Source: Lentisphaerota bacterium
Lineage (GTDB): Bacteria > Verrucomicrobiota > Lentisphaeria > Victivallales > Victivallaceae
Direction: 5' to 3'
Length of the DNA stretch: 64,000 nt
Assembly (NCBI GenBank): GCA_015061625.1
Contig: SUWG01000003.1
Location: 1 to 64,000, forward strand
Shown here piece by piece: positions 1 through 64,000 of this stretch. Numbering within the stretch: the first letter of the stretch is position 1; each line of letters begins with the position of its first letter. The translations under genes and the position numbers were made by a program. The notes below the pieces were generated by a model that worked only from the letters and a program-made list of their open reading frames with translations, had not been told where the DNA came from and searched no databases.

Positions 1-238
1 CCTGCGGCAAACATGAAGCACTTGCTTTGCAAGTATGATGCGGCGTATTTTTGTGAGCGGCACTCTCCGTATGTTTCCGTACACATCCGTACTGATCCGT
101 ACAAATAAAGCGTTTGAAAAAATCACTGCAGAGTTGTGAGGTGAGCACCAGCAATTCGATCAGCGTGAAGCCGTATGGCTTCATTCTCCGGGTGGAGAAT
201 GAATCTCTTGTCGATGCACCTGAAAAAAGTTTTTTCAT
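1..238 (-). CDS. Pseudopilin (prepilin-type N-terminal domain), partial at left edge
   Basis: A minus-strand reading frame opens at the ATG ending at 238 and runs off the left edge with no stop (79 codons seen); it is missing from the ORF track because it is open. AAAGGA lies 8 bases before the start, as in the pseudopilin at 24445. The leader ends MKPYG and residues 24-31 are FTLIELLV, the prepilin peptidase site with Gly at -1. The usual VIAIIAIL helix does not follow; instead a hydrophilic linker starts (LTSQLCSDFF, later CKASASCLPQ). By analogy with the gene at 39.6 kb I expect a second FTLIELLV copy further on, outside the window. The leader contains a 38-base double hairpin. Exported pseudopilins of this type are very abundant in Lentisphaerota and their role is unknown. 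Divergent from the AraC gene at 365. Confidence 0.7.
   Translation of the reverse strand, partial: MKKLFSGASTRDSFSTRRMKPYGFTLIELLVLTSQLCSDFFKRFICTDQYGCVRKHTESAAHKNTPHHTCKASASCLPQ
166..203. repeat. 38-base double-hairpin element (copy D)
   Basis: Two overlapping inverted repeats: an 18-base unit (arms TGAAGCC / GGCTTCA, loop GTAT, 166-183) and a 24-base unit (arms TTCATTCTCC / GGAGAATGAA, loop GGGT, 180-203), sharing the four bases TTCA. In gene sense it encodes [13 protein letters not shown] just before LIELLV. Same architecture as the elements at 24367, 39623 and 62955. Confidence 0.8.
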
Positions 239-313
239 GATATATGTCCTTTCATGTTAGGGGTTGTTTTATGTGAACTGTGTTAAATATAGGTAATAAA
301 CGGTAAAACCGCC

Positions 314-353
314 TTGATATTTGCGCCATTTGATAGTATATTTACGCCAAATG
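314..353 (+). promoter_or_regulatory. Promoter with AraC-type direct-repeat operator
   Basis: TTGATA (314-319), 17 bases, TATATT (337-342) reads as a sigma70-type promoter for the AraC gene at 365. Two direct repeats, TTGCGCCATTTG (321-332) and TTACGCCAAATG (342-353), lie 21 bp apart, the two-helical-turn spacing typical of AraC-family half sites. One sits between -35 and -10 and the other starts at the -10 end, so autorepression is a reasonable inference. The TTG used as a start by the ORF track (314) is the -35 box. Confidence 0.6.
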
Positions 354-364
354 TGGAGAATCTT

Positions 365-1231
365 ATGAAAGCCGAGTATTTATCCGAATTATCCTTTTAT
401 ATTCCGGAAGGCAAACTGCCGGTCAGTGTCAGTGCGGTTTATGGCGACCATCCGCAGAAACTTTTTCACGATCACAATTACACCGAATTGGTTTTTGTGG
501 CTTCCGGGCAACTTATTCATATTGTGGAAAATGAGTTTTGCAAAGTTTCCGCCGGGGATGTGCTGTTGATCCATCCGGGGACTGTTCACGGTTATGACCG
601 GACGGCGGGGGCGGATATCGTCAACTTGATTTTCGACACCAAAAAACTGCCGATGCCGCAGTTGGATAGCGGTGAATTGAGCATTTTCAAGGAAATTTTT
701 TCCCCGGATAAAAAGTATGTTTCTGCCAGACCGGTACTTCATCTTGAGCCGGATGAATTATCCGGAGTGATCGCTTTGATCACCGCTTTGGATGATGAGT
801 TGAAAAATATCCATCCCGGCAGTATGTTTTTCACTCTGGCACTATTCATGCAGATTTTGACCCGGATCTCCCGCTTGAGCAGTATCCGTCACCCCGGTCA
901 GCGGGTGCGCTTTCTGGTGGGCAATGCACTCAACTATATGAATAACCATTATCCGGAAAAGATCACGCTGGCCAAACTGGCGAAATTATCCTGTATGAGC
1001 GAAAGGAGTTTTCAGCGGCATTTCCAGCAGGCACTCGGTGCCGCACCGATGGATCATCTGTTGAAAATCCGCTTGCGCCATGTGCAGAATTTATTGATCA
1101 CCAGCGATATGGAAATCGGTACGATCGCTTTGAATTGCGGATTTTATGACAGCAATTATCTTTGTAAAAAATTCAAGGAAAACTTCCGGGTAACTCCGTC
1201 GCAATTCCGGAACCGCAACAAAGTCAGATAG
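365..1231 (+). CDS. AraC-family transcriptional regulator with cupin sensor domain
   Basis: 288 aa from the ATG at 365, which has GGAG 6 bases upstream; the track's earlier TTG start falls inside the promoter. The N-terminal half (about residues 25-90) is an AraC-type cupin with HDHNYTELVFV and HPGTVHGY. Residues about 185-285 hold the two helix-turn-helix motifs (KLAKLSCMSERSFQRHF and IALNCGFYDSNYLCKKF) with the usual VTPSQFR ending. It probably senses a sugar and binds the 21-bp-spaced direct repeats in its own promoter. Ligand unknown; likely targets are the neighbouring kinase/AraC pair or the pseudopilin upstream. Confidence 0.9.
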   Translation: MKAEYLSELSFYIPEGKLPVSVSAVYGDHPQKLFHDHNYTELVFVASGQLIHIVENEFCKVSAGDVLLIHPGTVHGYDRTAGADIVNLIFDTKKLPMPQLDSGELSIFKEIFSPDKKYVSARPVLHLEPDELSGVIALITALDDELKNIHPGSMFFTLALFMQILTRISRLSSIRHPGQRVRFLVGNALNYMNNHYPEKITLAKLAKLSCMSERSFQRHFQQALGAAPMDHLLKIRLRHVQNLLITSDMEIGTIALNCGFYDSNYLCKKFKENFRVTPSQFRNRNKVR

Positions 1232-1235
1232 TTAT

Positions 1236-2048
1236 TCACAGGAAAAATGCCGGAGATTTTTTACGGTATTCCGATGCTGTGCAGAATCTGCGCTGGCGGA
1301 AAAGCCGGTAGAAGTAAAATTCATCCTGATAACCGCAGGCATGGGCGATCTCATTGATCGGCAGCAATGTGCCGAGCAGCAGTCCGGCGGCCATATTCAA
1401 CCGGCATTCGATCAGAAAGTTATTGGGAGACAAACCGGTTATCTGGCGGAAAAGTTTGCGGAAATGCGGATAGGAGATGGAAATTTTTTTCGCTTCACCG
1501 GCAAAATCCCAATCTTTCTGCGGCGTATCGGCGATCTCGTTGCGCAGTTGGTCGATGCTTTCCACGATGAGCGGGTTGAGGTTCCGGGTGCGTTCAGGCT
1601 GTTCGACGATCTGCAGCAGGATATCTTCCAGCAGCAGAGTTTTGCGGGCGTTGTAACAACTTGACGGATAACGCAGAAGATTTTGCAGTTCCAACAGATT
1701 TTTGTGGAATTTTTCCGGATTGTGCAATTTGAATACCGGCGGGAACGTATTGGGCGAAAACAGCCCGCCATCAATGAATTTCTGTATCCTTTCCCCCCGG
1801 AAACAGATGAACATATGGTGGCGTTTTCTGCCTTTGGGCGCACCGTAAGAGTAGGTGTGTCCCGGCCCGGTGAAAAAGCCCGAACCGCTGTCCAAGTGGA
1901 AATCCTCTCCATCGATAGTCAAATCACATTGTCCGCTGTGGTTGTATTGAATACCGTAGTAATCGTTGAATTGACGGTTGCGGATGACGATCTCATGCGC
2001 CGGACAATCGCCGTGAAAGATGAATTCAATGCCGTCAAAGTAGTTCAT
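1236..2048 (-). CDS. AraC-family transcriptional regulator
   Basis: 270 aa. The N-terminal cupin-like sensor shows IQYNHSGQCDLTIDG and GPGHTYSYG. The C-terminal AraC DNA-binding region is about residues 170-262, with FRKLFRQITGLSPNNFL and INEIAHACGYQDEFYFYRLF. The start ATG overlaps the stop of the upstream kinase gene by ATGA, so the two are translationally coupled: a kinase-regulator operon, presumably a regulator answering to the same sugar pathway. Its 3' end abuts the convergent AraC gene ending at 1231, with no terminator visible between them. Confidence 0.88.
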   Translation of the reverse strand: MNYFDGIEFIFHGDCPAHEIVIRNRQFNDYYGIQYNHSGQCDLTIDGEDFHLDSGSGFFTGPGHTYSYGAPKGRKRHHMFICFRGERIQKFIDGGLFSPNTFPPVFKLHNPEKFHKNLLELQNLLRYPSSCYNARKTLLLEDILLQIVEQPERTRNLNPLIVESIDQLRNEIADTPQKDWDFAGEAKKISISYPHFRKLFRQITGLSPNNFLIECRLNMAAGLLLGTLLPINEIAHACGYQDEFYFYRLFRQRRFCTASEYRKKSPAFFL

Positions 2049-3220
2049 AATAAAATATCATTCATTACTGCGTGTTGGATGACCACATTGCCGTAAGCCG
2101 ATGCTTCACCGTGGCCGATGGTCAGTTTACAGGGCAATGCCCCGGAAATCAGCGACGAAATGAATATACTTTGCGCTCCGCCGCCAACCAGCACCGCTTG
2201 AGCAAAATCTCTGCCGAATGACCTGACCAGCTGCCCGATGCGGTATGCCGCCCCCCGCAGCAAAAGAGCGGAAATTTCGTAAATATCCAGTTTTCTGCCG
2301 TAAAGTTGACAGACGGCATCGACCATATTTTCCGGAGCGAATAATTCCGGTGAATCCGGGTCGATAAAGCCGTCAAGTTTACAAGCCGCCGCCTTGGAAT
2401 CCAATTCAGCATAGCCGGGGAAAATATTTTGTGCTTTCCAGATTTTTACGCATTGCTGAAATGGCCACAACCCCATGCCTCCGGCGGTATATGCCTGTTG
2501 TTTTCTGATAAGCGGCAGGATTTTGAAGTTTGCCTTTGCCGGAGTGTCATCGTTACAGGCACAGGCGGCCATGACCCAGGTGCCAAGCGAGATGAAAACT
2601 TCATTATTTTTCACTGTGCTTCCGGCGTAGGCAGCGGCGGTGTCGTGTCCGGCTCCTGAAATCACCGGCAAACCGGATAAGGCGGGCAGTTGCCGGTGGT
2701 TGACCGTGCCGATGATCTCACAATCGGCAGCGGGGGCAAGCAGAGGATGATCCAGCGGCAGACGGGAGATCGCCGCCAAAGTGTGGTTGCTCCGCCTTGC
2801 ACCGCACAGCCGGAAGTGTACCAGATCGGCGATGTGGAGCAGATTTACCGCATTTTTTATTCTTTCGGGGAATTTTTGCTCTATGTAGGCAAGGCGGCTG
2901 GCGGAATAGATTTCACTGCCCTTATCCCGGTAGGAAAAGACCGGCCCGGTCAGGTCGCCGCCGGCATCCAGCAGACCGAAGTCCTGCGCCCACGAGTCGC
3001 AACTTATGGAAATCAATTCATCTTTTCTGATATCCAGTTGCCGCAAACCGGTGATCAGTGCATCGAAAAGGGCCTCAAAATCCCAGTAAATGCCATCTTC
3101 CCGGTGGCACATCGGGGTCGGGAAACGGTAAAATTCACTCAATTTGTCTTTGCCGTCACCGAGCATGATCCGCCCGCTGGTGGCTCCGAGGTCGATGGCA
3201 ACATAATATTTTCCAGCCAT
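2045..3220 (-). CDS. FGGY-family carbohydrate kinase, rhamnulokinase-like
   Basis: 391 aa. ATP-dependent kinase of the FGGY family; the closest type by eye is rhamnulokinase (RhaB), which phosphorylates L-rhamnulose at O1. Motifs: AIDLGATSGRIMLG at the N-terminus (first phosphate loop), the catalytic-region GAGHDTAAAYAG, FISLGTW, and the C-terminal adenosine-site VGGGAQSIFISSLISGAL. Typical RhaB is about 480 aa, so this is a short version with deletions mainly in the middle; it could act on another deoxyketose. It fits a locus encoding GH106- and GH78-like rhamnosidases. First gene of a two-gene operon with the AraC regulator. Confidence 0.82.
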   Translation of the reverse strand: MAGKYYVAIDLGATSGRIMLGDGKDKLSEFYRFPTPMCHREDGIYWDFEALFDALITGLRQLDIRKDELISISCDSWAQDFGLLDAGGDLTGPVFSYRDKGSEIYSASRLAYIEQKFPERIKNAVNLLHIADLVHFRLCGARRSNHTLAAISRLPLDHPLLAPAADCEIIGTVNHRQLPALSGLPVISGAGHDTAAAYAGSTVKNNEVFISLGTWVMAACACNDDTPAKANFKILPLIRKQQAYTAGGMGLWPFQQCVKIWKAQNIFPGYAELDSKAAACKLDGFIDPDSPELFAPENMVDAVCQLYGRKLDIYEISALLLRGAAYRIGQLVRSFGRDFAQAVLVGGGAQSIFISSLISGALPCKLTIGHGEASAYGNVVIQHAVMNDILL

Positions 3221-3271
3221 AATGCGTTACAAACTTTCCACTGTTATTTATCCGGGAGGGGGTGTTTTCAT

Positions 3272-3300
3272 AAAATAACACCGCATTTGATCAAAAGCAA
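3272..3300 (-). promoter_or_regulatory. Candidate sigma70 promoter for the kinase-AraC operon
   Basis: On the minus strand TTGCTT, 17 bases, TATTTT, about 50 bases before the kinase start. The spacer contains the palindrome TTTGATCAAA, a possible operator. Weak -35 match. Confidence 0.35.
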
Positions 3301-3358
3301 TCCCCGGAATCAGAAAAATTTGATTTTTTATGGCATGAAAAATCATTTTTTTATTGAT

Positions 3359-3392
3359 TTTTGCTTGAAACAATCAATATTTGCGGTATATT
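3359..3392 (+). promoter_or_regulatory. Promoter with shared 18-bp box for the aminotransferase operon
   Basis: TTGAAA (3365-3370), 16 bases, TATATT (3387-3392). The -35 sits in TTTTGCTTGAAACAATCA (3359-3376), an 18-base string repeated exactly at 7985-8002 in front of the amidohydrolase gene. The shared box suggests a common regulator, perhaps the DeoR-family protein encoded between them. Confidence 0.6.
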
Positions 3393-3471
3393 ATGGCAGG
3401 TACAATTAATAAAGAGCGAACCGGATCGCATGAATCTGATTCAAACGCTCAAAATCATGAAAGGATGAAAG

Positions 3472-4797
3472 ATGGATAAGTTGTTGGAAAAGATCTACGG
3501 CATGACTCCTTCTGAATTGGAAGAGTGCGCGGCGCATCTTACCCTCGGCGGCGGAACCCGCGGCGGCCCGGTGCTGGATCACGGAAAAGGGGTCAGAGTT
3601 TGGGATGTCAAAGGCAAAGAGTATATTGACTGCACCAGCCAGAGCTGGGCGTTGCTGCTGGGATATTGCAATGACGAGATCACGCAGATCATCCGTGAAC
3701 ACTCCTGCAATATGACCCATATCCATCAGGGCTTCGACAATAAGGTGCGTTTCTATCTGGCCAGAGAATTGGCCAGACGCGCTCCGGAAGGCATGAATAG
3801 AGTTTCATTCACGGTCGGCGGCGGTCCGGCGATCGAAGCGGCGATGAAGATCGCTTTCAAAAACGTGCAGCCTTCACGGGATTTTGTGACGTTGTTCGAC
3901 AGTTATCACGGTTCAACGCTCGGTTCGATGGGTGCTTCGTGGATCTCGACCAAGTCGGTCGGCAAATTTTTCGGCGGCAGCCGTTTCCTGCCGCTGACCA
4001 GAGCCTTTATCCGCATCCCCAATCCGGTGACTTACCGCAACCCGCTGGGCGTGGATACCGAGGAATATATCGACATCTGTCTGAAAATGACCCGTGAAAT
4101 TTTCCAGCGCGGCGTTTCCGGCAAACCTGCCGGTGTGATCGTCGAGCCGGTGCAGGCCAGTGCCGGACAGTTGATCCTGCCCAAGCGTTATCTGCAGGAG
4201 TTGCGGGCGATCTGTGATGAGTTTGAAACGCTGTTGATCTTCGACGAGATCCAGACTTTCGGCCGTATCGGTGAAACGTTTGCCGCCAATTACTTCGGTG
4301 TCACTCCGGATATCATCTGTCTGGGTAAATCAGTCGGTGCCGGATTGCCGCTGGCGGCGATCATCATCCACGACAAACTTGAGGGGTTCGCTCCGGACAG
4401 TGAAGAACTGCACACCTTTGCCAACCCGACTCTGTCGATGGCGTGTGCCGCCAAACAGTTGGAAATGTTCGACAATGGCGTGCTGGCCAACGGCCGTCAG
4501 ATGGGCGCATATCTGGCCGATGGTTTGAGAAAGATCCAGGCGAAATATCCGCAGATCGGCGATATCCGTCAGGTCGGTATGCATATCGGCGTGGAATTTG
4601 CCGATGAGAAACTCAATCCGCTGGTCGAGGAAGCGACCAAAGTGCGTACAGTCGGTTTCAAAAACGGTATCATTCTGGGAACCGGCGGTGTGCGTAAGAA
4701 CGTGCTCAAAATCAAACCGCCCATGATCATCAATCAGGCCGAAGCCGATGAAGTGCTGGCCCGTTTTGAAGCATCGGTGGCAGAGGTATTCAAATGA
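3472..4797 (+). CDS. Class-III PLP-dependent aminotransferase
   Basis: 441 aa, the usual length for fold-type I class III aminotransferases (acetylornithine / GABA / glutamate-1-semialdehyde type). Motifs: GGGPAIEAAMKIA and YHGSTLGSMGAS (cofactor phosphate cup), EPVQASAGQLILP, FDEIQTFGRIG (Asp to the pyridine nitrogen) and LGKSVGAGLPLAA, where Lys is the Schiff-base residue. GATGAAAG-type RBS precedes the ATG. Its stop overlaps the SDR start (ATGA), so the two act together, plausibly transaminating or reductively processing an amino-sugar or omega-amino acid derivative; the substrate cannot be read from sequence. Confidence 0.9.
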   Translation: MDKLLEKIYGMTPSELEECAAHLTLGGGTRGGPVLDHGKGVRVWDVKGKEYIDCTSQSWALLLGYCNDEITQIIREHSCNMTHIHQGFDNKVRFYLARELARRAPEGMNRVSFTVGGGPAIEAAMKIAFKNVQPSRDFVTLFDSYHGSTLGSMGASWISTKSVGKFFGGSRFLPLTRAFIRIPNPVTYRNPLGVDTEEYIDICLKMTREIFQRGVSGKPAGVIVEPVQASAGQLILPKRYLQELRAICDEFETLLIFDEIQTFGRIGETFAANYFGVTPDIICLGKSVGAGLPLAAIIIHDKLEGFAPDSEELHTFANPTLSMACAAKQLEMFDNGVLANGRQMGAYLADGLRKIQAKYPQIGDIRQVGMHIGVEFADEKLNPLVEEATKVRTVGFKNGIILGTGGVRKNVLKIKPPMIINQAEADEVLARFEASVAEVFK

Positions 4798-5564
4798 GTT
4801 GCGATTTGACCGGGCGCAAAATACTGGTCATCGGCGGCTCGCGCGGGATCGGGGCGCAGATCGTGAAAGATTGCGCCGCATCCGGCGGCATGGTGGCGTG
4901 GAGTTACTCCAGTGAGAGTGGCAAAGCGGCCTCGGAGGAGTTGCAGAAGGCTTTGGCCGCTGACGGCAGAGAATCGTTGGTTTTCAAGGCGGATTGCACC
5001 AGTGAGAGTGAAACGCTTGCCATGTTTGAGCAGGTGAAACAGCAGTGGGGTTCGATCGACGGATTGGTTTACAATGCCGGATTTACTTCGCCTAAAGATT
5101 TCTGTGACATCACCTTTGATGAATGGAAAAAGGTGGTGGATATCAATCTCAACGGAGCGTTTCTCGCCATTCGTGAAGCGGTCAAACTTATGCGGCAGAG
5201 TGGCGGCGGTTCGATCGTCATCATCGGTTCGGCGGCGATCGTTGCCGGTGGCGGCGGCCGGGCGGATTATGCGGCATCCAAAGCCGGTCTGGAAGGTCTG
5301 AACCGGGCGGTGACCAAATATTTCGCTCCGGAAAATATCCGTTGCAATATCGTGCATCCCTCGCTGATCGAAACGGAATTGCTCTGTCAGCGGCATCCGG
5401 ACCCGGCCAAGCGTAAAGAATTGGGAGCCAAAGAGGTTCCGTTGCGCCGTCTGGGGCAGGTGCAGGATATTGCCAATGCGGCACTTTTCCTGCTCTCTGA
5501 CGAGGCAAGTTACATTACGGCGCAAAGTCTTTTTGTCGATGGCGGCCGTACATTCTGCAAATAG
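4794..5564 (+). CDS. Short-chain dehydrogenase/reductase (SDR)
   Basis: 256 aa classical SDR. Nucleotide-binding GGSRGIGAQ near the N-terminus, structural YNAG, catalytic Ser in IIGSAAIVAG, and the Tyr-Lys pair in DYAASKAG; C-terminal SYITAQSLFVDGG is typical of FabG-like enzymes. It overlaps the aminotransferase gene by 4 bases and is followed by an intrinsic terminator, so the operon is two genes. The pairing suggests alcohol/ketone interconversion coupled to transamination. A catabolic sugar dehydrogenase is more likely here than fatty acid synthesis. Confidence 0.9.
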   Translation: MSCDLTGRKILVIGGSRGIGAQIVKDCAASGGMVAWSYSSESGKAASEELQKALAADGRESLVFKADCTSESETLAMFEQVKQQWGSIDGLVYNAGFTSPKDFCDITFDEWKKVVDINLNGAFLAIREAVKLMRQSGGGSIVIIGSAAIVAGGGGRADYAASKAGLEGLNRAVTKYFAPENIRCNIVHPSLIETELLCQRHPDPAKRKELGAKEVPLRRLGQVQDIANAALFLLSDEASYITAQSLFVDGGRTFCK

Positions 5565-5581
5565 AATTTTGCCGGTCTGTT

Positions 5582-5617
5582 TCCGGAAGCGGAGAATATC
5601 CGTTTCCGGATTTTTTT
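5582..5617 (+). terminator. Rho-independent terminator after the SDR gene
   Basis: Stem TCCGGAAGCGGA / TCCGTTTCCGGA (one G-U pair), loop of 5, followed by seven T. It separates the aminotransferase-SDR unit from the DeoR gene. Confidence 0.85.
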
Positions 5618-5628
5618 GCCCCGTTTTG

Positions 5629-5657
5629 TTGCAAAATGCGGAAAACGGTGTTATATT
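5629..5657 (+). promoter_or_regulatory. Candidate promoter for the DeoR-family regulator
   Basis: TTGCAA (5629-5634), 17 bases, TATATT (5652-5657), 40 bases before the ATG at 5697 and directly after the terminator. Confidence 0.55.
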
Positions 5658-5696
5658 GGCAAAAAGGATATTGATTTTATTCAGGAGAATAACACT

Positions 5697-6455
5697 ATGG
5701 GCTGTGGATTTGCGCTTCGTCAGAAAAAAATTCTTGAGTGTCTGCAAAAAGAACCGGAACTGAAAGTTTCTGAATTGGTCGAGTTGACCGGTGTGGCGAT
5801 CGCCACGGTGCGGCGCGATTTACAGCGTATGGAACAGGATAATCTGATCGTGCGTACCTTCGGCGGTATCCGGGCGGTGGAAGCCAAATCGCTGGTCGCC
5901 CGCACTTTTGAACAGCGTGAAGCATTGCAAAGCACCGAAAAACAGCGGATCGCCGCCGCGGCGGCCAAATTGGTGAAACCCGGTATGACCATTGCCATTG
6001 ACAGCGGCACGACCTGTATGAGTTTTGCCGCCGCACTTAAAAACAAAGGGCCGTTGCGGATAATCACTTCGGCACTGGCGGTGATCGAAACGCTCGGCGG
6101 TATGCCCGATATCGAAATCAATCTGGTCGGCGGCCGTTTCCGGGTGGATAATCTGGATTTTTACGGTGCGGTATCCATAAATACTTTCAAACAATTCTAT
6201 TGCGACATGGCATTTATGAGTTGCGATGCTTTGCTGCCGGGGCAGGGGGCATTTTCCCACGATCAGGAATCGGCGGCTATCAGCCGGGCGATCCGGGGCA
6301 GTGCGGCAGAATTGGTTCTGCTCTGTGACAGCGGTAAAATCGGCCGCCGGGGGGCGTTTCTGGCCTTTGCTCCGGAAGAGATCGGCACGGTGGTTACTGA
6401 CCGTGCCGATGAGAAACTGACGGCCGCCGGATACAAAGTTATCAACGCCGGTTAA
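5697..6455 (+). CDS. DeoR/GlpR-family transcriptional regulator
   Basis: 252 aa from the ATG at 5697 (AGGAGA 9 bases upstream); the track's longer start at 5616 lies inside the promoter/terminator. The N-terminal winged helix (RQKKILECLQ, then VAIATVRRDLQRMEQDNLIVR with the conserved TVRRDL recognition helix) is followed by a sugar-phosphate-isomerase-like effector domain (AIDSGTTCMSFAAAL, GAFSHDQESAAISRAI). DeoR proteins usually sense phosphorylated sugars. It lies between two transcription units that share an 18-bp promoter box and is the best candidate to bind it. Its 3' end overlaps the convergent isomerase-like gene by 4 bases. Confidence 0.9.
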   Translation: MGCGFALRQKKILECLQKEPELKVSELVELTGVAIATVRRDLQRMEQDNLIVRTFGGIRAVEAKSLVARTFEQREALQSTEKQRIAAAAAKLVKPGMTIAIDSGTTCMSFAAALKNKGPLRIITSALAVIETLGGMPDIEINLVGGRFRVDNLDFYGAVSINTFKQFYCDMAFMSCDALLPGQGAFSHDQESAAISRAIRGSAAELVLLCDSGKIGRRGAFLAFAPEEIGTVVTDRADEKLTAAGYKVINAG

Positions 6456-7858
6456 CGGTCAAGATCGACGAATTCAAATCCCAGTTCTGCGGCTAAAGTT
6501 TGCAGATCCGCCATCCGGTTGCCGGGAACGGATGAAAGGTGATGCGCTCCGCCGTACAAACTGTAATCATCCAGTATTTCCGTCACCGGCCGGGATGGAT
6601 GCAGCAGCCAGTAGGCCCGGTTGTAAGTTTCCAGCACCGGCAGATCGGGTACTTCACCGGTAAAAGCGATCATGCGGAATTTCTTTCCGGGAACGGGCGT
6701 GATACAGACCAGCGTGTAAGTTCCCGGTTCGGCGGTGAAAAACATTCCGGTATAATCCGGCATCCCCGGCACCCAGAAAGGCATCTGTTTCAACCGCACT
6801 TTGCGGTCTTTGCGGGCGATGCTGATGTTGCATTCCTGCATATGAGACATGAAAAAGAGATCCCGTTTGAAATCGACCGTATAGATCTCCGTGAAGTTGG
6901 CCTCTCCGGTCAATTCGATCAACTGGCGCATCGCCGCCGCCCGCAGGATATCGCCTTCCCCGGCGTAACCGATCCCCTCGGCCATCAGACAGTTGATGGC
7001 ATAAAAGGGCAACTGGCCGAATGAGGGGGCAAGCAGATTGGTGAAATTCATGGTAAAGGCGTTGGCCTGATATTTTTTCAACAAACTTTCCACAGCGAGT
7101 TTGCGGCGGATGGATTCAAGGTGGGTCTCCACCTCCAGTCCGGGGGCGATCTCAAAAAATTCCAGATCTTTTGAATGCTGTTTTTTTACTTCATTTTCAT
7201 CAACTTTGGCAACGGCATCAAGAAATTCCGGGGCGTCGATATTGACCGCTTGCGGTCCCCATGCTGAATGCAGAAATTCCGGATCGAAATCAAAATCCCC
7301 CATTCCGGCAAATGCTCCGCCCAGAGCCAGCACCCGGATATCTCCGGCGGCTTTGGCCGCCCGCAGGGCGGAAATTTTGCCGGCAAGTTTGGTCAGCACC
7401 GCTTCATTCTGCCAGTGGCCGGTGACGATGGAAAAGGGGATTTGCGACTGGAAAAGCACATTGGTAATATCCTGAATACCCTGAACGGTGTGATTGTTGG
7501 TCAAATCCACCGGGGCATAAGTGTCGCTGATGACGGCGGCATCCTGGGTACTCCAGATGACGATGGGCAAATTCAATTCCTTGAGGGTCGGCACGATCAG
7601 CATACTCGGCGTATAGGAAACCGCTGAAAGCACGATCACATCCACATTTTCTTTTTTGATCGCTTCTTTGGCTTCGGCAACTTCCGCATCGGTGAAACAG
7701 AGTTTCCGGTAACGGAGGTCGGCGAATGACGCCAGTTTTCCGCTCCAGTGGTCAAAAGCCTGCCGCCAGATGTCAAGACTGCCGCCGGAAGTGGATAAGT
7801 AAAGTTCGAGAGAAAGACCGATATAGGCCACTTTGGGTTGGTTTACCGGAAAGATCAT
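6452..7858 (-). CDS. L-fucose/L-arabinose isomerase family protein
   Basis: 468 aa from the ATG at 7858, with AAGGAGC upstream; the track's 7942 start overlaps the promoter. The fold signature is that of the fucose/arabinose isomerase superfamily: an N-terminal sugar-binding region (VAYIGLSLELYLSTSGG, then DVIVLSAVSYTPSMLIVPTL with WSTQDAA), a middle domain with NAFTMNFTNLL and AEGIGYAGEGDIL, and a C-terminal beta domain. Members ketolise aldoses such as L-fucose, but many divergent homologues have unknown substrates. Consistent with the kinase and fucosidase/rhamnosidase genes in the window. Monocistronic by appearance. Confidence 0.78.
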   Translation of the reverse strand: MIFPVNQPKVAYIGLSLELYLSTSGGSLDIWRQAFDHWSGKLASFADLRYRKLCFTDAEVAEAKEAIKKENVDVIVLSAVSYTPSMLIVPTLKELNLPIVIWSTQDAAVISDTYAPVDLTNNHTVQGIQDITNVLFQSQIPFSIVTGHWQNEAVLTKLAGKISALRAAKAAGDIRVLALGGAFAGMGDFDFDPEFLHSAWGPQAVNIDAPEFLDAVAKVDENEVKKQHSKDLEFFEIAPGLEVETHLESIRRKLAVESLLKKYQANAFTMNFTNLLAPSFGQLPFYAINCLMAEGIGYAGEGDILRAAAMRQLIELTGEANFTEIYTVDFKRDLFFMSHMQECNISIARKDRKVRLKQMPFWVPGMPDYTGMFFTAEPGTYTLVCITPVPGKKFRMIAFTGEVPDLPVLETYNRAYWLLHPSRPVTEILDDYSLYGGAHHLSSVPGNRMADLQTLAAELGFEFVDLDR

Positions 7859-7899
7859 TTTGTCTGCTCCTTGATGTTCTGTTGTGTAACATACCGGAA

Positions 7900-7928
7900 A
7901 ATATACAGCATAAGTCGGCAAGTTGCAA
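7900..7928 (-). promoter_or_regulatory. Candidate promoter for the isomerase-like gene
   Basis: Minus strand TTGCAA, 17 bases, TATATT, about 40 bases before the ATG at 7858. Supports the shorter start. Confidence 0.55.
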
Positions 7929-7984
7929 ATTGTAAATTTCAAAAATGCGTTATTTGTTCATAAAAAAATCTGCAAATTGGCATA

Positions 7985-8019
7985 TTTTGCTTGAAACAAT
8001 CATTTTTTTGGAATATATT
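7985..8019 (+). promoter_or_regulatory. Promoter with the shared 18-bp box for the amidohydrolase
   Basis: TTGAAA (7991-7996), 17 bases, TATATT (8014-8019), inside a second exact copy of TTTTGCTTGAAACAATCA (7985-8002). Confidence 0.6.
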
Positions 8020-8065
8020 ATAACAAAAGCAACTGTTGAAGTGATCAAATATAAGGATATCGATC

Positions 8066-9412
8066 ATGTTGAATATGCTTAAAGAATTCCGTAAAAGTTA
8101 TTGTGAGGTGCGCAATGCCCTGCCGTTTCTGGATTGCTATGTTTCCGACATGGCTCCGGCATGGGATGATCTGCCCGCCGAACCGCCTACTGCATACCGT
8201 AAACTTTCCTTTACCGCGGGCAATCCCCGTCTGGTGAAGCAGACGGAAAACACCTTTGAGGAAATTGAGCAAATGGCGAAAAATGAGCCGGAAATCAACT
8301 TCATCATCGCTTCCGGCGACCGCAAAATGCTCTATCATATCGAGGAATTGACCCGACTGATCGCCACTTATCCCAATATCTATCTGGCTACCGGCAATGT
8401 TTGCAATGTTTTTGCGCTGGAAGATCTGGTCAAAGCCGGTTTGACGGAAAAACTGCTCTATGGTTCCATGGCTCCATTCCTTGATCCCGGTCAGGCGATC
8501 GCTCCGGTGGTGCTTGGTGACTTTGACTGGGAAACCAAATGTGCCATCGCCGGTAACAACTTGCGCAAACTGCTGGGCGAAAAGGCGGTTCTGCCGCCGG
8601 CAATGCCGCAACTTAAAATTCCCAACATCATGATCGATGCCCACGGCCACACCGCTGATGAACACACCAAGCGCAGTTTTCCGCATGAGAATAGTGCCGC
8701 CGTCTGGGAGCAGTGGCAGGGCAAACTGGAATTTTTCGGCTTGACCGGCTTCTTTTTCACCGACAGCAATGCGATCCACGATGTGGAGCATTTTCCCGGC
8801 CATAAAGATATTCAATTCTGCAAAGATTCCGGCGGCAGGATCCGCTATTTTGAAGTTTTCGATCCCCGAAATGTGGAAGCTTCCCTGCGGGAACTGGAAA
8901 AGAGTTTGCCGGAAGAAATGTGTATCGGTATAAAGATCCATCCGGCAGTCCACCGGACAGATGCGGATGCTCCGGAATATGAAGCCGTATTCAAAATGGC
9001 GGCAAAATATGACAAGCCGATCATGACGCACAGTTGGGGCGTATCGGATTACAACCCGACCCAGATCCACTCCAGTCCGGAAAAGTTCGACAAATATTTG
9101 AGTGCCTATCCGGAAGTCAAGTTCGTTTTCGGTCACACCGGCGGACGGCCCAATGGCTTTATCCATGCGGTGAATATGATGAACAAGCACCCGCAGTGTA
9201 TGGGTGACTTTGCCGGAGATCTCTTTTTCAACGGTTTTGTCGCTCATGCGGTCAGAGAGATCGGGGCCGACCGGTTGATTTTTGCGACGGATATGTACTG
9301 GATCGATCCGAGATGCGTTCTGGGAATGTTGCTGGAATTGACTGATTTGAGCGATGAAGATATGCTCAAGATCTTGCGGGGCAATGCCGAAAGATTTTAT
9401 CTCGGCCGCTGA
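8066..9412 (+). CDS. Amidohydrolase-family (amidohydrolase_2) TIM-barrel protein
   Basis: 448 aa. The C-terminal half is an amidohydrolase_2 barrel: metal-binding HxH in DAHGHT (about residue 193), GIKIHPAVHR, MTHSWGV, FVFGHTGG and terminal IFATDMYW with the metal-site Asp. The N-terminal half (residues 40-170) resembles a degenerate second barrel end (LYGSMAPFLDPGQA), as in fused members of this family. Relatives hydrolyse lactones, decarboxylate aromatic acids or open sugar-acid lactones; the substrate here is unknown. Shares its promoter box with the aminotransferase-SDR operon, so probably the same pathway. Ends at a strong terminator. Confidence 0.82.
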   Translation: MLNMLKEFRKSYCEVRNALPFLDCYVSDMAPAWDDLPAEPPTAYRKLSFTAGNPRLVKQTENTFEEIEQMAKNEPEINFIIASGDRKMLYHIEELTRLIATYPNIYLATGNVCNVFALEDLVKAGLTEKLLYGSMAPFLDPGQAIAPVVLGDFDWETKCAIAGNNLRKLLGEKAVLPPAMPQLKIPNIMIDAHGHTADEHTKRSFPHENSAAVWEQWQGKLEFFGLTGFFFTDSNAIHDVEHFPGHKDIQFCKDSGGRIRYFEVFDPRNVEASLRELEKSLPEEMCIGIKIHPAVHRTDADAPEYEAVFKMAAKYDKPIMTHSWGVSDYNPTQIHSSPEKFDKYLSAYPEVKFVFGHTGGRPNGFIHAVNMMNKHPQCMGDFAGDLFFNGFVAHAVREIGADRLIFATDMYWIDPRCVLGMLLELTDLSDEDMLKILRGNAERFYLGR

Positions 9413-9430
9413 TATATTCCGGAATAAAGC

Positions 9431-9475
9431 AAAACTGTTACCACACTTCAAACGGGGCGTGGTAACAGTTTTTTT
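9431..9475 (+). terminator. Rho-independent terminator after the amidohydrolase
   Basis: Stem AAAACTGTTACCAC / GTGGTAACAGTTTT with a 14-base loop, followed by T residues. It lies between convergent genes, and the minus-strand side ends in a shorter T run, so it may work partly both ways. Confidence 0.88.
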
Positions 9476-9511
9476 ATTGAAGTTGCTTGATTTACGGTAA
9501 CGGCAACTTGT

Positions 9512-10858
9512 TTATGCGTCAGCGTTGCCGACCAGTTTCTGCACGTTGACCGGCAGATTGGTGACGACTTCGACCTCTTTGCCGTATTTGAGCAGAGTAT
9601 TTTCGATAACGAGGTAGTCAAAACCGGGGATGACGACATCATTCCAGTGGTTGCCGATGCCGCGCAGAGCGACATCGAGCATGGTGACGATGTTGTTGCC
9701 CAGCGGATTTTCCGATTCGAGGGTGATGGCTCCGAAAAATTCCTGACACTCGGTGTAGCCGGAATTGTGGGTGCCGGTGTAAGGTTTGAGATTTTCCAAA
9801 TCGATTTTTTTGCCGATGCGTTTGCTCATTTCATCGGAACGGGCGGCGAAGTAATCCACCAGAGCCTGTTCCTGGATTTTGGCGGGCAGATTTTCTCTGG
9901 CGATCAGGCAGTAGGCATCATAACCGGCTTTATATGCGCCCTCGACCAGATCGAAGAAATACTGCTGATCGGCAGTTACTTCACCCGGATCATTGACTGC
10001 GATCACGGAACGGCGGATGCAACTGTTCAGCCCGTCACATTTTGCGCCGACGCCGAGGTGTACCCAGTCACCGTGTTTGATTTCCCGGTTGAGGGCTTTA
10101 CCGATGAGTGAACGGTTGGATTCATTGGCACCGACCATGATATCGAAACCGAGTTCTTCGGCTCCCATTTCTCTGGCGGCGAAGTAGCCCCAGGCGGCGA
10201 CTTGAGTTTCGAGCATACCGGGTTTCAGCACGGCGAGCAGGACACGCATGATGATATCGGAAATTTTTCCGGCATTGCGGATGAGAGCCTGTTCGGCGGG
10301 GCTTTTTTCATACTTCACTTTGTAGTAGAGTTCCTGGGCATCGACGACTTCGCAGAATTGTTGGCAGTAATCGACCAGAGAAGCGGGGATCACCTGCCGC
10401 GGGGTGAGCAAAGCGATCTTTTCGGGCATGACACCGCCGTTGGCCATTTTGACGATATCTTCAAATTTTTCTGCGGCGACGGGATATTTTTCATCTGCCA
10501 GCTGCAGCAATTCGGCTTTGTGGATCTTGACGGGGTAGTGACGGCTCAACTGTTCGGCGACATAACCGCCTTCCAGTCCGGCGATCAGATGAGTGCCGTC
10601 TTTGCCGACGACGGCGGCGACCTGTTCGACGGTCAAATTGCAGTTGCCGCAGAGGTAAGGCACATCGCCGCAGTAGTGTTCATCGGAAAAAACCAGACCG
10701 ACTTCCAGCCCGGCATCAGCGAGATTTTTATAGACGTTTTCACTGCGCTGTTGATATTCGGCGGGGGATATCCGGGTGAATTTATCGATTTCCGGGGCAT
10801 CAGCGAGAATCCGCTTGACCAGATCAAAATCTTTTTGGAGTCTGTTAAGATCGACCAT
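9512..10858 (-). CDS. M24 'pita-bread' family protein, creatinase-like, metal ligands missing
   Basis: 448 aa with an N-terminal creatinase_N-like domain (about 40-180) and a C-terminal M24 domain (about 190-440). Where Xaa-Pro peptidases read LIDxGxxxxGYxxDITRT, this protein has VHLGVGAKCDGLNSCIRR: both metal-binding Asp positions are Gly and Cys, while a central His (TGTHNSGY) remains. That pattern excludes an ordinary metallopeptidase and is compatible with a creatinase-like, metal-free hydrolase or a non-catalytic protein. It is the second gene of a pair with the PIG-L deacetylase, 3 bases apart, suggesting C-N bond processing of one substrate. Confidence 0.8.
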   Translation of the reverse strand: MVDLNRLQKDFDLVKRILADAPEIDKFTRISPAEYQQRSENVYKNLADAGLEVGLVFSDEHYCGDVPYLCGNCNLTVEQVAAVVGKDGTHLIAGLEGGYVAEQLSRHYPVKIHKAELLQLADEKYPVAAEKFEDIVKMANGGVMPEKIALLTPRQVIPASLVDYCQQFCEVVDAQELYYKVKYEKSPAEQALIRNAGKISDIIMRVLLAVLKPGMLETQVAAWGYFAAREMGAEELGFDIMVGANESNRSLIGKALNREIKHGDWVHLGVGAKCDGLNSCIRRSVIAVNDPGEVTADQQYFFDLVEGAYKAGYDAYCLIARENLPAKIQEQALVDYFAARSDEMSKRIGKKIDLENLKPYTGTHNSGYTECQEFFGAITLESENPLGNNIVTMLDVALRGIGNHWNDVVIPGFDYLVIENTLLKYGKEVEVVTNLPVNVQKLVGNADA

Positions 10859-10861
10859 TTT

Positions 10862-11554
10862 TTATTTCTCCAGAAGTTTGGTTAAATCTGCAATTTTACG
10901 GGGGCGCATTTTGTTGCTGACCAGTGCTTCACCGTAACGGACACCGATGGATTGACCGCGCATGGAAGCACGGGATTCCAGCATTTGATCGGCACCGCCG
11001 ACCACTCCGGTCTGCGAGGCATAAACTTCCATGGCTTTCAGTTTATCCGCCATGGTATCGCTGATATCGATGACCATTTCGACTTCCGGGATGAGGCGGA
11101 TAACTTCAAAATGGTAAAGCGGCACATCTTTCCAGACGGGGGCGGCTTCCATGGCACAGGCCAGTGAGGCGTGGAAGTGGCCTTCGGCGACGACCTTACT
11201 TACGCTGCGGTGGTCATGGTAATCGCTCTCAAAGTGGGTGAAGACCGCATCGGGTTGAAAGGTGCGGATCTCTTCGATGACCCGGCGGTAGGTGGAGTTG
11301 TCTACGGAAAGGCTCCAATCCAGCAAGCCGTAATTCACATAACTTGAAATGCCGAGGATCTTGCAAACCTTTTCCACTTCTGCGGCACGGGTGGCGCAGA
11401 TGGTGGATTTTTCTTCGATGGTGGCATAGCCTTCCGCCCCGGCGGAGAAGTGGACAAGCCGGATATCTGCCCCGGCATTGGCGAATTTGCGGATCGTGCC
11501 GCCCAGACCGATAACTTCATCATCCGGATGAGCGCAGAAAACCAGAATTTTCAT
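10862..11554 (-). CDS. PIG-L/LmbE-family deacetylase
   Basis: 230 aa, the normal family length. The zinc-binding AHPDDEVIGLGGT lies at the N-terminus and the third ligand in HFESDYHDHRSVSKVV near residue 110. Family members are Zn-dependent N-deacetylases acting on N-acetylglucosaminyl conjugates, diacetylchitobiose or similar. GAAAGAGG-type RBS before the ATG. Coupled to the creatinase-like gene downstream. The likely role is deacetylation of an N-acetylated sugar released from the polysaccharide, though the acceptor is not visible from sequence. Confidence 0.88.
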   Translation of the reverse strand: MKILVFCAHPDDEVIGLGGTIRKFANAGADIRLVHFSAGAEGYATIEEKSTICATRAAEVEKVCKILGISSYVNYGLLDWSLSVDNSTYRRVIEEIRTFQPDAVFTHFESDYHDHRSVSKVVAEGHFHASLACAMEAAPVWKDVPLYHFEVIRLIPEVEMVIDISDTMADKLKAMEVYASQTGVVGGADQMLESRASMRGQSIGVRYGEALVSNKMRPRKIADLTKLLEK

Positions 11555-11665
11555 AACTTTACCTCTTTCTTTGTTTCTGAAAGTTTAATATTTCAATAAA
11601 AATATAGCATTAAGGAAATGTCTTTGCAATTTGTTTTTCGTTTTTTTACTGCTTTTTTTCAAAAA

Positions 11666-14140
11666 TTATGATTCGATGAGCAACTCTGCTCCGCCGGTCA
11701 AGCCGGATGGCGCACGGAATTCCTCATATTCATTCGCTGAAGTATTGGTGACTTTGACGACCAATTCCCGGCGGTTGGAAATATCGCCCAAAGCCACCTG
11801 AAACGGGGCAAAGGCGGTTTTGCCGCAGAATTTACCATCCACCCAAACTTCGATATTGGCAACGGCTCCGGGGGCGGAAAAAGTGGCATTCCCGGAGTAA
11901 TCGCTGATGTCAAAGCGGTAACTTGCGGTGCCGGAATAAAATATCTGTCCCTGATCGGCCCATGAACCGGCATTGAGAGTATTGCGCCGCGGTGAAATGC
12001 TTACGTCGCATTTTTCCGGGGCGTAAAGTTCCAGAATGTAATAAGTGCCGCCGACCTGATGATCGAATTCACCGGAAATTTCCAGGGCAGTATCGAAGTC
12101 GCCTTGCAGGATGACCGGCAGATAGAATTGATAATCGCCGGTGACTTCCGGTTCATTGCCGGTGCCGACGTGCGGACGGCCGAGATATGCCGGGCGGTGA
12201 TGCCAGGCGGATAATTCAAAAGAGTGTTTTCCGGCGGCCGCCGGGATATCAAATGCCAGATAGCGGTCGGTCAATTCCAGAACTTCAGCACCGCCGGTCA
12301 ATTCTTTACCGTCAAAAAGAATGGTGTCACCGGCGAAAACTTCCGGAATGAGCAACTGCACTTTGCCGGGGATATCCCGGGTGATGGTAAATTCCGAATT
12401 GTAATGAAACGGCACCCGGTTGGGAGCGGCAAAGCCGACTTCTGCCGGAAATGGCAGCGAGACGGATTTGACCTTTTGCGGTGAACGGAAACGCTCAAAC
12501 GGGCCGTTGATAACGGCGATTTCCCCCGGAGCGATGAGCAGATCGATTTTGCGGTTCTCAAATTCCAGCGTGCCGGAAAGTTCCTCTTTGCTCCAGATGT
12601 TGCTGACCAGCAGAAAATGCTGACCATCAAGTTTGCGGCGCATACCGATCAATTCGCCGCCGGTAAAGGTGAAATCTTTTTCCGGCAGTTGCGGCAAACG
12701 GCCGAGGGTTTTGATCGCGCCGGGGGTTCCTTCGGGAACGATGAGGTAACTGATCCCGGCGTGGGTGAGCATATCGGTAAAGGTGAAAAAGTTTTCCGTA
12801 TCGTCAACTCCGGCGCGGACGGCTTCTGAAACATCTTCGACCAGCACCGAGGGGGCGAATTCCCCCTGCGAAGCGATAAAGACATTTTCGGCGATGAAGT
12901 CATTGAGTTGGCGGATGGCTCCGGCCAGACCGAGGTGCTGTTCCGGCGGGGCGATATATTTTCTCCGGCATTCGTGTTTGTGTTCGATGGCGTGGGGAAT
13001 GAAGGTGGTGATCCCGGAAAACAACTGCCAGACGGCGATCAGCCGCAGATCGTTGGCAGTTGCGCCCCAGTTGGTCACGGCAAAAAGTTCACACGCTCCG
13101 CCGCTTTTGCCGTGATGGATGGCGGCACTGGATACATATTTGGCGCGCAGATCATATTTGGTGCGGAAAAAATCCGGATATTGATAAAATTTATCATCAC
13201 CGCCGCGGGAAACTTTCAGATAGTGGCGGCGGTCATCAAAATGGGTGCCGCCATCGAGCAGGAGCAATTCATGGTCGGTGCCGGGCAGGTCACAGTGACG
13301 GTAAAGATGAAACGGATTGCCCTCAATGAAAATGGAACTGCGCTGGCAGCGGGAACGGGGAAACGGCCCGGTATCGCTGGTGTGGAAAGAATATTTGAGA
13401 TTGTGCGCCTGACACCATTTGTGGTTGTTTTCAAACCATTGCAGATAGAGTTTTTCACAGAAGCACCAGTAGTCGTAAGAGTATTTACTGCTTTTGCCGC
13501 TGACGATATCGTGGAGATACGGCGTAAGGTCATAACCGTATTCAGCGGCGAAATTTTCCGCAAAATTCTGCGCCCACGGATAGTAATCTTCCGCGCCCAT
13601 GATCTCCTGGGAAAAGGCATCGTAACGGCGGTTATCCGCATCGGAAAAGATTCCTTCGATGATATTGCCGAAATATTTTCCCAGCCGGGCGGCAAATTTT
13701 TCATAGACCAATTCGATGAAAAGCCGGGAACTTTCCGGTTCTTCAAAGGCCGGAAAGCCCCACGGCACATTTACTGCTTTGACCTGACCGTTGCCGTCGA
13801 TAGTGAGCCGCTGCTGATGCAATTCCGGGGCGATTGCGGCGATCTTGCCGCCCACATCCCCGGAAGGACACCGCCATCCATCCATCAGATAAAGTTTCAA
13901 GCCGTATTTCCCGGCGGCTTTGACGAATCTTTCAATGATCTCAAAGTAAGTTTCTGTGAGAAACACTTCGCTGGCAAAACCGCTGGAAGCACCGTTGAAA
14001 AGGATGCATCCGCCGAATCCGTCATCATATAACTCTTTCATTTTCAAGTCGATGATCTTTTCGGTATAGCCGTTTTCCAGATCAGAACTGTTCAAAAAGT
14101 AGAACGGCAGCGGACGGCAGGCAGTCAGGTCGGTATACAT
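11666..14140 (-). CDS. Large glycosidase-like protein, resembling GH106 alpha-L-rhamnosidases
   Basis: 824 aa without a signal peptide. The N-terminus (PLPFYFLNSSDL, then LKMKELYDDGFGGCILFNG, YGLKLYLMDGWRCPSGDVGG) has the layout of GH106-type barrels, where the second block is the substrate-loop strand. A probable catalytic-region motif is IEGIFSDADNRRYDAF near 175. Beta-sandwich domains follow (about 480-820), including a jelly-roll-like region with FRFDISDYSGNA-type strands. Last gene of the minus-strand unit, 9 bases after the lipoprotein-like glycosidase. Cytoplasmic location, inferred from the missing signal, implies action on imported oligosaccharides. Family assignment is by motif layout only. 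Confidence 0.6.
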   Translation of the reverse strand: MYTDLTACRPLPFYFLNSSDLENGYTEKIIDLKMKELYDDGFGGCILFNGASSGFASEVFLTETYFEIIERFVKAAGKYGLKLYLMDGWRCPSGDVGGKIAAIAPELHQQRLTIDGNGQVKAVNVPWGFPAFEEPESSRLFIELVYEKFAARLGKYFGNIIEGIFSDADNRRYDAFSQEIMGAEDYYPWAQNFAENFAAEYGYDLTPYLHDIVSGKSSKYSYDYWCFCEKLYLQWFENNHKWCQAHNLKYSFHTSDTGPFPRSRCQRSSIFIEGNPFHLYRHCDLPGTDHELLLLDGGTHFDDRRHYLKVSRGGDDKFYQYPDFFRTKYDLRAKYVSSAAIHHGKSGGACELFAVTNWGATANDLRLIAVWQLFSGITTFIPHAIEHKHECRRKYIAPPEQHLGLAGAIRQLNDFIAENVFIASQGEFAPSVLVEDVSEAVRAGVDDTENFFTFTDMLTHAGISYLIVPEGTPGAIKTLGRLPQLPEKDFTFTGGELIGMRRKLDGQHFLLVSNIWSKEELSGTLEFENRKIDLLIAPGEIAVINGPFERFRSPQKVKSVSLPFPAEVGFAAPNRVPFHYNSEFTITRDIPGKVQLLIPEVFAGDTILFDGKELTGGAEVLELTDRYLAFDIPAAAGKHSFELSAWHHRPAYLGRPHVGTGNEPEVTGDYQFYLPVILQGDFDTALEISGEFDHQVGGTYYILELYAPEKCDVSISPRRNTLNAGSWADQGQIFYSGTASYRFDISDYSGNATFSAPGAVANIEVWVDGKFCGKTAFAPFQVALGDISNRRELVVKVTNTSANEYEEFRAPSGLTGGAELLIES

Positions 14141-14149
14141 GGTGATAAA

Positions 14150-16162
14150 TTACTCCTGATCAAGAATATCCGCATCGATCGCTCCGGCCGTGAACTCATA
14201 AAGTCCGGGGCCGGTCTTGCGGGTCAGACCGAAGCGGGATTTCAAGTTGATATGTTCCGGAACTTTGATGGTCGCTTTGACCGGATCGGGGCCGAGGGCC
14301 ACTGCCACGAGGGCAACTTCACCGTCTTCCGCCTGGAAAAGTTTGGCCATCACCCGGTCGGTGCCGATGACTTCCACCGGGATACCATCCTCTTTGGACA
14401 TGATGAATTTTTCCAGACTTTTCATGATCTGCACCATTTCAACCACGGCGGGCCAATCTCTGGCCGCTGAACCGGGAATGAGTCTTTCGCCGCGCAGGAA
14501 AAGCGAGGTGTAACTGAAAAAGACGAAACCTCTTGCTCCCATGATCGCACCGAGCAGCGGCATGGCGATAAGTTCCTGACGGTTGGGGCCGCGGGTACCG
14601 GAAACCTGCGGATTGACGGCGTGGTATTCCCAGTTGAAAATCTGCGGCACCATCCACACCGGAATACCGCCCAGATTGGCGGCTTGCATGGCGGCAACCA
14701 GTTTGTCGAGGGATTGTTTTTCCGCTCTGGCATCAATGGGATAATTATCGATACCGAAAACGTCACCGGAAGTGTGATAAAGCGGCATATCCTCGGTGCG
14801 GTAGGTCAATGTCCACACCGGGTGCCACGGGTCGATCGCCGAGATCTGTTCGCGGACAGATTGCAGATAGGGAATGTGATCGCGCGAACACTCATCGGAA
14901 ATGTACCACCCCAGCAATGCCGGATGATCTTTGGTCATCTGCACGGCATGGGTGATCACTTCCCGCATACCTTTTACCCCATCCCACTCATGGTAAGCCT
15001 GGGTGCTGTCGGGTATCTGGGTCGCCGTGGAAAAGAGCAGACGCAGATTGTACTTATGGATCAGGTCGAGTCCTTCACGCATATTGGTTGCCACGTCAGC
15101 ATGACGCACGTTGCCGCGCAGACTCAAACTGGCGTAGAGGTGGAGCGTATTGAATCCGGCGGCGGCGACCCGCTGGATATCGATCTCACCGAACATCCCG
15201 TAGACCCCCAGCACCATGAATGGTTTGCCATCGACGATCAACCGGCCGTATTCATCGAATAAGGCGGCATTGGCAGGCACGGGGGTATCCGGTTCCAGCA
15301 CATTCATCTGATAAGTGGCGGTGTAAAGACAAAGTTTTTTGGCCATATCCAGAACTTTGATGGTCATTTCGGCTTTGCCGGGTACGAGGTCGGAAAATTC
15401 CCCTTTGAAACAGAAGTTTTCATCCATATTTTCCAGCACGACCGATTCGGTTTTGCCGTTCTGGGTGATGGAAACCAGCAACGCCGCCGGTTGCGGGGTG
15501 CGGGGATCGACATGGATGGTGAAGTTGGTATCGCCATTGCGGAATGTCAGGTTGCCCGGCTGGATTATCCGCGCGGAAACATCCTGCCCTTCAGAAGATA
15601 TTTCCACATCATCGAAGAATATCTCACCGCTCCAGTCATGCCACAGATACAGCACCAGATGCGGTTCATAGCCGTTGGGGCGGGCCATGAATTGAAAGGT
15701 GAATTCCTGATATTCACCGGTCAGCGGCTTTAACGGATAGAGAACTTCTCTGGGGCGGCCGTTGACCCGGTATTCGATACCGCAGACCACCGGTTTTTTC
15801 TGGCGGCTGCCGGGGGCATTGACGATGTCGCCCTTGATTTTGAGGCGGAGCATATAATTCACGCCCGGTTCGATACCGGTCAGCGGGAATGCGATATACT
15901 CGCCGACCTGATTGGATTGGCGGGCGAAACGCAAAGCAGATGTGCCATTGACACCGACTCCGCGAACAATGGAGTAGCCTTCGGGCAGAGCCACCGGGGG
16001 CTGGGCGGAGTCAAAAGTCCAGTTGAGCAGCACCTGCCGGCCGCCTCTGGGGTAATTCTGGGCTTCTTCCACGCTGATCGAAGCCGTGGGGGCAGTGGCA
16101 CAGCCGGTGATGACCAGCAGAGTAAACAGCATTACGGAAAAACGGGTGAAAAACTTTTTCAT
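14150..16162 (-). CDS. Lipoprotein with carbohydrate-binding-like and TIM-barrel glycosidase-like domains
   Basis: 670 aa. Lipoprotein signal with lipobox ITGC at about residues 18-21. Residues 45-190 form a CBM-like beta-sandwich (IFFDDVEIS ending), then a short linker beta domain (200-310), then a barrel from about 315 starting GRLIVDGKPFMVLGVYG. WYISDE (strand 4, probable acid/base Glu) and GDVFGIDNYPI follow. The barrel type is common in unclassified GH families. Tandem paralogue of the next gene upstream: the order of blocks and many strings (RLIVDGKPFM, RGPNR, GTDRVMAK) are shared. Starts overlap with the neighbour's stop (4 bases). Confidence 0.72.
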   Translation of the reverse strand: MKKFFTRFSVMLFTLLVITGCATAPTASISVEEAQNYPRGGRQVLLNWTFDSAQPPVALPEGYSIVRGVGVNGTSALRFARQSNQVGEYIAFPLTGIEPGVNYMLRLKIKGDIVNAPGSRQKKPVVCGIEYRVNGRPREVLYPLKPLTGEYQEFTFQFMARPNGYEPHLVLYLWHDWSGEIFFDDVEISSEGQDVSARIIQPGNLTFRNGDTNFTIHVDPRTPQPAALLVSITQNGKTESVVLENMDENFCFKGEFSDLVPGKAEMTIKVLDMAKKLCLYTATYQMNVLEPDTPVPANAALFDEYGRLIVDGKPFMVLGVYGMFGEIDIQRVAAAGFNTLHLYASLSLRGNVRHADVATNMREGLDLIHKYNLRLLFSTATQIPDSTQAYHEWDGVKGMREVITHAVQMTKDHPALLGWYISDECSRDHIPYLQSVREQISAIDPWHPVWTLTYRTEDMPLYHTSGDVFGIDNYPIDARAEKQSLDKLVAAMQAANLGGIPVWMVPQIFNWEYHAVNPQVSGTRGPNRQELIAMPLLGAIMGARGFVFFSYTSLFLRGERLIPGSAARDWPAVVEMVQIMKSLEKFIMSKEDGIPVEVIGTDRVMAKLFQAEDGEVALVAVALGPDPVKATIKVPEHINLKSRFGLTRKTGPGLYEFTAGAIDADILDQE

Positions 16163-18141
16163 TCAGCAACCTCCAGAATATCTGAATCGATTCCTTGTGC
16201 GGTAAAGACGAATTTGCCATCTTTGAATTCGGTAAGTCCGGTGCGGGATTTCAACTGCACACCATCGGGCAGTATGATTTCGATCTGCGCCGTTACCGGA
16301 TCGGGGCCGAGGGCGACGATGAAAACGGCGATTTTGCCGTCATCGGCTTTGAATGCTTTGGCCATCACCCGGTCGGTGCCGGTGACCCGGACTTCCGGAG
16401 CCGGTTCGGTTCCCAGAATATAGGGAGCGAGGCGGCGCATTTCCTGCGCCATGAATTTCACATCGGGCCACACTCTTTCAGTGATGCCGGGGAGAATTTT
16501 TTCGGCGTGAAAGGTGATACCGACTTCACTGTAAAAGATGAAGCCTTTGGCTCCCATGATGGCACACAGCAGCGGCATGGCGAGCATCTCTTTGCGGTTG
16601 GGGCCGCGGGTGGTGGCGAATTTGGCCGGATCATTCTTGTATTGGGCGTCGTAGATCGCCCAGTTGAAAATCTGGGGGATCGCCCAGATCGGCATACCGG
16701 TGGATTGTGCGCCGCGCATATAGGTTATGATCGGGTCGAGGGTCGGTTTGGTATCCGTCGGTTTGATCGGGTAGGGATCGACGCCGATGATATCGCCGCT
16801 GATGCCGTAAAGCGGCAGATCCTGCATCCGGTAGGTGATGGTGTAAGTCGGGTGCCACGGATCGGCACCGTTGACTGCTTCACGCAAACTCTGCACATGG
16901 GGGATGGTATGCCGGGAAACCTCATCGGAAAGGTAATATCCCAGCAATGCCGGGTGGCTGGCGAATTCCTGTGCGATACGCACGGCCACGGGGATCGCGC
17001 CTTTGGTTCCGTCAAGTTCGGTGCATCCCTGACTGTAACCGGGCAGCTGCTGGTTGAATGCGAAGATCATTTTCAGCCCGTATTTGGCGAAATTATCCAA
17101 TCCGGCCCGGATATCGGCAAGCTGATTGCCGGTCTTGCGTGCGCCATACATGGAAAAACTGGGATAGACCAGCACGCAGTTGAATCCGGCATCGGCGATC
17201 CGCCGGAGATTGGGTTCATGAAAGAGGCCGTAGACGCCGAGCGGCATGAATGGTTTGCCATCGACGATCAATCTGCCGTGGCGGTCGATGGTAATGGCAT
17301 AATCCGGGGCTTTCTGATCGGCGGGCAGGATATTGATCTGATATTCATTGGTCGCCATGATCATTTTGGCTTGCGGATCGATGATACTCAAAGTAAGTTT
17401 GCCTTTACCGGGGAGCATTCTGCTGAATTTTCCGGCCAATTCCCGGCGGTTGAGCAGCAGTTCTTCGGTGTGGCCCTCCTGTTCCAGCTTGACATAGACC
17501 ATCATGTGTTCCGGGGCATCGTCGTTGATGTGTACGCGGAAGTCGGTTTCGCCGTAGCGGAAAGTGAGATTCTGCGGCCAGAGCAGACGGGACGAATAAT
17601 CCGGCCCTGCCGCCCGCACGACCACATCATCGAACCACACCGTGCCGGAATAGTGGGAATTGAGGTTCAGTGTGAGTTGTGCGCCCATGTTTTCTCTGGC
17701 GAGAAACGAGAATTTGACTTCGGTATATTCCCCGCTTGGTACATAAGTCGGGTATTCGACATAGATGGTGTTGCCGTTTTGAGTGTGTTCGATACCGCCG
17801 ACGGTCAGACGGTTGTTGCCGGAAATCCGCCGGATATCAGCGGATTTGACCATGAAACTTACTTCATATCTTGCTCCGGCGGTCAACTGCGGCAGTTGGA
17901 TGCAGTAATCGACTCTGACATCAGGCGGAGTGGTGCGGTCAAGTTTCAATGCGGTCGTGCCGTTGGTTCCTTCCCCGGCGGCGCGGGTGTAACCGGGCAG
18001 TCTGCGCCAGCGTCGCATATTATCGAAACTCTGATTGATGATGATGTTGTCACCGGCGTTGCGGTAAGTGCGTACGTCACTTACTTCAACTGCCCAGACG
18101 AGCATGGGGAAGAACAAAAGCGCAAGAGATTTCCACTTCAT
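16159..18141 (-). CDS. Secreted CBM-like plus TIM-barrel glycosidase-like protein (tandem paralogue)
   Basis: 660 aa. Sec signal peptide MKWKSLALLFFPMLVWA without a lipobox, so the product is exported but not lipidated, unlike its neighbour. Same architecture: CBM-like beta-sandwich (VWFDDVVVRAAG near 180), linker domain, barrel from GRLIVDGKPFMPLGVYG, probable acid/base in YYLSDEVSRH, then IGVDPYPI. C-terminal beta domain with VTGTDRVMAKAF. Overlaps the genes on both sides by 4 bases, so it is in the middle of an operon. Substrate unknown; it likely hydrolyses the outer polysaccharide together with the lipoprotein paralogue. Confidence 0.72.
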   Translation of the reverse strand: MKWKSLALLFFPMLVWAVEVSDVRTYRNAGDNIIINQSFDNMRRWRRLPGYTRAAGEGTNGTTALKLDRTTPPDVRVDYCIQLPQLTAGARYEVSFMVKSADIRRISGNNRLTVGGIEHTQNGNTIYVEYPTYVPSGEYTEVKFSFLARENMGAQLTLNLNSHYSGTVWFDDVVVRAAGPDYSSRLLWPQNLTFRYGETDFRVHINDDAPEHMMVYVKLEQEGHTEELLLNRRELAGKFSRMLPGKGKLTLSIIDPQAKMIMATNEYQINILPADQKAPDYAITIDRHGRLIVDGKPFMPLGVYGLFHEPNLRRIADAGFNCVLVYPSFSMYGARKTGNQLADIRAGLDNFAKYGLKMIFAFNQQLPGYSQGCTELDGTKGAIPVAVRIAQEFASHPALLGYYLSDEVSRHTIPHVQSLREAVNGADPWHPTYTITYRMQDLPLYGISGDIIGVDPYPIKPTDTKPTLDPIITYMRGAQSTGMPIWAIPQIFNWAIYDAQYKNDPAKFATTRGPNRKEMLAMPLLCAIMGAKGFIFYSEVGITFHAEKILPGITERVWPDVKFMAQEMRRLAPYILGTEPAPEVRVTGTDRVMAKAFKADDGKIAVFIVALGPDPVTAQIEIILPDGVQLKSRTGLTEFKDGKFVFTAQGIDSDILEVAE

Positions 18142-18656
18142 ATTTTCACCTCAATTTCACGGGTTAAATGGAGTTTGCTGCCGGAGTAACTGCCGGAAAA
18201 ACTTTCGGTAAAGAGAATATTTTTATCCTCTTTGAAGCGCATTTCAGGGGCGCAAAGGAGCAGATCGACGGGTTTTTCCGGAGTACCGTCGATTTGGATA
18301 TCCAGTTTGATAATGTTGCTTGCGCTGTTGAATTGCCACGTCATAGCGATCGAAACGCCGGGGTATTCCAGCAGAAATTTCCGGTCATTGCCGCCGCAGA
18401 AAATACCTTTGGTTCGGATGATGAATTCATCGGCAGTTGCTTTTATTACTTCAAATTCCGCCCAGCGTTCATCCCGGAGCGTGTATACGGCATCGCCGTC
18501 GGTAAGTTGATCCTGCCAGCGGGTACTGCCGGCAGGATTGCCTGCCGGGTCGGTGAAAAACACCGGAAAGAGGTGGCCGTCAAAGAAAGTACAGCCGAAT
18601 TTATCACCTTGCATGGTGATATTGCCGGTGATATCATTTTTCTTTATTTCAAGCAT
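18138..18656 (-). CDS. Hypothetical protein, possible carbohydrate-binding beta protein
   Basis: 172 aa, no signal peptide and no family recognised. Alternating hydrophobic strands throughout (GCTFFDGHLFPVFF, FLLEYPGVSIAMTW, IIKLDIQIDG) suggest an all-beta fold like the galactose-mutarotase or DUF-type sandwich domains often fused to large glycosidases. It overlaps the LamG/DUF6259-like gene upstream by 8 bases and the glycosidase downstream by 4, so it is translationally coupled to both and may act as a split-off accessory domain of the 1065-aa protein. Confidence 0.6.
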   Translation of the reverse strand: MLEIKKNDITGNITMQGDKFGCTFFDGHLFPVFFTDPAGNPAGSTRWQDQLTDGDAVYTLRDERWAEFEVIKATADEFIIRTKGIFCGGNDRKFLLEYPGVSIAMTWQFNSASNIIKLDIQIDGTPEKPVDLLLCAPEMRFKEDKNILFTESFSGSYSGSKLHLTREIEVKI

Positions 18657-21600
18657 AGATGAATCTCCATTTCTTTAATTCGCAGTGTGAACACTCGCTC
18701 AACAGGAAGAATATCCGGTGGTCGCCGGAAATTTTCTGTTCCAGATCTATTTTGAGTGTAACTTCCCCGATGGAACGGGTCAGCGGCGGATAGGCCTTCG
18801 GCACATCAAAGGTGGCGAGGATATTTTCCTTATCCAGCGAATCCATCCGCAAGGTGACGAAACCTACGGGTCTTTCCACCGGAGCATCGAAAACGGCTTC
18901 CACGGCGATGACATTATCCATATTGACCGTGCCGAAAGCGGATAATTCATAACTCATTTCGGTTGAGAGTTTGCCGATGGGCAGCGGTTGGGAAACCCAA
19001 TCATCCGCCCGGAATGTTTCCGTGGCCGGCAACTCATCCGGCGTGACGGCAAAGGGATCTTTTTCCTGCGGGATGCGGGCAATTACTTCCAGAGCCTTTT
19101 CCATTTTGGCGAATTGGTCAAGCGGTTTTTTCCCGGCCGGATAAGAGTAGAACACCATCGCACAATGCGGTTTCAACTCATAATCGAGCGTGTTATCTGC
19201 CGGATAAGCGCATTGGCTGCTTTGACCATTCATAAAATATACGGTCAAATCGCGGGCATGATCGAAAGCATTGAGTTTCACTTTACCGCTGCGTTTTTCG
19301 CTTGTGTTGTTGACTAAAACGGTCACTTCGGTGTCTTCGTAACTCCAGCAGGTCGTCTGCACTGCGGCGGTGGAAACGTAGTAAGTTCCCTGTCTGCCCC
19401 AGAAGCGGGAAATTTTGGGAACGCCCGGAATCAGCGTTACCGGTTTATCCATGTTGCCCAGATTGAAGAAATCCAGCAAAGCAAAGCGCAAATGCATAAG
19501 CATTTTGACAAATTTACGGAATTCCCCGCGCACCGGAGAGGTGATTTTGTGATGCTGGAACCAGCCGAGCTGTTCGCCATTGGTAAACTGGGTGGAAACT
19601 TTGGGGAAGGCGGCTTCCGGCTCTTCACCGACTCCATCCAACCCGATGAATTGGGTGTGACCGGCGTAAACTTCAGTAAAAAGCGGCACCTGACCGTCGA
19701 GCATCCACCGCCAGTTGAGCAAACCGTGGAAAAGGGCGACGCAATGTTCGGCATTGTCCTCGGTGGTCAGCACCATATCCGGTGAATGTTTCCGCCAGAA
19801 ATCCCGGATTTTGCTGTAAACCGGGTAGTGTCCGTCTTTGAACCAGTTATCTTCACCGATGCGGTGGCCGTGTTTCTCTGAATAGCATGGGCGCGGACGG
19901 GCGGCACCGATCTGATCGGCATAAACTCCGTCAAGGCCGTATTCGGCGATTTTGGTGGTCATTTCGTACTGATACTTCATATAAGTTTCAGTATGCGGGC
20001 AGAGGACTGCGGTGGGCAGACCGTACATTTCCACGGCCAGTGAACCATCTTCATCGATGACGGCATTGGGTACGGCGACCTTTTCGTAGAGGTAATCTTT
20101 GCCCCGGCGGTCGGGGGTCTGCCAGATGCGGGCGGTGGTATACGGCACGGTGCGGATATCATATTTACGCAAATCGGCGACATCTTCGATGAATTCCGGA
20201 GAGGCTTTGACCATGGGCGAGAGCCACGAACCGCGTTCATACCAGTCGTAAACGTGCAGAGCCAGCGGCAATTCCAGATATTCCCGGAGTTTTTTCAACG
20301 CCGGTGAAATGGCGGCCAGCGGGTGATAAGCGAGGTCGATGCGGAGCCACAAAGTGTTGTTCCACATCCATTCCGGGTGATCGGCAGGATCATCGGAGCG
20401 CGGCACGAACCACCATGCCCCGGAATCGATCAACTGTTGGCGGTAGATCTGACCGGCTTCAAACCAGTTGCCCCGGAAAAGTTCGATCCGGGCAAAGGAA
20501 AGCGACTGGTAACGGTTGGGTTTGCGGTCGGCATCATAAGGTGTTTTCCAGTCAAAGGAGAATACGCAACCGGAACTGCCGGCATTGAAGTTGAATTCCT
20601 TGGCTCTGGCCACCGGATCGCCCACGCCGCAGTAAACGCCGCTTTCCTGATCGTAATATGCGCCCATTTGCAGCGAGCAGTTGCCGCGGGGGTAGGGGCT
20701 GGTGTAGGAAACGTTGCGTTTGACGGCATCGGGCATTTCCATACCGGACATCTGGGGTACGAGCATGGTGTCGCATCCGTGGTCAAGCACTGCGGTCGAA
20801 ACCAGCGGGAAATTGACATCACGGAGCAGGAATCCCTCACTTTTATCCTGAATATCCAGATCAAATTTGATGCAGTCTGCGGCGAAACTCCAGTTGGTTT
20901 CCCCGCTGAAATCCGGAGTGGTCAGGGAGTTGAAACTGATTTTGAAGTTCCAGCATCCGTCGGCGGCTCTGACCGGTTCGGCGGCAAAGGATGAGGTCAG
21001 ATTTTCCGACAGTGCCGTGAAGAAGGTTTTTTCGGTATTTTTCTGCAAAGCGAAACGGTACCAGCAGTTTTCCGGTGAGAGCAATTCTCTGCCGGTTTTC
21101 CGGTCATACCATGATACCGGTATGGTATGAGTGCTGTTGCGGGCGATGACCAGGGTCGAATCCACGCTGTCAAGTTTGATCAACTCGACACTTTTCCAGT
21201 CGAAAATCAGCGAGTAACTGCCTTGTGAAATGGTCAATTTCGCCTGACGGATAACGGGATCATTTTCGCTGGCGAGCAAAGATTTTTCCTCATTGGTAAG
21301 CGGCGGGAAAACCCGGAATCCGGGAGTGACCATAGGTTCGGCAAGCACCAGATCCCGGATCTCACTTTCGGTGAACATTTTATCAAAGCTCCGGATCTTG
21401 GCGATCTCCCCGTCAAAGCCGTGTTCACCGGAAAGGCTTCTGCCTTTGCCGACGGTCAATGGCGCATCGGAAGGCACCGGAAACGATTTGTCATAACGGA
21501 TACCGCAAACCGGCACGCCGTCGAGATAAAGTTTGCCGTCGGTCCAATCTTCACCCTGTGAGCCGACGTGATGGTGGCCGATGACCAGTGCGGCATGGTG

Positions 21601-21846
21601 ATATTTGCCATCATCGGGCAGTACATCTTTACTGACCATGAATGACATCCAGCGGCCATCCGCCGCCTGATAGTTGGCGTAAAGTTTCGCTCCTTCATGG
21701 GCAAAGACCACATGGCCGGCCTGAAAGAGGAATACGCCGCTGCGTTTCGGGGTGTCCCGGAATACGGCGGCAAAGGTCATGCCTTTACCGGCATCGATAC
21801 CGGGCAGTTCCATCGGGAGAACCGGATTGTTTAACTCGATTGGCAT
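18649..21846 (-). CDS. LamG-like plus DUF6259-like putative glycosidase, no signal peptide
   Basis: 1065 aa. An N-terminal LamG/concanavalin-like domain (about 20-170: KLYLDGVPVCGI, FDGEIAKIRSFDKMF) precedes a large catalytic-like region. A barrel from about 500 carries VYADQIGAARPRPC and TTEDNAEH, and LFTEVYAGHTQFIG follows. These blocks recur in the 1140-aa protein at 34909 (IYHDQVSASRPFAC, DTEDASDAH, LFAAVYAGRTQFTG), so the Asp and Glu within them are the best catalytic candidates. I assign DUF6259-like from general resemblance only. Lacks an export signal, unlike the paralogue. RBS AAGGAAAA before ATG. Confidence 0.65.
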   Translation of the reverse strand: MPIELNNPVLPMELPGIDAGKGMTFAAVFRDTPKRSGVFLFQAGHVVFAHEGAKLYANYQAADGRWMSFMVSKDVLPDDGKYHHAALVIGHHHVGSQGEDWTDGKLYLDGVPVCGIRYDKSFPVPSDAPLTVGKGRSLSGEHGFDGEIAKIRSFDKMFTESEIRDLVLAEPMVTPGFRVFPPLTNEEKSLLASENDPVIRQAKLTISQGSYSLIFDWKSVELIKLDSVDSTLVIARNSTHTIPVSWYDRKTGRELLSPENCWYRFALQKNTEKTFFTALSENLTSSFAAEPVRAADGCWNFKISFNSLTTPDFSGETNWSFAADCIKFDLDIQDKSEGFLLRDVNFPLVSTAVLDHGCDTMLVPQMSGMEMPDAVKRNVSYTSPYPRGNCSLQMGAYYDQESGVYCGVGDPVARAKEFNFNAGSSGCVFSFDWKTPYDADRKPNRYQSLSFARIELFRGNWFEAGQIYRQQLIDSGAWWFVPRSDDPADHPEWMWNNTLWLRIDLAYHPLAAISPALKKLREYLELPLALHVYDWYERGSWLSPMVKASPEFIEDVADLRKYDIRTVPYTTARIWQTPDRRGKDYLYEKVAVPNAVIDEDGSLAVEMYGLPTAVLCPHTETYMKYQYEMTTKIAEYGLDGVYADQIGAARPRPCYSEKHGHRIGEDNWFKDGHYPVYSKIRDFWRKHSPDMVLTTEDNAEHCVALFHGLLNWRWMLDGQVPLFTEVYAGHTQFIGLDGVGEEPEAAFPKVSTQFTNGEQLGWFQHHKITSPVRGEFRKFVKMLMHLRFALLDFFNLGNMDKPVTLIPGVPKISRFWGRQGTYYVSTAAVQTTCWSYEDTEVTVLVNNTSEKRSGKVKLNAFDHARDLTVYFMNGQSSQCAYPADNTLDYELKPHCAMVFYSYPAGKKPLDQFAKMEKALEVIARIPQEKDPFAVTPDELPATETFRADDWVSQPLPIGKLSTEMSYELSAFGTVNMDNVIAVEAVFDAPVERPVGFVTLRMDSLDKENILATFDVPKAYPPLTRSIGEVTLKIDLEQKISGDHRIFFLLSECSHCELKKWRFIYA

Positions 21847-21904
21847 AAATCGTTTTCCTTAAAATATACTGATTTTTCAGTGATGCAACCGGAATTTTGG
21901 AGAC

Positions 21905-21951
21905 AATACCCCTTGCAAACGGCATTTTCTGCCGTGTTTTTCCGGGGTATT
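21905..21951. repeat. Nested inverted repeat between two operon genes
   Basis: Outer arms AATACCCC / GGGGTATT enclose an inner hairpin CGGCA / TGCCG. There is no T run on either strand, so it is more likely an RNA-processing or stability element between the IGxGHxEGG gene and the large enzyme gene than a terminator. Confidence 0.45.
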
Positions 21952-21974
21952 GCAGTTGAAGTTTTGAGGGGATT

Positions 21975-22823
21975 TTACTCCTCAACTCCGCCCTCGGCCT
22001 GTTCTTCGGCGGCGGCTTTCCATGATGCTTCCGGAGCGGTGAACCCCTTGATCGTCATAGTGTAGACCATGGATTTCCAACCGGCCTGAAGTTCCTTGGC
22101 GAAACCGGGCTGATAGTAAAGTTTGTGGCTGTTGGAGCGATCCCAGAAGCGGCAGCCTCCGGCCATGGCGGTATCATCATCGAGAATGGCGGTGAAACCG
22201 ATCTGACTTTCGGGGATATACATGGCGAACCAGAGTGTACGCAGTGCAGTGCGGTGCAGATGGAATGCGCCTTTACTCTCAAATTTGCCGGAAAACATGG
22301 CGTCGTTGTGCATTCTGGCGATCCATTCAGTGGTCTTTTCCGTAAAGCAGAACTGGTGGACATAGATACCCGCCAGAGCTTGATTTTCCAGTGCTTCGAT
22401 CTGGGAGGAAACTTTCACTCCGTCGGCGGAAACTTCGATCGTATAGGTGACTTTGAGTTTGTCACACTGGGAAATGCGGATCACTTTGACATTGTTGCCG
22501 TTGAAAACTTTACGGCCGGGGTTGGTATCGCTGACCCCGTCAGTGATGACTTCCAGAGAGAGGATTTTTTCCACGCCGCCTTCTTTGTGACCGGAACCGA
22601 TGAAACGGGGGCCTTTGACTTCCGGGATCGAGGGGAGAATGACGATAGTGGCATTGTAACCGTTGCCGTTGCAGATGACCACATTTTTGTAACTGATGGT
22701 CTGGATGGTTTTGTAACCGTTGAAAGTTACCTTGTAATCACCGCTGGTTACGGTAAAGTTGGCGTGGAGTTGGATGACACCGGCTGCAAAAGCCAGCAGA
22801 CAGAGGGTGAAAAGTTTTTTCAT
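21975..22823 (-). CDS. Secreted protein of an unrecognised family (IGxGHxEGGxE motif)
   Basis: 282 aa with Sec signal MKKLFTLCLLAFAAGVIQLHA. I do not recognise the family. Three blocks are shared with the proteins at 22839 and 38341: FIGSGHKEGGVE (about residue 78), IYVHQFCF (about 155) and FWDRSNSHKLYY (about 230). The strand pattern suggests a beta-sandwich of the mutarotase or hydrolase-clan type, and conserved His/Glu in the first block could be catalytic or metal-binding. C-terminal acidic tail (AAAEEQAEGGVEE). In the operon directly before the DUF6259-like gene, the same neighbour pair as at 34.9-39.5 kb, which implies a joint role. Confidence 0.75.
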   Translation of the reverse strand: MKKLFTLCLLAFAAGVIQLHANFTVTSGDYKVTFNGYKTIQTISYKNVVICNGNGYNATIVILPSIPEVKGPRFIGSGHKEGGVEKILSLEVITDGVSDTNPGRKVFNGNNVKVIRISQCDKLKVTYTIEVSADGVKVSSQIEALENQALAGIYVHQFCFTEKTTEWIARMHNDAMFSGKFESKGAFHLHRTALRTLWFAMYIPESQIGFTAILDDDTAMAGGCRFWDRSNSHKLYYQPGFAKELQAGWKSMVYTMTIKGFTAPEASWKAAAEEQAEGGVEE

Positions 22824-22838
22824 TTTTAATTCCTTTTT

Positions 22839-23627
22839 TTAGTGGTTGTTGACTATCGGTAAATTTTTCCAATATTCCGGTAAGGTTTCCGCCCACGCTT
22901 TGACGGTGCCGGTGAAATTTTCTTCCGCAGCGGGCAGAATGGTTTGCCGTATGATAAATTCAGGTGATATTTCTCCGGCGGGAATATCGCCTTTGAAGTC
23001 AAGTTCGCAGTAAAATTTGTGATAAATATGCCGATCCCACAATTTCCCTGTGGCGATCTCTGCCAGCCGGGGGTCGGGAGCAAAAGCGATGGCAAGTTGG
23101 TATGCCGGGGCGAAAAGTGCGGCGCACCGACAGTGACCGAAATAGATCATTTCGCCCTGACTCTGACAATAGCCACTCTGCCATGAACCATTTCCGTCCA
23201 GAAATATATAACGGTCAAACTCTGTTGACCAACTGTATTGATGCACATAAAAGAGCGCGATTTTCTGGATATCTGCCGCCTGATAGCGGCAGGATGAGAG
23301 CGTTTCCATTTCCGTTGAGTGATAATCAAGGGAAATCTGCAGATTTTCCAGTCGGGTTTTTCTTTTCCAGTGCAGTTCATTGCCGGCGGCAATGGCGATA
23401 TTCAAATCATCGAATATCTCACTGCCGCCCTCATGATGACCGACACCGATGAATTTCCCCGGAGCATTGGCGATCACGGTGCCGTTGAAGCCCGCATCAC
23501 AGCAGATGACTTTGCCGTCAAACTGCCACTCTTTGAATGCAAATGCATTCTTTCCGTCAAGCATTATCTGACTTTTTCCGCAGGATAACGGAATATCCTG
23601 CGGATTTTGGAAACGGGGAATATTCAT
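22839..23627 (-). CDS. Cytoplasmic member of the IGxGHxEGGxE family
   Basis: 262 aa, without a signal peptide. Shares FIGVGHHEGGSE (about residue 75), LFYVHQYSW (about 130) and LWDRHIYHKFYCE (about 205) with its two paralogues in the window. Function unknown. The missing signal suggests it handles the same ligand inside the cell that the secreted paralogue meets outside. It is 15 bases upstream of the secreted paralogue in the same operon. Confidence 0.7.
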   Translation of the reverse strand: MNIPRFQNPQDIPLSCGKSQIMLDGKNAFAFKEWQFDGKVICCDAGFNGTVIANAPGKFIGVGHHEGGSEIFDDLNIAIAAGNELHWKRKTRLENLQISLDYHSTEMETLSSCRYQAADIQKIALFYVHQYSWSTEFDRYIFLDGNGSWQSGYCQSQGEMIYFGHCRCAALFAPAYQLAIAFAPDPRLAEIATGKLWDRHIYHKFYCELDFKGDIPAGEISPEFIIRQTILPAAEENFTGTVKAWAETLPEYWKNLPIVNNH

Positions 23628-23647
23628 TTTTGCCGTTACGATATAAA

Positions 23648-24445
23648 TTACAGAGTTTTGCTGTTGCCGCTGGCATCAAGCACGGTGAAGGTCTTGCTGG
23701 AATCCCAGTTCTTGATCGTGCCGCCGTCAACTGCTTCGGCGTGACCGTCGAGCATCGCTGTATTCATGCGGTCAGCATGACGGAGCATGAATTTCGCCGC
23801 CTGACCGGAAGCGATCGAAACACCTGAAGCTTTATAGAAGTAGCCGAATTGTCCCTGACCGATGGTATTGGTATTACTGTCACACTGGGAGTCTCCGACC
23901 AGCATGAACGTCGTGGAACTCTGGACTTTGCCGGTGTGAACTACCGTGGAAGAAACCACCGGCCCCTGGGCAAGTGCGCCGGATTCTGCTGTATAGCGGG
24001 GATGGGCACTGAAGTGATATGGCGCACCGTAACCGGCTTTGCCGAAGTTGTTGTTGGTCGTATTGGGCAGACCGCTCGGACAGTTTACCAGATCCAGATC
24101 CGTCGGCAGGTAGTCGCCTCTTTGACACCAGGTATTGTCAACTTTGGTTGCAAACATCGCACTTCCCCAACCGCGGTCGGTTTGGAACGCTAACACGATA
24201 ACGCCGTCATTGGCATCGCCGTATTGCTGAAACGCCATGCCGATCTGTTTCAAATTGTTGATACAACTGGCGGCACGGCCGCGTTCACGGGCGGAGTTGA
24301 GGGCAGGCAGCAAAATCGCCGCCAGAATGGCGATAATGGCGATCACGACCAGCAATTCGATCAGCGTGAAGCCGTACGGCTTCATTCTCTGTGCAGAGAA
24401 TGAATTACTTTTCACAAGGCACTGTTTCCGGGAACTTTTTTTCAT
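23648..24445 (-). CDS. Pseudopilin, DUF1559-like, with hairpin-encoded leader
   Basis: 265 aa from the ATG at 24445; its AAAGGA site is formed by the last codons of the MFS gene (MKG-stop). The track's longer frame is not used. Leader [19 protein letters not shown], then [18 protein letters not shown] with Gly at -1 and Glu at +5, the standard prepilin peptidase and helix signature. After SARERGR and a conserved CINNLKQIG, a globular beta region follows and the C-terminal [16 protein letters not shown] shows the H-x(9)-DG motif. Likely processed by a type II secretion/type IV pilus prepilin peptidase and placed at the cell surface. Residues [11 protein letters not shown] come from the 38-base double hairpin. 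Confidence 0.85.
24367..24404. repeat. 38-base double-hairpin element (copy C)
   Basis: An 18-base perfect palindrome (arms TGAAGCCGT / ACGGCTTCA, 24367-24384) overlaps by TTCA a 24-base inverted repeat (arms TTCATTCTCT / AGAGAATGAA, 24381-24404). Lies inside the pseudopilin coding region immediately before FTLIELLV. Compared with copy D, substitutions sit in loops or paired positions that stay paired. Confidence 0.8.
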
Positions 24446-24450
24446 AATGC

Positions 24451-25824
24451 TCATCCTTTCATATTTTGGGGTGAATCGGAAACACTCTTTGACTCTGCGG
24501 CTTTGATCTTTTTCCACCGCAAATAAACCATTATCAGAAACATCGAGGCCGCCAGTGTGAAAACAAAGTCCCACACATAAATAAAACGGTAGCCCCAGAT
24601 ATCCACGACTTTGCCCGCCAGCCAACTGCCGATGACACTGCAAATACAGGTGATCATCATCGCCGCAGAACAGAATTGACCATACTTTTCTTTCGGCAGC
24701 AGCAAAATCAGCATCGGGGTCGAGGCGAGCGACTGCATCGTATAAATCAGCACCAGCACCAGACCGATAACGAGAAATGAATTGTAATCCACCGCCCAGA
24801 AATAGCCCCAGATATTCAGAAACAATACGATCACTCCCGTAAAGAAGTAGAGCAGTAACGCATTGAATTTGTCAATGCAGAACATCATTACCGCCAGCAC
24901 CCCCAGCGATACGATTTTGCCGTATGCCATGATCTCCCCATACTGCTCCGTACTCAAATTCAAATCTCTGGTCGCAAAAAGAATGTTGAACATCCCCCGG
25001 CAGCTGGTCGAGACATTGGTCAGCGCAAATCCCAGAAACAACAGCAGATAAAACGGTTTGGAAAAACAATCTTTGAAGTAAGTCCGGAAGTTCTCCACCG
25101 TGCGTTTGTGCCACGGCAGATCATTATCCGGCACTTCCGGCGGCGGATATTCACCCTCTTTTACAAACAAACATAATCCGGTGAAACTGATGGCAAACAA
25201 TGCCGCAATACCCGTGTAGAGCCACTGGGCATGAGTTTCAGCATATTTGAGCAGAAACATATTGAAAATAAAGCCCGCCGCGGTCGCCACCAGACCCTTT
25301 GCCACCTGAAAACGGCCGATGAATTCTCCGGGGATCACATCCGGAGCCAGATAACAGGAAATAATGCCGATCAGCAATCCGGCAATATAAAAACAGAGAA
25401 ATACCACACTGTAAAGCACCAGCATCAGATAGTTGCCGTTGACCGACGGGAAAAATGAGGCGATCGAAGAACGGAAAAGCGGCAGCCACCCCAACAGCAA
25501 CCCGAAAAACGTGACAAACGGGATCGACCAGAGCATGAATGGCATCCGGCGGCCCATTTTTGTCCTCGTGCGGTCACTGGCGGTGCTGATGATCGGATTC
25601 AGGAAAAAATTTGCCAGCGCAGGCAGACTGCCCAGCACCACTCCCATCCATTCGCCGGAAGCTCCCAGAGCCTTGAAATTCAGCGGCATCAATGTCGGCA
25701 CGAGGATATACTGGATCATGTCGTACCAGAATATACCCCACAATACCCAGAAACAAACGATCAGCAATCTCGCCATATTATAGCGCAATGTGCCGACTGT
25801 ATAGATTTTACCCTCTTTTTCCAT
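24451..25824 (-). CDS. MFS/GPH-type sugar transporter
   Basis: 457 aa with about 12 hydrophobic segments. The loop between helices 2 and 3 carries [16 protein letters not shown], the conserved major-facilitator motif in the form found in glycoside-pentoside-hexuronide and SLC45-like sugar symporters; a central hydrophilic loop ([16 protein letters not shown]) separates the halves. It would import mono- or oligosaccharides released by the neighbouring hydrolases. Probable first gene of the minus-strand operon; its stop codon region provides the ribosome-binding site of the pseudopilin 5 bases downstream. Confidence 0.85.
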
Positions 25825-26137
25825 TGATAGCCCCCGGCAAAAATTCTGTTATGATTTAAATATACACAAAAAATTGATTTTTCATAGTGTAAAACGTGAA
25901 AAAATCAGAAAAAAGTTGAAAAATGTGCGTTTTGCATCATTTCAGGTGATGTTTTCTGTTCTTTTCAATTTTTTTGCCACATCTTTTTTGCCGCAATTTT
26001 TACTTGCAACATCTTAATATATCATATAGTGCCGCCCGTAAATGGACTAACGGATTAAAAAATGGATAATTTGATTTTTTTTTATTACATTATGGGCAAT
26101 CTCCTGGCAATGCCGCTGTGGATGTCCGTATTGTCCG
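25825..26137. other. AT-rich intergenic region
   Basis: About 310 bases without a credible gene. Very AT-rich near 25850-26000, with an imperfect inverted repeat (GATTTTTCA / TGAAAAAATC, about 25880-25910) in the leader of the MFS gene. I could not place a convincing -35/-10 pair here. The track's plus-strand frame starting at 26062 is a shadow of the small gene on the other strand. Confidence 0.5.
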
Positions 26138-26174
26138 TAAAAAAAATGCGCCCGGCACTTCAGGGTGCGGGCGC
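26138..26174 (-). terminator. Rho-independent terminator for the GS-PPC unit
   Basis: On the minus strand GCGCCCGCAC... pairs with GTGCCGGGCGC (one bulged C), followed by ATTTTTTTT. It lies just after the small secreted-protein gene. Confidence 0.85.
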
Positions 26175-26190
26175 AGGCTTGCTCCAACTG

Positions 26191-26538
26191 TCAGTTGGTT
26201 CTGATTTCGTAAACGTTGTAGACATTGCCGCGGTTGACTACTTTGATGGTGAATTTGCCATCCCAGCGCGGATACCAGCGGCAGGTGCAATTATCCGAAC
26301 TGCCGTCATCTTTGGCAACCAGATTGCCGTTGGCATCGTAAACGTAAAGGTCAAGGTCAGTGTCTCCGTCACCGGCGACCGTCACCTGTGCCATTTCGCC
26401 GCCGTTGAAAGATACTTCAAAACGGTCGGTGCCGTTGGCTTTTACCGAGGTTTTCGATTCTTTCGGCCCGCCGGAAGCCCCGGCAAATACGGTTGCACCC
26501 GTCAACACGAAAAACAATACCGCAGTAAATTTTTTCAT
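26191..26538 (-). CDS. Small secreted protein with PPC-like beta domain
   Basis: 115 aa from the ATG at 26538 (AGAGG 8 bases upstream); the track's longer frame adds 11 unlikely residues. Sec signal MKKFTAVLFFVLTGATVFAG, then a single domain with DTDLDLYVYDANGN and a CTC pair before RWYPRWDGKFTIKV, like the bacterial pre-peptidase C-terminal (PPC) domains that occur on secreted enzymes. Here it stands alone, as the last gene before a terminator and 26 bases after glutamine synthetase. May bind carbohydrate or protein at the surface. Confidence 0.7.
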   Translation of the reverse strand: MKKFTAVLFFVLTGATVFAGASGGPKESKTSVKANGTDRFEVSFNGGEMAQVTVAGDGDTDLDLYVYDANGNLVAKDDGSSDNCTCRWYPRWDGKFTIKVVNRGNVYNVYEIRTN

Positions 26539-26564
26539 TCTGTTACCTCTGTGGTTCGATGTTG

Positions 26565-28064
26565 TCAGCAATGGAAATATTTTTCCACCAATTCAAGGAT
26601 CTTCGCCTGATCGTTACCGATATCCTGACGCAGGGTGCGGTCATTGAATTTGCGGAGCGTGGAAATCAATCCATCGATCATCGACGGCGCAAAGACCCCA
26701 TCTTTTTCGTAGAATGCCCGCTGGGCTTCCAGACAATCCGCTGATGCCGCACAACTGTCGGGCAGCACGTTGAGCGAATCGAGAATGGCTTTATTTTCGT
26801 CTTTGTGGATATTCACATTGACATAAGTTCTGGCGGCGATATCCAATGCTTCCGGATTCTCAAAACCGTGACGGAATGCCACCGCCAGACCGGCGAGCAG
26901 CAGGAAGATATCCGCAGAAGCATCCGGAGAACGCATTTCCACGGTCTGTTTCTGGCTGGTATCGTAAGCCGCCGAGGCTTTTTCCAGCGGGTTGGCCTGG
27001 GCGCAGAGATCTTTTTTGCTCGTCCAGCCCAGAGGCACACGCACCAGCACCGAGCGGTTGCGGTCGCCCCAGCAGATGTTGGTCGGGGCCTCCTGATGCG
27101 GCACCAGACGGAAATAACTGGTCGGGTTGGTGTTGCCGAATGCGGTGATCGACGGGGCCAGTGTCATCAGACCGGCGATCGCTTTTTTCGCATCATCGGA
27201 AAGGACTCCATTTTTCTGCATCAGATTGAGGCCGTCTTTCATCACACGGAAGTGGATATGCATACCCGAACCGGCTTTGCCCACGGTGATTTTCGGCGCA
27301 AAGGTGACATCGTAGCCATACTGATAAGCCAGATTGCGGATGACCCATTTGGCCAGCAGGAGTTGTTCGGCGGCTTCTTCAGCATAGACCGGGAGGAATT
27401 CGATTTCGTTCTGCTCGTAGATTTTGCCGTCGAGTGTGAAGTTGCCCACTTCGGAGTGGCCGTATTTGATCTGGCCGCCGATCCGGGCGATATAGTTCAT
27501 GCACATCTGGCGGAATTCACCGAATTTGGCATAGGGGGCGGATTCGTGATAACCTTTCTGATCGACTGCCGGATAGCACTCATCGTCATCGGCGATCACA
27601 TAATATTCCAATTCGCCCATCGCCTGAAATTCTAGCCCGGTGGATTTGGTGAATGCTTCACACGCCTTATGCAGGGTGTATTCCGGACTGCTCGCCAGCG
27701 GTTCGCCGTCTTTGTTGAAAAATGAACAGAGCATATTCACCGTCGGCAATTCGCAGAAAGGATCGATATACGCCGTGCGGAAACGGGGAACCACATAAAG
27801 GTCACTGTTGTTCGCTTCGATGAAGGGGAAAAGGCTGGAACCATCCACCCTTTCGCCGCAGGAGAGGATCTCGTCGAGGTAAGCGGCATCGTTGATGACG
27901 AAATTCAGCGTTTTGATGCGGCCGTCACCGGCGGGATACTGGAAATTGATGTGGCGGATACCCTCGGAAATGATAAAGTCGATGATATCTTTTTTGGTGA
28001 ATTCTTTGGGTGATTTGCCGATTTTTACCGCCAAATCGTTACAGGAGTAGTTGAGATTGTCCAT
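26565..28064 (-). CDS. Glutamine synthetase family protein
   Basis: 499 aa, type I-like. A beta-grasp N-terminus (INFQYPAGDGRIKTLNFV) is followed by the catalytic barrel with MGELEYY (metal Glu), GSGMHIHFR (ammonia/metal site His) and RNRSVLVRVPLG (ATP/phosphate Arg), plus VEMRSPDASAD. Forms glutamine from glutamate, ammonia and ATP, or a gamma-glutamyl derivative in GlnA-like paralogues. Its place between a fucosidase and a small secreted protein is unusual. It may handle amino groups released with amino sugars, or be a gamma-glutamylating enzyme rather than housekeeping GlnA; I leave the symbol blank for that reason. Confidence 0.88.
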   Translation of the reverse strand: MDNLNYSCNDLAVKIGKSPKEFTKKDIIDFIISEGIRHINFQYPAGDGRIKTLNFVINDAAYLDEILSCGERVDGSSLFPFIEANNSDLYVVPRFRTAYIDPFCELPTVNMLCSFFNKDGEPLASSPEYTLHKACEAFTKSTGLEFQAMGELEYYVIADDDECYPAVDQKGYHESAPYAKFGEFRQMCMNYIARIGGQIKYGHSEVGNFTLDGKIYEQNEIEFLPVYAEEAAEQLLLAKWVIRNLAYQYGYDVTFAPKITVGKAGSGMHIHFRVMKDGLNLMQKNGVLSDDAKKAIAGLMTLAPSITAFGNTNPTSYFRLVPHQEAPTNICWGDRNRSVLVRVPLGWTSKKDLCAQANPLEKASAAYDTSQKQTVEMRSPDASADIFLLLAGLAVAFRHGFENPEALDIAARTYVNVNIHKDENKAILDSLNVLPDSCAASADCLEAQRAFYEKDGVFAPSMIDGLISTLRKFNDRTLRQDIGNDQAKILELVEKYFHC

Positions 28065-28093
28065 TTTTTACTTCCTTATTTTTTGAAAGGTGA

Positions 28094-29365
28094 TTAATTC
28101 TGATAATTTATCCAACTTGACAGATCGGCTTCCTCCATCCGGCGGGGGATGCCGTCAAATTCAACTTTGATCACCGAAGCCAGCGGGTCGGGCGGCAACG
28201 CCGGAAGACCGCTGATGGTGAGTTTGCCGTTATTCTTATCCCAGACAAAGGGGTACTCTCTGCCGGTGGCAAGCAGAGTTACTTTTTTGACCGGAGTGGC
28301 AACCTTTACCGCGGTGGCAACTTTGCCCGGCCAGCGGAAAATGCACCAGTAGCCGACATTATCTTTTCTCGTCCACGGGCCTTGCAGATTGAGGTCGATG
28401 ATACCCGGCTGGGAAGCACCGATCAAATCGCAACTCTGCGAATTGCGGATCGCTTCTTCATTATCTTTGAGCCAGCGGCCGACCGCCTGAAGTCTTTCCA
28501 GTTCCTCATTGCGGATCGAACCATCCGGACACGGCCCGATATTGAGCAGATAGTTGCCGCCGAGCTGGGCGGCCTGAATCAGATATTGAAGCAACTGCTC
28601 GGCACTTTTCCAGTTGGGGTTGAATCTGGTATATCCCCAGGCGCAGGAATCGCCGATACACATACAACTTTCGGTCATGCGCTGCTGACCGGCTCTGACC
28701 ACCTGTTCCGGAGTTTCGATATCTTCATCCGTACCGGAACGGTCATTGATGATGATCTGCGGCTGAAGTTCACGCACCATGGCATTGAGTTCGGCGGAGT
28801 TCCAGAATTTTGCCCACTCCGGCCGGCGGAATTGATATCTGGCATCCCATGCGCCGTCATATTCCAGCAGGTCGATCTGACCGTAATTGGTCATCAATTC
28901 CCGCACCTGATCGAATGCCTGCTGCACCAGGGCCTGTTTGGATTCCGGATATTTTTCCGGTTCAAAGTAACCGGGGAACCGCCAATCCAGCAGCGAGTAG
29001 TACAACCCGACTTTCAACCCGGCGGCTCTGGCAGCTTCCACATATTCTCTTACAATATCCCGTTTGCATCCCAGTTTGGCACTGGTGAAGTCGGAATATT
29101 TACTGTCAAACAGACAGAATCCTTCATGGTGTCTGGTGGTCAGCACCATATATTTCGCTCCGGCGGCTCTGGCAGTTTCCGCCCACTCTTTCGCACAGCC
29201 GGGGGCCGGCAGGAATGAGTCGGCAAGTTTGGCATATTCCGGGGCGGGGATCCGCTCGGAATACATCGTCCATTCACCGCGGCCGAGCAGTGAATAGAGG
29301 CCGAAATGGATATATATTCCGAATCTGGCCTCGTTGAACCACTTCATGCGTTCTTCGTAAGTCAT
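28094..29365 (-). CDS. GH29 alpha-L-fucosidase
   Basis: 423 aa. Starts with the GH29 hallmark RFGIYIHFGLYS and contains YMVLTTRHHEGFCLFDS, VGLYYSLLDW and LLEYDGAWD, where the Asp aligns with the catalytic nucleophile of the family's WFDGxW motif. Retaining exo-fucosidase releasing terminal L-fucose. No signal peptide seen, so action on imported oligosaccharides is likely. Located between an O-acetylesterase gene (27-base gap) and glutamine synthetase (29-base gap) in one minus-strand unit. Confidence 0.9.
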   Translation of the reverse strand: MTYEERMKWFNEARFGIYIHFGLYSLLGRGEWTMYSERIPAPEYAKLADSFLPAPGCAKEWAETARAAGAKYMVLTTRHHEGFCLFDSKYSDFTSAKLGCKRDIVREYVEAARAAGLKVGLYYSLLDWRFPGYFEPEKYPESKQALVQQAFDQVRELMTNYGQIDLLEYDGAWDARYQFRRPEWAKFWNSAELNAMVRELQPQIIINDRSGTDEDIETPEQVVRAGQQRMTESCMCIGDSCAWGYTRFNPNWKSAEQLLQYLIQAAQLGGNYLLNIGPCPDGSIRNEELERLQAVGRWLKDNEEAIRNSQSCDLIGASQPGIIDLNLQGPWTRKDNVGYWCIFRWPGKVATAVKVATPVKKVTLLATGREYPFVWDKNNGKLTISGLPALPPDPLASVIKVEFDGIPRRMEEADLSSWINYQN

Positions 29366-29392
29366 AATATTTTTCCTCCTGTAAAGGTTGTG

Positions 29393-31399
29393 TCAGTCGA
29401 TCAGATTTTTTCCCACCGGTTTGGAACCATCCAATGCCGCCCGGAATGGCGACAGCGGCCGGTTGTCGGCGGAAAACAGCCCCAGATAACGGGGATTTTC
29501 CGCCCATGCGTACCAGACGGCAAATGGTTCACTTACCTGACTGCTTGCCACACAAAGCGTATCGGCCGCAGTAAAGGAACACTCCGCCGGAAAGGCGAAC
29601 ATATCTTTTCCGGATACGACCATGCCGCCGGGGATCTTGTCAACATTCAGCGGCGCATCGAATTTCAATATCAGTTTGCCGTTTTCCTCTTTGATACTCT
29701 GCAAAGCGGGCAGATGATATTTTCTGCCGTCAAGTCTTGCCGCTTCATCGGCGGCGATCATTTCGGCGATATCCTTTTTATTTACCGGGTGGATATCCAG
29801 CACATCCCCCGAACCGATGGTCACGATCAGTGACGAACCGGTATTGGCCGCCGCTTCACTTTGCGCTTCACGGATAAGCGGCCAGGTGGCAAAGGGGGCA
29901 AAGGTGTGTTTGGTCTGGAAGTCCGGCAGCTGGATGATATAAAAATTCAACCCGGCATCCAGAAAATTTCTCCGCCAGTCGCCGATCATCAACGTCAGCA
30001 ATTCAGCGTAACTGCTGCCCATGCATATCCCATTGGCTTCACCCTGATACCAGAGGGCCCCGGCCAGAGCCGTTCCCTCGATGGGCCGGAGCATATTGTC
30101 GAAAAAGCCGTGAAAAGTATTGGTGCCGCCCGCTCCGAAACTGCGCATACAGGTCATGCCGATCGTGCCGGCATCAAAAGTTTCGCAATATTTCCATGCT
30201 CCGGTAAGCGGGATTTTGATCGAAGAATCATCCGACTCCAGAAACATCTCCCCGGCCGGGCCGAGCAAACCGCCGTCGGCACAGATGGAGACCAGCGAAG
30301 ATGCCTGAATGGCGATGACGTTTTCCCCATCCGTGAAAACACCTGCGGGCACCTCGTAGACCCGCAGGGTATTCCAGTGGTCAAATTTGCGCATATCTCC
30401 GGTCGCTCCGGCGGCAATGCCGTTGACAAAGGTTTTATCCGCCTTGTCGATCGCGCCGAGGTGAAGTTTGAATTTTTTACCGGATGCTCCGGCGGGCAGG
30501 GTGATATTTTTGCGGAAGTAGAAAATTCCGGCGTGATTGTGACCGGCTTGGGTCCAACTGTCCGGCAGGAGCATGGTTTCCCAGTTGCTGTCGTCGAAAT
30601 TTTTATCGCAGAAGCCTTGTTCCAGACCGCCATCCGCAGGGATCTCCGGGAAGAGTTTTCCGATGGCAAGGGATAATTTTTCTTCACTTGACGGCAGTTT
30701 ATCCAGACCGTTATCCAGAGAAGAAACCACGCTTTCATATTCTGCGGCTTCATCGTGATAAACGTCGCTGGTCAGCAGCGAATATTCACTGATGAATGAT
30801 TCGATATTCACTCCGCCCATGCAAGCGGAAATGATGCCGACCGGTATTCCGGTTCTCCGGTAGAGATCGGCGGCGAAAAATCCGGCGAGGGCGGAGAAGT
30901 CCGCCATATATTCTCTGGTTGCTTTTTCCCATTGTCCCTCGACCGCCGAAGCCGTGCCGTAGAAACTGGCCGGGGGGATCAGGAAACAGCGCACCCCGGC
31001 AATATTTTCATCGGCGAGCGTTTCGATCGACGGCACGGCGTTGCGCATGGCAAACTGCATATTGGATTGTCCGCCTGCGATGTAGACATTGCCGATGGCG
31101 ATATCGTGGAAAGTGAGCGTTTCACCGGCGGCACTTATCTGCATGGTCAAACCTTCCGCCGGAGCCATCGGCGGCAGTTTGAAAGTGAAATCCCCGAAGT
31201 TGTTGGCAAAAGCGGTCAGGAAAACTTCTCCGATCGACAGGGTAACTTTGGCCGCCGGGCGACTTTGGCCGCGCACGACGGTACATTTGCCATGTTGAAA
31301 GATCGCCCGGTCACCGTAGAAGCCGGAAACGTTAAGCAAATGATCTTTGCCGCAATCCTGACCGGAATTTTTTCTGATATTCACATCCAGAGTAAGCAT
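29393..31399 (-). CDS. Sialate O-acetylesterase-like (SASA) protein, no signal peptide
   Basis: 668 aa. SGNH-type acetylesterase: nucleophile Ser in AGGQSNMQF (about 120), ALWYQGEANG (about 455), and the C-terminal catalytic Asp-His DVLDIHPVNK (about 575). A GH2-like jelly-roll insert (FYFRKNITLPAG...WNTLRVYEVPAG) is typical of this family. Removes O-acetyl groups from sugars. Lacks an export signal while the paralogue at 47236 has one. First gene of the esterase-fucosidase-GS unit, with its own candidate promoter, and divergent from nothing nearby. Confidence 0.88.
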   Translation of the reverse strand: MLTLDVNIRKNSGQDCGKDHLLNVSGFYGDRAIFQHGKCTVVRGQSRPAAKVTLSIGEVFLTAFANNFGDFTFKLPPMAPAEGLTMQISAAGETLTFHDIAIGNVYIAGGQSNMQFAMRNAVPSIETLADENIAGVRCFLIPPASFYGTASAVEGQWEKATREYMADFSALAGFFAADLYRRTGIPVGIISACMGGVNIESFISEYSLLTSDVYHDEAAEYESVVSSLDNGLDKLPSSEEKLSLAIGKLFPEIPADGGLEQGFCDKNFDDSNWETMLLPDSWTQAGHNHAGIFYFRKNITLPAGASGKKFKLHLGAIDKADKTFVNGIAAGATGDMRKFDHWNTLRVYEVPAGVFTDGENVIAIQASSLVSICADGGLLGPAGEMFLESDDSSIKIPLTGAWKYCETFDAGTIGMTCMRSFGAGGTNTFHGFFDNMLRPIEGTALAGALWYQGEANGICMGSSYAELLTLMIGDWRRNFLDAGLNFYIIQLPDFQTKHTFAPFATWPLIREAQSEAAANTGSSLIVTIGSGDVLDIHPVNKKDIAEMIAADEAARLDGRKYHLPALQSIKEENGKLILKFDAPLNVDKIPGGMVVSGKDMFAFPAECSFTAADTLCVASSQVSEPFAVWYAWAENPRYLGLFSADNRPLSPFRAALDGSKPVGKNLID

Positions 31400-31446
31400 A
31401 GAAAGTCACGCACCTTAAATTCAATGTTGGATATAATCGAAAGTTA

Positions 31447-31475
31447 ATATACTGCACAAATACACTTCATGCAAC
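31447..31475 (-). promoter_or_regulatory. Candidate promoter of the esterase-fucosidase-GS unit
   Basis: Minus strand TTGCAT, 17 bases, TATATT, about 48 bases before the ATG at 31399. Confidence 0.55.
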
Positions 31476-31531
31476 CCTTTATTTACGATATTGCATCAAA
31501 AATTTTTGTCTCTGCCGGTAAAAGACGGCGA

Positions 31532-32542
31532 TCACCGGCTGCAGATCAGGGAAGTTTTCAAACGTACCCGGAAACGTTCCTTATTTTGAGTGTTGATGTG
31601 ACCGATGAATTTTTCCACCTGATTGCGGAATTCATCCATCGGCTGATGCATCATGTAAAGGCCGGGTTGCGGCGGAATGAGTATGCCCTGACTGAAAACC
31701 ATGATTTCATAATCTTTGCCCAGCATCAGATGGTGGCGCGAGGCATTCATTATCACCGGGGTAAGCATCACCTCTTCGGTGATGTATATGCGCCGGGGGA
31801 ATTTGCCGGAAGCGAAAATATCCGGACAGGATACGCTGTCGGCAATGACATTGCCGGAACACTTTATCAATGCATCCGGGGGGATATGCACTTCTCTGGC
31901 AAGACACTCCTCGTAAAAGGCGAGCAACCTTTCGGTAAGGTACGGTGCATCGGTATCCGGCACCCGGCTGATGATGGCGAAATCGTCACCTTTTTTCACC
32001 TTCATCACCTCCATTGCTTCGCGGATACTGCTCCATGGATCAGTGGCAATGAAATCGAAATCGCCAAAGGTGCGGTTGATGAGCAGCTGCGGGATATCCC
32101 GCTGACGCAGATGATACATATTCATTATATGTTTCTCTTTGGGCAGCAGCCAGATGACAGCCTGACCGGGATGGAAAAAACCGGTGGAGTTGCGGTCGAA
32201 AAATTCCTCATCCACCCAGCGCAGCGGCAGGGAGGTTTTCAACTGGAAAATCATTTCGGAAAAGGGAAACTCCGGTGAATTGTCGGCATATTTGCTGACC
32301 ACGATCAACTCTTTCAATTCTTTGCTGTACGGCCCCGGTTTTACGAATGTGCCACTGCCTCTGGTCGAGTGGAGAAAACCGGCATTTATCAGATTGGTCA
32401 ACGCCCGCTGGATGGTCACTCTGGAGCAGTTGAATTGCTGCATGAGTTTGAATTGTGACGGGATTTTGGTGTTGGGTGCATAGTCGCCGGAAGTGATCCG
32501 GTTGAGCAGAAATTGTTCGACACCATCGGTTTTGGTTTTCAT
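31532..32542 (-). CDS. GntR-family regulator with LacI-type ligand-binding domain
   Basis: 336 aa. Residues 1-70 are a GntR winged helix (IPSQFKLMQQFNCSRVTIQRAL, GFLHSTRGSGTFV). The remainder matches a periplasmic-binding-like LacI domain (VEVMKVKKGDDFAII-type strands, DALIKCSGNVIADS), the AraR-like arrangement used for sugar sensing. Divergently placed from the Gfo/Idh gene, separated by a 244-base region with a consensus promoter. It most likely controls that long plus-strand unit and possibly the esterase-fucosidase unit on its other side. Confidence 0.85.
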   Translation of the reverse strand: MKTKTDGVEQFLLNRITSGDYAPNTKIPSQFKLMQQFNCSRVTIQRALTNLINAGFLHSTRGSGTFVKPGPYSKELKELIVVSKYADNSPEFPFSEMIFQLKTSLPLRWVDEEFFDRNSTGFFHPGQAVIWLLPKEKHIMNMYHLRQRDIPQLLINRTFGDFDFIATDPWSSIREAMEVMKVKKGDDFAIISRVPDTDAPYLTERLLAFYEECLAREVHIPPDALIKCSGNVIADSVSCPDIFASGKFPRRIYITEEVMLTPVIMNASRHHLMLGKDYEIMVFSQGILIPPQPGLYMMHQPMDEFRNQVEKFIGHINTQNKERFRVRLKTSLICSR

Positions 32543-32698
32543 CGTTTTTCTCCCGGTGAAAGAATATGTTGCTTGTTTTTGTTAAGATAATGCAATAATA
32601 CAACTATGTCAAGTTGTCTGATTAACATTTTTAATAATAATACAGCGGAAATATAAGTCATTAAGACAAGTTTTTTGCAGGATATTTGCAAAACAGTA

Positions 32699-32727
32699 TT
32701 GACAAAGCGGCAATTACTTGGTATAAT
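32699..32727 (+). promoter_or_regulatory. Strong consensus sigma70 promoter for the plus-strand unit
   Basis: TTGACA (32699-32704), exactly 17 bases, TATAAT (32722-32727): a near-perfect consensus 59 bases before the Gfo/Idh start. Upstream TTGTCTGATTAA (about 32615) and TTAAGACAAGT (about 32660) form a spaced inverted pair that could be GntR half sites. Confidence 0.85.
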
Positions 32728-32786
32728 TAACCGGAAGACAAAGTTTTCATTTCAAATACCAACAACTTTTTCTGAAGGAGTAAATA

Positions 32787-33953
32787 ATGGGAAGTAAGGT
32801 GAATTTCGGTATCATCGGCTGCGGTAACATGGGGTCGGCTCATGCCCAGATGATGCAAAAGATAGGCAATGTGGAATTGGTTGCAGTCTGCGACATCAAC
32901 GAAAAGGCGTTTGAGCGTATTCCGGCGGATATCCGGAGCAAAATCAAATGCTATACCGATGTCAATGAATTTTTTGCCCACGACGGGCTGCAGGCGGTGT
33001 TGATCGCCGTGCCGCACTATTTCCATGTCGATCTGGCGATCGCCGCTATGGAACACGGCAAACACATCATCGTGGAAAAACCGATCTCCGTCCACAAGGC
33101 CGAGGCCCAGCGTTTAATCGATGCGGCGGAGAAATATCCGGAATTGGTGCGCAGTGCCATGTTCAATCAGCGCACACTGCCCGCCCACCGCAAACTTAAA
33201 GCCCTGATCGACGGCGGTGAACTGGGTAAGATCAACCGGGTCAACTGGATCATTACCGATTGGTTCCGCACCCAGCGTTATTATGATTCGGGCGACTGGC
33301 GTGCCACCTGGGCCGGTGAGGGCGGCGGGGTGCTGCTCAACCAGTGTCCGCACCAGTTGGATCTGATGCAGTGGCTTTTCGGCTTGCCGGAATTGGTCAG
33401 TGCGCAGGTGAAGATCGGCAAATACCACGATATCGAAGTGGAAGATGAGGTCAATGCTTATCTGGAATATGCCAATGGTTGCGTGGGCAACTTCATCACC
33501 ACCACCGGTGAGGCGCCGGGAACGAACCGTCTGGAAGTCACCGCCGAGCGCGGCCGGGTGATTCTGGAAAACGGCGAATTGCATTTTCTGCGCAACGAGG
33601 TGGAAACCAGTGTGCAGATCCGGGAGAGCGAATTCGGTTTCAAGAAACCGGAAACGTGGGATTGCAAGATCAACATCGGCACCGAGAGCCGTCTCCAGCA
33701 CGCCGTGGTGGTGGAAAACGTGGCCAATGCCATTTTGAATGGTGAAAAACTCATCGCTCCGCTGGCGGAGGGCATCCGCGGTCTGGAATTGGGCAATGCC
33801 ATGCTTATGAGCGGATTGAAAAAGATTCCGGTGACTCTGCCGATCGACAGTGCCGCTTATGCCGCCATGCTTCAGGATTTGATCGCCAACAGCAAGCGCG
33901 GAGCGAAAGAGGTCAAGAGCGACAAGAACGAAAACATGAGTTCGACATACTGA
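32787..33953 (+). CDS. Gfo/Idh/MocA-family oxidoreductase
   Basis: 388 aa. An N-terminal Rossmann domain with GIIGCGNMGSAHA binds NAD(P); VEKPIS (Lys-Pro catalytic region) lies near residue 95, and GEGGGVLLNQCPHQLDLMQW is the conserved substrate-domain stretch with the catalytic-region His. Typical length. Oxidises or epimerises a sugar or cyclitol. AGGAG RBS 9 bases before ATG. First gene after a consensus promoter and followed by a sugar isomerase/epimerase, a common inositol/rare-sugar pathway pairing. Confidence 0.9.
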   Translation: MGSKVNFGIIGCGNMGSAHAQMMQKIGNVELVAVCDINEKAFERIPADIRSKIKCYTDVNEFFAHDGLQAVLIAVPHYFHVDLAIAAMEHGKHIIVEKPISVHKAEAQRLIDAAEKYPELVRSAMFNQRTLPAHRKLKALIDGGELGKINRVNWIITDWFRTQRYYDSGDWRATWAGEGGGVLLNQCPHQLDLMQWLFGLPELVSAQVKIGKYHDIEVEDEVNAYLEYANGCVGNFITTTGEAPGTNRLEVTAERGRVILENGELHFLRNEVETSVQIRESEFGFKKPETWDCKINIGTESRLQHAVVVENVANAILNGEKLIAPLAEGIRGLELGNAMLMSGLKKIPVTLPIDSAAYAAMLQDLIANSKRGAKEVKSDKNENMSSTY

Positions 33954-33972
33954 TTTTGAAAGGATTTTGAAT

Positions 33973-34884
33973 ATGTTTCTTACCGGATTTGCAGATGAGG
34001 CGGGGCAGGATCTCGCCATCCAGATCAAGGCGACCAAAGAACTTGGTTGGAAATTTATCGAAGCGCGCGGTATCAACGGCAAAAATCTTGCCACATTGAC
34101 CGATGAGGAGTTTGATACGGTTTGCGGACAACTGGATGAGGCCGGAGTGCAGATCAACTGTTTCGGCAGCGGCATTGCCAACTGGAGCAGACACCCGCGC
34201 AAAGAGGAAGATTTTCAGGCGTCGGTCAAAGAGTTGACCGATGCGTTGCCGAGGATGAAAAAACTGGGGATCAAAATCGTGCGGGGCATGAGTTTTCTGA
34301 CTCCCAAAGATGAACAGCCGGATTCCCCGGAACTGGAAAAGATCATCTTCCAGAAAGTCCGTCATCTGGTGAAAATCTGTGCGGATAACGGCATTATTTA
34401 CGGCCATGAAAACTGCATGAATTACGGTGGATTATCCTACAAACACACGTTGCGGCTGATCGACGGGGTCAATCACGAGAATTTCAAATTGATCTACGAC
34501 ACCGGTAATCCCTGTTTCAACTACCGCTGGATCGGTGAACCGCCGTATCCGTTGCAGAGTTCATGGGAGTTTTACCGTCAGGTCAGAGAACACGTTGTAT
34601 ATGTGCATATCAAAGACGGTCTGGCGCTCCCGGAAGCCGACGGAGTGACCCGGCCGGGATGCAAATTCACCTATGCCGGTTTCGGTGCGGGTGATGTGCG
34701 GGCGATCGTCAGCGATCTGCTGGAGCGCGGTTACGACGGCGGATTTTCCATGGAACCGCATCTGGCGGTGGTGTTCCACGATGCTGACGGCGGCGAAACC
34801 GAGGCCGACGTGCGTTATAACAACTATGTTTCCTACGGTAGAAAATTTGAAGAATTGCTCCGTGACTGCGGCTGGAAATTCTGA
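33973..34884 (+). CDS. Sugar phosphate isomerase/epimerase (xylose-isomerase-like TIM barrel)
   Basis: 303 aa from the ATG at 33973 (AGGA 8 bases upstream). AP-endonuclease-2/IolE-like fold: metal ligands fit GHENCMNYG (Glu), IYDTGNPC (Asp), VYVHIKDG (His) and GGFSMEPHL (Glu). Such enzymes interconvert ketoses/aldoses or dehydrate cyclitols. Immediately follows the Gfo/Idh gene with which it probably shares a pathway. Substrate unknown. Confidence 0.87.
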   Translation: MFLTGFADEAGQDLAIQIKATKELGWKFIEARGINGKNLATLTDEEFDTVCGQLDEAGVQINCFGSGIANWSRHPRKEEDFQASVKELTDALPRMKKLGIKIVRGMSFLTPKDEQPDSPELEKIIFQKVRHLVKICADNGIIYGHENCMNYGGLSYKHTLRLIDGVNHENFKLIYDTGNPCFNYRWIGEPPYPLQSSWEFYRQVREHVVYVHIKDGLALPEADGVTRPGCKFTYAGFGAGDVRAIVSDLLERGYDGGFSMEPHLAVVFHDADGGETEADVRYNNYVSYGRKFEELLRDCGWKF

Positions 34885-34908
34885 AAAATTTCTGGAGAGT
34901 TCTGCATT

Positions 34909-37900
34909 ATGAAAAAAATTATCGTTGCATTCTTGTTCACCGGCCTGATGTGGTTGTCTGCCTATGGGGAATTGATGTTTTCCGAAAATGCCTCAATGGC
35001 CGACGGAGTTATTTCATTCCGTAACGGTTCCGGATTTGTTCAGGAAAGCAACAGCGGTAATTTTGATGTTTCCAAAGGTGTAACGGTGTCAGCGGCGGTG
35101 CGTTTGAACCGCCGTCCGCCGATCACCGGAAGCGGATTTGATGCAGATAAAAATATTATTTTCCAGCATGATATAATCATCAGCAAAGGCAATTCCTTTG
35201 TATTCGGCCGCCGCAGTGATGCGTGGGTCGATCAGATGTATATCAATTTTCACAACGGCGAGAAGTGGTGTGTTCCGTTGCGCAAGGCTGCTCCGACTCC
35301 GGAATACGGCAAGTGGGCGATCTGGGCCGTGACCATCGAGCCGCACTACCGCCGGGAAGAGGGCCGTCGGTATTCGATAATCACCCTCTACCTCAATGGT
35401 GAGGCACAGTACCGGGCCGAGGTTGACGGCAATCCGTCGGTTTCCGATGCTCCGCTGATTTGGGGGCAGGGCAGCGGTATCAACGGACAAAATTGGGGAT
35501 TGAATGGCGATATTGCAGAAATCCACTGTTTTGACCGGGTGTTATCCGATGATGAAGTTATGTTGCTGGCCCGTAATTCCAAATTGGTAAAGGTCGATGT
35601 TCCGGGATTTGCAGAAATCACTCCCCGGTTGGATAATTTGCTGAAAAGTTTTGAAAATCAGGGTGGCAGTCAAGCGGCGTGGTTACGCAGCCGTCTGCGT
35701 TTTGCCGCAGTCAACGGCCTTGAACAGCAGTTGATCACCGATTTGCTGGAGGGGGCATTGAAAGTGGCTGCAAGTGCGGATGACGGTGAAGAATTCATCC
35801 GGGCGATGACTGCTCAAAATTCACCGTTGCAGTTGATCGATACCGGAAATACTTTTGTGTTGGTGCTGACCGGCAACGGCGAGGGCGTATTTCCGATTCT
35901 CGGAGTGTGGGAAAAGAGCGGGAAAAGGGAAATTTTCGGCAAACAGAGTTTCAGTTGGAGTATTGAGGGAGTGAATTCCGGGGAAAAATGGAGTTGCACA
36001 TCCTATGGCAAGTGGATTTGCCGCAAGGTGGCAGATAACCGTTTTCAGGCGGTTTGGCCGGTTGCTGAAAAACTGACGGTAACTTGCAATTTCGGATTTG
36101 AAAATAACCGGATCGTTTGTGATTTCGCCGCTGACAATCAGGATGGTCAGTTGCGTTTGGAAAAATTCAATTTCCCGGTGGTGAGGATCGCGGAACGTGC
36201 CGTTGACGGCGGCTGGCTGGTGCATCCATGCCAGAGCGGTCTGCTTTATTCAGATCCGGTGCGTACCACACTTCCGGCGGCGGCATGGTATCCCTGCGGC
36301 CGGTTGAATATGCAGTTCGGTGCGTATTATGACGGCGTTTCCGGCATCTATTTCTCACCGGAAGATCCCGATGCAAAAATCCGGGAATACACCATCCGCA
36401 GCCGCGGTGGAGATCTGGAAATGGCGTGGAGCAATCCGGTGCCTTTCGATGTGCAGAAATCCGGCGGCAACTCCATTATCCGCACTTCTCCGGCGGCTTT
36501 GGAATTGTTTACCGGCAACTGGTTTGATGCGGCGATGTGCTATAAACGTTTTGTGGAAAGCCGGGCGAAGTGGAACCGGCCGCGTTTCCGGGAAACACCG
36601 CAATGGTTTACGGAAAATACGCTTTGGTTCAGCCATTGGACATTCAAAGATGAAGATTTGGCCGCCATGCCCGGAATCATGCAGAAATTGCGGGATTTTT
36701 ACGAAATGCCTTTCGGTGTGCATTGGTACCGGTGGAATGATCCGGCCCAGGGGGCATTCCCGCACAGTTTTGCCAAATCCGGCATCGACCGGATCAATGC
36801 TCAATTACTGGCTATGGGAGTGTATACCAAAGCGTATATCGACAACCGTCTGTGGTCGGAGCGTGACGGGGCACACCGTCAGGTCGATTTGGAATTCAAT
36901 CAATTCGGCCGTCATTATGCGGTGTTGAATTCTGATAATACGATGAATTATGAGCGTTACAGTTCGGCCTGCCGGGATGTGGTGATGTGTCCCGGTGTGG
37001 CGGCCTGGCAGGAAAAGATGACTTCCGTGACCGACCGGGTGGCATCTTACGGATTTTCGATGATCTATCACGATCAGGTGAGTGCTTCACGGCCTTTTGC
37101 CTGTTTTCACACCGGTCACGGTCACTTGCTCAATGATCCGTCTGTCTGGGGTGAAGGTTACTGGAAAATGTTTGAGATGATTGCACAACTTCAGGCGAAA
37201 TATCCGCAGTTGTGCCACGATACAGAAGATGCTTCCGATGCTCATTTGCCGTTTTTTGACGGATTTATGCCGTGGCGTTGGACGGATCAGAGTCAGATTC
37301 CGCTTTTTGCGGCGGTCTACGCCGGCCGTACACAATTCACCGGGCGTTCATTTGATCATACCAGCGTGGGAGATGAGGTAAGTTTCATGGTCAAGTGTGC
37401 CAGTCAGCTGGTTCAGGGGGAACAGATCGGCTGGTTCACTTACGGCATGGTCATCAAATCTCCGCGGCGGATCATTTTTTCCAAGCAGACTGCCCATTTG
37501 CGCAGATTGCTGTTGAGTTTTTTCAATGGTGGCTCGATGCTTAAGCCATTGGATTTCGTAACTGCTCCGGCGATGCAAAGTACCATGTGGGGGATTGCCG
37601 CTCCGCAACCGCACGAAGTGACTCTGCCGGAAATACTGCATTGCCGTTTCCAAAGGGGCAGTGACGGAGCTGAAATGATCCTCTGGATAAATACTGCGGA
37701 TCACCGGGCTTCGGCCGAAGCGGTCCGGCCGGATGGGGAATATTGGATCTGTTCGGTTGACGGGTCGGTTCGAAAACTCGGTGAAAAGGCCGGTATCGGA
37801 TTGGAGCCTTACAGTTTTGAAGTGTGGACAACTGCTTCTGAAAGTGAAGCAAAACTGATCGCTGAAAATCTCAAGCGTATATCCGGGTTTACCGCCGGGA

Positions 37901-38331
37901 CTTTGCTCGCTCAATTCGGCACTCTGACCACCCATGACGGAGAAACTGCCGGATTGATTTTTGACAATGCTTCAGGTAACGGTGTCAGGGGCGAAAAGGG
38001 AATGGTGGAGATCACCGGCAATGGTACATCCACCTTGCAATACAAAATAAAAATGCTTCTGGAACCGGGCAAACGTTACCGCTTGCGGATGATGATGCGT
38101 AAGAGCAGTGACGGTGAAGGATATGCGGCCATCGCCAACTATTCAACGGATCGTAAACTGAAGTTTTACGGCACTTGCGGAGCCCATGTGCCAAGTGACG
38201 GTAACTGGCACGAGGTGGTGCTGGAGTTTACCGCCGGAGATGATTATTTCAACTGCGGTTTGTTTCTCTACAACCGCAAATCATCCGGCACAATCGCCAT
38301 CGATCAGATTTCACTCAAAGAGATAAAATAG
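34909..38331 (+). CDS. Secreted LamG plus DUF6259-like putative glycosidase
   Basis: 1140 aa with Sec signal MKKIIVAFLFTGLMWLSAYG. LamG-like domain about 25-220 (GDIAEIHCFDRVLSDDE), a catalytic-like region about 300-900 sharing YHDQVSASRPFAC, DTEDASDAHLPFFDG and AVYAGRTQFTG with the 1065-aa protein at 18649, and a C-terminal CBM-like domain (IAIDQISLKEIK ending). The exported counterpart of that protein; the pair keeps the same neighbour, an IGxGHxEGG protein. Polysaccharide hydrolysis is inferred from architecture; the exact family is not certain. Confidence 0.67.
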   Translation: MKKIIVAFLFTGLMWLSAYGELMFSENASMADGVISFRNGSGFVQESNSGNFDVSKGVTVSAAVRLNRRPPITGSGFDADKNIIFQHDIIISKGNSFVFGRRSDAWVDQMYINFHNGEKWCVPLRKAAPTPEYGKWAIWAVTIEPHYRREEGRRYSIITLYLNGEAQYRAEVDGNPSVSDAPLIWGQGSGINGQNWGLNGDIAEIHCFDRVLSDDEVMLLARNSKLVKVDVPGFAEITPRLDNLLKSFENQGGSQAAWLRSRLRFAAVNGLEQQLITDLLEGALKVAASADDGEEFIRAMTAQNSPLQLIDTGNTFVLVLTGNGEGVFPILGVWEKSGKREIFGKQSFSWSIEGVNSGEKWSCTSYGKWICRKVADNRFQAVWPVAEKLTVTCNFGFENNRIVCDFAADNQDGQLRLEKFNFPVVRIAERAVDGGWLVHPCQSGLLYSDPVRTTLPAAAWYPCGRLNMQFGAYYDGVSGIYFSPEDPDAKIREYTIRSRGGDLEMAWSNPVPFDVQKSGGNSIIRTSPAALELFTGNWFDAAMCYKRFVESRAKWNRPRFRETPQWFTENTLWFSHWTFKDEDLAAMPGIMQKLRDFYEMPFGVHWYRWNDPAQGAFPHSFAKSGIDRINAQLLAMGVYTKAYIDNRLWSERDGAHRQVDLEFNQFGRHYAVLNSDNTMNYERYSSACRDVVMCPGVAAWQEKMTSVTDRVASYGFSMIYHDQVSASRPFACFHTGHGHLLNDPSVWGEGYWKMFEMIAQLQAKYPQLCHDTEDASDAHLPFFDGFMPWRWTDQSQIPLFAAVYAGRTQFTGRSFDHTSVGDEVSFMVKCASQLVQGEQIGWFTYGMVIKSPRRIIFSKQTAHLRRLLLSFFNGGSMLKPLDFVTAPAMQSTMWGIAAPQPHEVTLPEILHCRFQRGSDGAEMILWINTADHRASAEAVRPDGEYWICSVDGSVRKLGEKAGIGLEPYSFEVWTTASESEAKLIAENLKRISGFTAGTLLAQFGTLTTHDGETAGLIFDNASGNGVRGEKGMVEITGNGTSTLQYKIKMLLEPGKRYRLRMMMRKSSDGEGYAAIANYSTDRKLKFYGTCGAHVPSDGNWHEVVLEFTAGDDYFNCGLFLYNRKSSGTIAIDQISLKEIK

Positions 38332-38340
38332 GGAGGATGT

Positions 38341-39549
38341 ATGAAGTTTCTGTCGGCATTGTTTGCGGTTTTCGGTCTGTTTTTTGCTTTGACTGCTGCT
38401 CAAATGAGTATGGAATCCGGCAAATACAAAGTGGTATTTTCCGATATGCCGCACCGTTGGAGTATCATTCAGATATTCTGTGACGGAGTGGAGTTGGGAA
38501 CCAATACCGGTTATTACAGCAATATCATGTCTCCGACACCGGGCAAATATATCGGAGCCGGTCACAATGAGGGCGGTTTGGAGGTCTTTCTGGAAGGTAC
38601 GGTGACGGTGGATGAAAATGCTCCGGTGCCGGTGGCAGGAGGAGTATTCAAAGGCAATAAGGTGGTGTTCCGTAAGAGTTCGACTCTGGCCGATGTGAAA
38701 ATGATGGTAACTTATACGCTCACTCCGGAAGGTTTGCGGATCGACAAGCAATTTACCGCATTGAAAGAACAGCCGTTGCACCAGTTGTATATCTGGCAAT
38801 TCTGCTGGAATGTGCAAAGCAGTGACTATCTCTTTATCCGGCGCAACGGCACTGTGGGCAAAGGAACTTTTCTCAACGATGAAAAGATGCGGGTTTACGG
38901 CGAAAGAGAAGCATACTTTTTCAGCCAGTATCTGCCGCAGGCCAAATATGCCACGGTGAATTTCATGCCGGAATTCGGCCGGGTCACCGGTATCAATCTG
39001 CTGTGGGACAGAAAGGTTTATCACAAGTATTATTACTGGATCGATTTGCCGAAAACTCTACCGGCAGGATACACTTCTCCGGTGGTTTCGATGATCGTGC
39101 GGGCATTTCCGGCGGCGGATAAAGCCGAGTGGGAAAGCAAAGCCCAAGCCGAAGCGGCGGCATTGCTGGCTCAATATCCCTTTGCCAGACCGGCGATCGA
39201 GCGTGAGGACGGCGTGACGTTGCCGCCGTCGGATAAGTTTCAGGTACAGAAATTCCCGTTGGAAGTTGTTCCGTCGGCCCGTTACAGTATTTCGTTTGAA
39301 ATTTGCAAAAATCCGCAGATGAGTCAGAAGCCGACCGATCACTATGTGGTGGTGGGATACTATGATTCAGCGAGAAAATTCCATGTGCTTGGTCAGTATG
39401 CGTCAAGAGTGGCCGCTGACGGAGAATTCCATCAGGTGCAGGGCGGATTTCAGACACCGTCTGGTGAGGAGGAGATATTTGTTTATGTTTACAACAGCCG
39501 CTCCACCGGTTCGGTAACGGTTCGCAATCTTAAACTGACCAAATTCTAA
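38341..39549 (+). CDS. Secreted IGxGHxEGGxE-family protein with C-terminal CBM-like domain
   Basis: 402 aa with Sec signal MKFLSALFAVFGLFFALTAA. Shares YIGAGHNEGGLE (about 78), LYIWQFCW (about 148) and LWDRKVYHKYYYW (about 220) with the paralogues at 21975 and 22839. It is longer: residues about 285-402 form an extra CBM-like sandwich (VQKFPLEVVPSARYSISFEI, GSVTVRNLKLTKF) comparable to domains in the secreted enzymes here. Function unknown. Lies 9 bases after the DUF6259-like gene, repeating the neighbourhood seen in the minus-strand operon. Confidence 0.73.
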   Translation: MKFLSALFAVFGLFFALTAAQMSMESGKYKVVFSDMPHRWSIIQIFCDGVELGTNTGYYSNIMSPTPGKYIGAGHNEGGLEVFLEGTVTVDENAPVPVAGGVFKGNKVVFRKSSTLADVKMMVTYTLTPEGLRIDKQFTALKEQPLHQLYIWQFCWNVQSSDYLFIRRNGTVGKGTFLNDEKMRVYGEREAYFFSQYLPQAKYATVNFMPEFGRVTGINLLWDRKVYHKYYYWIDLPKTLPAGYTSPVVSMIVRAFPAADKAEWESKAQAEAAALLAQYPFARPAIEREDGVTLPPSDKFQVQKFPLEVVPSARYSISFEICKNPQMSQKPTDHYVVVGYYDSARKFHVLGQYASRVAADGEFHQVQGGFQTPSGEEEIFVYVYNSRSTGSVTVRNLKLTKF

Positions 39550-39571
39550 TTTACAAATGAGGATGGTATTT

Positions 39572-40598
39572 ATGAAAAAGTCTGACAGTTTCCGCCATAG
39601 CGGAGTAAAGCACGAGTGCTTTACTCCGCCATAGCGGAGTAAAGCACGAGTGCTTTACTCTTATTGAACTTCTCGTAAGCACAGTTATCTCATCATTGCA
39701 TTTTTTGACACAAAAAACTGCGATTGAAACTAAACAAAGAATACCGCTTTTCTTGAAAAGAGAAGTGGGGTTTGGGGAGAGGGGAAAAACCTCTTTTCCC
39801 GTGAAAAGAAGTTTTTCCCCTCTTCCCAAGAGCGCATTCACTTTGATAGAATTGCTGGTAGTCATTGCCATCATTGCGATCCTGGCGGCGATTTTGCTTC
39901 CGGCACTCAATTCTGCCAGAGAACGCGGCCGGGCCTCCGCTTGCATCAACAATCTCAAACAGATTGGCAATGCAGCCGGGATGTATGCGGATGATAACGA
40001 TCAGTATATGGCCGGATATTTTATCACTCCGACTTTGAAAAATCAGAATCAACGCTGGGTGGTAAGACTTTTTCAGTATACCGGAAGCAATCCGCACGTT
40101 TGGGTTTGTCCTTCGGCTCCGCAGATGGACAGCAAAGCCATGTCGGCATTGGATTCATCCGGCAGCGGTGATCTGGCAACCAATGATGCTTTGCGGAACA
40201 ATTTGAATCGCACCATCGGTTACGGTATCAATGCCTACGGCTGGCAGGGGATTTATGAAGTCAATGATACCGGATTGTGGGCGTTTCTCTGGTCGATGCA
40301 AAAGGTTGGCAAAATGGGCAATGCCAGCAGTCTGATCTACTCCGGAGATACCACGATCGACAATCAGAGTGATGAGGATTTTGCTCCGGAATCGGCCAAT
40401 AAAAATCAGGAGTATCTGCTCTGGTTTTCAGCCTCGGTTTATCCGACAAGCAGTATGAGTCTGCGTCCGGTACACAGCGGCAACAAGATGATTAATCTGC
40501 TGATGGCCGATGGTCATGTGGAAAATCAGAGTGATACCACTGTCAGAGGATGGGTTGCGGATGCGGCACAGAAAAAATTGCATTTTACGGTACAATAA
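39572..40598 (+). CDS. Pseudopilin with frameshifted leader and tandem FTLIELLV motifs
   Basis: The ATG at 39572 (GAGG upstream) reads [17 protein letters not shown] and hits a stop because a 34-base unit is present twice (39592-39625, 39626-39659). With one copy the frame is open to 40598 and the leader reads FTLIELLV, a 53-residue linker, then a second [18 protein letters not shown]. The track lists only the downstream part from a TTG at 39696 (300 aa). The two LIELLV copies use different codons. The body is an ordinary DUF1559-like pseudopilin with C-terminal [17 protein letters not shown] (H-x(9)-DG type). Possibly expressed only after loss of one repeat, or from a weak internal start. 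Confidence 0.72.
39592..39660. repeat. Tandem 34-base duplication of the double-hairpin element (copy A)
   Basis: Two exact 34-base units. The second complete element (39623-39660) is an 18-base hairpin (arms ACTCCGC / GCGGAGT, loop CATA) overlapping by GAGT a 24-base hairpin (arms GAGTAAAGCAC / GTGCTTTACTC). Adjacent elements share the terminal ACTC, so the period is 34 and each copy shifts the frame by one. Confidence 0.92.
39774..39827. repeat. Long hairpin inside the pseudopilin linker
   Basis: Arms of 25 bases (GGGGAGAGGGGAAAAAC... / ...GTTTTTCCCCTCTTCCC) with two mismatches, one a G-U pair, and a 4-base loop, entirely within coding sequence between the two FTLIELLV motifs. Free of a T run, so not a terminator. 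Sits in the linker segment that may have been inserted. Confidence 0.85.
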
Positions 40599-40624
40599 CT
40601 TAATCAAAAAAGAAAGGGGATTGT

Positions 40625-41341
40625 ATGAAAAAGTATCGTTTTACGTTTCATGAATTACTGCTGGTCGCGGCAGTATTCGTCGCCGGAGTGGTATTGACTA
40701 TACCGGTTCTCAGTTCCACGCAGGAGGATGCCACGGCGGCGGCCTGTGCGGATAAGAGCCGTCAACTCGGTGCGGCTTTCGCCGCTTTTGCCAATGGCAA
40801 TGACGGTTTTCTGCCCCGCACCCAGCTCGGGGCCGATCAGAAAGTTGACAATTTGTGGGTGTTGTGGACTTTTGATATGTTGCGCAAAGAATTCATCAAA
40901 GCCGACAATCTTATCTGCCCGGAAGGCGACGCCATGATCTCCGACAACTGGGCGCGCAACAAAGTCAATGCACTTAAACGCGGCTCTTTGCGCAACAGCG
41001 ACGTTTACGCCTATGCATTTTACGGTTACAATGTCATCGGTGCCGGTGGCGGTCTGGCCGGTGAAAGACCGGTGAAACTGGCCGGTTTGAGCAATCGCAT
41101 CATCCTGACTGCGGATTCCTGGGAAGGCAACAATTATCAGATCGCCCGGTACATCGGTGCTTCATGCATCATGAACCGCTACGTCAAGGGGCGCGGTCTG
41201 GTCTATCCTCTGCATGACGGCAAAGCGACTGTTTTGTGGAGCGACGGCAGTGTTTCGTCTGAAGCGGCCGGAGATTTCCCGCATGAATCGTGGAATCACG
41301 GTGTTTTTGCGGTCAGAAGCAACTGGGTAGCAGGAAAATAA
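40625..41341 (+). CDS. Divergent pseudopilin-like protein
   Basis: 238 aa. N-terminus MKKYRFTFHELLLVAAVFVAGVV keeps the FTxxEL core and a 20-residue hydrophobic helix but has Arg at -1 and HE in place of IE. Downstream, CADKSRQLGAAFAAF echoes the CINNLKQIG region, and HDGKATVLWSDGSVSSE supplies the H-x(9)-DG-type C-terminus. Probably a degenerate DUF1559 pseudopilin whose cleavage by prepilin peptidase is doubtful. AAAGGGG-like RBS before the ATG. Middle of three adjacent pseudopilin-type genes. Confidence 0.75.
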   Translation: MKKYRFTFHELLLVAAVFVAGVVLTIPVLSSTQEDATAAACADKSRQLGAAFAAFANGNDGFLPRTQLGADQKVDNLWVLWTFDMLRKEFIKADNLICPEGDAMISDNWARNKVNALKRGSLRNSDVYAYAFYGYNVIGAGGGLAGERPVKLAGLSNRIILTADSWEGNNYQIARYIGASCIMNRYVKGRGLVYPLHDGKATVLWSDGSVSSEAAGDFPHESWNHGVFAVRSNWVAGK

Positions 41342-41355
41342 GTGTATCAGGTCAC

Positions 41356-41390
41356 GCTTCGCATAACATTGCTTATGTAGTATGTGAAGC
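41356..41390. repeat. Inverted repeat upstream of the third pseudopilin
   Basis: GCTTCGCATA pairs with TATGTGAAGC (one mismatch) around ACATTGCTT. No T run directly after; could be a weak transcription pause or a regulatory structure between the two pseudopilin genes. Confidence 0.35.
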
Positions 41391-41434
41391 AGTATTTTTT
41401 TCTACAACTAATGATTTTCAACAAGGAGGATTTT

Positions 41435-42181
41435 ATGAAGCGCAATTTGAAATCGTTTAACGTAAGCAATGTTATAGGACATCGCTTCACTCTGATCGAA
41501 TTGCTGGTGGTGATCGCCATTATCGCCATTCTGGCGGCAATTCTGCTCCCGGCTCTCAACTCTGCCCGTGAACGCGGAAGAACTGCCAGTTGTATCAACA
41601 ATCAGAAGCAGATCGGTATTGGTATTTTGCAGTATGCTGCTGACGATGATGATAAATTGCCTCCCGGATTGTATGTCAAAGTTAACAGCACCTGGTTCAG
41701 TTGGAATTATCCTTTGTTGCGTGATGGTTATATAAGTCAGACTACGTTGATTTGTCCGACCGGAGAAGGATTGGTTTCCGGAACAGGTATCGCCAAATTG
41801 GAGGCTTTACGCAGCACTGATGTTTCGGTATACAACAGTGCATTCAATTATCCTCTTTACGGTTATAACGGTTGGTTTTTGACGATCGGTAACTTTCAGC
41901 CCCGTGTGGCAAAGGTCGGAAAACTTGAACGTAATGTGATCATGACCACCGACTCGGTAAATATGAGTGGATATCCTGCCAATTATGTCGGTGGTCCCCG
42001 TATCAGTTCTGACTCTAACGGCAGGGATAGTTATGTTTCATTGCGTCACAGCGGCAAGACTTCTGTGTTGTGGACGGATGGTCATGTTTCCAATGAAAGC
42101 GGTGGCAATGATGATACAGTCGCTCATGAGAAAGAGTTCTTTGCTGATGTCAATCATTGGAAACATACGGACAATCTTTGA
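41435..42181 (+). CDS. Pseudopilin, DUF1559-like
   Basis: 248 aa from the ATG at 41435 with a strong AAGGAGG 5 bases upstream; the track's GTG at 41384 is not credible. Short leader ending GHR, then [18 protein letters not shown], so the residue before the predicted cleavage site is Arg rather than Gly/Ala. [11 protein letters not shown] follows SARERGR, and the C-terminus has [17 protein letters not shown] (H-x(9)-DG). No double-hairpin element or linker in its leader, unlike its neighbours, so it represents the simple form of the family. Confidence 0.87.
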
Positions 42182-42196
42182 AAAGGTTGATTTTAG

Positions 42197-45100
42197 ATGA
42201 AAAAATTGCTCACAGTTTTTCTTGCGCTGATTTCGGCGGTACTTGCAGCCGGGGATGCTCCGGCGGCCTCTGCGCCGCCGAGTTATCTGGTCATTTTGCA
42301 GCGTGATACCATGAATATCCGGGATCACGCCTCTTTGGCCCCATCCCGGGAGTTGCGCCGGGAACTTGACCGCCTCGGTATCGTTGGCGGTATGCTGCCG
42401 CTGGATTCCCGGATCACGCTGGATGAACTCAAACGCTACAATTTTGTCGTTCTCGGCATCGACCAGAGTGACTTCAAATTGAGTTTGAGCGAAGAACAGG
42501 CCACCAATCTCGGCCGTCTGCTCGCTGAATATGTCCGTCAGGGCGGCGGCTTATTCATCACCCGTAACGGCGGTTATCAATTCGGTCAGGATATCACGGC
42601 TCTCAACCATATCCTTGCTCCATTCGGTGCATCCGTGCTGGATGAGCAGCTCGTTGACCGCACCAATCAGCACCGCGGCGCGGGATGCAACGTTTTCTGG
42701 ACGGGTAATATCGTGCAGAATCACCCCATTACGCAGGGCGTAAGAGGCCTGTTCCTGCCGGAACCCCACGGCGTCTATCCCCGTTATACCGACTTTGCCA
42801 GCCCGATAAGAGTGGATGACAACTGGCAGGTTTTGGCCAGAATGGAAAACAGCGGCGGCTCCTACCACCGCCCCAAAGGCGGCAAGGTGCATCCCATTAC
42901 TGACGGCTCATATTCCTCGGCGGCACCCTTTCTGGCGGTGCGTGATTTCGGCGAGGGCAAAGTGGTGCTTTTTCCGGTCACTGCTCCGATGTACTGGCAG
43001 GAAACGCATCATCCGTTTTTCGCTGACGGCCGTTTCATTGCCGGGGATGCTTCGGGCAAACCGGCCGACGGACTCAAACTTATCGTCAATATCATGCAGT
43101 ATCTGTCAACTTGTGCGCAAGGCAAATTCGGCGGATTCAATTCACCTTACAACTTCAATGCTCCCCCGCCGCCGGTATTGGGTTCACGGGGCGTGGATTG
43201 GGATGCAGTCAGATTCCAGTCGGTCTACGGCAGACAGTATATCGGTCTGATCGGGGCGAAAAGCAACCTTTCCGGCGGCAAAGGCACACCGCAGGAGTTT
43301 ATCGCCGCGGCGAAAGCGGCGGGGTACAACTTCATCGTTTTTGCCGAGGATTTTGCCCAGTTGACCGAGGAGGAGTACAATACTCTCAAAGCGATCTGTG
43401 CCGCCGCCAAAGCCCCCGGATTCCGGGCATATCCCGGCTTCCGTTACACTGACGAGACCGGTTGCCAATGGCTGGCATTTTCCGAAAATACCAACTATCC
43501 GTTACCGGCATGGCGCAGTGTGAGATTCCCCGGCAGATTGATCAACAACAATCCGCTTTCCCGCGGTTGGAACTGGGCTCCGGTGGTATTGCTCAAGAGC
43601 AATCTCAATCCGCAGGAGCCGTGGTATAAAGGCAACTACAAATTCATTGCCACGCACACCTACGAAAACGGCCGTCTGGTCGATGATTCGGTGATGAATT
43701 ATCTGGCGTTGAATACCAGCCGTTTCTGCCTTTCCCCCGTGGCGGTGCATCTGATCGATGATCCGGCGCAGGTGGCAAGTGCCAGAAACAACGGTATGCA
43801 AAGTGTCGTGCGCTGGCCGGATGATGATGTGATCAAAGCCTATACCGGCAGATATTGCGATTACCGGGGCAGTTATGTCTGGTTCAGACCGACCTATGTG
43901 ACTGCCGGGCCGGAGATCCGCAACTTTGCCATTGCCAATTTCGGCACCAGCGATCTGGCGGTGAAGGGCAATGACCGGATCCGTATCTACTTCAATATCC
44001 ATTCGCCGCTGGGCATCCGGGAGATCATTCTGCATGACGGCGACAAATCGACGCCGTTCCGCCGGTTCCTGCCCAACGGGGCAAAAGATTTCGAGGTGAC
44101 TTTTGACAGTTTCCACCTTGACCGCCGGGCATTCATTCTGGAAATTACGGATATGGCGGGCAATAAATGCGTGTCGCAGGAAGCGTGGACGAGTATCAGC
44201 GAGAGCGAATTCGGCCGTTGTTCGGATAATATCAACACCATGCCGCGCGGCAAGTGGTGGGGTACGCCGGATGGCAAACACAATATGCGCGCTTTGGAAG
44301 ATTACATGGTCAGCCGTGATTTCCGCTACTGCGGAGTGCCGATTTTCAACACCATCGGCCCGGAAGGCAGTCATCCGAGAGTGCGTCATGTCAAGGTGCT
44401 TTCCAGCCGCTTCTGTCTCATTGTGGATTGCTACATCGACAAGCACTTTATCGGCAAGACCAGTCCCAACCACGACCGCAACGACGATCCGCTGGAGTTG
44501 CGTGACAACCGCTTCTACTCCGGCGTGGTGCGCCACATATTTTTCACCGGCCGTCAGGATTCATCGTTCTTCACGCTGGTCGAGGGTAATTTTGATATCA
44601 AGCGGTCATTCATCGACCGGCCGACCGTAGTGACGTTATTTTCCCGCAAAAATGCGTCGAATTTCACCTATACCCGGTTGAATGGTCAGTGCGCCGATGT
44701 CGATCTGCTCCAAACTTCGCTGCCGATGGCGATCCGGATACCGAGAACCGGTTTTGCCGCCATCCATCCCAACGCATTCAGTGGCGCGCCCGGATTTTTC
44801 GCATTGAGCAACAACCTGACCGCATGGGTACGAAATCTCGGTAATTATAACTATTCGCTCAATGGGGTGATCGGAGAAAACGGCATGGTTCAATTCCGGG
44901 CGGGAACGAAATTGCAATACCGTTATATTTCGGTTTGCGGTACATTCAATTCCAATCCCGGAGCGGAATTCATGACTGAAATGCGCGACGGTCTGGGTAT
45001 CGGCTGCGCACCGGCTTATACGGTCACGGCTTCGATCGGTCAATTCCGCACGGAAGATGGCATTTTGCGTCTGACTCCGGATAACGGATCATTCCGCGGT

Positions 45101-45562
45101 ACGACGACGGCGGCCGATCTGCCGATCGATCTGCCGGTGATCATGAGCGATCTCAACCCCAACTGGGATGCCGGTATCGTCTATTACGGCAAAAATCAGA
45201 TCCGGACTCCGATGTATTCGACCAATGAATATCTCCAGCGCAGTATATTCATGCACGATGTGGAGCATCAGGATCTGCTGATCCACATCCCCGTGCTGGA
45301 AGATGGCAATAGTTATTTGCAGATCGAAACGTCAAGGGCCAGAGATCTTTTCATCGGCAATTTGCTTATCTGCGATGCTCCGCAGGTCAGACTGACGGTG
45401 GTCGATACCACCGCCGGAAAACGCAAGATCGAAGTGCATAACCCGACCGATCAGGTGGTGCGCACGACGGTGCGTCCGGCACGGGGATTCACTTTGCTTG
45501 GCGATTTCGCCCGCACCGTGGAAGTCCAGCCCGGCAGTTCACTGATCGTCGAATTGCCGTAA
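42197..45562 (+). CDS. Very large secreted protein with ThuA-like and PHP-like regions
   Basis: 1121 aa with Sec signal MKKLLTVFLALISAVLAAG. Residues about 30-310 resemble a ThuA/class-I glutaminase-like domain (FVVLGIDQSDF, YVRQGGGLFITRNGGYQFG). Residues about 330-600 suggest a PHP-type metal hydrolase (FIVFAEDFAQLTEEEYNTL, FRAYPGFRYTDETG). The rest is beta-rich and may bind carbohydrate. I do not recognise the whole protein as a named family. It follows the three pseudopilins by 15 bases and ends at a terminator, so it may be secreted or displayed with them. Confidence 0.65.
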   Translation: MKKLLTVFLALISAVLAAGDAPAASAPPSYLVILQRDTMNIRDHASLAPSRELRRELDRLGIVGGMLPLDSRITLDELKRYNFVVLGIDQSDFKLSLSEEQATNLGRLLAEYVRQGGGLFITRNGGYQFGQDITALNHILAPFGASVLDEQLVDRTNQHRGAGCNVFWTGNIVQNHPITQGVRGLFLPEPHGVYPRYTDFASPIRVDDNWQVLARMENSGGSYHRPKGGKVHPITDGSYSSAAPFLAVRDFGEGKVVLFPVTAPMYWQETHHPFFADGRFIAGDASGKPADGLKLIVNIMQYLSTCAQGKFGGFNSPYNFNAPPPPVLGSRGVDWDAVRFQSVYGRQYIGLIGAKSNLSGGKGTPQEFIAAAKAAGYNFIVFAEDFAQLTEEEYNTLKAICAAAKAPGFRAYPGFRYTDETGCQWLAFSENTNYPLPAWRSVRFPGRLINNNPLSRGWNWAPVVLLKSNLNPQEPWYKGNYKFIATHTYENGRLVDDSVMNYLALNTSRFCLSPVAVHLIDDPAQVASARNNGMQSVVRWPDDDVIKAYTGRYCDYRGSYVWFRPTYVTAGPEIRNFAIANFGTSDLAVKGNDRIRIYFNIHSPLGIREIILHDGDKSTPFRRFLPNGAKDFEVTFDSFHLDRRAFILEITDMAGNKCVSQEAWTSISESEFGRCSDNINTMPRGKWWGTPDGKHNMRALEDYMVSRDFRYCGVPIFNTIGPEGSHPRVRHVKVLSSRFCLIVDCYIDKHFIGKTSPNHDRNDDPLELRDNRFYSGVVRHIFFTGRQDSSFFTLVEGNFDIKRSFIDRPTVVTLFSRKNASNFTYTRLNGQCADVDLLQTSLPMAIRIPRTGFAAIHPNAFSGAPGFFALSNNLTAWVRNLGNYNYSLNGVIGENGMVQFRAGTKLQYRYISVCGTFNSNPGAEFMTEMRDGLGIGCAPAYTVTASIGQFRTEDGILRLTPDNGSFRGTTTAADLPIDLPVIMSDLNPNWDAGIVYYGKNQIRTPMYSTNEYLQRSIFMHDVEHQDLLIHIPVLEDGNSYLQIETSRARDLFIGNLLICDAPQVRLTVVDTTAGKRKIEVHNPTDQVVRTTVRPARGFTLLGDFARTVEVQPGSSLIVELP

Positions 45563-45590
45563 GAGCTGTAAATATATGGTGTTTGCATAC

Positions 45591-45632
45591 GGAAAAAGTT
45601 CCCCTGACGGGGGGCTTTTTCCGGTGTTGTTT
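45591..45632 (+). terminator. Rho-independent terminator after the 1121-aa protein gene
   Basis: Stem GGAAAAAGTTCCCC / GGGGGGCTTTTTCC (two G-U pairs), loop TGAC, followed by GGTGTTGTTTT. Moderately T-rich tail, so termination may be partial and allow read-through to GH78. Confidence 0.65.
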
Positions 45633-45658
45633 TATGGAATTAAGGAGTTTGGTTGCAG

Positions 45659-47212
45659 ATGAGTTCAGTAAGGGAAAAGGCCCGGTTGGCAGGAACCGGG
45701 GAAAATGAGTGGTTCTTTGATTTCGGCAAGGCGGCTTTCGGCCGGTTGGTTGTGGAACTGGATGCCGCAGAAAGCGGCGTGATCGGAATCAGTCTGGGCG
45801 AATGTATCAAAGATGGCAGAGTCGATCCCGCTCCCGGCGGATTCCGCCGCTATTTTCATACGCAATATGAGGTGAAATGCGGGAAAAACTCATTTGAAGT
45901 GCAGTTCCCGCCGCATCAGGCTCCCAATCCGGCATTGAAAAAGTGTCTGCCGCCGGAAGGGATCGAGATCATGCCCTTCCGTTATGCGCAGATCAACGGG
46001 GAAAATATCATTTCCGCCGGGGTGGAGAGATTGTCATACTTCGGCAACTTCAATGATGAAGCGGCGGAATTTGAGAGTTCTTCAGCGGCACTCAATGAAG
46101 TTTGGGAATTTTGCAAATACTCCATCAAGGCGACCAACGTTTTCGATTGCTATGTTGACGGCGACCGTGAGCGTCTGCCTTATGAGGGCGATGCCTACAT
46201 CAATCAGCTCGGTCACTTTTGCTGTGATGCCGATTACGCCAAGGCCGCCAACACCATTGAACGGGTGTTGAATGTGCCGACCTGGCCGATCGAATGGCGG
46301 CTGCTGATGCCGGTGATCGTGCGCGATTATGTGCTTTACTCCGGTGACATAACGCATTTGAACCGGTGGAAAGCGTTGCTTGACGAGTGCCTTTTTATGG
46401 ATAAATGCGGCGGCAACGGTTTGCTGCCGGAGAAATTCGATTATGTCAAAAACGGTGAAAATGTCCGCACGATCATCGACTGGCCGGTCGGTGAAAGGGA
46501 TAATTGCGAATTCGGTTCATACATGACCGTACCCAACTGTTATCTTTATGAAGCACTGCTGGCGATGAATGAGTTGTACGGGGATGAAATGTATCTGACC
46601 AAAGCCGCCGTGATCAAGGCGGCTTTGCATCGTTATTTGAAAAAGGATGGCATATTTGTCGATTCGGATTCCTCGGCGCACAGTTCCATTCATTCTCTGG
46701 TTTTCCCCATTGCTTTTGATGTGGCGGATGAGGCGGATTGGAATAATTTGAGACCTTTGATCGAAGCCAAAGGTATGCCCTGCAGTGTTTATGCCGCGCA
46801 GTATGTTCTGGATGCCTGTTTCATCTGCGGTCTGGAACAGCACGCCATAAAACTTATTTCCCGCCGGGGTGAACGCTCATGGCTGGGGATGATCGATCAG
46901 GGGTCGACGATCAGCATGGAAGCGTGGAGCAATGAATTGAAACCCAATCAGGATTGGAACCATGCATGGGGAGCGGCTCCGGCCAATGTCATCCCCCGGC
47001 GGTTGTGCGGCATCCGGCCGGTGAAAGATGGTTTTGGCGAATTCATCGTTGAGCCGAAGCCGGGCGATCTGGAGTTTTTCCGTTTCCGTCAGCCGACACT
47101 GCATGGTGCGGTCACGGTGGAATACCGTAAAGGTGAGGGTACGACGGTGACTCTGCCGGATGGTAAACGTGAAAAATTTTCCGGGAGTTCAAAAATTTTC
47201 AAATTGGCATGA
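45659..47212 (+). CDS. GH78-like alpha-L-rhamnosidase
   Basis: 517 aa from the ATG at 45659; a TTG two codons earlier (45653) is better spaced from AGGAG and cannot be excluded. N-terminal beta domain (GRLVVELDAAESGVI, FEVQFPPHQ) then an (alpha/alpha)6 barrel with DCYVDGDRERLPYEGDAY, the GH78 catalytic-acid region, and MIDQGSTISMEAWSNE plus HAWGAAPAN near the C-terminus, the classic family ending. Releases L-rhamnose from glycans. Shorter than usual (about 900 aa) because the extra N-terminal CBMs are absent. No signal peptide. Confidence 0.85.
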   Translation: MSSVREKARLAGTGENEWFFDFGKAAFGRLVVELDAAESGVIGISLGECIKDGRVDPAPGGFRRYFHTQYEVKCGKNSFEVQFPPHQAPNPALKKCLPPEGIEIMPFRYAQINGENIISAGVERLSYFGNFNDEAAEFESSSAALNEVWEFCKYSIKATNVFDCYVDGDRERLPYEGDAYINQLGHFCCDADYAKAANTIERVLNVPTWPIEWRLLMPVIVRDYVLYSGDITHLNRWKALLDECLFMDKCGGNGLLPEKFDYVKNGENVRTIIDWPVGERDNCEFGSYMTVPNCYLYEALLAMNELYGDEMYLTKAAVIKAALHRYLKKDGIFVDSDSSAHSSIHSLVFPIAFDVADEADWNNLRPLIEAKGMPCSVYAAQYVLDACFICGLEQHAIKLISRRGERSWLGMIDQGSTISMEAWSNELKPNQDWNHAWGAAPANVIPRRLCGIRPVKDGFGEFIVEPKPGDLEFFRFRQPTLHGAVTVEYRKGEGTTVTLPDGKREKFSGSSKIFKLA

Positions 47213-47235
47213 GATCAAGATATCGGAGGTAGAGT

Positions 47236-49215
47236 ATGAAAAAGTGTATTCTGTCATTTCTGTTGCTGTTCTGTATGGCATTGTCGGCGGATGTGATTCT
47301 TTCACCGCTGTTTTCCGATCATGCAGTGCTGGCAAGAAAAAGTGTGGTTCCCATCTGGGGCAAAGCGGCTCCGGGCGAATATGTGGAAGTTTCCATCGCC
47401 GGAGTTACGGGCCGCACCAGAGCGGATATCCGGGGCAGATGGATCGTGCGGCTGGATCTTTCCAAATGCGGCAACGGTCCGTTTGAATTGCGGGCCAATG
47501 ATGCGGTTTCCCGTGATGTGCTTATCGGTGAAGTATTTCTGGCTTCCGGGCAGAGCAATATGACTTTGCAATTCCGCAATGTCTATGATTGGTCCGAAAT
47601 CGCCCGCCAGTCGGCCGATAACGGATTCCGGTATTTTGATGTCGGCCGCAAATGGGTACCGACTCCACAGGAGGAGGTCACGGGCAAATGGGAGATCGTT
47701 TCTCCGGAAAATGTGTGGCGTTTTTCCGCATTGGCTTATCTTTTCGGCCGGGAATTGCGCCGGGAACTGGGTAGTCCTGTGGGGATCGTCCACGCTTCGC
47801 TGGGGGGAACGCCCATTGACGGCTGGATGAGTGTGGAAAGCATCGCTCCTTTTGCCGACCGGCTGGCTCTCAAAGAGCGCGGCGAAGCACATATGGCGGC
47901 ATTTCCGGGCAAAGAGGCGGCATTTTTGCGTGATTATCCGTTGTGGGAAAAGAATCTCGGTCGTGATTTGCCCCGTCCGGCAACTGTACCGCAGGTCTCT
48001 TGGGGGCGTCGCAAGGTCGGCGGTCAGTTGTCAAATACCGGCGGTGCGGTGTGGATAAGATTCAAGACCGATTTGAGTGAAGCTGAAGTGCGTCAGGGAA
48101 TAAGTGTGGTGATCGGCCGCCCGGATTGCATTATCGATATCTACATCAATGGCCGCCGGGCCAGCGGCAACAATCTTGGCACAGTAGCGCGGAAAAAGGT
48201 GTTTTTTGCCATGCCCCGGCAGGGAGCGAATGTCGGTGAAAACGAGATCGCCATCCGCTTCTTTTCTTCCGGAAATGAGGTAAAAGTGCCGATGCCATTC
48301 AACTTCGGCAAAAAGATTTTCCGGGAAGGGGAAGGCGAGTGGGAAGTTTATGTGGAAAAAGAGTTTCCCGCTCTGACCGCTGAACAGCAATCTTCCAGAC
48401 CGGTATTCAATGAGGCATTTTTGAGCATGGAGCGTTATCCGTGTCAGTTGTATAACGGCATGATCCATCCGCTGCATCCGCTGGCTCTGACCGGTGTGAT
48501 CTGGTATCAGGGTGAGCATGAGGCTAACCGCCCGGATTTCTACCGTCAGGCATTCCCCCGTCTGATAACTGACTGGCGTCAGCGTTTTGAAGATCCGGAA
48601 CTGCCCTTTTTCTTCTGTCAGTTGGCGGCATTCCATCCCAAGACCAATGATCCGGCCAATGCCGGTTGGGCCGCCCAGCGTGATGCCCAGGGCAGTGTGT
48701 TGAATTTGCGTAATACGGCGATGGTGATCATTACCGATGCCGGAGAAAGTGATGATATCCATCCGGTAGACAAACACACTCCGGCCCGCCGCATGGCGGC
48801 CTGTGCATTGGCGATGATCTACAAGCGTGATGTGCAGTACCGGGCCCCGGAAGCCCGTTGTGCCAGAGGTGAACAGAACGGAGTGGTCGCAGTTTATTTT
48901 GATTGTTTCAATACGTCATTGACGGCCCGTCCGGTGGCAACCGAGTATTATGTCCGGCGCAGTGCCGGGCGCAAAGCCCCGCTGGTGCGCAACAGTCCGG
49001 AAGCACAGGTGGAAAATGTCGCCCTGTGCGGCTCTGACGGCAGATGGTTCTGGGCCAAAGAGGCCCGGATCATCGGTAATATGCTGATCGCCAGTTCGCC
49101 GGAAGTTCCCCGGCCGGTAAAGATCCGCTACAACTGGAACAGCAATCCGTCGGGCAATCTTTTCGGCGAAAACGGCTTTCCGGTCAATCAATTTGAACTT
49201 GACGTGCAGCGATGA
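47236..49215 (+). CDS. Secreted sialate O-acetylesterase-like (SASA) protein
   Basis: 659 aa with Sec signal MKKCILSFLLLFCMALSA. Catalytic Ser in LASGQSNMTLQF (about 115), VIWYQGEHEANRP (about 415) and Asp-His in DDIHPVDKHT (about 510), with a jelly-roll insertion (about 255-370). Exported paralogue of the enzyme at 29393. Its stop overlaps the next gene's start by ATGA, pairing O-deacetylation with a deacetylase-like protein. Confidence 0.88.
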   Translation: MKKCILSFLLLFCMALSADVILSPLFSDHAVLARKSVVPIWGKAAPGEYVEVSIAGVTGRTRADIRGRWIVRLDLSKCGNGPFELRANDAVSRDVLIGEVFLASGQSNMTLQFRNVYDWSEIARQSADNGFRYFDVGRKWVPTPQEEVTGKWEIVSPENVWRFSALAYLFGRELRRELGSPVGIVHASLGGTPIDGWMSVESIAPFADRLALKERGEAHMAAFPGKEAAFLRDYPLWEKNLGRDLPRPATVPQVSWGRRKVGGQLSNTGGAVWIRFKTDLSEAEVRQGISVVIGRPDCIIDIYINGRRASGNNLGTVARKKVFFAMPRQGANVGENEIAIRFFSSGNEVKVPMPFNFGKKIFREGEGEWEVYVEKEFPALTAEQQSSRPVFNEAFLSMERYPCQLYNGMIHPLHPLALTGVIWYQGEHEANRPDFYRQAFPRLITDWRQRFEDPELPFFFCQLAAFHPKTNDPANAGWAAQRDAQGSVLNLRNTAMVIITDAGESDDIHPVDKHTPARRMAACALAMIYKRDVQYRAPEARCARGEQNGVVAVYFDCFNTSLTARPVATEYYVRRSAGRKAPLVRNSPEAQVENVALCGSDGRWFWAKEARIIGNMLIASSPEVPRPVKIRYNWNSNPSGNLFGENGFPVNQFELDVQR

Positions 49216-50753
49216 AGTACATTGCAGTTATTCTGCCGGTTCTGATTTTGAGTTGCGGTGCGGCGGAGATCCCGCCGTTGACCGGCGGAGTGTGTCTGCG
49301 TTATGATGACAATCAGAAGCCGGAAGTGTGGGCGGCAATGATGGAACTTTTTGCCGCTCATGATGCCACCTTTTCCGCCGCCTTGAATATGCTGGATTTC
49401 TCCCCGGAATATTTTCCGGTGGTGCGGGCATTGGCCGAGCATGGGCATGAGATCATCGATCATGCCCCGAATCACCGGATGTTCAAATTCCGGGCGGCGG
49501 ATGCGGCGGAATTTGCTCTTTATCAGAATCACCCCGGCGTGGAATATGCGGATGCGGAAAGCCGCTGGATATATTTGAAATATACGGTGAAACTTGATGT
49601 GCCGTCTCATCCCCGCGGGAGGGGCAATTTCAGAGACGGCAAACTTTTTCAAGTCGTTCCGGCGGGAATTTTCGGCAATATCCCGGTGAATTTCCCCCGG
49701 ATGATCTACATTCCGGCGGTGAAAAAAATAGTGGCGGTGCGCAAAACTGCCGAAGATGGTGTTTTTCAGGTTTGCAGTTTTTACGGCAGTGAAAGTGCCG
49801 GTCTGCCGGAGTTGACCGGTGCGGAATTTATCTGGCCGCGCGGCAGGGGGATGATCCAGCCGGATGACCGGGCGTTGGAGTTGCTTATTTCCGTGGTGCG
49901 CCGCCGCTGTGAACTTATCGGCATTGCCGCTCCGCGGGTCTGGGTTCAGCCTGCCGGTTGGGAACCGGTGATGCAAAGTGCCGCTATGATCCGTACATAC
50001 GGTAAAAACGGTTATGTGGCGGCCGACTGTCTGGAAGACCGGCTGGCATGGTACTATAATGATCCGGATTTTGCGGTGAGCCGTTTCGGCACTTCGGCGA
50101 GGGCGTTGTCGCTGGATGTGGCAGAACTGCCGGCGGTAAAGACGATGATCGCCGATGCTGTTGCACAGCATCAGGTTTTGACGGTCATTTCACACATCCG
50201 TACCGGAAATTTGAATAAGTATCTGTCGGATACCGCTGCTTTGCTGCTCTGGCTCAAAGAACATGATATCCCGTTGAGAAGCATGGCAGATTGGACAAAT
50301 TTCCTCGCTTCGGCGCAAACTCCGCGTGACGCCCAGATCATGCCTGATTGCCGCACCGACCGGGATGGTGACGGCCGTCCGGATGGTTTTTTTGCATCTC
50401 AAGGAGTACAGTTGAGTATCGTTGCCGATGGTGCGCAGTTGAGCGGCAGGGGAGCCGGGAAGTTGGAGATACCCGGATTATGCGGTATGTTGAAAGGGAA
50501 AAATCTGGTAAAGATCATTCTGAAAGGCCCGCCCGGTTCGCCGGTGCGCTTCACCTTTATCCAGCGCAGTGCCGCCGGCAGAGTGACTGCCACGGCAGTC
50601 GATGGGGCGGTTTTTGATCAGGATGGTACGCTGGAAAGGGACTTTGTACTTGACATTGCTCCGGGAACGGCTAAATTATATACCGGTATGTCATTTGTTT
50701 CATTGAGACGCCCGGTGGTTTTGCAAAGTATCACCATGCGGGCGCAGCAGTAA
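49212..50753 (+). CDS. Exported polysaccharide-deacetylase-like protein
   Basis: 513 aa. Signal peptide MKYIAVILPVLILSCGAA, with a Cys that could be a lipobox although Leu at -2 is unusual. CLRYDDNQKPEVW (Asp-Asp of the NodB domain, about 30) and HGHEIIDHAPNH (metal-binding HxxxH, about 77) mark a carbohydrate esterase 4-like barrel; a beta domain occupies about 385-510 (GKLEIPGLCGM). Probably removes N- or O-acetyl groups from polysaccharide. Coupled by a 4-base overlap to the SASA gene. Confidence 0.78.
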   Translation: MKYIAVILPVLILSCGAAEIPPLTGGVCLRYDDNQKPEVWAAMMELFAAHDATFSAALNMLDFSPEYFPVVRALAEHGHEIIDHAPNHRMFKFRAADAAEFALYQNHPGVEYADAESRWIYLKYTVKLDVPSHPRGRGNFRDGKLFQVVPAGIFGNIPVNFPRMIYIPAVKKIVAVRKTAEDGVFQVCSFYGSESAGLPELTGAEFIWPRGRGMIQPDDRALELLISVVRRRCELIGIAAPRVWVQPAGWEPVMQSAAMIRTYGKNGYVAADCLEDRLAWYYNDPDFAVSRFGTSARALSLDVAELPAVKTMIADAVAQHQVLTVISHIRTGNLNKYLSDTAALLLWLKEHDIPLRSMADWTNFLASAQTPRDAQIMPDCRTDRDGDGRPDGFFASQGVQLSIVADGAQLSGRGAGKLEIPGLCGMLKGKNLVKIILKGPPGSPVRFTFIQRSAAGRVTATAVDGAVFDQDGTLERDFVLDIAPGTAKLYTGMSFVSLRRPVVLQSITMRAQQ

Positions 50754-50766
50754 AGATCGGTATATT

Positions 50767-52059
50767 ATGAAAAACTACGATGTGATGATCGCCGGTTGCG
50801 GGCCGGCGGGGATTTGTGCCGCGATTCAGGCCGGACGCCTGGGGGCAAAGACATTGCTGGTGGAAAAAAACGGCATTGCCGGTGGCACGATCACTGCCGC
50901 CGGTATTGCGGTGCCGGGGTTGTTCGATGCATTCGGCGAACAGCTCATTTCCGGTATCGGCTGGGAATTGGTCGCTGAAACGTTGCGCACTGAAGGGTGC
51001 GAACTGCCCGATTTTTCCCGTGAAATGGTCGATGCCCTGTGGAAGTATCAGGTGGAAATAAATCCCTTTATTTTTGCGTGTATCGCCGAAAAGGCGTTGC
51101 TGGAGTGCGGGGTGGAGATCGCCTATCATACGATGCTTGCCAAAGTGACCGAATTTCCGGAATCGTGGCAGGTCACTTTGTGTGCCAAAGAGGGGTTGTA
51201 CGACATTTCCGCCGCCATGCTGATCGACTGTACCGGTGACGGCAATCTGACTGCACTTGCCGGATATCAGGTGATGGCGGATGCCGTTTGTCAGCCCGGC
51301 AGTGCCAATGTGGTGCTTGATGGTATCGATTATGAAAAGATAAATGCGGCGGCCTTGTCCGAAGCCTTTCTTCAGGCGGAAGCCGCCGGGGAGATCCATT
51401 ACAAAGATCTGGGCTGGTTCCGGAATCAGGTGGAAAATGGCAGTTTTCTTTTTCTTCAGCGCGGCGGAACCAACGGCAATCATATCGGTTTCATCAATGC
51501 GGCGGACAGTCCGCAGAAAAGTGCCATGGAGTGCGCCGCTCACGCTTCGGTATTGCGGGCGTATAAATTTCTCAAACGGCAGAAAGGATTGGAAAATATT
51601 TCCATAAAAAGTTTTGCCCCGGAGTGCGGAGTGCGTGAGAGCCGCCGTATCTGCGGTGAATATATCATGACCAAAGATGATTATTTAAGCGGCAGAAGTT
51701 TTGATGATGCGCTCTGTTACAGTTTCTACTATGTGGATATCCACGATATGGAAAAAGGGTTGATTCTGGAAAATATCACCCCCGGCACCCGGCCGCAGGT
51801 TCCCCGGCGGATAATGATCCCGCAGGGGGCGACAAAGTTGATGGCCGCCGGCAGGATCGTTTCCAGTGACCGTCCGGCGAACAGTTGTCTGCGTATTCAG
51901 GCCAGTTGCATGGCTACCGGTCAGGCGGCAGGAGCCAATGCGGTTTGTGCGTTGAAACATCATTTCCCGGTGGGCGGTGCGCCATTGGATGAAGTTAAAG
52001 AAATTCTCCGGCAGCATGGAGCGATAGTGCCGGAAAATCAGGAAAGTTTACAGGCGTGA
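50767..52059 (+). CDS. FAD-dependent oxidoreductase (PF12831-like)
   Basis: 430 aa. N-terminal dinucleotide fold GCGPAGICAAIQAGRLGAKTL, then GGTITAAGIAVPGLFDAFG, the second hallmark of the FAD_oxidored group; a C-terminal GRIVSSDRPANSCLRIQAS closes the FAD site. Members oxidise sugars, hydroxyl groups or thio compounds, with no defined substrate for this subgroup. Overlaps the transporter start by ATGA. Confidence 0.87.
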   Translation: MKNYDVMIAGCGPAGICAAIQAGRLGAKTLLVEKNGIAGGTITAAGIAVPGLFDAFGEQLISGIGWELVAETLRTEGCELPDFSREMVDALWKYQVEINPFIFACIAEKALLECGVEIAYHTMLAKVTEFPESWQVTLCAKEGLYDISAAMLIDCTGDGNLTALAGYQVMADAVCQPGSANVVLDGIDYEKINAAALSEAFLQAEAAGEIHYKDLGWFRNQVENGSFLFLQRGGTNGNHIGFINAADSPQKSAMECAAHASVLRAYKFLKRQKGLENISIKSFAPECGVRESRRICGEYIMTKDDYLSGRSFDDALCYSFYYVDIHDMEKGLILENITPGTRPQVPRRIMIPQGATKLMAAGRIVSSDRPANSCLRIQASCMATGQAAGANAVCALKHHFPVGGAPLDEVKEILRQHGAIVPENQESLQA

Positions 52060-52973
52060 AAAAAGTTTGGGGTTCTGTTGCCATGCTCACGGCGACGTTG
52101 TTGTGGGGAGTGGCGTTTTCCGCCCAGAGCCGGGGAATGGATTTTGTTGAGCCGATGCTGTTTACCTCTCTGCGTTCTGCAATCGGGGTGATCGCATTGG
52201 TGGTGGTGATCATGATTTTTGATCTTTTCCGGGAAAAACGGTTGACCTTGTGGGGCAGTGCCGCTACTCCGGAAGCCAGAAAAGAGTTGCTGACCGGCGG
52301 CTTATGGTGCGGGGTGGTCATCACCTTTGCCAGCATTGCCCAGCAGTCGGGGTTGAAGTACACTACCGCCGGGAAGACCGGATTTCTGACCGCTTTATAT
52401 ATCGTTATCGTGCCGGTGCTGGGGATTTTTCTCAAACGCAAGCCGACATGGCTGATGTGGATATCGGTGGTCATGGCTTTGAGCGGAGCATATTTGCTCT
52501 GCGGCGGTATCGGTTCGATAAACCGGGGGGAATGGTTCGTTATTGCCTGTGCATTCATCTATTCATTGCATATACTGGTGATCGACCGCTATGCCGGGAA
52601 GTGCGATTGTGTGCGTTTGAGTTGCATCCAATTTGCCGTGGCATTTGTGCTGTCGGTATTGTTGTCATTGATTTGCGGGGAACCGTGGGAAGGTGAAGCG
52701 GTGGCGGCATCGATGCCATTCTGGTTGTTTTGCGGTATCGGATCCAGTGCGGTGGCATTTACTTTGCAGATGGTGGCGCAGAAGTATCTGCATCCGGTGA
52801 CGGCGACACTGCTGATGAGTCTGGAATCTGTTTTTGCGGTACTCGGCGGCTGGGTTTTTCTCAAGGAGTGGCTGTCGGGCAGAGAGTTGTGCGGTTGTGC
52901 GGTGATATTTGCCGCCGTGATAATTTCCCAACTGCCGGCGGCGGAAAAAAAGAAGGCTGTGGAAAATGCCTGA
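52056..52973 (+). CDS. DMT-superfamily (EamA) transporter
   Basis: 305 aa with ten hydrophobic segments in two EamA repeats; LLWGVAFSAQSRGMDFVEP and FTLQMVAQKYLHPVTATLLMSLE (second repeat) are typical. Inner-membrane drug/metabolite exporter or importer. Overlaps FAD oxidoreductase upstream (4 bases) and RecD2 downstream (8 bases), forming a compact three-gene end to the long plus-strand region. Substrate unknown. Confidence 0.87.
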   Translation: MKKVWGSVAMLTATLLWGVAFSAQSRGMDFVEPMLFTSLRSAIGVIALVVVIMIFDLFREKRLTLWGSAATPEARKELLTGGLWCGVVITFASIAQQSGLKYTTAGKTGFLTALYIVIVPVLGIFLKRKPTWLMWISVVMALSGAYLLCGGIGSINRGEWFVIACAFIYSLHILVIDRYAGKCDCVRLSCIQFAVAFVLSVLLSLICGEPWEGEAVAASMPFWLFCGIGSSAVAFTLQMVAQKYLHPVTATLLMSLESVFAVLGGWVFLKEWLSGRELCGCAVIFAAVIISQLPAAEKKKAVENA

Positions 52974-55131
52974 ATTGCAGCATCTGACTAAAACCCGGAT
53001 ATCCGGAGAAATTGTTTCCGTGCGGTTCGAGAATCCGGAAAACGGTTTTGCCGTGGTGAAGTTCCTTGCTGCAGACGGCACGAAATTTCCTGTGATCGGC
53101 CCGCTGGCGGGCATGACTGCCGGGCAATTCATTGAGGCGGATGGTTATTTTGAAGATCACCCGGAATTCGGCAAACAATTCCGGGTCGATTCATACCGCA
53201 TCGTGCCGCCGGTGACCGCCGAGGGTATCGCAAGGTTCCTGCGCCACTCCATACCGGGGATAGGGCCGAAAACGGCGGCGGCGATCGTGGAAAAATTCGG
53301 TAAAGAGACGGTGACGATCCTCGATCTATATCCCGGCAGATTGAAAGAGGTCAGCAAGATCGGCACCAAAACCGCGCAGAAGATCATTGCCGCATGGAAA
53401 AACTCCAAAGATAAGCGTGATGATCTGATCTATTTGCAGGGTTTGGGGATCACTCCGGCATATTGTGCCAGACTTTTCAAGCAGTACGGGCCGGAAACGG
53501 TCAAGATCGTAAGGGAAAATCCTTACCGGCTGGCGGAAGATGTTGACGGAATAGGCTTTCTCAAGGCAGATGCCATTGCCCGGTCGATCGGTTTTGCGGA
53601 AAATTCCAGCGAAAGAATGCAGGCCGCCGCCGTATTTGCACTCAATGAGATGATCGGTGAGGGGCACGTTTGCGCTCCGGCCGGGGAATTGGCCATGCGC
53701 AGTGCCAAACTTACCGGACAAACTTCTGATGTCGCCGGTAAAGGCATTGAAGATGCCCTGGAAAGACGTTTGTTGAGCAAACTGGATGATTGCATTTATA
53801 CGCCATCGACCGCCAGAGCGGAGTTGCTTTTGCCCCGGTTGCTGGCGGCAGTTGCCGCCGGTAACAATCATGCGGGCAAGGCGATGAGCAAGGTCGCCGC
53901 CCGGCAGGATCTGCAGTTGGATGAATTGCAGAAAAAGGCGGTGGAATCACTCTTTACCCGTCCGTTGAATATCATCACCGGCGGGCCGGGTGTCGGTAAA
54001 ACCACCGTGGTCGGAGAGATCGTCCGCCGGGCGAAAGCGGCGAAGTTGAAAATTTTGCTGGCCGCACCCACCGGCCGGGCGGCGAAAAGATTGAGTGAAA
54101 GTTGTTGCAGCGGAGCAAAAACGATCCACCGGCTGTTGATGTTTGATCCGGCCACGGCCAAATTCAAATATAACCGGGGCAATCCGCTGGAGTGTGATCT
54201 GCTGATCGTCGATGAAGTTTCGATGCTGGATATCATTCTGGCGACGTCGCTGTTTGCGGCGGTGCCGCCGGATTGTTCGGTAGTGCTGGTCGGTGATGCC
54301 GATCAGTTGCCCTCGGTCGGGCCGGGGAATGTGCTGGCGGATTTCATGGCGAGCGGATTTTTCGGGGTGACGAAACTGACCCGGATTTTCCGTCAGAGTG
54401 CCGGAAGTGCCATCATCACCAATGCCCACCGGGTGAATATGGGGGCATTTCCGGTCAATCCGCAGGTGAAAAACGGCGAATTGACAGATTTCTACTGGAT
54501 AGATCAGGATGATCCGGTCAAGGCGGCGGCGATGATCGAAACTCTGGTAAATGAAAGGATCCCCAAACGCTTCGGTTTTGATCCGATGAATGATATACAG
54601 ATACTTTCGCCGATGAACCGGGGAGAATGCGGCACTGCGGCACTCAATGAGAAACTTTCTTCACTGCTCCGGGGCAATGAGGGGCCGTCGTTTCAATTCG
54701 GCAATACGGTTTTCAAAGAGGGCGACCGGGTGATGCAGACGAGCAACAACTACGACAAGAATGTTTACAACGGCGATCTGGGGCAGATCGTGAAGTTGGA
54801 AACCAAAGCCAAAAAGTTTCATGTCTGCTTTGAGGATGAGCGTTTTGTGGAATATTCTTTTGATGAAGCCAATCAACTTTCGCTGGCGTATGCGATCACG
54901 ATCCACAAGTCGCAGGGCAGCGAATTCCCGGTGGTGATAATGCCGGTGCTGACCCAGCATTTTGTGATGCTTCAGCGCAATTTGATCTATACCGGCATGA
55001 CCCGTGCCAGAAAACTGCTGATTCTGATCGGTTCGCCCAAGGCGGTGGAGATCGCCGTAAAAAACACCCGCAAACGGCCGAGATTTTCCAATCTGGCGCA
55101 CCGTTTGCGGGAGGCATTCAACGGCAACTGA
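52966..55131 (+). CDS. recD2: RecD2-like SF1B DNA helicase
   Basis: 721 aa. N-terminal region with helix-hairpin-helix repeats (IPGIGPKTAAAIVEKFG, SKIGTKTAQKI), as in RecD2. The helicase core has Walker A GGPGVGKTTVVGE, DEAD-like IVDEVSMLD, GDADQLPSVGPG and IFRQSAGSAI, and the C-terminal IHKSQGSEFPVV and TGMTRARKLL. 5'-3' helicase involved in recombination and repair, separate from RecBCD. It is a housekeeping-type gene lodged at the end of a carbohydrate-related operon by an 8-base overlap. Confidence 0.93.
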   Translation: MPELQHLTKTRISGEIVSVRFENPENGFAVVKFLAADGTKFPVIGPLAGMTAGQFIEADGYFEDHPEFGKQFRVDSYRIVPPVTAEGIARFLRHSIPGIGPKTAAAIVEKFGKETVTILDLYPGRLKEVSKIGTKTAQKIIAAWKNSKDKRDDLIYLQGLGITPAYCARLFKQYGPETVKIVRENPYRLAEDVDGIGFLKADAIARSIGFAENSSERMQAAAVFALNEMIGEGHVCAPAGELAMRSAKLTGQTSDVAGKGIEDALERRLLSKLDDCIYTPSTARAELLLPRLLAAVAAGNNHAGKAMSKVAARQDLQLDELQKKAVESLFTRPLNIITGGPGVGKTTVVGEIVRRAKAAKLKILLAAPTGRAAKRLSESCCSGAKTIHRLLMFDPATAKFKYNRGNPLECDLLIVDEVSMLDIILATSLFAAVPPDCSVVLVGDADQLPSVGPGNVLADFMASGFFGVTKLTRIFRQSAGSAIITNAHRVNMGAFPVNPQVKNGELTDFYWIDQDDPVKAAAMIETLVNERIPKRFGFDPMNDIQILSPMNRGECGTAALNEKLSSLLRGNEGPSFQFGNTVFKEGDRVMQTSNNYDKNVYNGDLGQIVKLETKAKKFHVCFEDERFVEYSFDEANQLSLAYAITIHKSQGSEFPVVIMPVLTQHFVMLQRNLIYTGMTRARKLLILIGSPKAVEIAVKNTRKRPRFSNLAHRLREAFNGN

Positions 55132-55138
55132 AAAAAGA

Positions 55139-55996
55139 TCAATCCAGTTTTGCCGCCATATATCTGCCGGTTTCGGCGGCAAGACGGAGAGCTGCCGGAT
55201 AGAGTTCTTTGGGCATATGGCCGAAAAAGTGGATGATTTCCATATTGAAAACGCCTTTGAATCCATGCCGTTTCAATGCCGCCAGAAATTTATCCCAATC
55301 CAGATTGCAGGTGTAGGGCAGCAGATGCATATCTTTCAGCCGGTTGTTGTCGTGGATATGCACCGCCCCGACGGAACCGGCGGGCATGAGATCGAGGAAC
55401 TCATCCGGTTCAATGCCGCAGATCGCCGTGTGACCGGTATCCAGACAGATGGTGAAACACTCCGGATCGAGGCGGTCGAGCAGGGCGAGCAGTTGTTTGG
55501 GCTGATAGATATGCGGCATCAACTGCGGCAGATACTGATGATGTTTGAAAAGGTTTTCAATGGCGATCTTTATTCCGGCACGTCTGGCGACCGGCGCGAG
55601 TTGTTCATAGAATGGCACATTGAATTCCACAACATCCACCCCGTCAGGGGGGATCGGCGCATGGACTACCGCACATGAAGATCCGATGATCCCGGAATAT
55701 TCCAAGCCCCGGATGATCCCCAGATAATCCGGATTGCTCTCATCCCGCGGCGCATCCCATGTTAGGCGGAATGGCACATGGGTCTGGTAACACTCCAAAC
55801 CGTATTTATCCAGCAGTTTTTTGGTGTTGGCGGCTTGAGTCAGATAATCATCTGCCAACAGCCATTGGGGCGATTTGCCTTTAGCATTGAATAAAGAATA
55901 ATCCACGGCATCAAATCCGGCATCGGCCAGCAGTTTGAAACTGATTTCCTCGTCGAAAGTTTCCCGGAAAATAAAATTTTCAATACTGATCTTCAT
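55139..55996 (-). CDS. Sugar phosphate isomerase/epimerase family protein
   Basis: 285 aa xylose-isomerase-like TIM barrel. Metal and substrate motifs: IENLFKHHQYLPQ (Glu), CLDTGHTAICG (Asp/His), GAVHIHDNN (His) and GVFNMEIIHF (Glu). THVPFRLTWD near 75 is typical of the family's substrate loop. Ends 7 bases from the convergent RecD2 stop and starts 4 bases after the LpoB-like gene's stop, so it is likely the last gene of that minus-strand unit. Substrate unknown. Confidence 0.85.
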   Translation of the reverse strand: MKISIENFIFRETFDEEISFKLLADAGFDAVDYSLFNAKGKSPQWLLADDYLTQAANTKKLLDKYGLECYQTHVPFRLTWDAPRDESNPDYLGIIRGLEYSGIIGSSCAVVHAPIPPDGVDVVEFNVPFYEQLAPVARRAGIKIAIENLFKHHQYLPQLMPHIYQPKQLLALLDRLDPECFTICLDTGHTAICGIEPDEFLDLMPAGSVGAVHIHDNNRLKDMHLLPYTCNLDWDKFLAALKRHGFKGVFNMEIIHFFGHMPKELYPAALRLAAETGRYMAAKLD

Positions 55997-56000
55997 TTTT

Positions 56001-56642
56001 TTACCAGCCGAAAGTGCCTTTTTCCTTGATGAATCCGAGTTGTTTGGTAAATCTCCACATCACCAGACCGGTACGGATATCGGCCATTTCCAGAACGAAT
56101 GTACGCACCACCACCCGGCGGTCGCCGTCAGAGATCGTGCTGCTGGTGATTTTTGGGCGCATGACCAGTCTGGCGGCCTGCAAAGTGCCGCGTTGGGCAA
56201 CGGTGCTTTGATCGAAGTTGTCATCGTATTCCAGATCGCGGGAAGCGGCGATCGCTCCGGTGCGGTCGGCTCCTTCGGCCAGAGTGACATCGACTTTACC
56301 GGCATTGAGCAATGCTTCATTGAGCATATCGGTAATTTCTCCGACATTGAGATCGGGGTCATCGGTATCGTTGATCGTGAGATCGAGTTTGACTACCGGA
56401 CGGGCGTTGGGGTCATTTTTTTCCCTTTGATACTGCTGGAGAAACTGGGTGAATCTGGGGTTGCTCATGGCGGATTCCACGGCGGCGAGGGTGACTTCCC
56501 GCATTTCTTCACTGGAAATGGTTCCTTCCTGCCGGATACCGGTGCGGGTGGTCGCCGGGTCAAAGATGGTGGTGGTTGTTTCGCAACCGGCAAAGAAGAT
56601 CGCCGAGGCGGAAACTGCGAGAGTGAGGATGTTTTTTTTCAT
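56001..56642 (-). CDS. LpoB-like penicillin-binding-protein activator lipoprotein
   Basis: 213 aa from the ATG at 56642 (AAGGAGC upstream). Lipobox FAGC at about residues 16-19. The body (SSEEMREVTLAAVESAMSNP, TDMLNEALLNAGKVDV, LEMADIRTGLVMWRF) matches LpoB/YcfM, an outer-membrane lipoprotein that reaches through the peptidoglycan to stimulate PBP1b in enterics. Here next to YcfL- and COG3014-like genes, as in Proteobacteria. The role in envelope assembly is inferred from this conserved neighbourhood. Confidence 0.82.
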   Translation of the reverse strand: MKKNILTLAVSASAIFFAGCETTTTIFDPATTRTGIRQEGTISSEEMREVTLAAVESAMSNPRFTQFLQQYQREKNDPNARPVVKLDLTINDTDDPDLNVGEITDMLNEALLNAGKVDVTLAEGADRTGAIAASRDLEYDDNFDQSTVAQRGTLQAARLVMRPKITSSTISDGDRRVVVRTFVLEMADIRTGLVMWRFTKQLGFIKEKGTFGW

Positions 56643-56661
56643 GATCTTGCTCCTTGATATT

Positions 56662-57099
56662 TTACTGGTCTGCTTCATGGATACTTACCTGGAAATTTGC
56701 ACACTCTTTGCTCGGTGCCACCGAGGTCAGATAGAGTATTTCACCGGGAATGATCGTGGCATCCTGCCAATCGGAAAGTACCGTATCGATCACGATGCCG
56801 TTGGCATCGAACCAGGTGAATTTGTAACGCACCTTGTAGGGATTTTCCCCGGTGATGCCGCTCCACAACTGGGAGAACCATCCGGTGCGGGTGTTGGCGA
56901 CTTCCAGTTGCGCCTGCAGGAAACCTTCCGGAGTGCGGGCGGTGCGGATGTTGCGCAACTCCAGACGGTCGCGCAAAAAGCCGTCGGTGATGAATCGTGA
57001 ATCTTCACCGCCGTTGCGTTTGACGGTGTTGACCGTGTTCTGGCAGCCGCAGAAAAGTATTGCGGCGGCGACAACAGTTAAAAGCCGGATTTTTTTCAT
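56662..57099 (-). CDS. YcfL-like (DUF1425) lipoprotein
   Basis: 145 aa. Lipoprotein-type signal ending FCGC (about 16-19). The domain with LEVANTRTGWFSQL, VRYKFTWFDANGI and GEILYLTSVAPS matches YcfL/DUF1425, whose gene is paired with lpoB (ycfM) in enterics. Function not established; probably works with the LpoB-like protein. 10 bases after the COG3014-like gene. Confidence 0.78.
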   Translation of the reverse strand: MKKIRLLTVVAAAILFCGCQNTVNTVKRNGGEDSRFITDGFLRDRLELRNIRTARTPEGFLQAQLEVANTRTGWFSQLWSGITGENPYKVRYKFTWFDANGIVIDTVLSDWQDATIIPGEILYLTSVAPSKECANFQVSIHEADQ

Positions 57100-57109
57100 T
57101 TTTTCCTCC

Positions 57110-58591
57110 TTATCTGGTGGTTAAAGGCAATATATGTATCGCCACATTTTGCGGACTCGGTGCGCTGACATAGATGATCGCCGACCGGCAATTTTCCGGC
57201 AATTCCAGCGGGAATGAAGTGCCGGGATCAAAGGTGAGGGAAATTTTACGGTCATCCGGCATGGGCAGTTGGGCCAGCTGGATCTCTTTGGGCAGAATTT
57301 CCCATGACCGGGTGTCGGCGGTATTGACTGCCGCCGTATACAGAGCCACTCCGGCGTAAACGAATGCCCCTGCGAGCTCATTTTCCCGGTAAACGGCGTA
57401 GGCGGCGGCATATTTGCCCGCTTCTTTGATGGCGGTACTTAAAATTATCCGGGTGATCATCAGCGGCAGGCGTTCTTCAAATTCCTGTGCGATAATGGCA
57501 TCCATATCAGCGAGCAGATGGGTCCGGGTGCGGAAATTCTGACTTTCCACGGTGAGCGATCGGAATGGTGCCGGATAGAATTCACATACCGGCCAGGCGA
57601 TCATGACCGGGAAATATGCGGAAATCTGCCGGAATGCCCCACTGCGGCCGTTGGCAAACAGAATATATACACAATCCCGGTCAAGGGGAAATTTGAATGA
57701 TTCGACATTCTGCAACTCCGCCGGACGGGGGCGGCCGGTCAGGTCGAGGATGGTGGCAAAATAGGCTTGCGCCAGCGGATTATCCGGCATGGCTTCGTAA
57801 AGACGCTGAAGATCGATCCGGGCATTTTCCGGATTGCCGTCACGCAGGGAACCCAGAGCTGAAAGAAAGAGGGCCGCGGGATTGAGAAAGTTGCCGTATC
57901 CCCGGTGGGCGACTTGATGCAGATCGCTCAATCCGGCGGCAAATTCCGCATTGTCGCTGTCGGCGGTCAACTTTTCTGCTGAATCGCTCTCTGCGGCCCG
58001 TGATGCCGCTTGCGGGTGTTCCCGTTTGGCCGCTTCGATGGCGGCAGATTCACTTTCAAAGAATTCCCGGAAGTCATCCTGTATCTGTTTTTGGGCCATC
58101 CGCAACCGGCGCAGTTGCGCCCGGAAGGCATCTTCCCGCCCCAGTGAGAGATAGACAAGAGATTTGTAGATCTGCAGCATCATCCGGTCACGGCAGAATC
58201 CCCGGTAGGGCAGAGTATTGAGATTGGTCAGGAGCATTCCGGCATTGGCTCCGATATCCCGCAGGCTGATCCTTGCTCTTTCATCGTAATCGGCGATGAG
58301 AGTTTCGGCTCTGGTCAAATGCATGAGAGCCGCTTCAAAATTGCCGGTATGAAAGGCGAAACTGCCGGCTTCCAGCTGCCAGTGCAGTTCATCGCCGGTA
58401 TTGATGACCGAGGCGGTGAATATCCCCGGAGCTTCCAGCTGATCGGCCAATTCTGCGCTGACTGCCTCATTATCTCCGGCGGCAAAGGCGGCCATCATCG
58501 GTTCTTTCTGCCGATGGGAATTTTCTATTACCGAGCATCCGCAGCCGAGGATGAAACAGATGGTGAAGACCGCCGGGGAGAATTTACTCAT
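57110..58591 (-). CDS. COG3014-like lipoprotein with helical repeats
   Basis: 493 aa. Signal with LGC lipoprotein-type site (about 15-18). N-terminal TPR-like helices (HWQLEAGSFAFHTGNFEAALMHL), a charged helical stretch (RAQLRRLRMAQKQIQDDF), then TPR-like RIDLQRLYEAMPDNPLAQAYFA, and a beta-rich C-terminus. This matches the large conserved partner found beside LpoB in many genomes. Part of an envelope cassette; the exact role is unknown. Confidence 0.75.
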   Translation of the reverse strand: MSKFSPAVFTICFILGCGCSVIENSHRQKEPMMAAFAAGDNEAVSAELADQLEAPGIFTASVINTGDELHWQLEAGSFAFHTGNFEAALMHLTRAETLIADYDERARISLRDIGANAGMLLTNLNTLPYRGFCRDRMMLQIYKSLVYLSLGREDAFRAQLRRLRMAQKQIQDDFREFFESESAAIEAAKREHPQAASRAAESDSAEKLTADSDNAEFAAGLSDLHQVAHRGYGNFLNPAALFLSALGSLRDGNPENARIDLQRLYEAMPDNPLAQAYFATILDLTGRPRPAELQNVESFKFPLDRDCVYILFANGRSGAFRQISAYFPVMIAWPVCEFYPAPFRSLTVESQNFRTRTHLLADMDAIIAQEFEERLPLMITRIILSTAIKEAGKYAAAYAVYRENELAGAFVYAGVALYTAAVNTADTRSWEILPKEIQLAQLPMPDDRKISLTFDPGTSFPLELPENCRSAIIYVSAPSPQNVAIHILPLTTR

Positions 58592-58609
58592 TTCAACGAT
58601 ATCAGTTGG

Positions 58610-59236
58610 TTATTTTCCGGTCAATTCCGGGACTTTGAGCAACTCCGGCACGATGGCCGCGACAGTGGCTTCATTCATATAACGGTAATAATCATCGATC
58701 TGCCAGTTGCGGGTGACTTGCCGGTCAAGTTGACGGAAATCAAATTCGTGACGGAAAGGTATGGAGCAAAGCACTTCGCCGGTATGAGTGGCGATCACCC
58801 GGATCGCTCCTTCGGCGAAACCGGTGCGGTGGATGCCCCGGTAACCGGTTTCGGAGACGGTAAACGGCGTTTCGATAACTTCAAAACGGGTGACGGTGCT
58901 TTGGATGAGGGCTTTTACCTGCAGGAGTTGCCCGATGGCGGAATACCATGCGGGGGTCGCCCGTCGCAATCCCGGCATCCGGTTGCGGCGCATGATCTCC
59001 TGCACCGACTGCATATTGTGTACCCGCACTTTGTTGCGGATAAGGGAACTTTCCAGAATGGCGTGGAAGTCGCCGGCCAGATATTCCGGCGGATCGGTTA
59101 TGCGGAATTCGGGAGTGAGGATCGCGCACATCGGCACTTCGGAAGAAGCGGATGCTCCGGAAGTCTGTTCCCCGCCGGAAAGGGTGAAAAAACATCCGGT
59201 CAGAAGTAAAACGGATAAAAGTTTGATCGCTTTCAT
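58610..59236 (-). CDS. CsgG/LpoB-like lipoprotein
   Basis: 208 aa from the ATG at 59236 (AAAGGAG upstream); the track's longer start is discarded. Lipobox LTGC at about 12-15. The body (CAILTPEFRITDPPEYL, AILESSLIRNKVRVHNMQSVQEIM, GEVLCSIPFRHEFDF) has the strand-helix pattern of CsgG-type periplasmic domains, where a conserved Arg-rich helix follows a short binding strand. First gene of the LpoB cassette. Likely an envelope accessory protein; less certain than its neighbours. Confidence 0.65.
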   Translation of the reverse strand: MKAIKLLSVLLLTGCFFTLSGGEQTSGASASSEVPMCAILTPEFRITDPPEYLAGDFHAILESSLIRNKVRVHNMQSVQEIMRRNRMPGLRRATPAWYSAIGQLLQVKALIQSTVTRFEVIETPFTVSETGYRGIHRTGFAEGAIRVIATHTGEVLCSIPFRHEFDFRQLDRQVTRNWQIDDYYRYMNEATVAAIVPELLKVPELTGK

Positions 59237-59411
59237 GAAATGCTCCTTTCTGCCGGATTTTTCCGGTCTGTTATAAAATAACAGCAACCATCTGCTTTGT
59301 CAACTGCAGCACAGACAAATTTTTCTGATTTCAGGAATTGATCAGGCTCATGAAGTTTTTTACCACAGGCGAAGTGTTGTTTTCGTCACCGGCGGCGATC
59401 AGCATCCGCTT

Positions 59412-60314
59412 TCACTCTGCGCAACTCCCGCTGGCTGACCCGGAAACTGCCTTGAATTTACGGTAAAATTCAGCAACTTTGGCACATTTTTCACGGGCAT
59501 CGGTCAGAAATTCCCGGATTTTTTCTTCCGGTTGTTCTTTGATGCCGAAATTGAAGTGGGGCATATAACGCATGGAGAGTTCAAAACTCAACGGGCCGGA
59601 ATAAGCTGATCCGGCGATTATGGCGGCAAGTTTTTCCCAATCAACCGTGCCGTAAAATGGGGTTTGGTGACGGTCGAGCGTACCGTCGTTATCGTTGAGG
59701 TGCAGGGCTTTCAGCCGGGATTTGTTTCTTTCAAGGCATGACGTTCCCCGGCCGTAACCATAGTTCCCGTGACCGGAATCGTAGGTGATGCCCAGATATT
59801 TTTCCGGATAGGCGGCGGTGAATTCTTCGATGCATTCAAAGAAGTCGTTGCGCATATTTTCAATGGCGATCGCCGCCTGGTATTTTTCCAGAACCGGCAT
59901 AAGCTCGTCCATGGAACGTCTGGCCATGAGCATTTCCTGCGGCACATTGGAATTATCCCACTTAAAAAGCCGCATACGGCTCGGTCCGTGCAAGGTCAGT
60001 GCTCCGGTGCCGCCCAATTGTGCGAACATTCTGATCCGGTTGGTGATCAGTTCCACCCCGGCCTGACGGGCATATTCATCGCCGGAAAACCAGAGTTTTT
60101 CCACGCCTGCTGAAGCGTGGATATCCTGAAGCTGCAAGCCGTACTCTTTCAACCATCTGCCGATCCGGGTGATTTCGGAGCGGCTGTAAATGAAGTCGGT
60201 ATTCCATTGATGGCACCAGTTGATATGGGTGAAGCCGGCATCGGCGATGAGACGTAAATATTTTTCCGGCTTTCCGGTTCCCTGTAAAAAATCGGTATTG
60301 ATTCCGAGCTGCAT
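59412..60314 (-). CDS. Sugar phosphate isomerase/epimerase family protein
   Basis: 300 aa from the ATG at 60314 (GGAG 8 bases upstream); the track adds 31 non-conserved residues. TIM-barrel isomerase/epimerase with INWCHQWNTDF, IENMRNDFFE (Glu), GITYDSGHGNYG (Asp/His), LKALHLNDNDG (His), and LSFELSMRY (Glu). Distinct from the family member at 55139 in sequence. Ends 175 bases from the next gene. Substrate unknown. Confidence 0.83.
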   Translation of the reverse strand: MQLGINTDFLQGTGKPEKYLRLIADAGFTHINWCHQWNTDFIYSRSEITRIGRWLKEYGLQLQDIHASAGVEKLWFSGDEYARQAGVELITNRIRMFAQLGGTGALTLHGPSRMRLFKWDNSNVPQEMLMARRSMDELMPVLEKYQAAIAIENMRNDFFECIEEFTAAYPEKYLGITYDSGHGNYGYGRGTSCLERNKSRLKALHLNDNDGTLDRHQTPFYGTVDWEKLAAIIAGSAYSGPLSFELSMRYMPHFNFGIKEQPEEKIREFLTDAREKCAKVAEFYRKFKAVSGSASGSCAE

Positions 60315-60445
60315 ATCAATAACTCCCGGTGGTGGTAAATCTGCTCCTGATAAATATAGCATCGTATTGCGGTGAATGCAAACCGGCAAGCCTTGCCGAA
60401 CCGGCACTTTTCCCGGTAAAAAAACGATATTTGTTGAAAAAGTAT

Positions 60446-60474
60446 TTGAAATAAGTTTTGTTTGGTGATATTTT
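60446..60474 (+). promoter_or_regulatory. Candidate promoter for the TIR gene
   Basis: TTGAAA (60446-60451), 17 bases, TATTTT (60469-60474), 36 bases before the ATG at 60510. It overlaps the track's extra codons, supporting the shorter start. Confidence 0.45.
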
Positions 60475-60509
60475 ATCGTTGTGGTTGTCCGGGTATGGGG
60501 GAATTTTGT

Positions 60510-62807
60510 ATGTTTGTGGAAAACGAAAATTTCAAATATTACGCATTCATCAGTTATTCACGCAGCAATTCTGACGTGGTGGCATATCTGCACCGCAAAC
60601 TGGAACACTTCCGCATACCCCGGAAACTGTTGAAAAATGCTGAACGTTACGGTGCCGGGGGCCGTTTTCTGCGGCCGATTTTCCGTGACCGCCGGGATCT
60701 GGTCAATTCGGCGGGCAATTTCACCGAAGACATCAGAAATGCGCTGGAGCAATCCCGGTATCTGATCGTGCTTTGTTCACCGGAAGCGGCCAAATCGCAG
60801 TGGGTCAACAAGGAAGTGGAGTATTTTCTGGAAACTCACGGACAGGATTTTTCGCTGATCGTGCCGGTGATCCTCAATGGCACTCCCGGATGTGCCGGAG
60901 AAGATGAGTGTCTGCCTGTATCTTTGCTTGATCCCCGGATCACGCTGCGCAATCTGCCCTGTATGAAAGCCGATCCGGGTGAACCGGAAAAAAGCGGTTG
61001 GGAAAACGGCATTATTCAGGCCTTGAGTTACCTTCTTAAAGTCCGCCGGGAAAATATCCGGGCGGCGGTGGATGCGGAAAAGGTGCGTCTTTTCCGGATT
61101 TATGCGGTCATTGGCGGGGTGGCGGCACTTTTATTTTCCGGATTGACGGCGTGGGCGTTGTATGCCCAGTATCAGGCGGAATCTGCCCGTATTGTTGCTG
61201 AAACTGCCAGAGAGGAAGCGGAAACTGCCAGAGAAGAGGCTGAAACTGCCAGAGAGGAAGCTGAAACTGCCAGAGAGGAAGCTGAAACCGCCAAAGAGGA
61301 AGCGGAAACCGCCAAAGCAGAGGTATTGTCTGCGGAAGCAAAAGTAATGGATGCCGAAAATGAAACGGCCGTTGCCAGAACTGAAGTTATTGAACAGAGT
61401 AAGATCGCTTCATGGAGTATGTCATTTTTACACCGGATATTTTACGATGCCGGAGCGGATGAGCAGTATGATGCCGATACCCTCAGCAGTGACGGGGTGA
61501 AAGAGCGGATCGTGGATGCGATCAGTCAATCTGCGGGGGTTTCAAATTTGAATTTAGAGTGGAAAGATCAGGTTAATGTATATACTGATTTCGCTTTGAT
61601 GTTGAGCAGTTTCGGCGTTTTGGACAAGGCGCATGATTTCATTGAACAAGCTTGTAGGTTGTGTCAGGAAAATGCCCCGGATTCGCCGGAATTTTTGAAC
61701 TGCAGAAAATGGCTTGCGGTTATCAAGTGGCGCAGAGGTGAAACCGGTGAGGCATTGGCTATTCTGTTGGATACATTATCCGGGTGGAATCAGTTGAATC
61801 AGGATGGGGCGCATAACAACGAGATCATGCGGTTGAATAACCTTATCGGTTACGTTTATTTTGACCAGCGTGAATTTGAGAATGCACTCACATATCACCG
61901 GGCAGCATTGGCGTTGGCCGTTGCCGGTGAGAAAAAAGAGATTGCCGCCAGAACCAAAATTGCCATTGGTAATGCGCTTACCGGAAGCAAGAAGTACGAG
62001 GAGGCACTGGATAGTCTGAATGGGGCATTGGAACTTTTTAAGGAGTTGTACGGGGCAGAAGAGGCAGAAGAGGCAAGACCGTTGATTTTTGCGCGGATAT
62101 ATGCCTGTATGGCCAATGTGTATACCAGTTGCAATCAGACCGAAGAGGCCTACAGGTATGCGGAAAAGGCTTTGAGACTCCGGCAGGTTCACCTGGGCAA
62201 AGACAGTTTGGTGACGGCGACCAGTCTGGTGCAGTTCGGGTATATTCTTATGGTGACGCGCGGTGATTATGCAGCGGCGTTGGATTATGTGGAACAGGCG
62301 TTGCATACCCGTATCCGGCATTTCGGCGAAAACAGCCGGGCAGTGGCGAATTGTTACCGGATTCGGGGGGAGATCTATTTGAAAAAACGGGAATACCATC
62401 TGGCGGCAGAAGCCTTTCAAAAAGCGTTGGAAATATACAGGAGTATCCATAAGGATAAGGAGCATCCGGAGATTGATCAGTGTGAGTCAAAATATGAAAA
62501 TGCGGTGACTTTGAGCGGCACTGCCGGTGGCATGGGGATGGAAAATATCCCGTCGGTATCAGGCAGTTCCGGCAGTTCTCAAGGAGGAATTTCCGAATCC
62601 ACTTCTGTCAGCGCTCCGGAAACCACTTCAGAAACCACTTCGGAAACCACTTCGGAAACCACTTCGGAAACCACTTCGGAAACCACTTCGGAAACCACTT
62701 CGGAAACCACTCCGGAAACTTCTCCTGAAACCATGCCTGAAACCACGCCTGAAACCACGCCTGAAACCACGCCTGAAACCACGCCTGAAACCACTCCGGG
62801 AACTTGA
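60510..62807 (+). CDS. TIR-transmembrane-coiled-coil-TPR protein with repetitive tail
   Basis: 765 aa from the ATG at 60510 (GGGGGA 7 bases upstream). Residues 9-150 are a TIR domain: YYAFISYSRSNSDVVAYL, then CSPEAAKSQWVNKEVEYF, where Glu102 in WxxxE is the putative NADase residue. A transmembrane helix lies at about 196-218. Six perfect heptads (AETAREE type) then give a coiled coil (about 230-271), followed by TPR-like helices (YVFDQREFENALTYH, KKYEEALDSLNGALEL, and more) to about 680. The last 60 residues are ETTS/ETTP tetrapeptides. Possible cell-death or stress-sensing effector, or a signalling protein. It lacks neighbours that would place it in a known defence system. Confidence 0.85.
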   Translation: MFVENENFKYYAFISYSRSNSDVVAYLHRKLEHFRIPRKLLKNAERYGAGGRFLRPIFRDRRDLVNSAGNFTEDIRNALEQSRYLIVLCSPEAAKSQWVNKEVEYFLETHGQDFSLIVPVILNGTPGCAGEDECLPVSLLDPRITLRNLPCMKADPGEPEKSGWENGIIQALSYLLKVRRENIRAAVDAEKVRLFRIYAVIGGVAALLFSGLTAWALYAQYQAESARIVAETAREEAETAREEAETAREEAETAREEAETAKEEAETAKAEVLSAEAKVMDAENETAVARTEVIEQSKIASWSMSFLHRIFYDAGADEQYDADTLSSDGVKERIVDAISQSAGVSNLNLEWKDQVNVYTDFALMLSSFGVLDKAHDFIEQACRLCQENAPDSPEFLNCRKWLAVIKWRRGETGEALAILLDTLSGWNQLNQDGAHNNEIMRLNNLIGYVYFDQREFENALTYHRAALALAVAGEKKEIAARTKIAIGNALTGSKKYEEALDSLNGALELFKELYGAEEAEEARPLIFARIYACMANVYTSCNQTEEAYRYAEKALRLRQVHLGKDSLVTATSLVQFGYILMVTRGDYAAALDYVEQALHTRIRHFGENSRAVANCYRIRGEIYLKKREYHLAAEAFQKALEIYRSIHKDKEHPEIDQCESKYENAVTLSGTAGGMGMENIPSVSGSSGSSQGGISESTSVSAPETTSETTSETTSETTSETTSETTSETTSETTPETSPETMPETTPETTPETTPETTPETTPGT
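61197..61322 (+). repeat. Six tandem 21-bp repeats (coiled-coil heptads)
   Basis: Six 21-base units, mostly GCTGAAACTGCCAGAGAGG with few changes, each encoding an AETA(R/K)EE heptad. Unit number can change without altering the frame. Confidence 0.93.
62619..62798 (+). repeat. Fifteen tandem 12-bp repeats (ETTS/ETTP tail)
   Basis: 180 bases of a 12-base repeat: seven ETTS units (GAAACCACTTCG), then ETTP, ETSP, ETMP and five ETTP units (GAAACCACGCCT). The nearly identical units point to recent slippage or unequal crossover. Confidence 0.95.
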
Positions 62808-62946
62808 AAAACAGTAAAAATATACTTTTTTTTGAGATTTACAATTTTTTGTCATTAGCAATACAATTTTTATCCATCCGCAAAACGCATTTGTGGTGTA
62901 TACTTAATGCAGAAACAACATCAACCATAAAAATAAGAGGGAAAGT

Positions 62947-64000
62947 ATGACAAAACTCCACCATGGTGGAGTAAGGCAGTACTGCCTTACTCTCAAAAGA
63001 TGCTTCACCGCATTGTTTCTGACCGTCTTTCTGGCGGCGGGTATTCCATTTACCCTTAAAGGTGAAACTCCGTTATTCAAGAACGGAAACTTTGCGGAAA
63101 AAAGTTCCCGCGGTCTGCCGCTTTTCTGGCGGGTCCGGGCCAAGGATGTGAGCAACATCCAAATCTTTGAAACTGACAAGGGCAATGCGGTGCGGATGTG
63201 TCCGCAGGCCGGGGAAATGATGTTCCTCATCCAGTATCCCCAGTTTCAGCAGCGCGGCGTGCGTTACAAGGTGACTTATGAGGTGCGCAGTGCCAAAAAT
63301 ACTCCGCACCGGGTCTATCTGGAGTGGCGTGATGAATTCGGCAAGCTCAAATGCAATGACGGTTCATGGAGCATGACCACTGACCAGTGGCAGGAGCAGA
63401 GTTTTATTTTTCTGCTGCCGGAAAAATCCACCGGCGGTTATCTGGTTTTGAGTCCGGAAGCCGGCGGCGAAGTCGAATTCCGCAATATCCGCTTTGAACT
63501 TACCGATGATACCAACTTGCTGAAAAACCCGAATTTCTTTTTCCGCGGTTCCAATGGCAAATTCAAATCCTGGCAGTTGATCGCCGGTGAATCGATCACC
63601 TCTGAAAACGGCATCATGACCCTTACGCCGAAAGGCGATGCGGCGGCGGTGCTTGCCCAGTGGGATATTCTGGTCGTTCCCGGCCGCAGATACAAAATCT
63701 CGGCGGAAGTGCGCGGAAAGAGTGCCGGTCAGTACCGTATTTACACCGAGTGGCGCATTCCCGATCCGGCCAAACCCAACGAAAAGGGCCGTCTTTCCTC
63801 CTACGGCGGTTACTGGCGCAGTGTCGGCACCGAGTGGAAACAGGAAACGTTTTTCGTGACCATTCCGGAAAATGCCCGTGGAGCCTATATGGTCATCGGC
63901 GCGCGCCGTACCGGATTTGTGCAGTTCCGCAATGTCCGTATCGAGGAAGTTGAGCCGGAAGTCATCCCGCAGGAAGCCTCGGTCGGCGGCGGCAGATGGG
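62947..64000 (+). CDS. Exported carbohydrate-binding-like protein, partial at right edge
   Basis: Open from the ATG at 62947 (GAGGG upstream) to the window end with no stop (351 codons), and so absent from the track. Leader MTKLHHGGVRQYCLTLKR comes from a double-hairpin element, then the Sec signal CFTALFLTVFLAAG. Two similar CBM-like sandwich repeats follow: about 45-175 (VYLEWRDEFG, VEFRNIRFEL) and 180-340 (YRIYTEWRIPD, VQFRNVRIEE), each ending in a FRN-[IV]-R strand. Likely the N-terminal binding part of a large secreted or glycosidase protein whose catalytic part lies beyond the window. Confidence 0.75.
   Translation, partial: MTKLHHGGVRQYCLTLKRCFTALFLTVFLAAGIPFTLKGETPLFKNGNFAEKSSRGLPLFWRVRAKDVSNIQIFETDKGNAVRMCPQAGEMMFLIQYPQFQQRGVRYKVTYEVRSAKNTPHRVYLEWRDEFGKLKCNDGSWSMTTDQWQEQSFIFLLPEKSTGGYLVLSPEAGGEVEFRNIRFELTDDTNLLKNPNFFFRGSNGKFKSWQLIAGESITSENGIMTLTPKGDAAAVLAQWDILVVPGRRYKISAEVRGKSAGQYRIYTEWRIPDPAKPNEKGRLSSYGGYWRSVGTEWKQETFFVTIPENARGAYMVIGARRTGFVQFRNVRIEEVEPEVIPQEASVGGGRW
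62955..62992. repeat. 38-base double-hairpin element (copy B)
   Basis: A perfect 18-base palindrome (arms ACTCCACCA / TGGTGGAGT, 62955-62972) overlaps by GAGT a perfect 24-base palindrome (arms GAGTAAGGCAGT / ACTGCCTTACTC, 62969-62992). Same layout as copy A at 39623 with compensating changes in the arms, but placed in front of a non-pilin signal peptide. Confidence 0.9.

Follow-up and report, generated by a model that had tools for sequence, protein, structure and literature searches.

Several described protein groups share the galactose-mutarotase-like beta-supersandwich or resemble it in their genomic setting. Hexose mutarotases of the GalM and YeaD types (Aldose_epim, PF01263) use a C-terminal Glu as catalytic base. 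In GH36, GH97, GH38 and a Flavonifractor galactosaminidase, supersandwich domains are tied to glycosidase catalytic domains, and OpgG/OpgD (GH186) provide an example of the fold acting as a glycan hydrolase. GH123-type enzymes also contain a sandwich domain (GH123_N, PF19543). A further point of comparison is DUF1735 of Bacteroidota PULs, which has an Ig-like fold and for which a spacer role was proposed (PMC11216935).

Here, we describe a protein family that is present three times in a window of DNA (the whole stretch of 64,000 nucleotides that we analysed) from a Lentisphaerota bacterium of the gut. It resembles GalM and YeaD in predicted fold and in the size of a stand-alone domain, but lacks sequence similarity to them and a conserved counterpart of their catalytic Glu, has a second His in only one subfamily, is mostly secreted, and is coupled to glycosidases. 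The predicted fold and the tie to glycosidase catalytic domains are shared with GH36, GH97, GH38 and the galactosaminidase; in contrast to these, the family is mostly encoded by a separate gene beside its partner and has its own invariant His-Glu-Lys-Tyr set. OpgG/OpgD also have the predicted fold, but show no sequence similarity to the family, and we noticed no membrane-glucan genes near its members. Like DUF1735 (PMC11216935), the family is a beta domain of unknown function, linked to glycan-utilisation genes and found in multimodular fusions; unlike this Ig-like domain, it has stand-alone genes, polar residues that do not vary, and a predicted supersandwich fold. The sole sequence-level link is to the sandwich domain of GH123_N enzymes, which are repeatedly fused with or adjacent to the family; the link is weak for the family as a whole and strongest for subfamily C.

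Three paralogues in the window and a fourth in the genome

A sequence-only reading of this DNA had reported three members that share blocks and adjoin LamG/DUF6259 enzymes at two loci, and HMM, blastp and Pfam searches of the proteins and their neighbours bear this out. The ORFs at 21975-22823, 22839-23627, and 38341-39549 are homologous over the whole domain, at 22-28% identity (blastp E-values between pairs of 1.8e-30, 1.3e-24, and 1.9e-15). With an HMM built from two of the proteins, the third is always retrieved (137, 121, and 72 bits, versus at most 7.8 bits in 1000 shuffles). Each protein has a single copy of G.GH.EGG.E (at residues 72, 76, and 61 of members 1, 2, and 3) and a single copy of WDR...HK.Y (at residues 222, 227, and 197).

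Member 1 (P0001, 402 aa; 38341..39549, plus strand) is composed of a signal peptide (about residues 1-20, 38341..38400), recognised as a hydrophobic segment and modelled as a helix of low pLDDT, followed by a predicted mutarotase-like beta-supersandwich domain, a helix, and a C-terminal CBM-like jelly roll (39196..39546). On the same strand are block 1, IGAGHNEGGLE (residues 71-81, 38551..38583), block 2, YIWQ (residues 150-153, 38788..38799), and block 3, WDRKVYHKYY (residues 222-231, 39004..39033). The two other members are encoded on the minus strand. Member 2 (P0002, 282 aa; 21975..22823) has a signal peptide and the supersandwich domain, with block 1, IGSGHKEGGVE, at 22569..22601 and block 3, WDRSNSHKLY, at 22116..22145. 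Member 3 (P0003, 262 aa; 22839..23627) has the same blocks as IGVGHHEGGSE (23418..23450) and WDRHIYHKFY (23010..23039). Judging from its N-terminus, it lacks a signal peptide and is presumably cytoplasmic; there is no space for such a peptide upstream, where the preceding gene ends at 23648. It is strongly diverged (end branch of 2.3 on the family tree), and no orthologue was found in the 78 genomes of the taxonomic family. The genome encodes a fourth, more distant copy (G000:C17:7975-8814) that adjoins two genes without Pfam hits.

Nearly all family members begin with a hydrophobic stretch of the kind seen in signal peptides, the exception being member 3 (assignments made from hydrophobicity alone, leaving out L122, which has an N-terminal extension). 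This agrees with the secretion pattern first proposed, i.e., signal peptides in members 1 and 2 and none in member 3. The CBM-like addition claimed for member 1 is weak in Pfam (PF22637, E 0.0034, below the cut-off) and appears as a confident beta domain in the AlphaFold model; the tail resembles CBM_4_9-type domains. Below-cut-off matches to PF22637 were found in 5 of 22 members.

An undescribed family within a known fold

The AlphaFold models of members 1 (pLDDT 91.9) and 2 (pLDDT 89.6, pTM 0.87), which share most alignment rows and are not fully independent, are all-beta. Both match galactose-mutarotase-like beta-supersandwich domains (fold search probability 1.00, E 1e-9 to 1e-6), and this is the predicted fold of the core. 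The matches include the Flavonifractor galactosaminidase, YeaD-like and GalM mutarotases, the sandwich domains of GH36, GH97, and GH38, OpgG/OpgD, and the periplasmic domain of YidC; structures 3nre, 3k25, and 4bze were matched by the predicted model with probability 1.00, E of about 1e-7 to 1e-6, and TM of about 0.5. Viral structure matches were mostly long, low-TM matches to tail proteins. Since TM is ~0.5 (single-domain model) and identity 7-14%, the fold does not give the function.

The core domain had only chance-level matches in Pfam (hmmscan with the three proteins, with 16 relatives, and with 22), NCBIfam (hmmscan of the three proteins and 16 relatives), and PHROGs (the three proteins), and no significant match among PDB sequences. 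The Aldose_epim (PF01263), GH123_N (PF19543), and DUF6259 (PF19773) profiles did not match it; the GH123_N and DUF6259 matches sit on fused or adjacent partners rather than on the family domain. Among the papers covered by literature searches, none dealt with the family or with DUF6259. The family is thus undescribed, as the initial reading had it, and profile searches place none of the three members in a characterised family.

Conservation of the blocks extends far outside this genome. Among the 78 genomes of the same taxonomic family, 23 had matches in a single-sequence search, some further matches being to the CBM-like tail alone. A core-domain profile detected the family in 38 of the 388 genomes sampled from the phylum (27 of 198 genera). 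The 16 loci from a scan of named genomes belong to Lentisphaeria MAGs, sheep colon being one of their sources, to one MAG of Victivallaceae and one bacterium without assignment, and to MAGs whose labels are Omnitrophota and Planctomycetota.

The members fall into three subfamilies that align as one family over 234-253 columns (hhalign P of 7e-41 for A-B, 3e-41 for A-C, and 2e-22 for B-C). Subfamily A, that of the window members, has GH.EGG.E. Subfamily B has mostly GSGH.E(S/T)G..E, an HPW motif, and WDR..YRK.Y. In subfamily C, the GH.E loop is deleted and Y150, W222, and K229 are retained, these three being conserved in all subfamilies (residue numbers of P0001 throughout). Across the rows of A and B, where pairwise identity goes down to ~20%, H75 and E81 are present in all, K229 in all but one (a truncated row), and there is little variation at E77, W222, and Y231. 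For the whole family, the signature reads IG.GH.E(G/S)(G)..E, Y150, and W222(D/E/N)...Y(H/R/N)K.Y. Of the conserved His, Glu, and Asp first pointed out, His and Glu stand as the invariant H75 and E81 of A and B; the Asp of WDR was rejected as an invariant catalytic residue, position 223 being D, E, or N.

The conserved residues differ from those of mutarotases. Profiles of GalM and YeaD from related genomes show no link with that of the family (P of 0.04 and 0.18). The His/His/Glu set is not conserved: A and B share one invariant His, and a second is found in B only, where HPW resembles the H..F motif of mutarotases. No conserved Glu lies C-terminal of W222 in the family alignment, as judged by conservation rather than structural superposition. 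As the family has no conserved counterpart of the C-terminal catalytic Glu, we do not favour classical mutarotase activity, and the early hint of a mutarotase holds for the predicted fold, not for the catalytic residues.

Association with DUF6259- and GH123-type enzymes

Both loci of the window encode a partner in which Pfam detects DUF6259 and Laminin_G_3. The first (18649..21846, minus strand; PF19773 E 4e-39, PF13385 E 4e-9) is a LamG and DUF6259 protein that lacks a signal peptide; its gene directly follows those of members 3 and 2. The second (34909..38331, plus strand; PF19773 E 2e-42) has a signal peptide, LamG, DUF6259, and a CBM-like tail, and ends 9 bases before member 1; this gene order is kept in L064, L065, L066, and L117. 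The CBM-like domain of member 1 is homologous to the C-terminus of this enzyme (blastp E 4e-8), and such homology between the tail of the family protein and the C-terminal segment of its enzyme was found in all eight DUF6259-type pairs tested. Compartments match as well, in that member 3 and the enzyme at 18649-21846 both lack a signal peptide and the enzyme of the secreted member 1 has one, although this is a single case and the secreted member 2 sits between member 3 and that enzyme.

Overall, 25 of 37 loci have a DUF6259 or GH123-type enzyme that is fused to the family protein, encoded right next to it, or one gene apart from it. Several loci are orthologous, such that these are not 25 independent events. 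The partner is a DUF6259 enzyme at both loci of the window and in L064-L069 (the match being below the curated cut-off in L067-L069), L110, L112, L113, L117, and L123, and of GH123 type in L071, L072, L073, L075, L076, L077, L079, L111, L113, and L118-L121. In the 2.7-Mb genome of the window, DUF6259 genes number only 6 and GH123_N genes about 6, so we estimate that adjacency by chance would occur in ~1% of cases (assuming ~2300 genes). When 41 members are placed on a tree, partner type follows the branching and needs 3 changes; shuffles need 8.6, and 0-1 of 500 are as low, a result to which near relatives contribute. The partnership with DUF6259- and GH123-type enzymes is a firm result. Exceptions are the Omnitrophota-type members (L070 and L074), which adjoin argS rather than a glycosidase, and L114, L124, L126, and L127, which also lack such a partner. 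Subfamily C has lost the His-Glu loop and is still fused with or near GH123_N enzymes; the partnership can therefore do without that site. Deoxysugar glycans, initially suggested as substrates, are plausible here given the neighbouring GH29, GH78, and FGGY-kinase genes, but not for the whole family, whose partners elsewhere are of GH123 type.

Other features of the loci

Between member 2 and the DUF6259 enzyme at 18649-21846, the region 21847-21974 is rich in inverted repeats (AATACCCC...GGGGTATT, with an inner ACGGCA...TGCCGT) and may fold into an RNA hairpin with a role in adjusting expression of the operon genes. The second DUF6259/family pair is preceded by neighbouring genes for a GFO/IDH/MocA-type oxidoreductase and a xylose-isomerase-like TIM barrel (32787-34884). 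GFO-type genes recur near other family members (L064-L066, L070, L074, L121, L126, and L129), and L122, a distant member, has a 3-keto-disaccharide hydrolase-like gene nearby; these neighbours could point to a 3-keto-sugar route. Prepilin-like DUF1559 proteins with an N-methyl motif (23648-24643, 39696-40598, and 41384-42181) adjoin family members in the window, and likewise at many other loci. Two large ORFs of the glycan clusters, at 11666-14140 (824 aa) and 42197-45562 (1121 aa), have no significant Pfam hit. L073:5314-7151 and L029 encode tandem members of subfamily C, two of them with lipobox-like N-termini. By eye, the ORF at 60462-62807 begins with a TIR-like region, contains TPR-like repeats, and ends in a long tail of (E/T/S/P) repeats.

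Candidate functions

We propose that these proteins are dedicated partners of DUF6259- and GH123-type glycosidases and that those of subfamilies A and B are probably catalytic, a reading for which we see about equal chances of being right or wrong. The stand-alone, usually secreted supersandwich domain would act on the same glycan as the adjacent or fused enzyme. In A and B, the His75-Glu77-Glu81 loop, Tyr150, and the Trp222...Lys229-x-Tyr231 strand would most likely form one sugar-binding pocket with active-site chemistry, and the protein would probably be a carbohydrate-active enzyme working alongside its partner. We infer catalysis because of the invariant His, Glu, Lys, and Tyr, of the member with its own CBM-like tail, and of the cytoplasmic member: the His, Glu, and Lys would suit an active site, and the two latter proteins would be easier to understand as enzymes than as modules that capture glycans. 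Subfamily C, with its His-Glu loop deleted, would probably be only a structural or binding module; this loss argues that some members are only modules.

The same loss, in proteins still fused with or near GH123_N enzymes, speaks for a rival reading of the family as a purely non-catalytic ancillary module. Its members would be detached and duplicated N-terminal supersandwich domains of TIM-barrel glycosidases, binding glycan or enzyme in trans and raising efficiency. The family domain is indeed N-terminal in fusions, and the sandwich domain of GH123-type enzymes aligns with subfamily C at a probability of 76% (hhalign P 2e-5) and with the family at 39% (P 3e-4), reversed and unrelated controls having P of 0.02 or worse. 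However, the alignment spans only ~100 columns, with block 3 outside, and a HMMER search of GH123-type sandwich domains with the family HMM was not significant. Iterated HMMER had suggested that GH123-type enzymes contain a second copy of the domain (37 bits); this was rejected as profile contamination, being not significant with a profile lacking those segments, and only the weaker hhalign link stands. Moreover, the invariant His, Glu, Glu, Lys, and Tyr of A and B exceed the needs of a scaffold, and the CBM-like tail of P0001 and the existence of a cytoplasmic member also speak against such a module. We regard it as a possible explanation, if a somewhat improbable one.

Two other activities deserve consideration. 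An extracytoplasmic mutarotase or epimerase could interconvert the anomers of the sugar freed by the partner enzyme; YeaD-type and GalM structures are among the best fold matches, and this would agree with the HPW of subfamily B and with a His placed in a loop that precedes a strand. We consider it unlikely, given the missing conserved Glu after W222, the confinement of the second His to B, and the lack of both profile similarity to GalM or YeaD and an Aldose_epim match. Alternatively, a polysaccharide lyase or another new carbohydrate-active enzyme could act on an independent bond before the partner does, the pairing reflecting only a shared pathway. It would account for the conserved His, Lys, Tyr, and Glu and for distant members adjoining BNR sialidase-like and 3-keto-disaccharide hydrolase-like genes, but fusion, tail sharing, and co-inheritance are tighter than a shared pathway requires. 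The sub-threshold similarity to the heparinase II/III beta domain (E 0.1) that pointed the same way was dropped, as it disappeared with a deeper profile, and we hold this explanation to be very improbable.

Returning to a dedicated and probably catalytic partner, its boldest form would make these proteins a new class of mutarotase-fold carbohydrate-active enzymes with a His-Glu-Glu/Tyr/Trp/Lys-Tyr site, the obligate second component of two-component DUF6259- and GH123-type glycosidases, co-inherited across Lentisphaeria and beyond; we find this doubtful. Lentisphaeria and their relatives in herbivore guts have many uncharacterised sugar-chain enzymes. A conserved partner with defined, mutable residues offers a direct way to ask if these enzymes need a second component, and a family name would cover proteins that current databases leave unlabelled.
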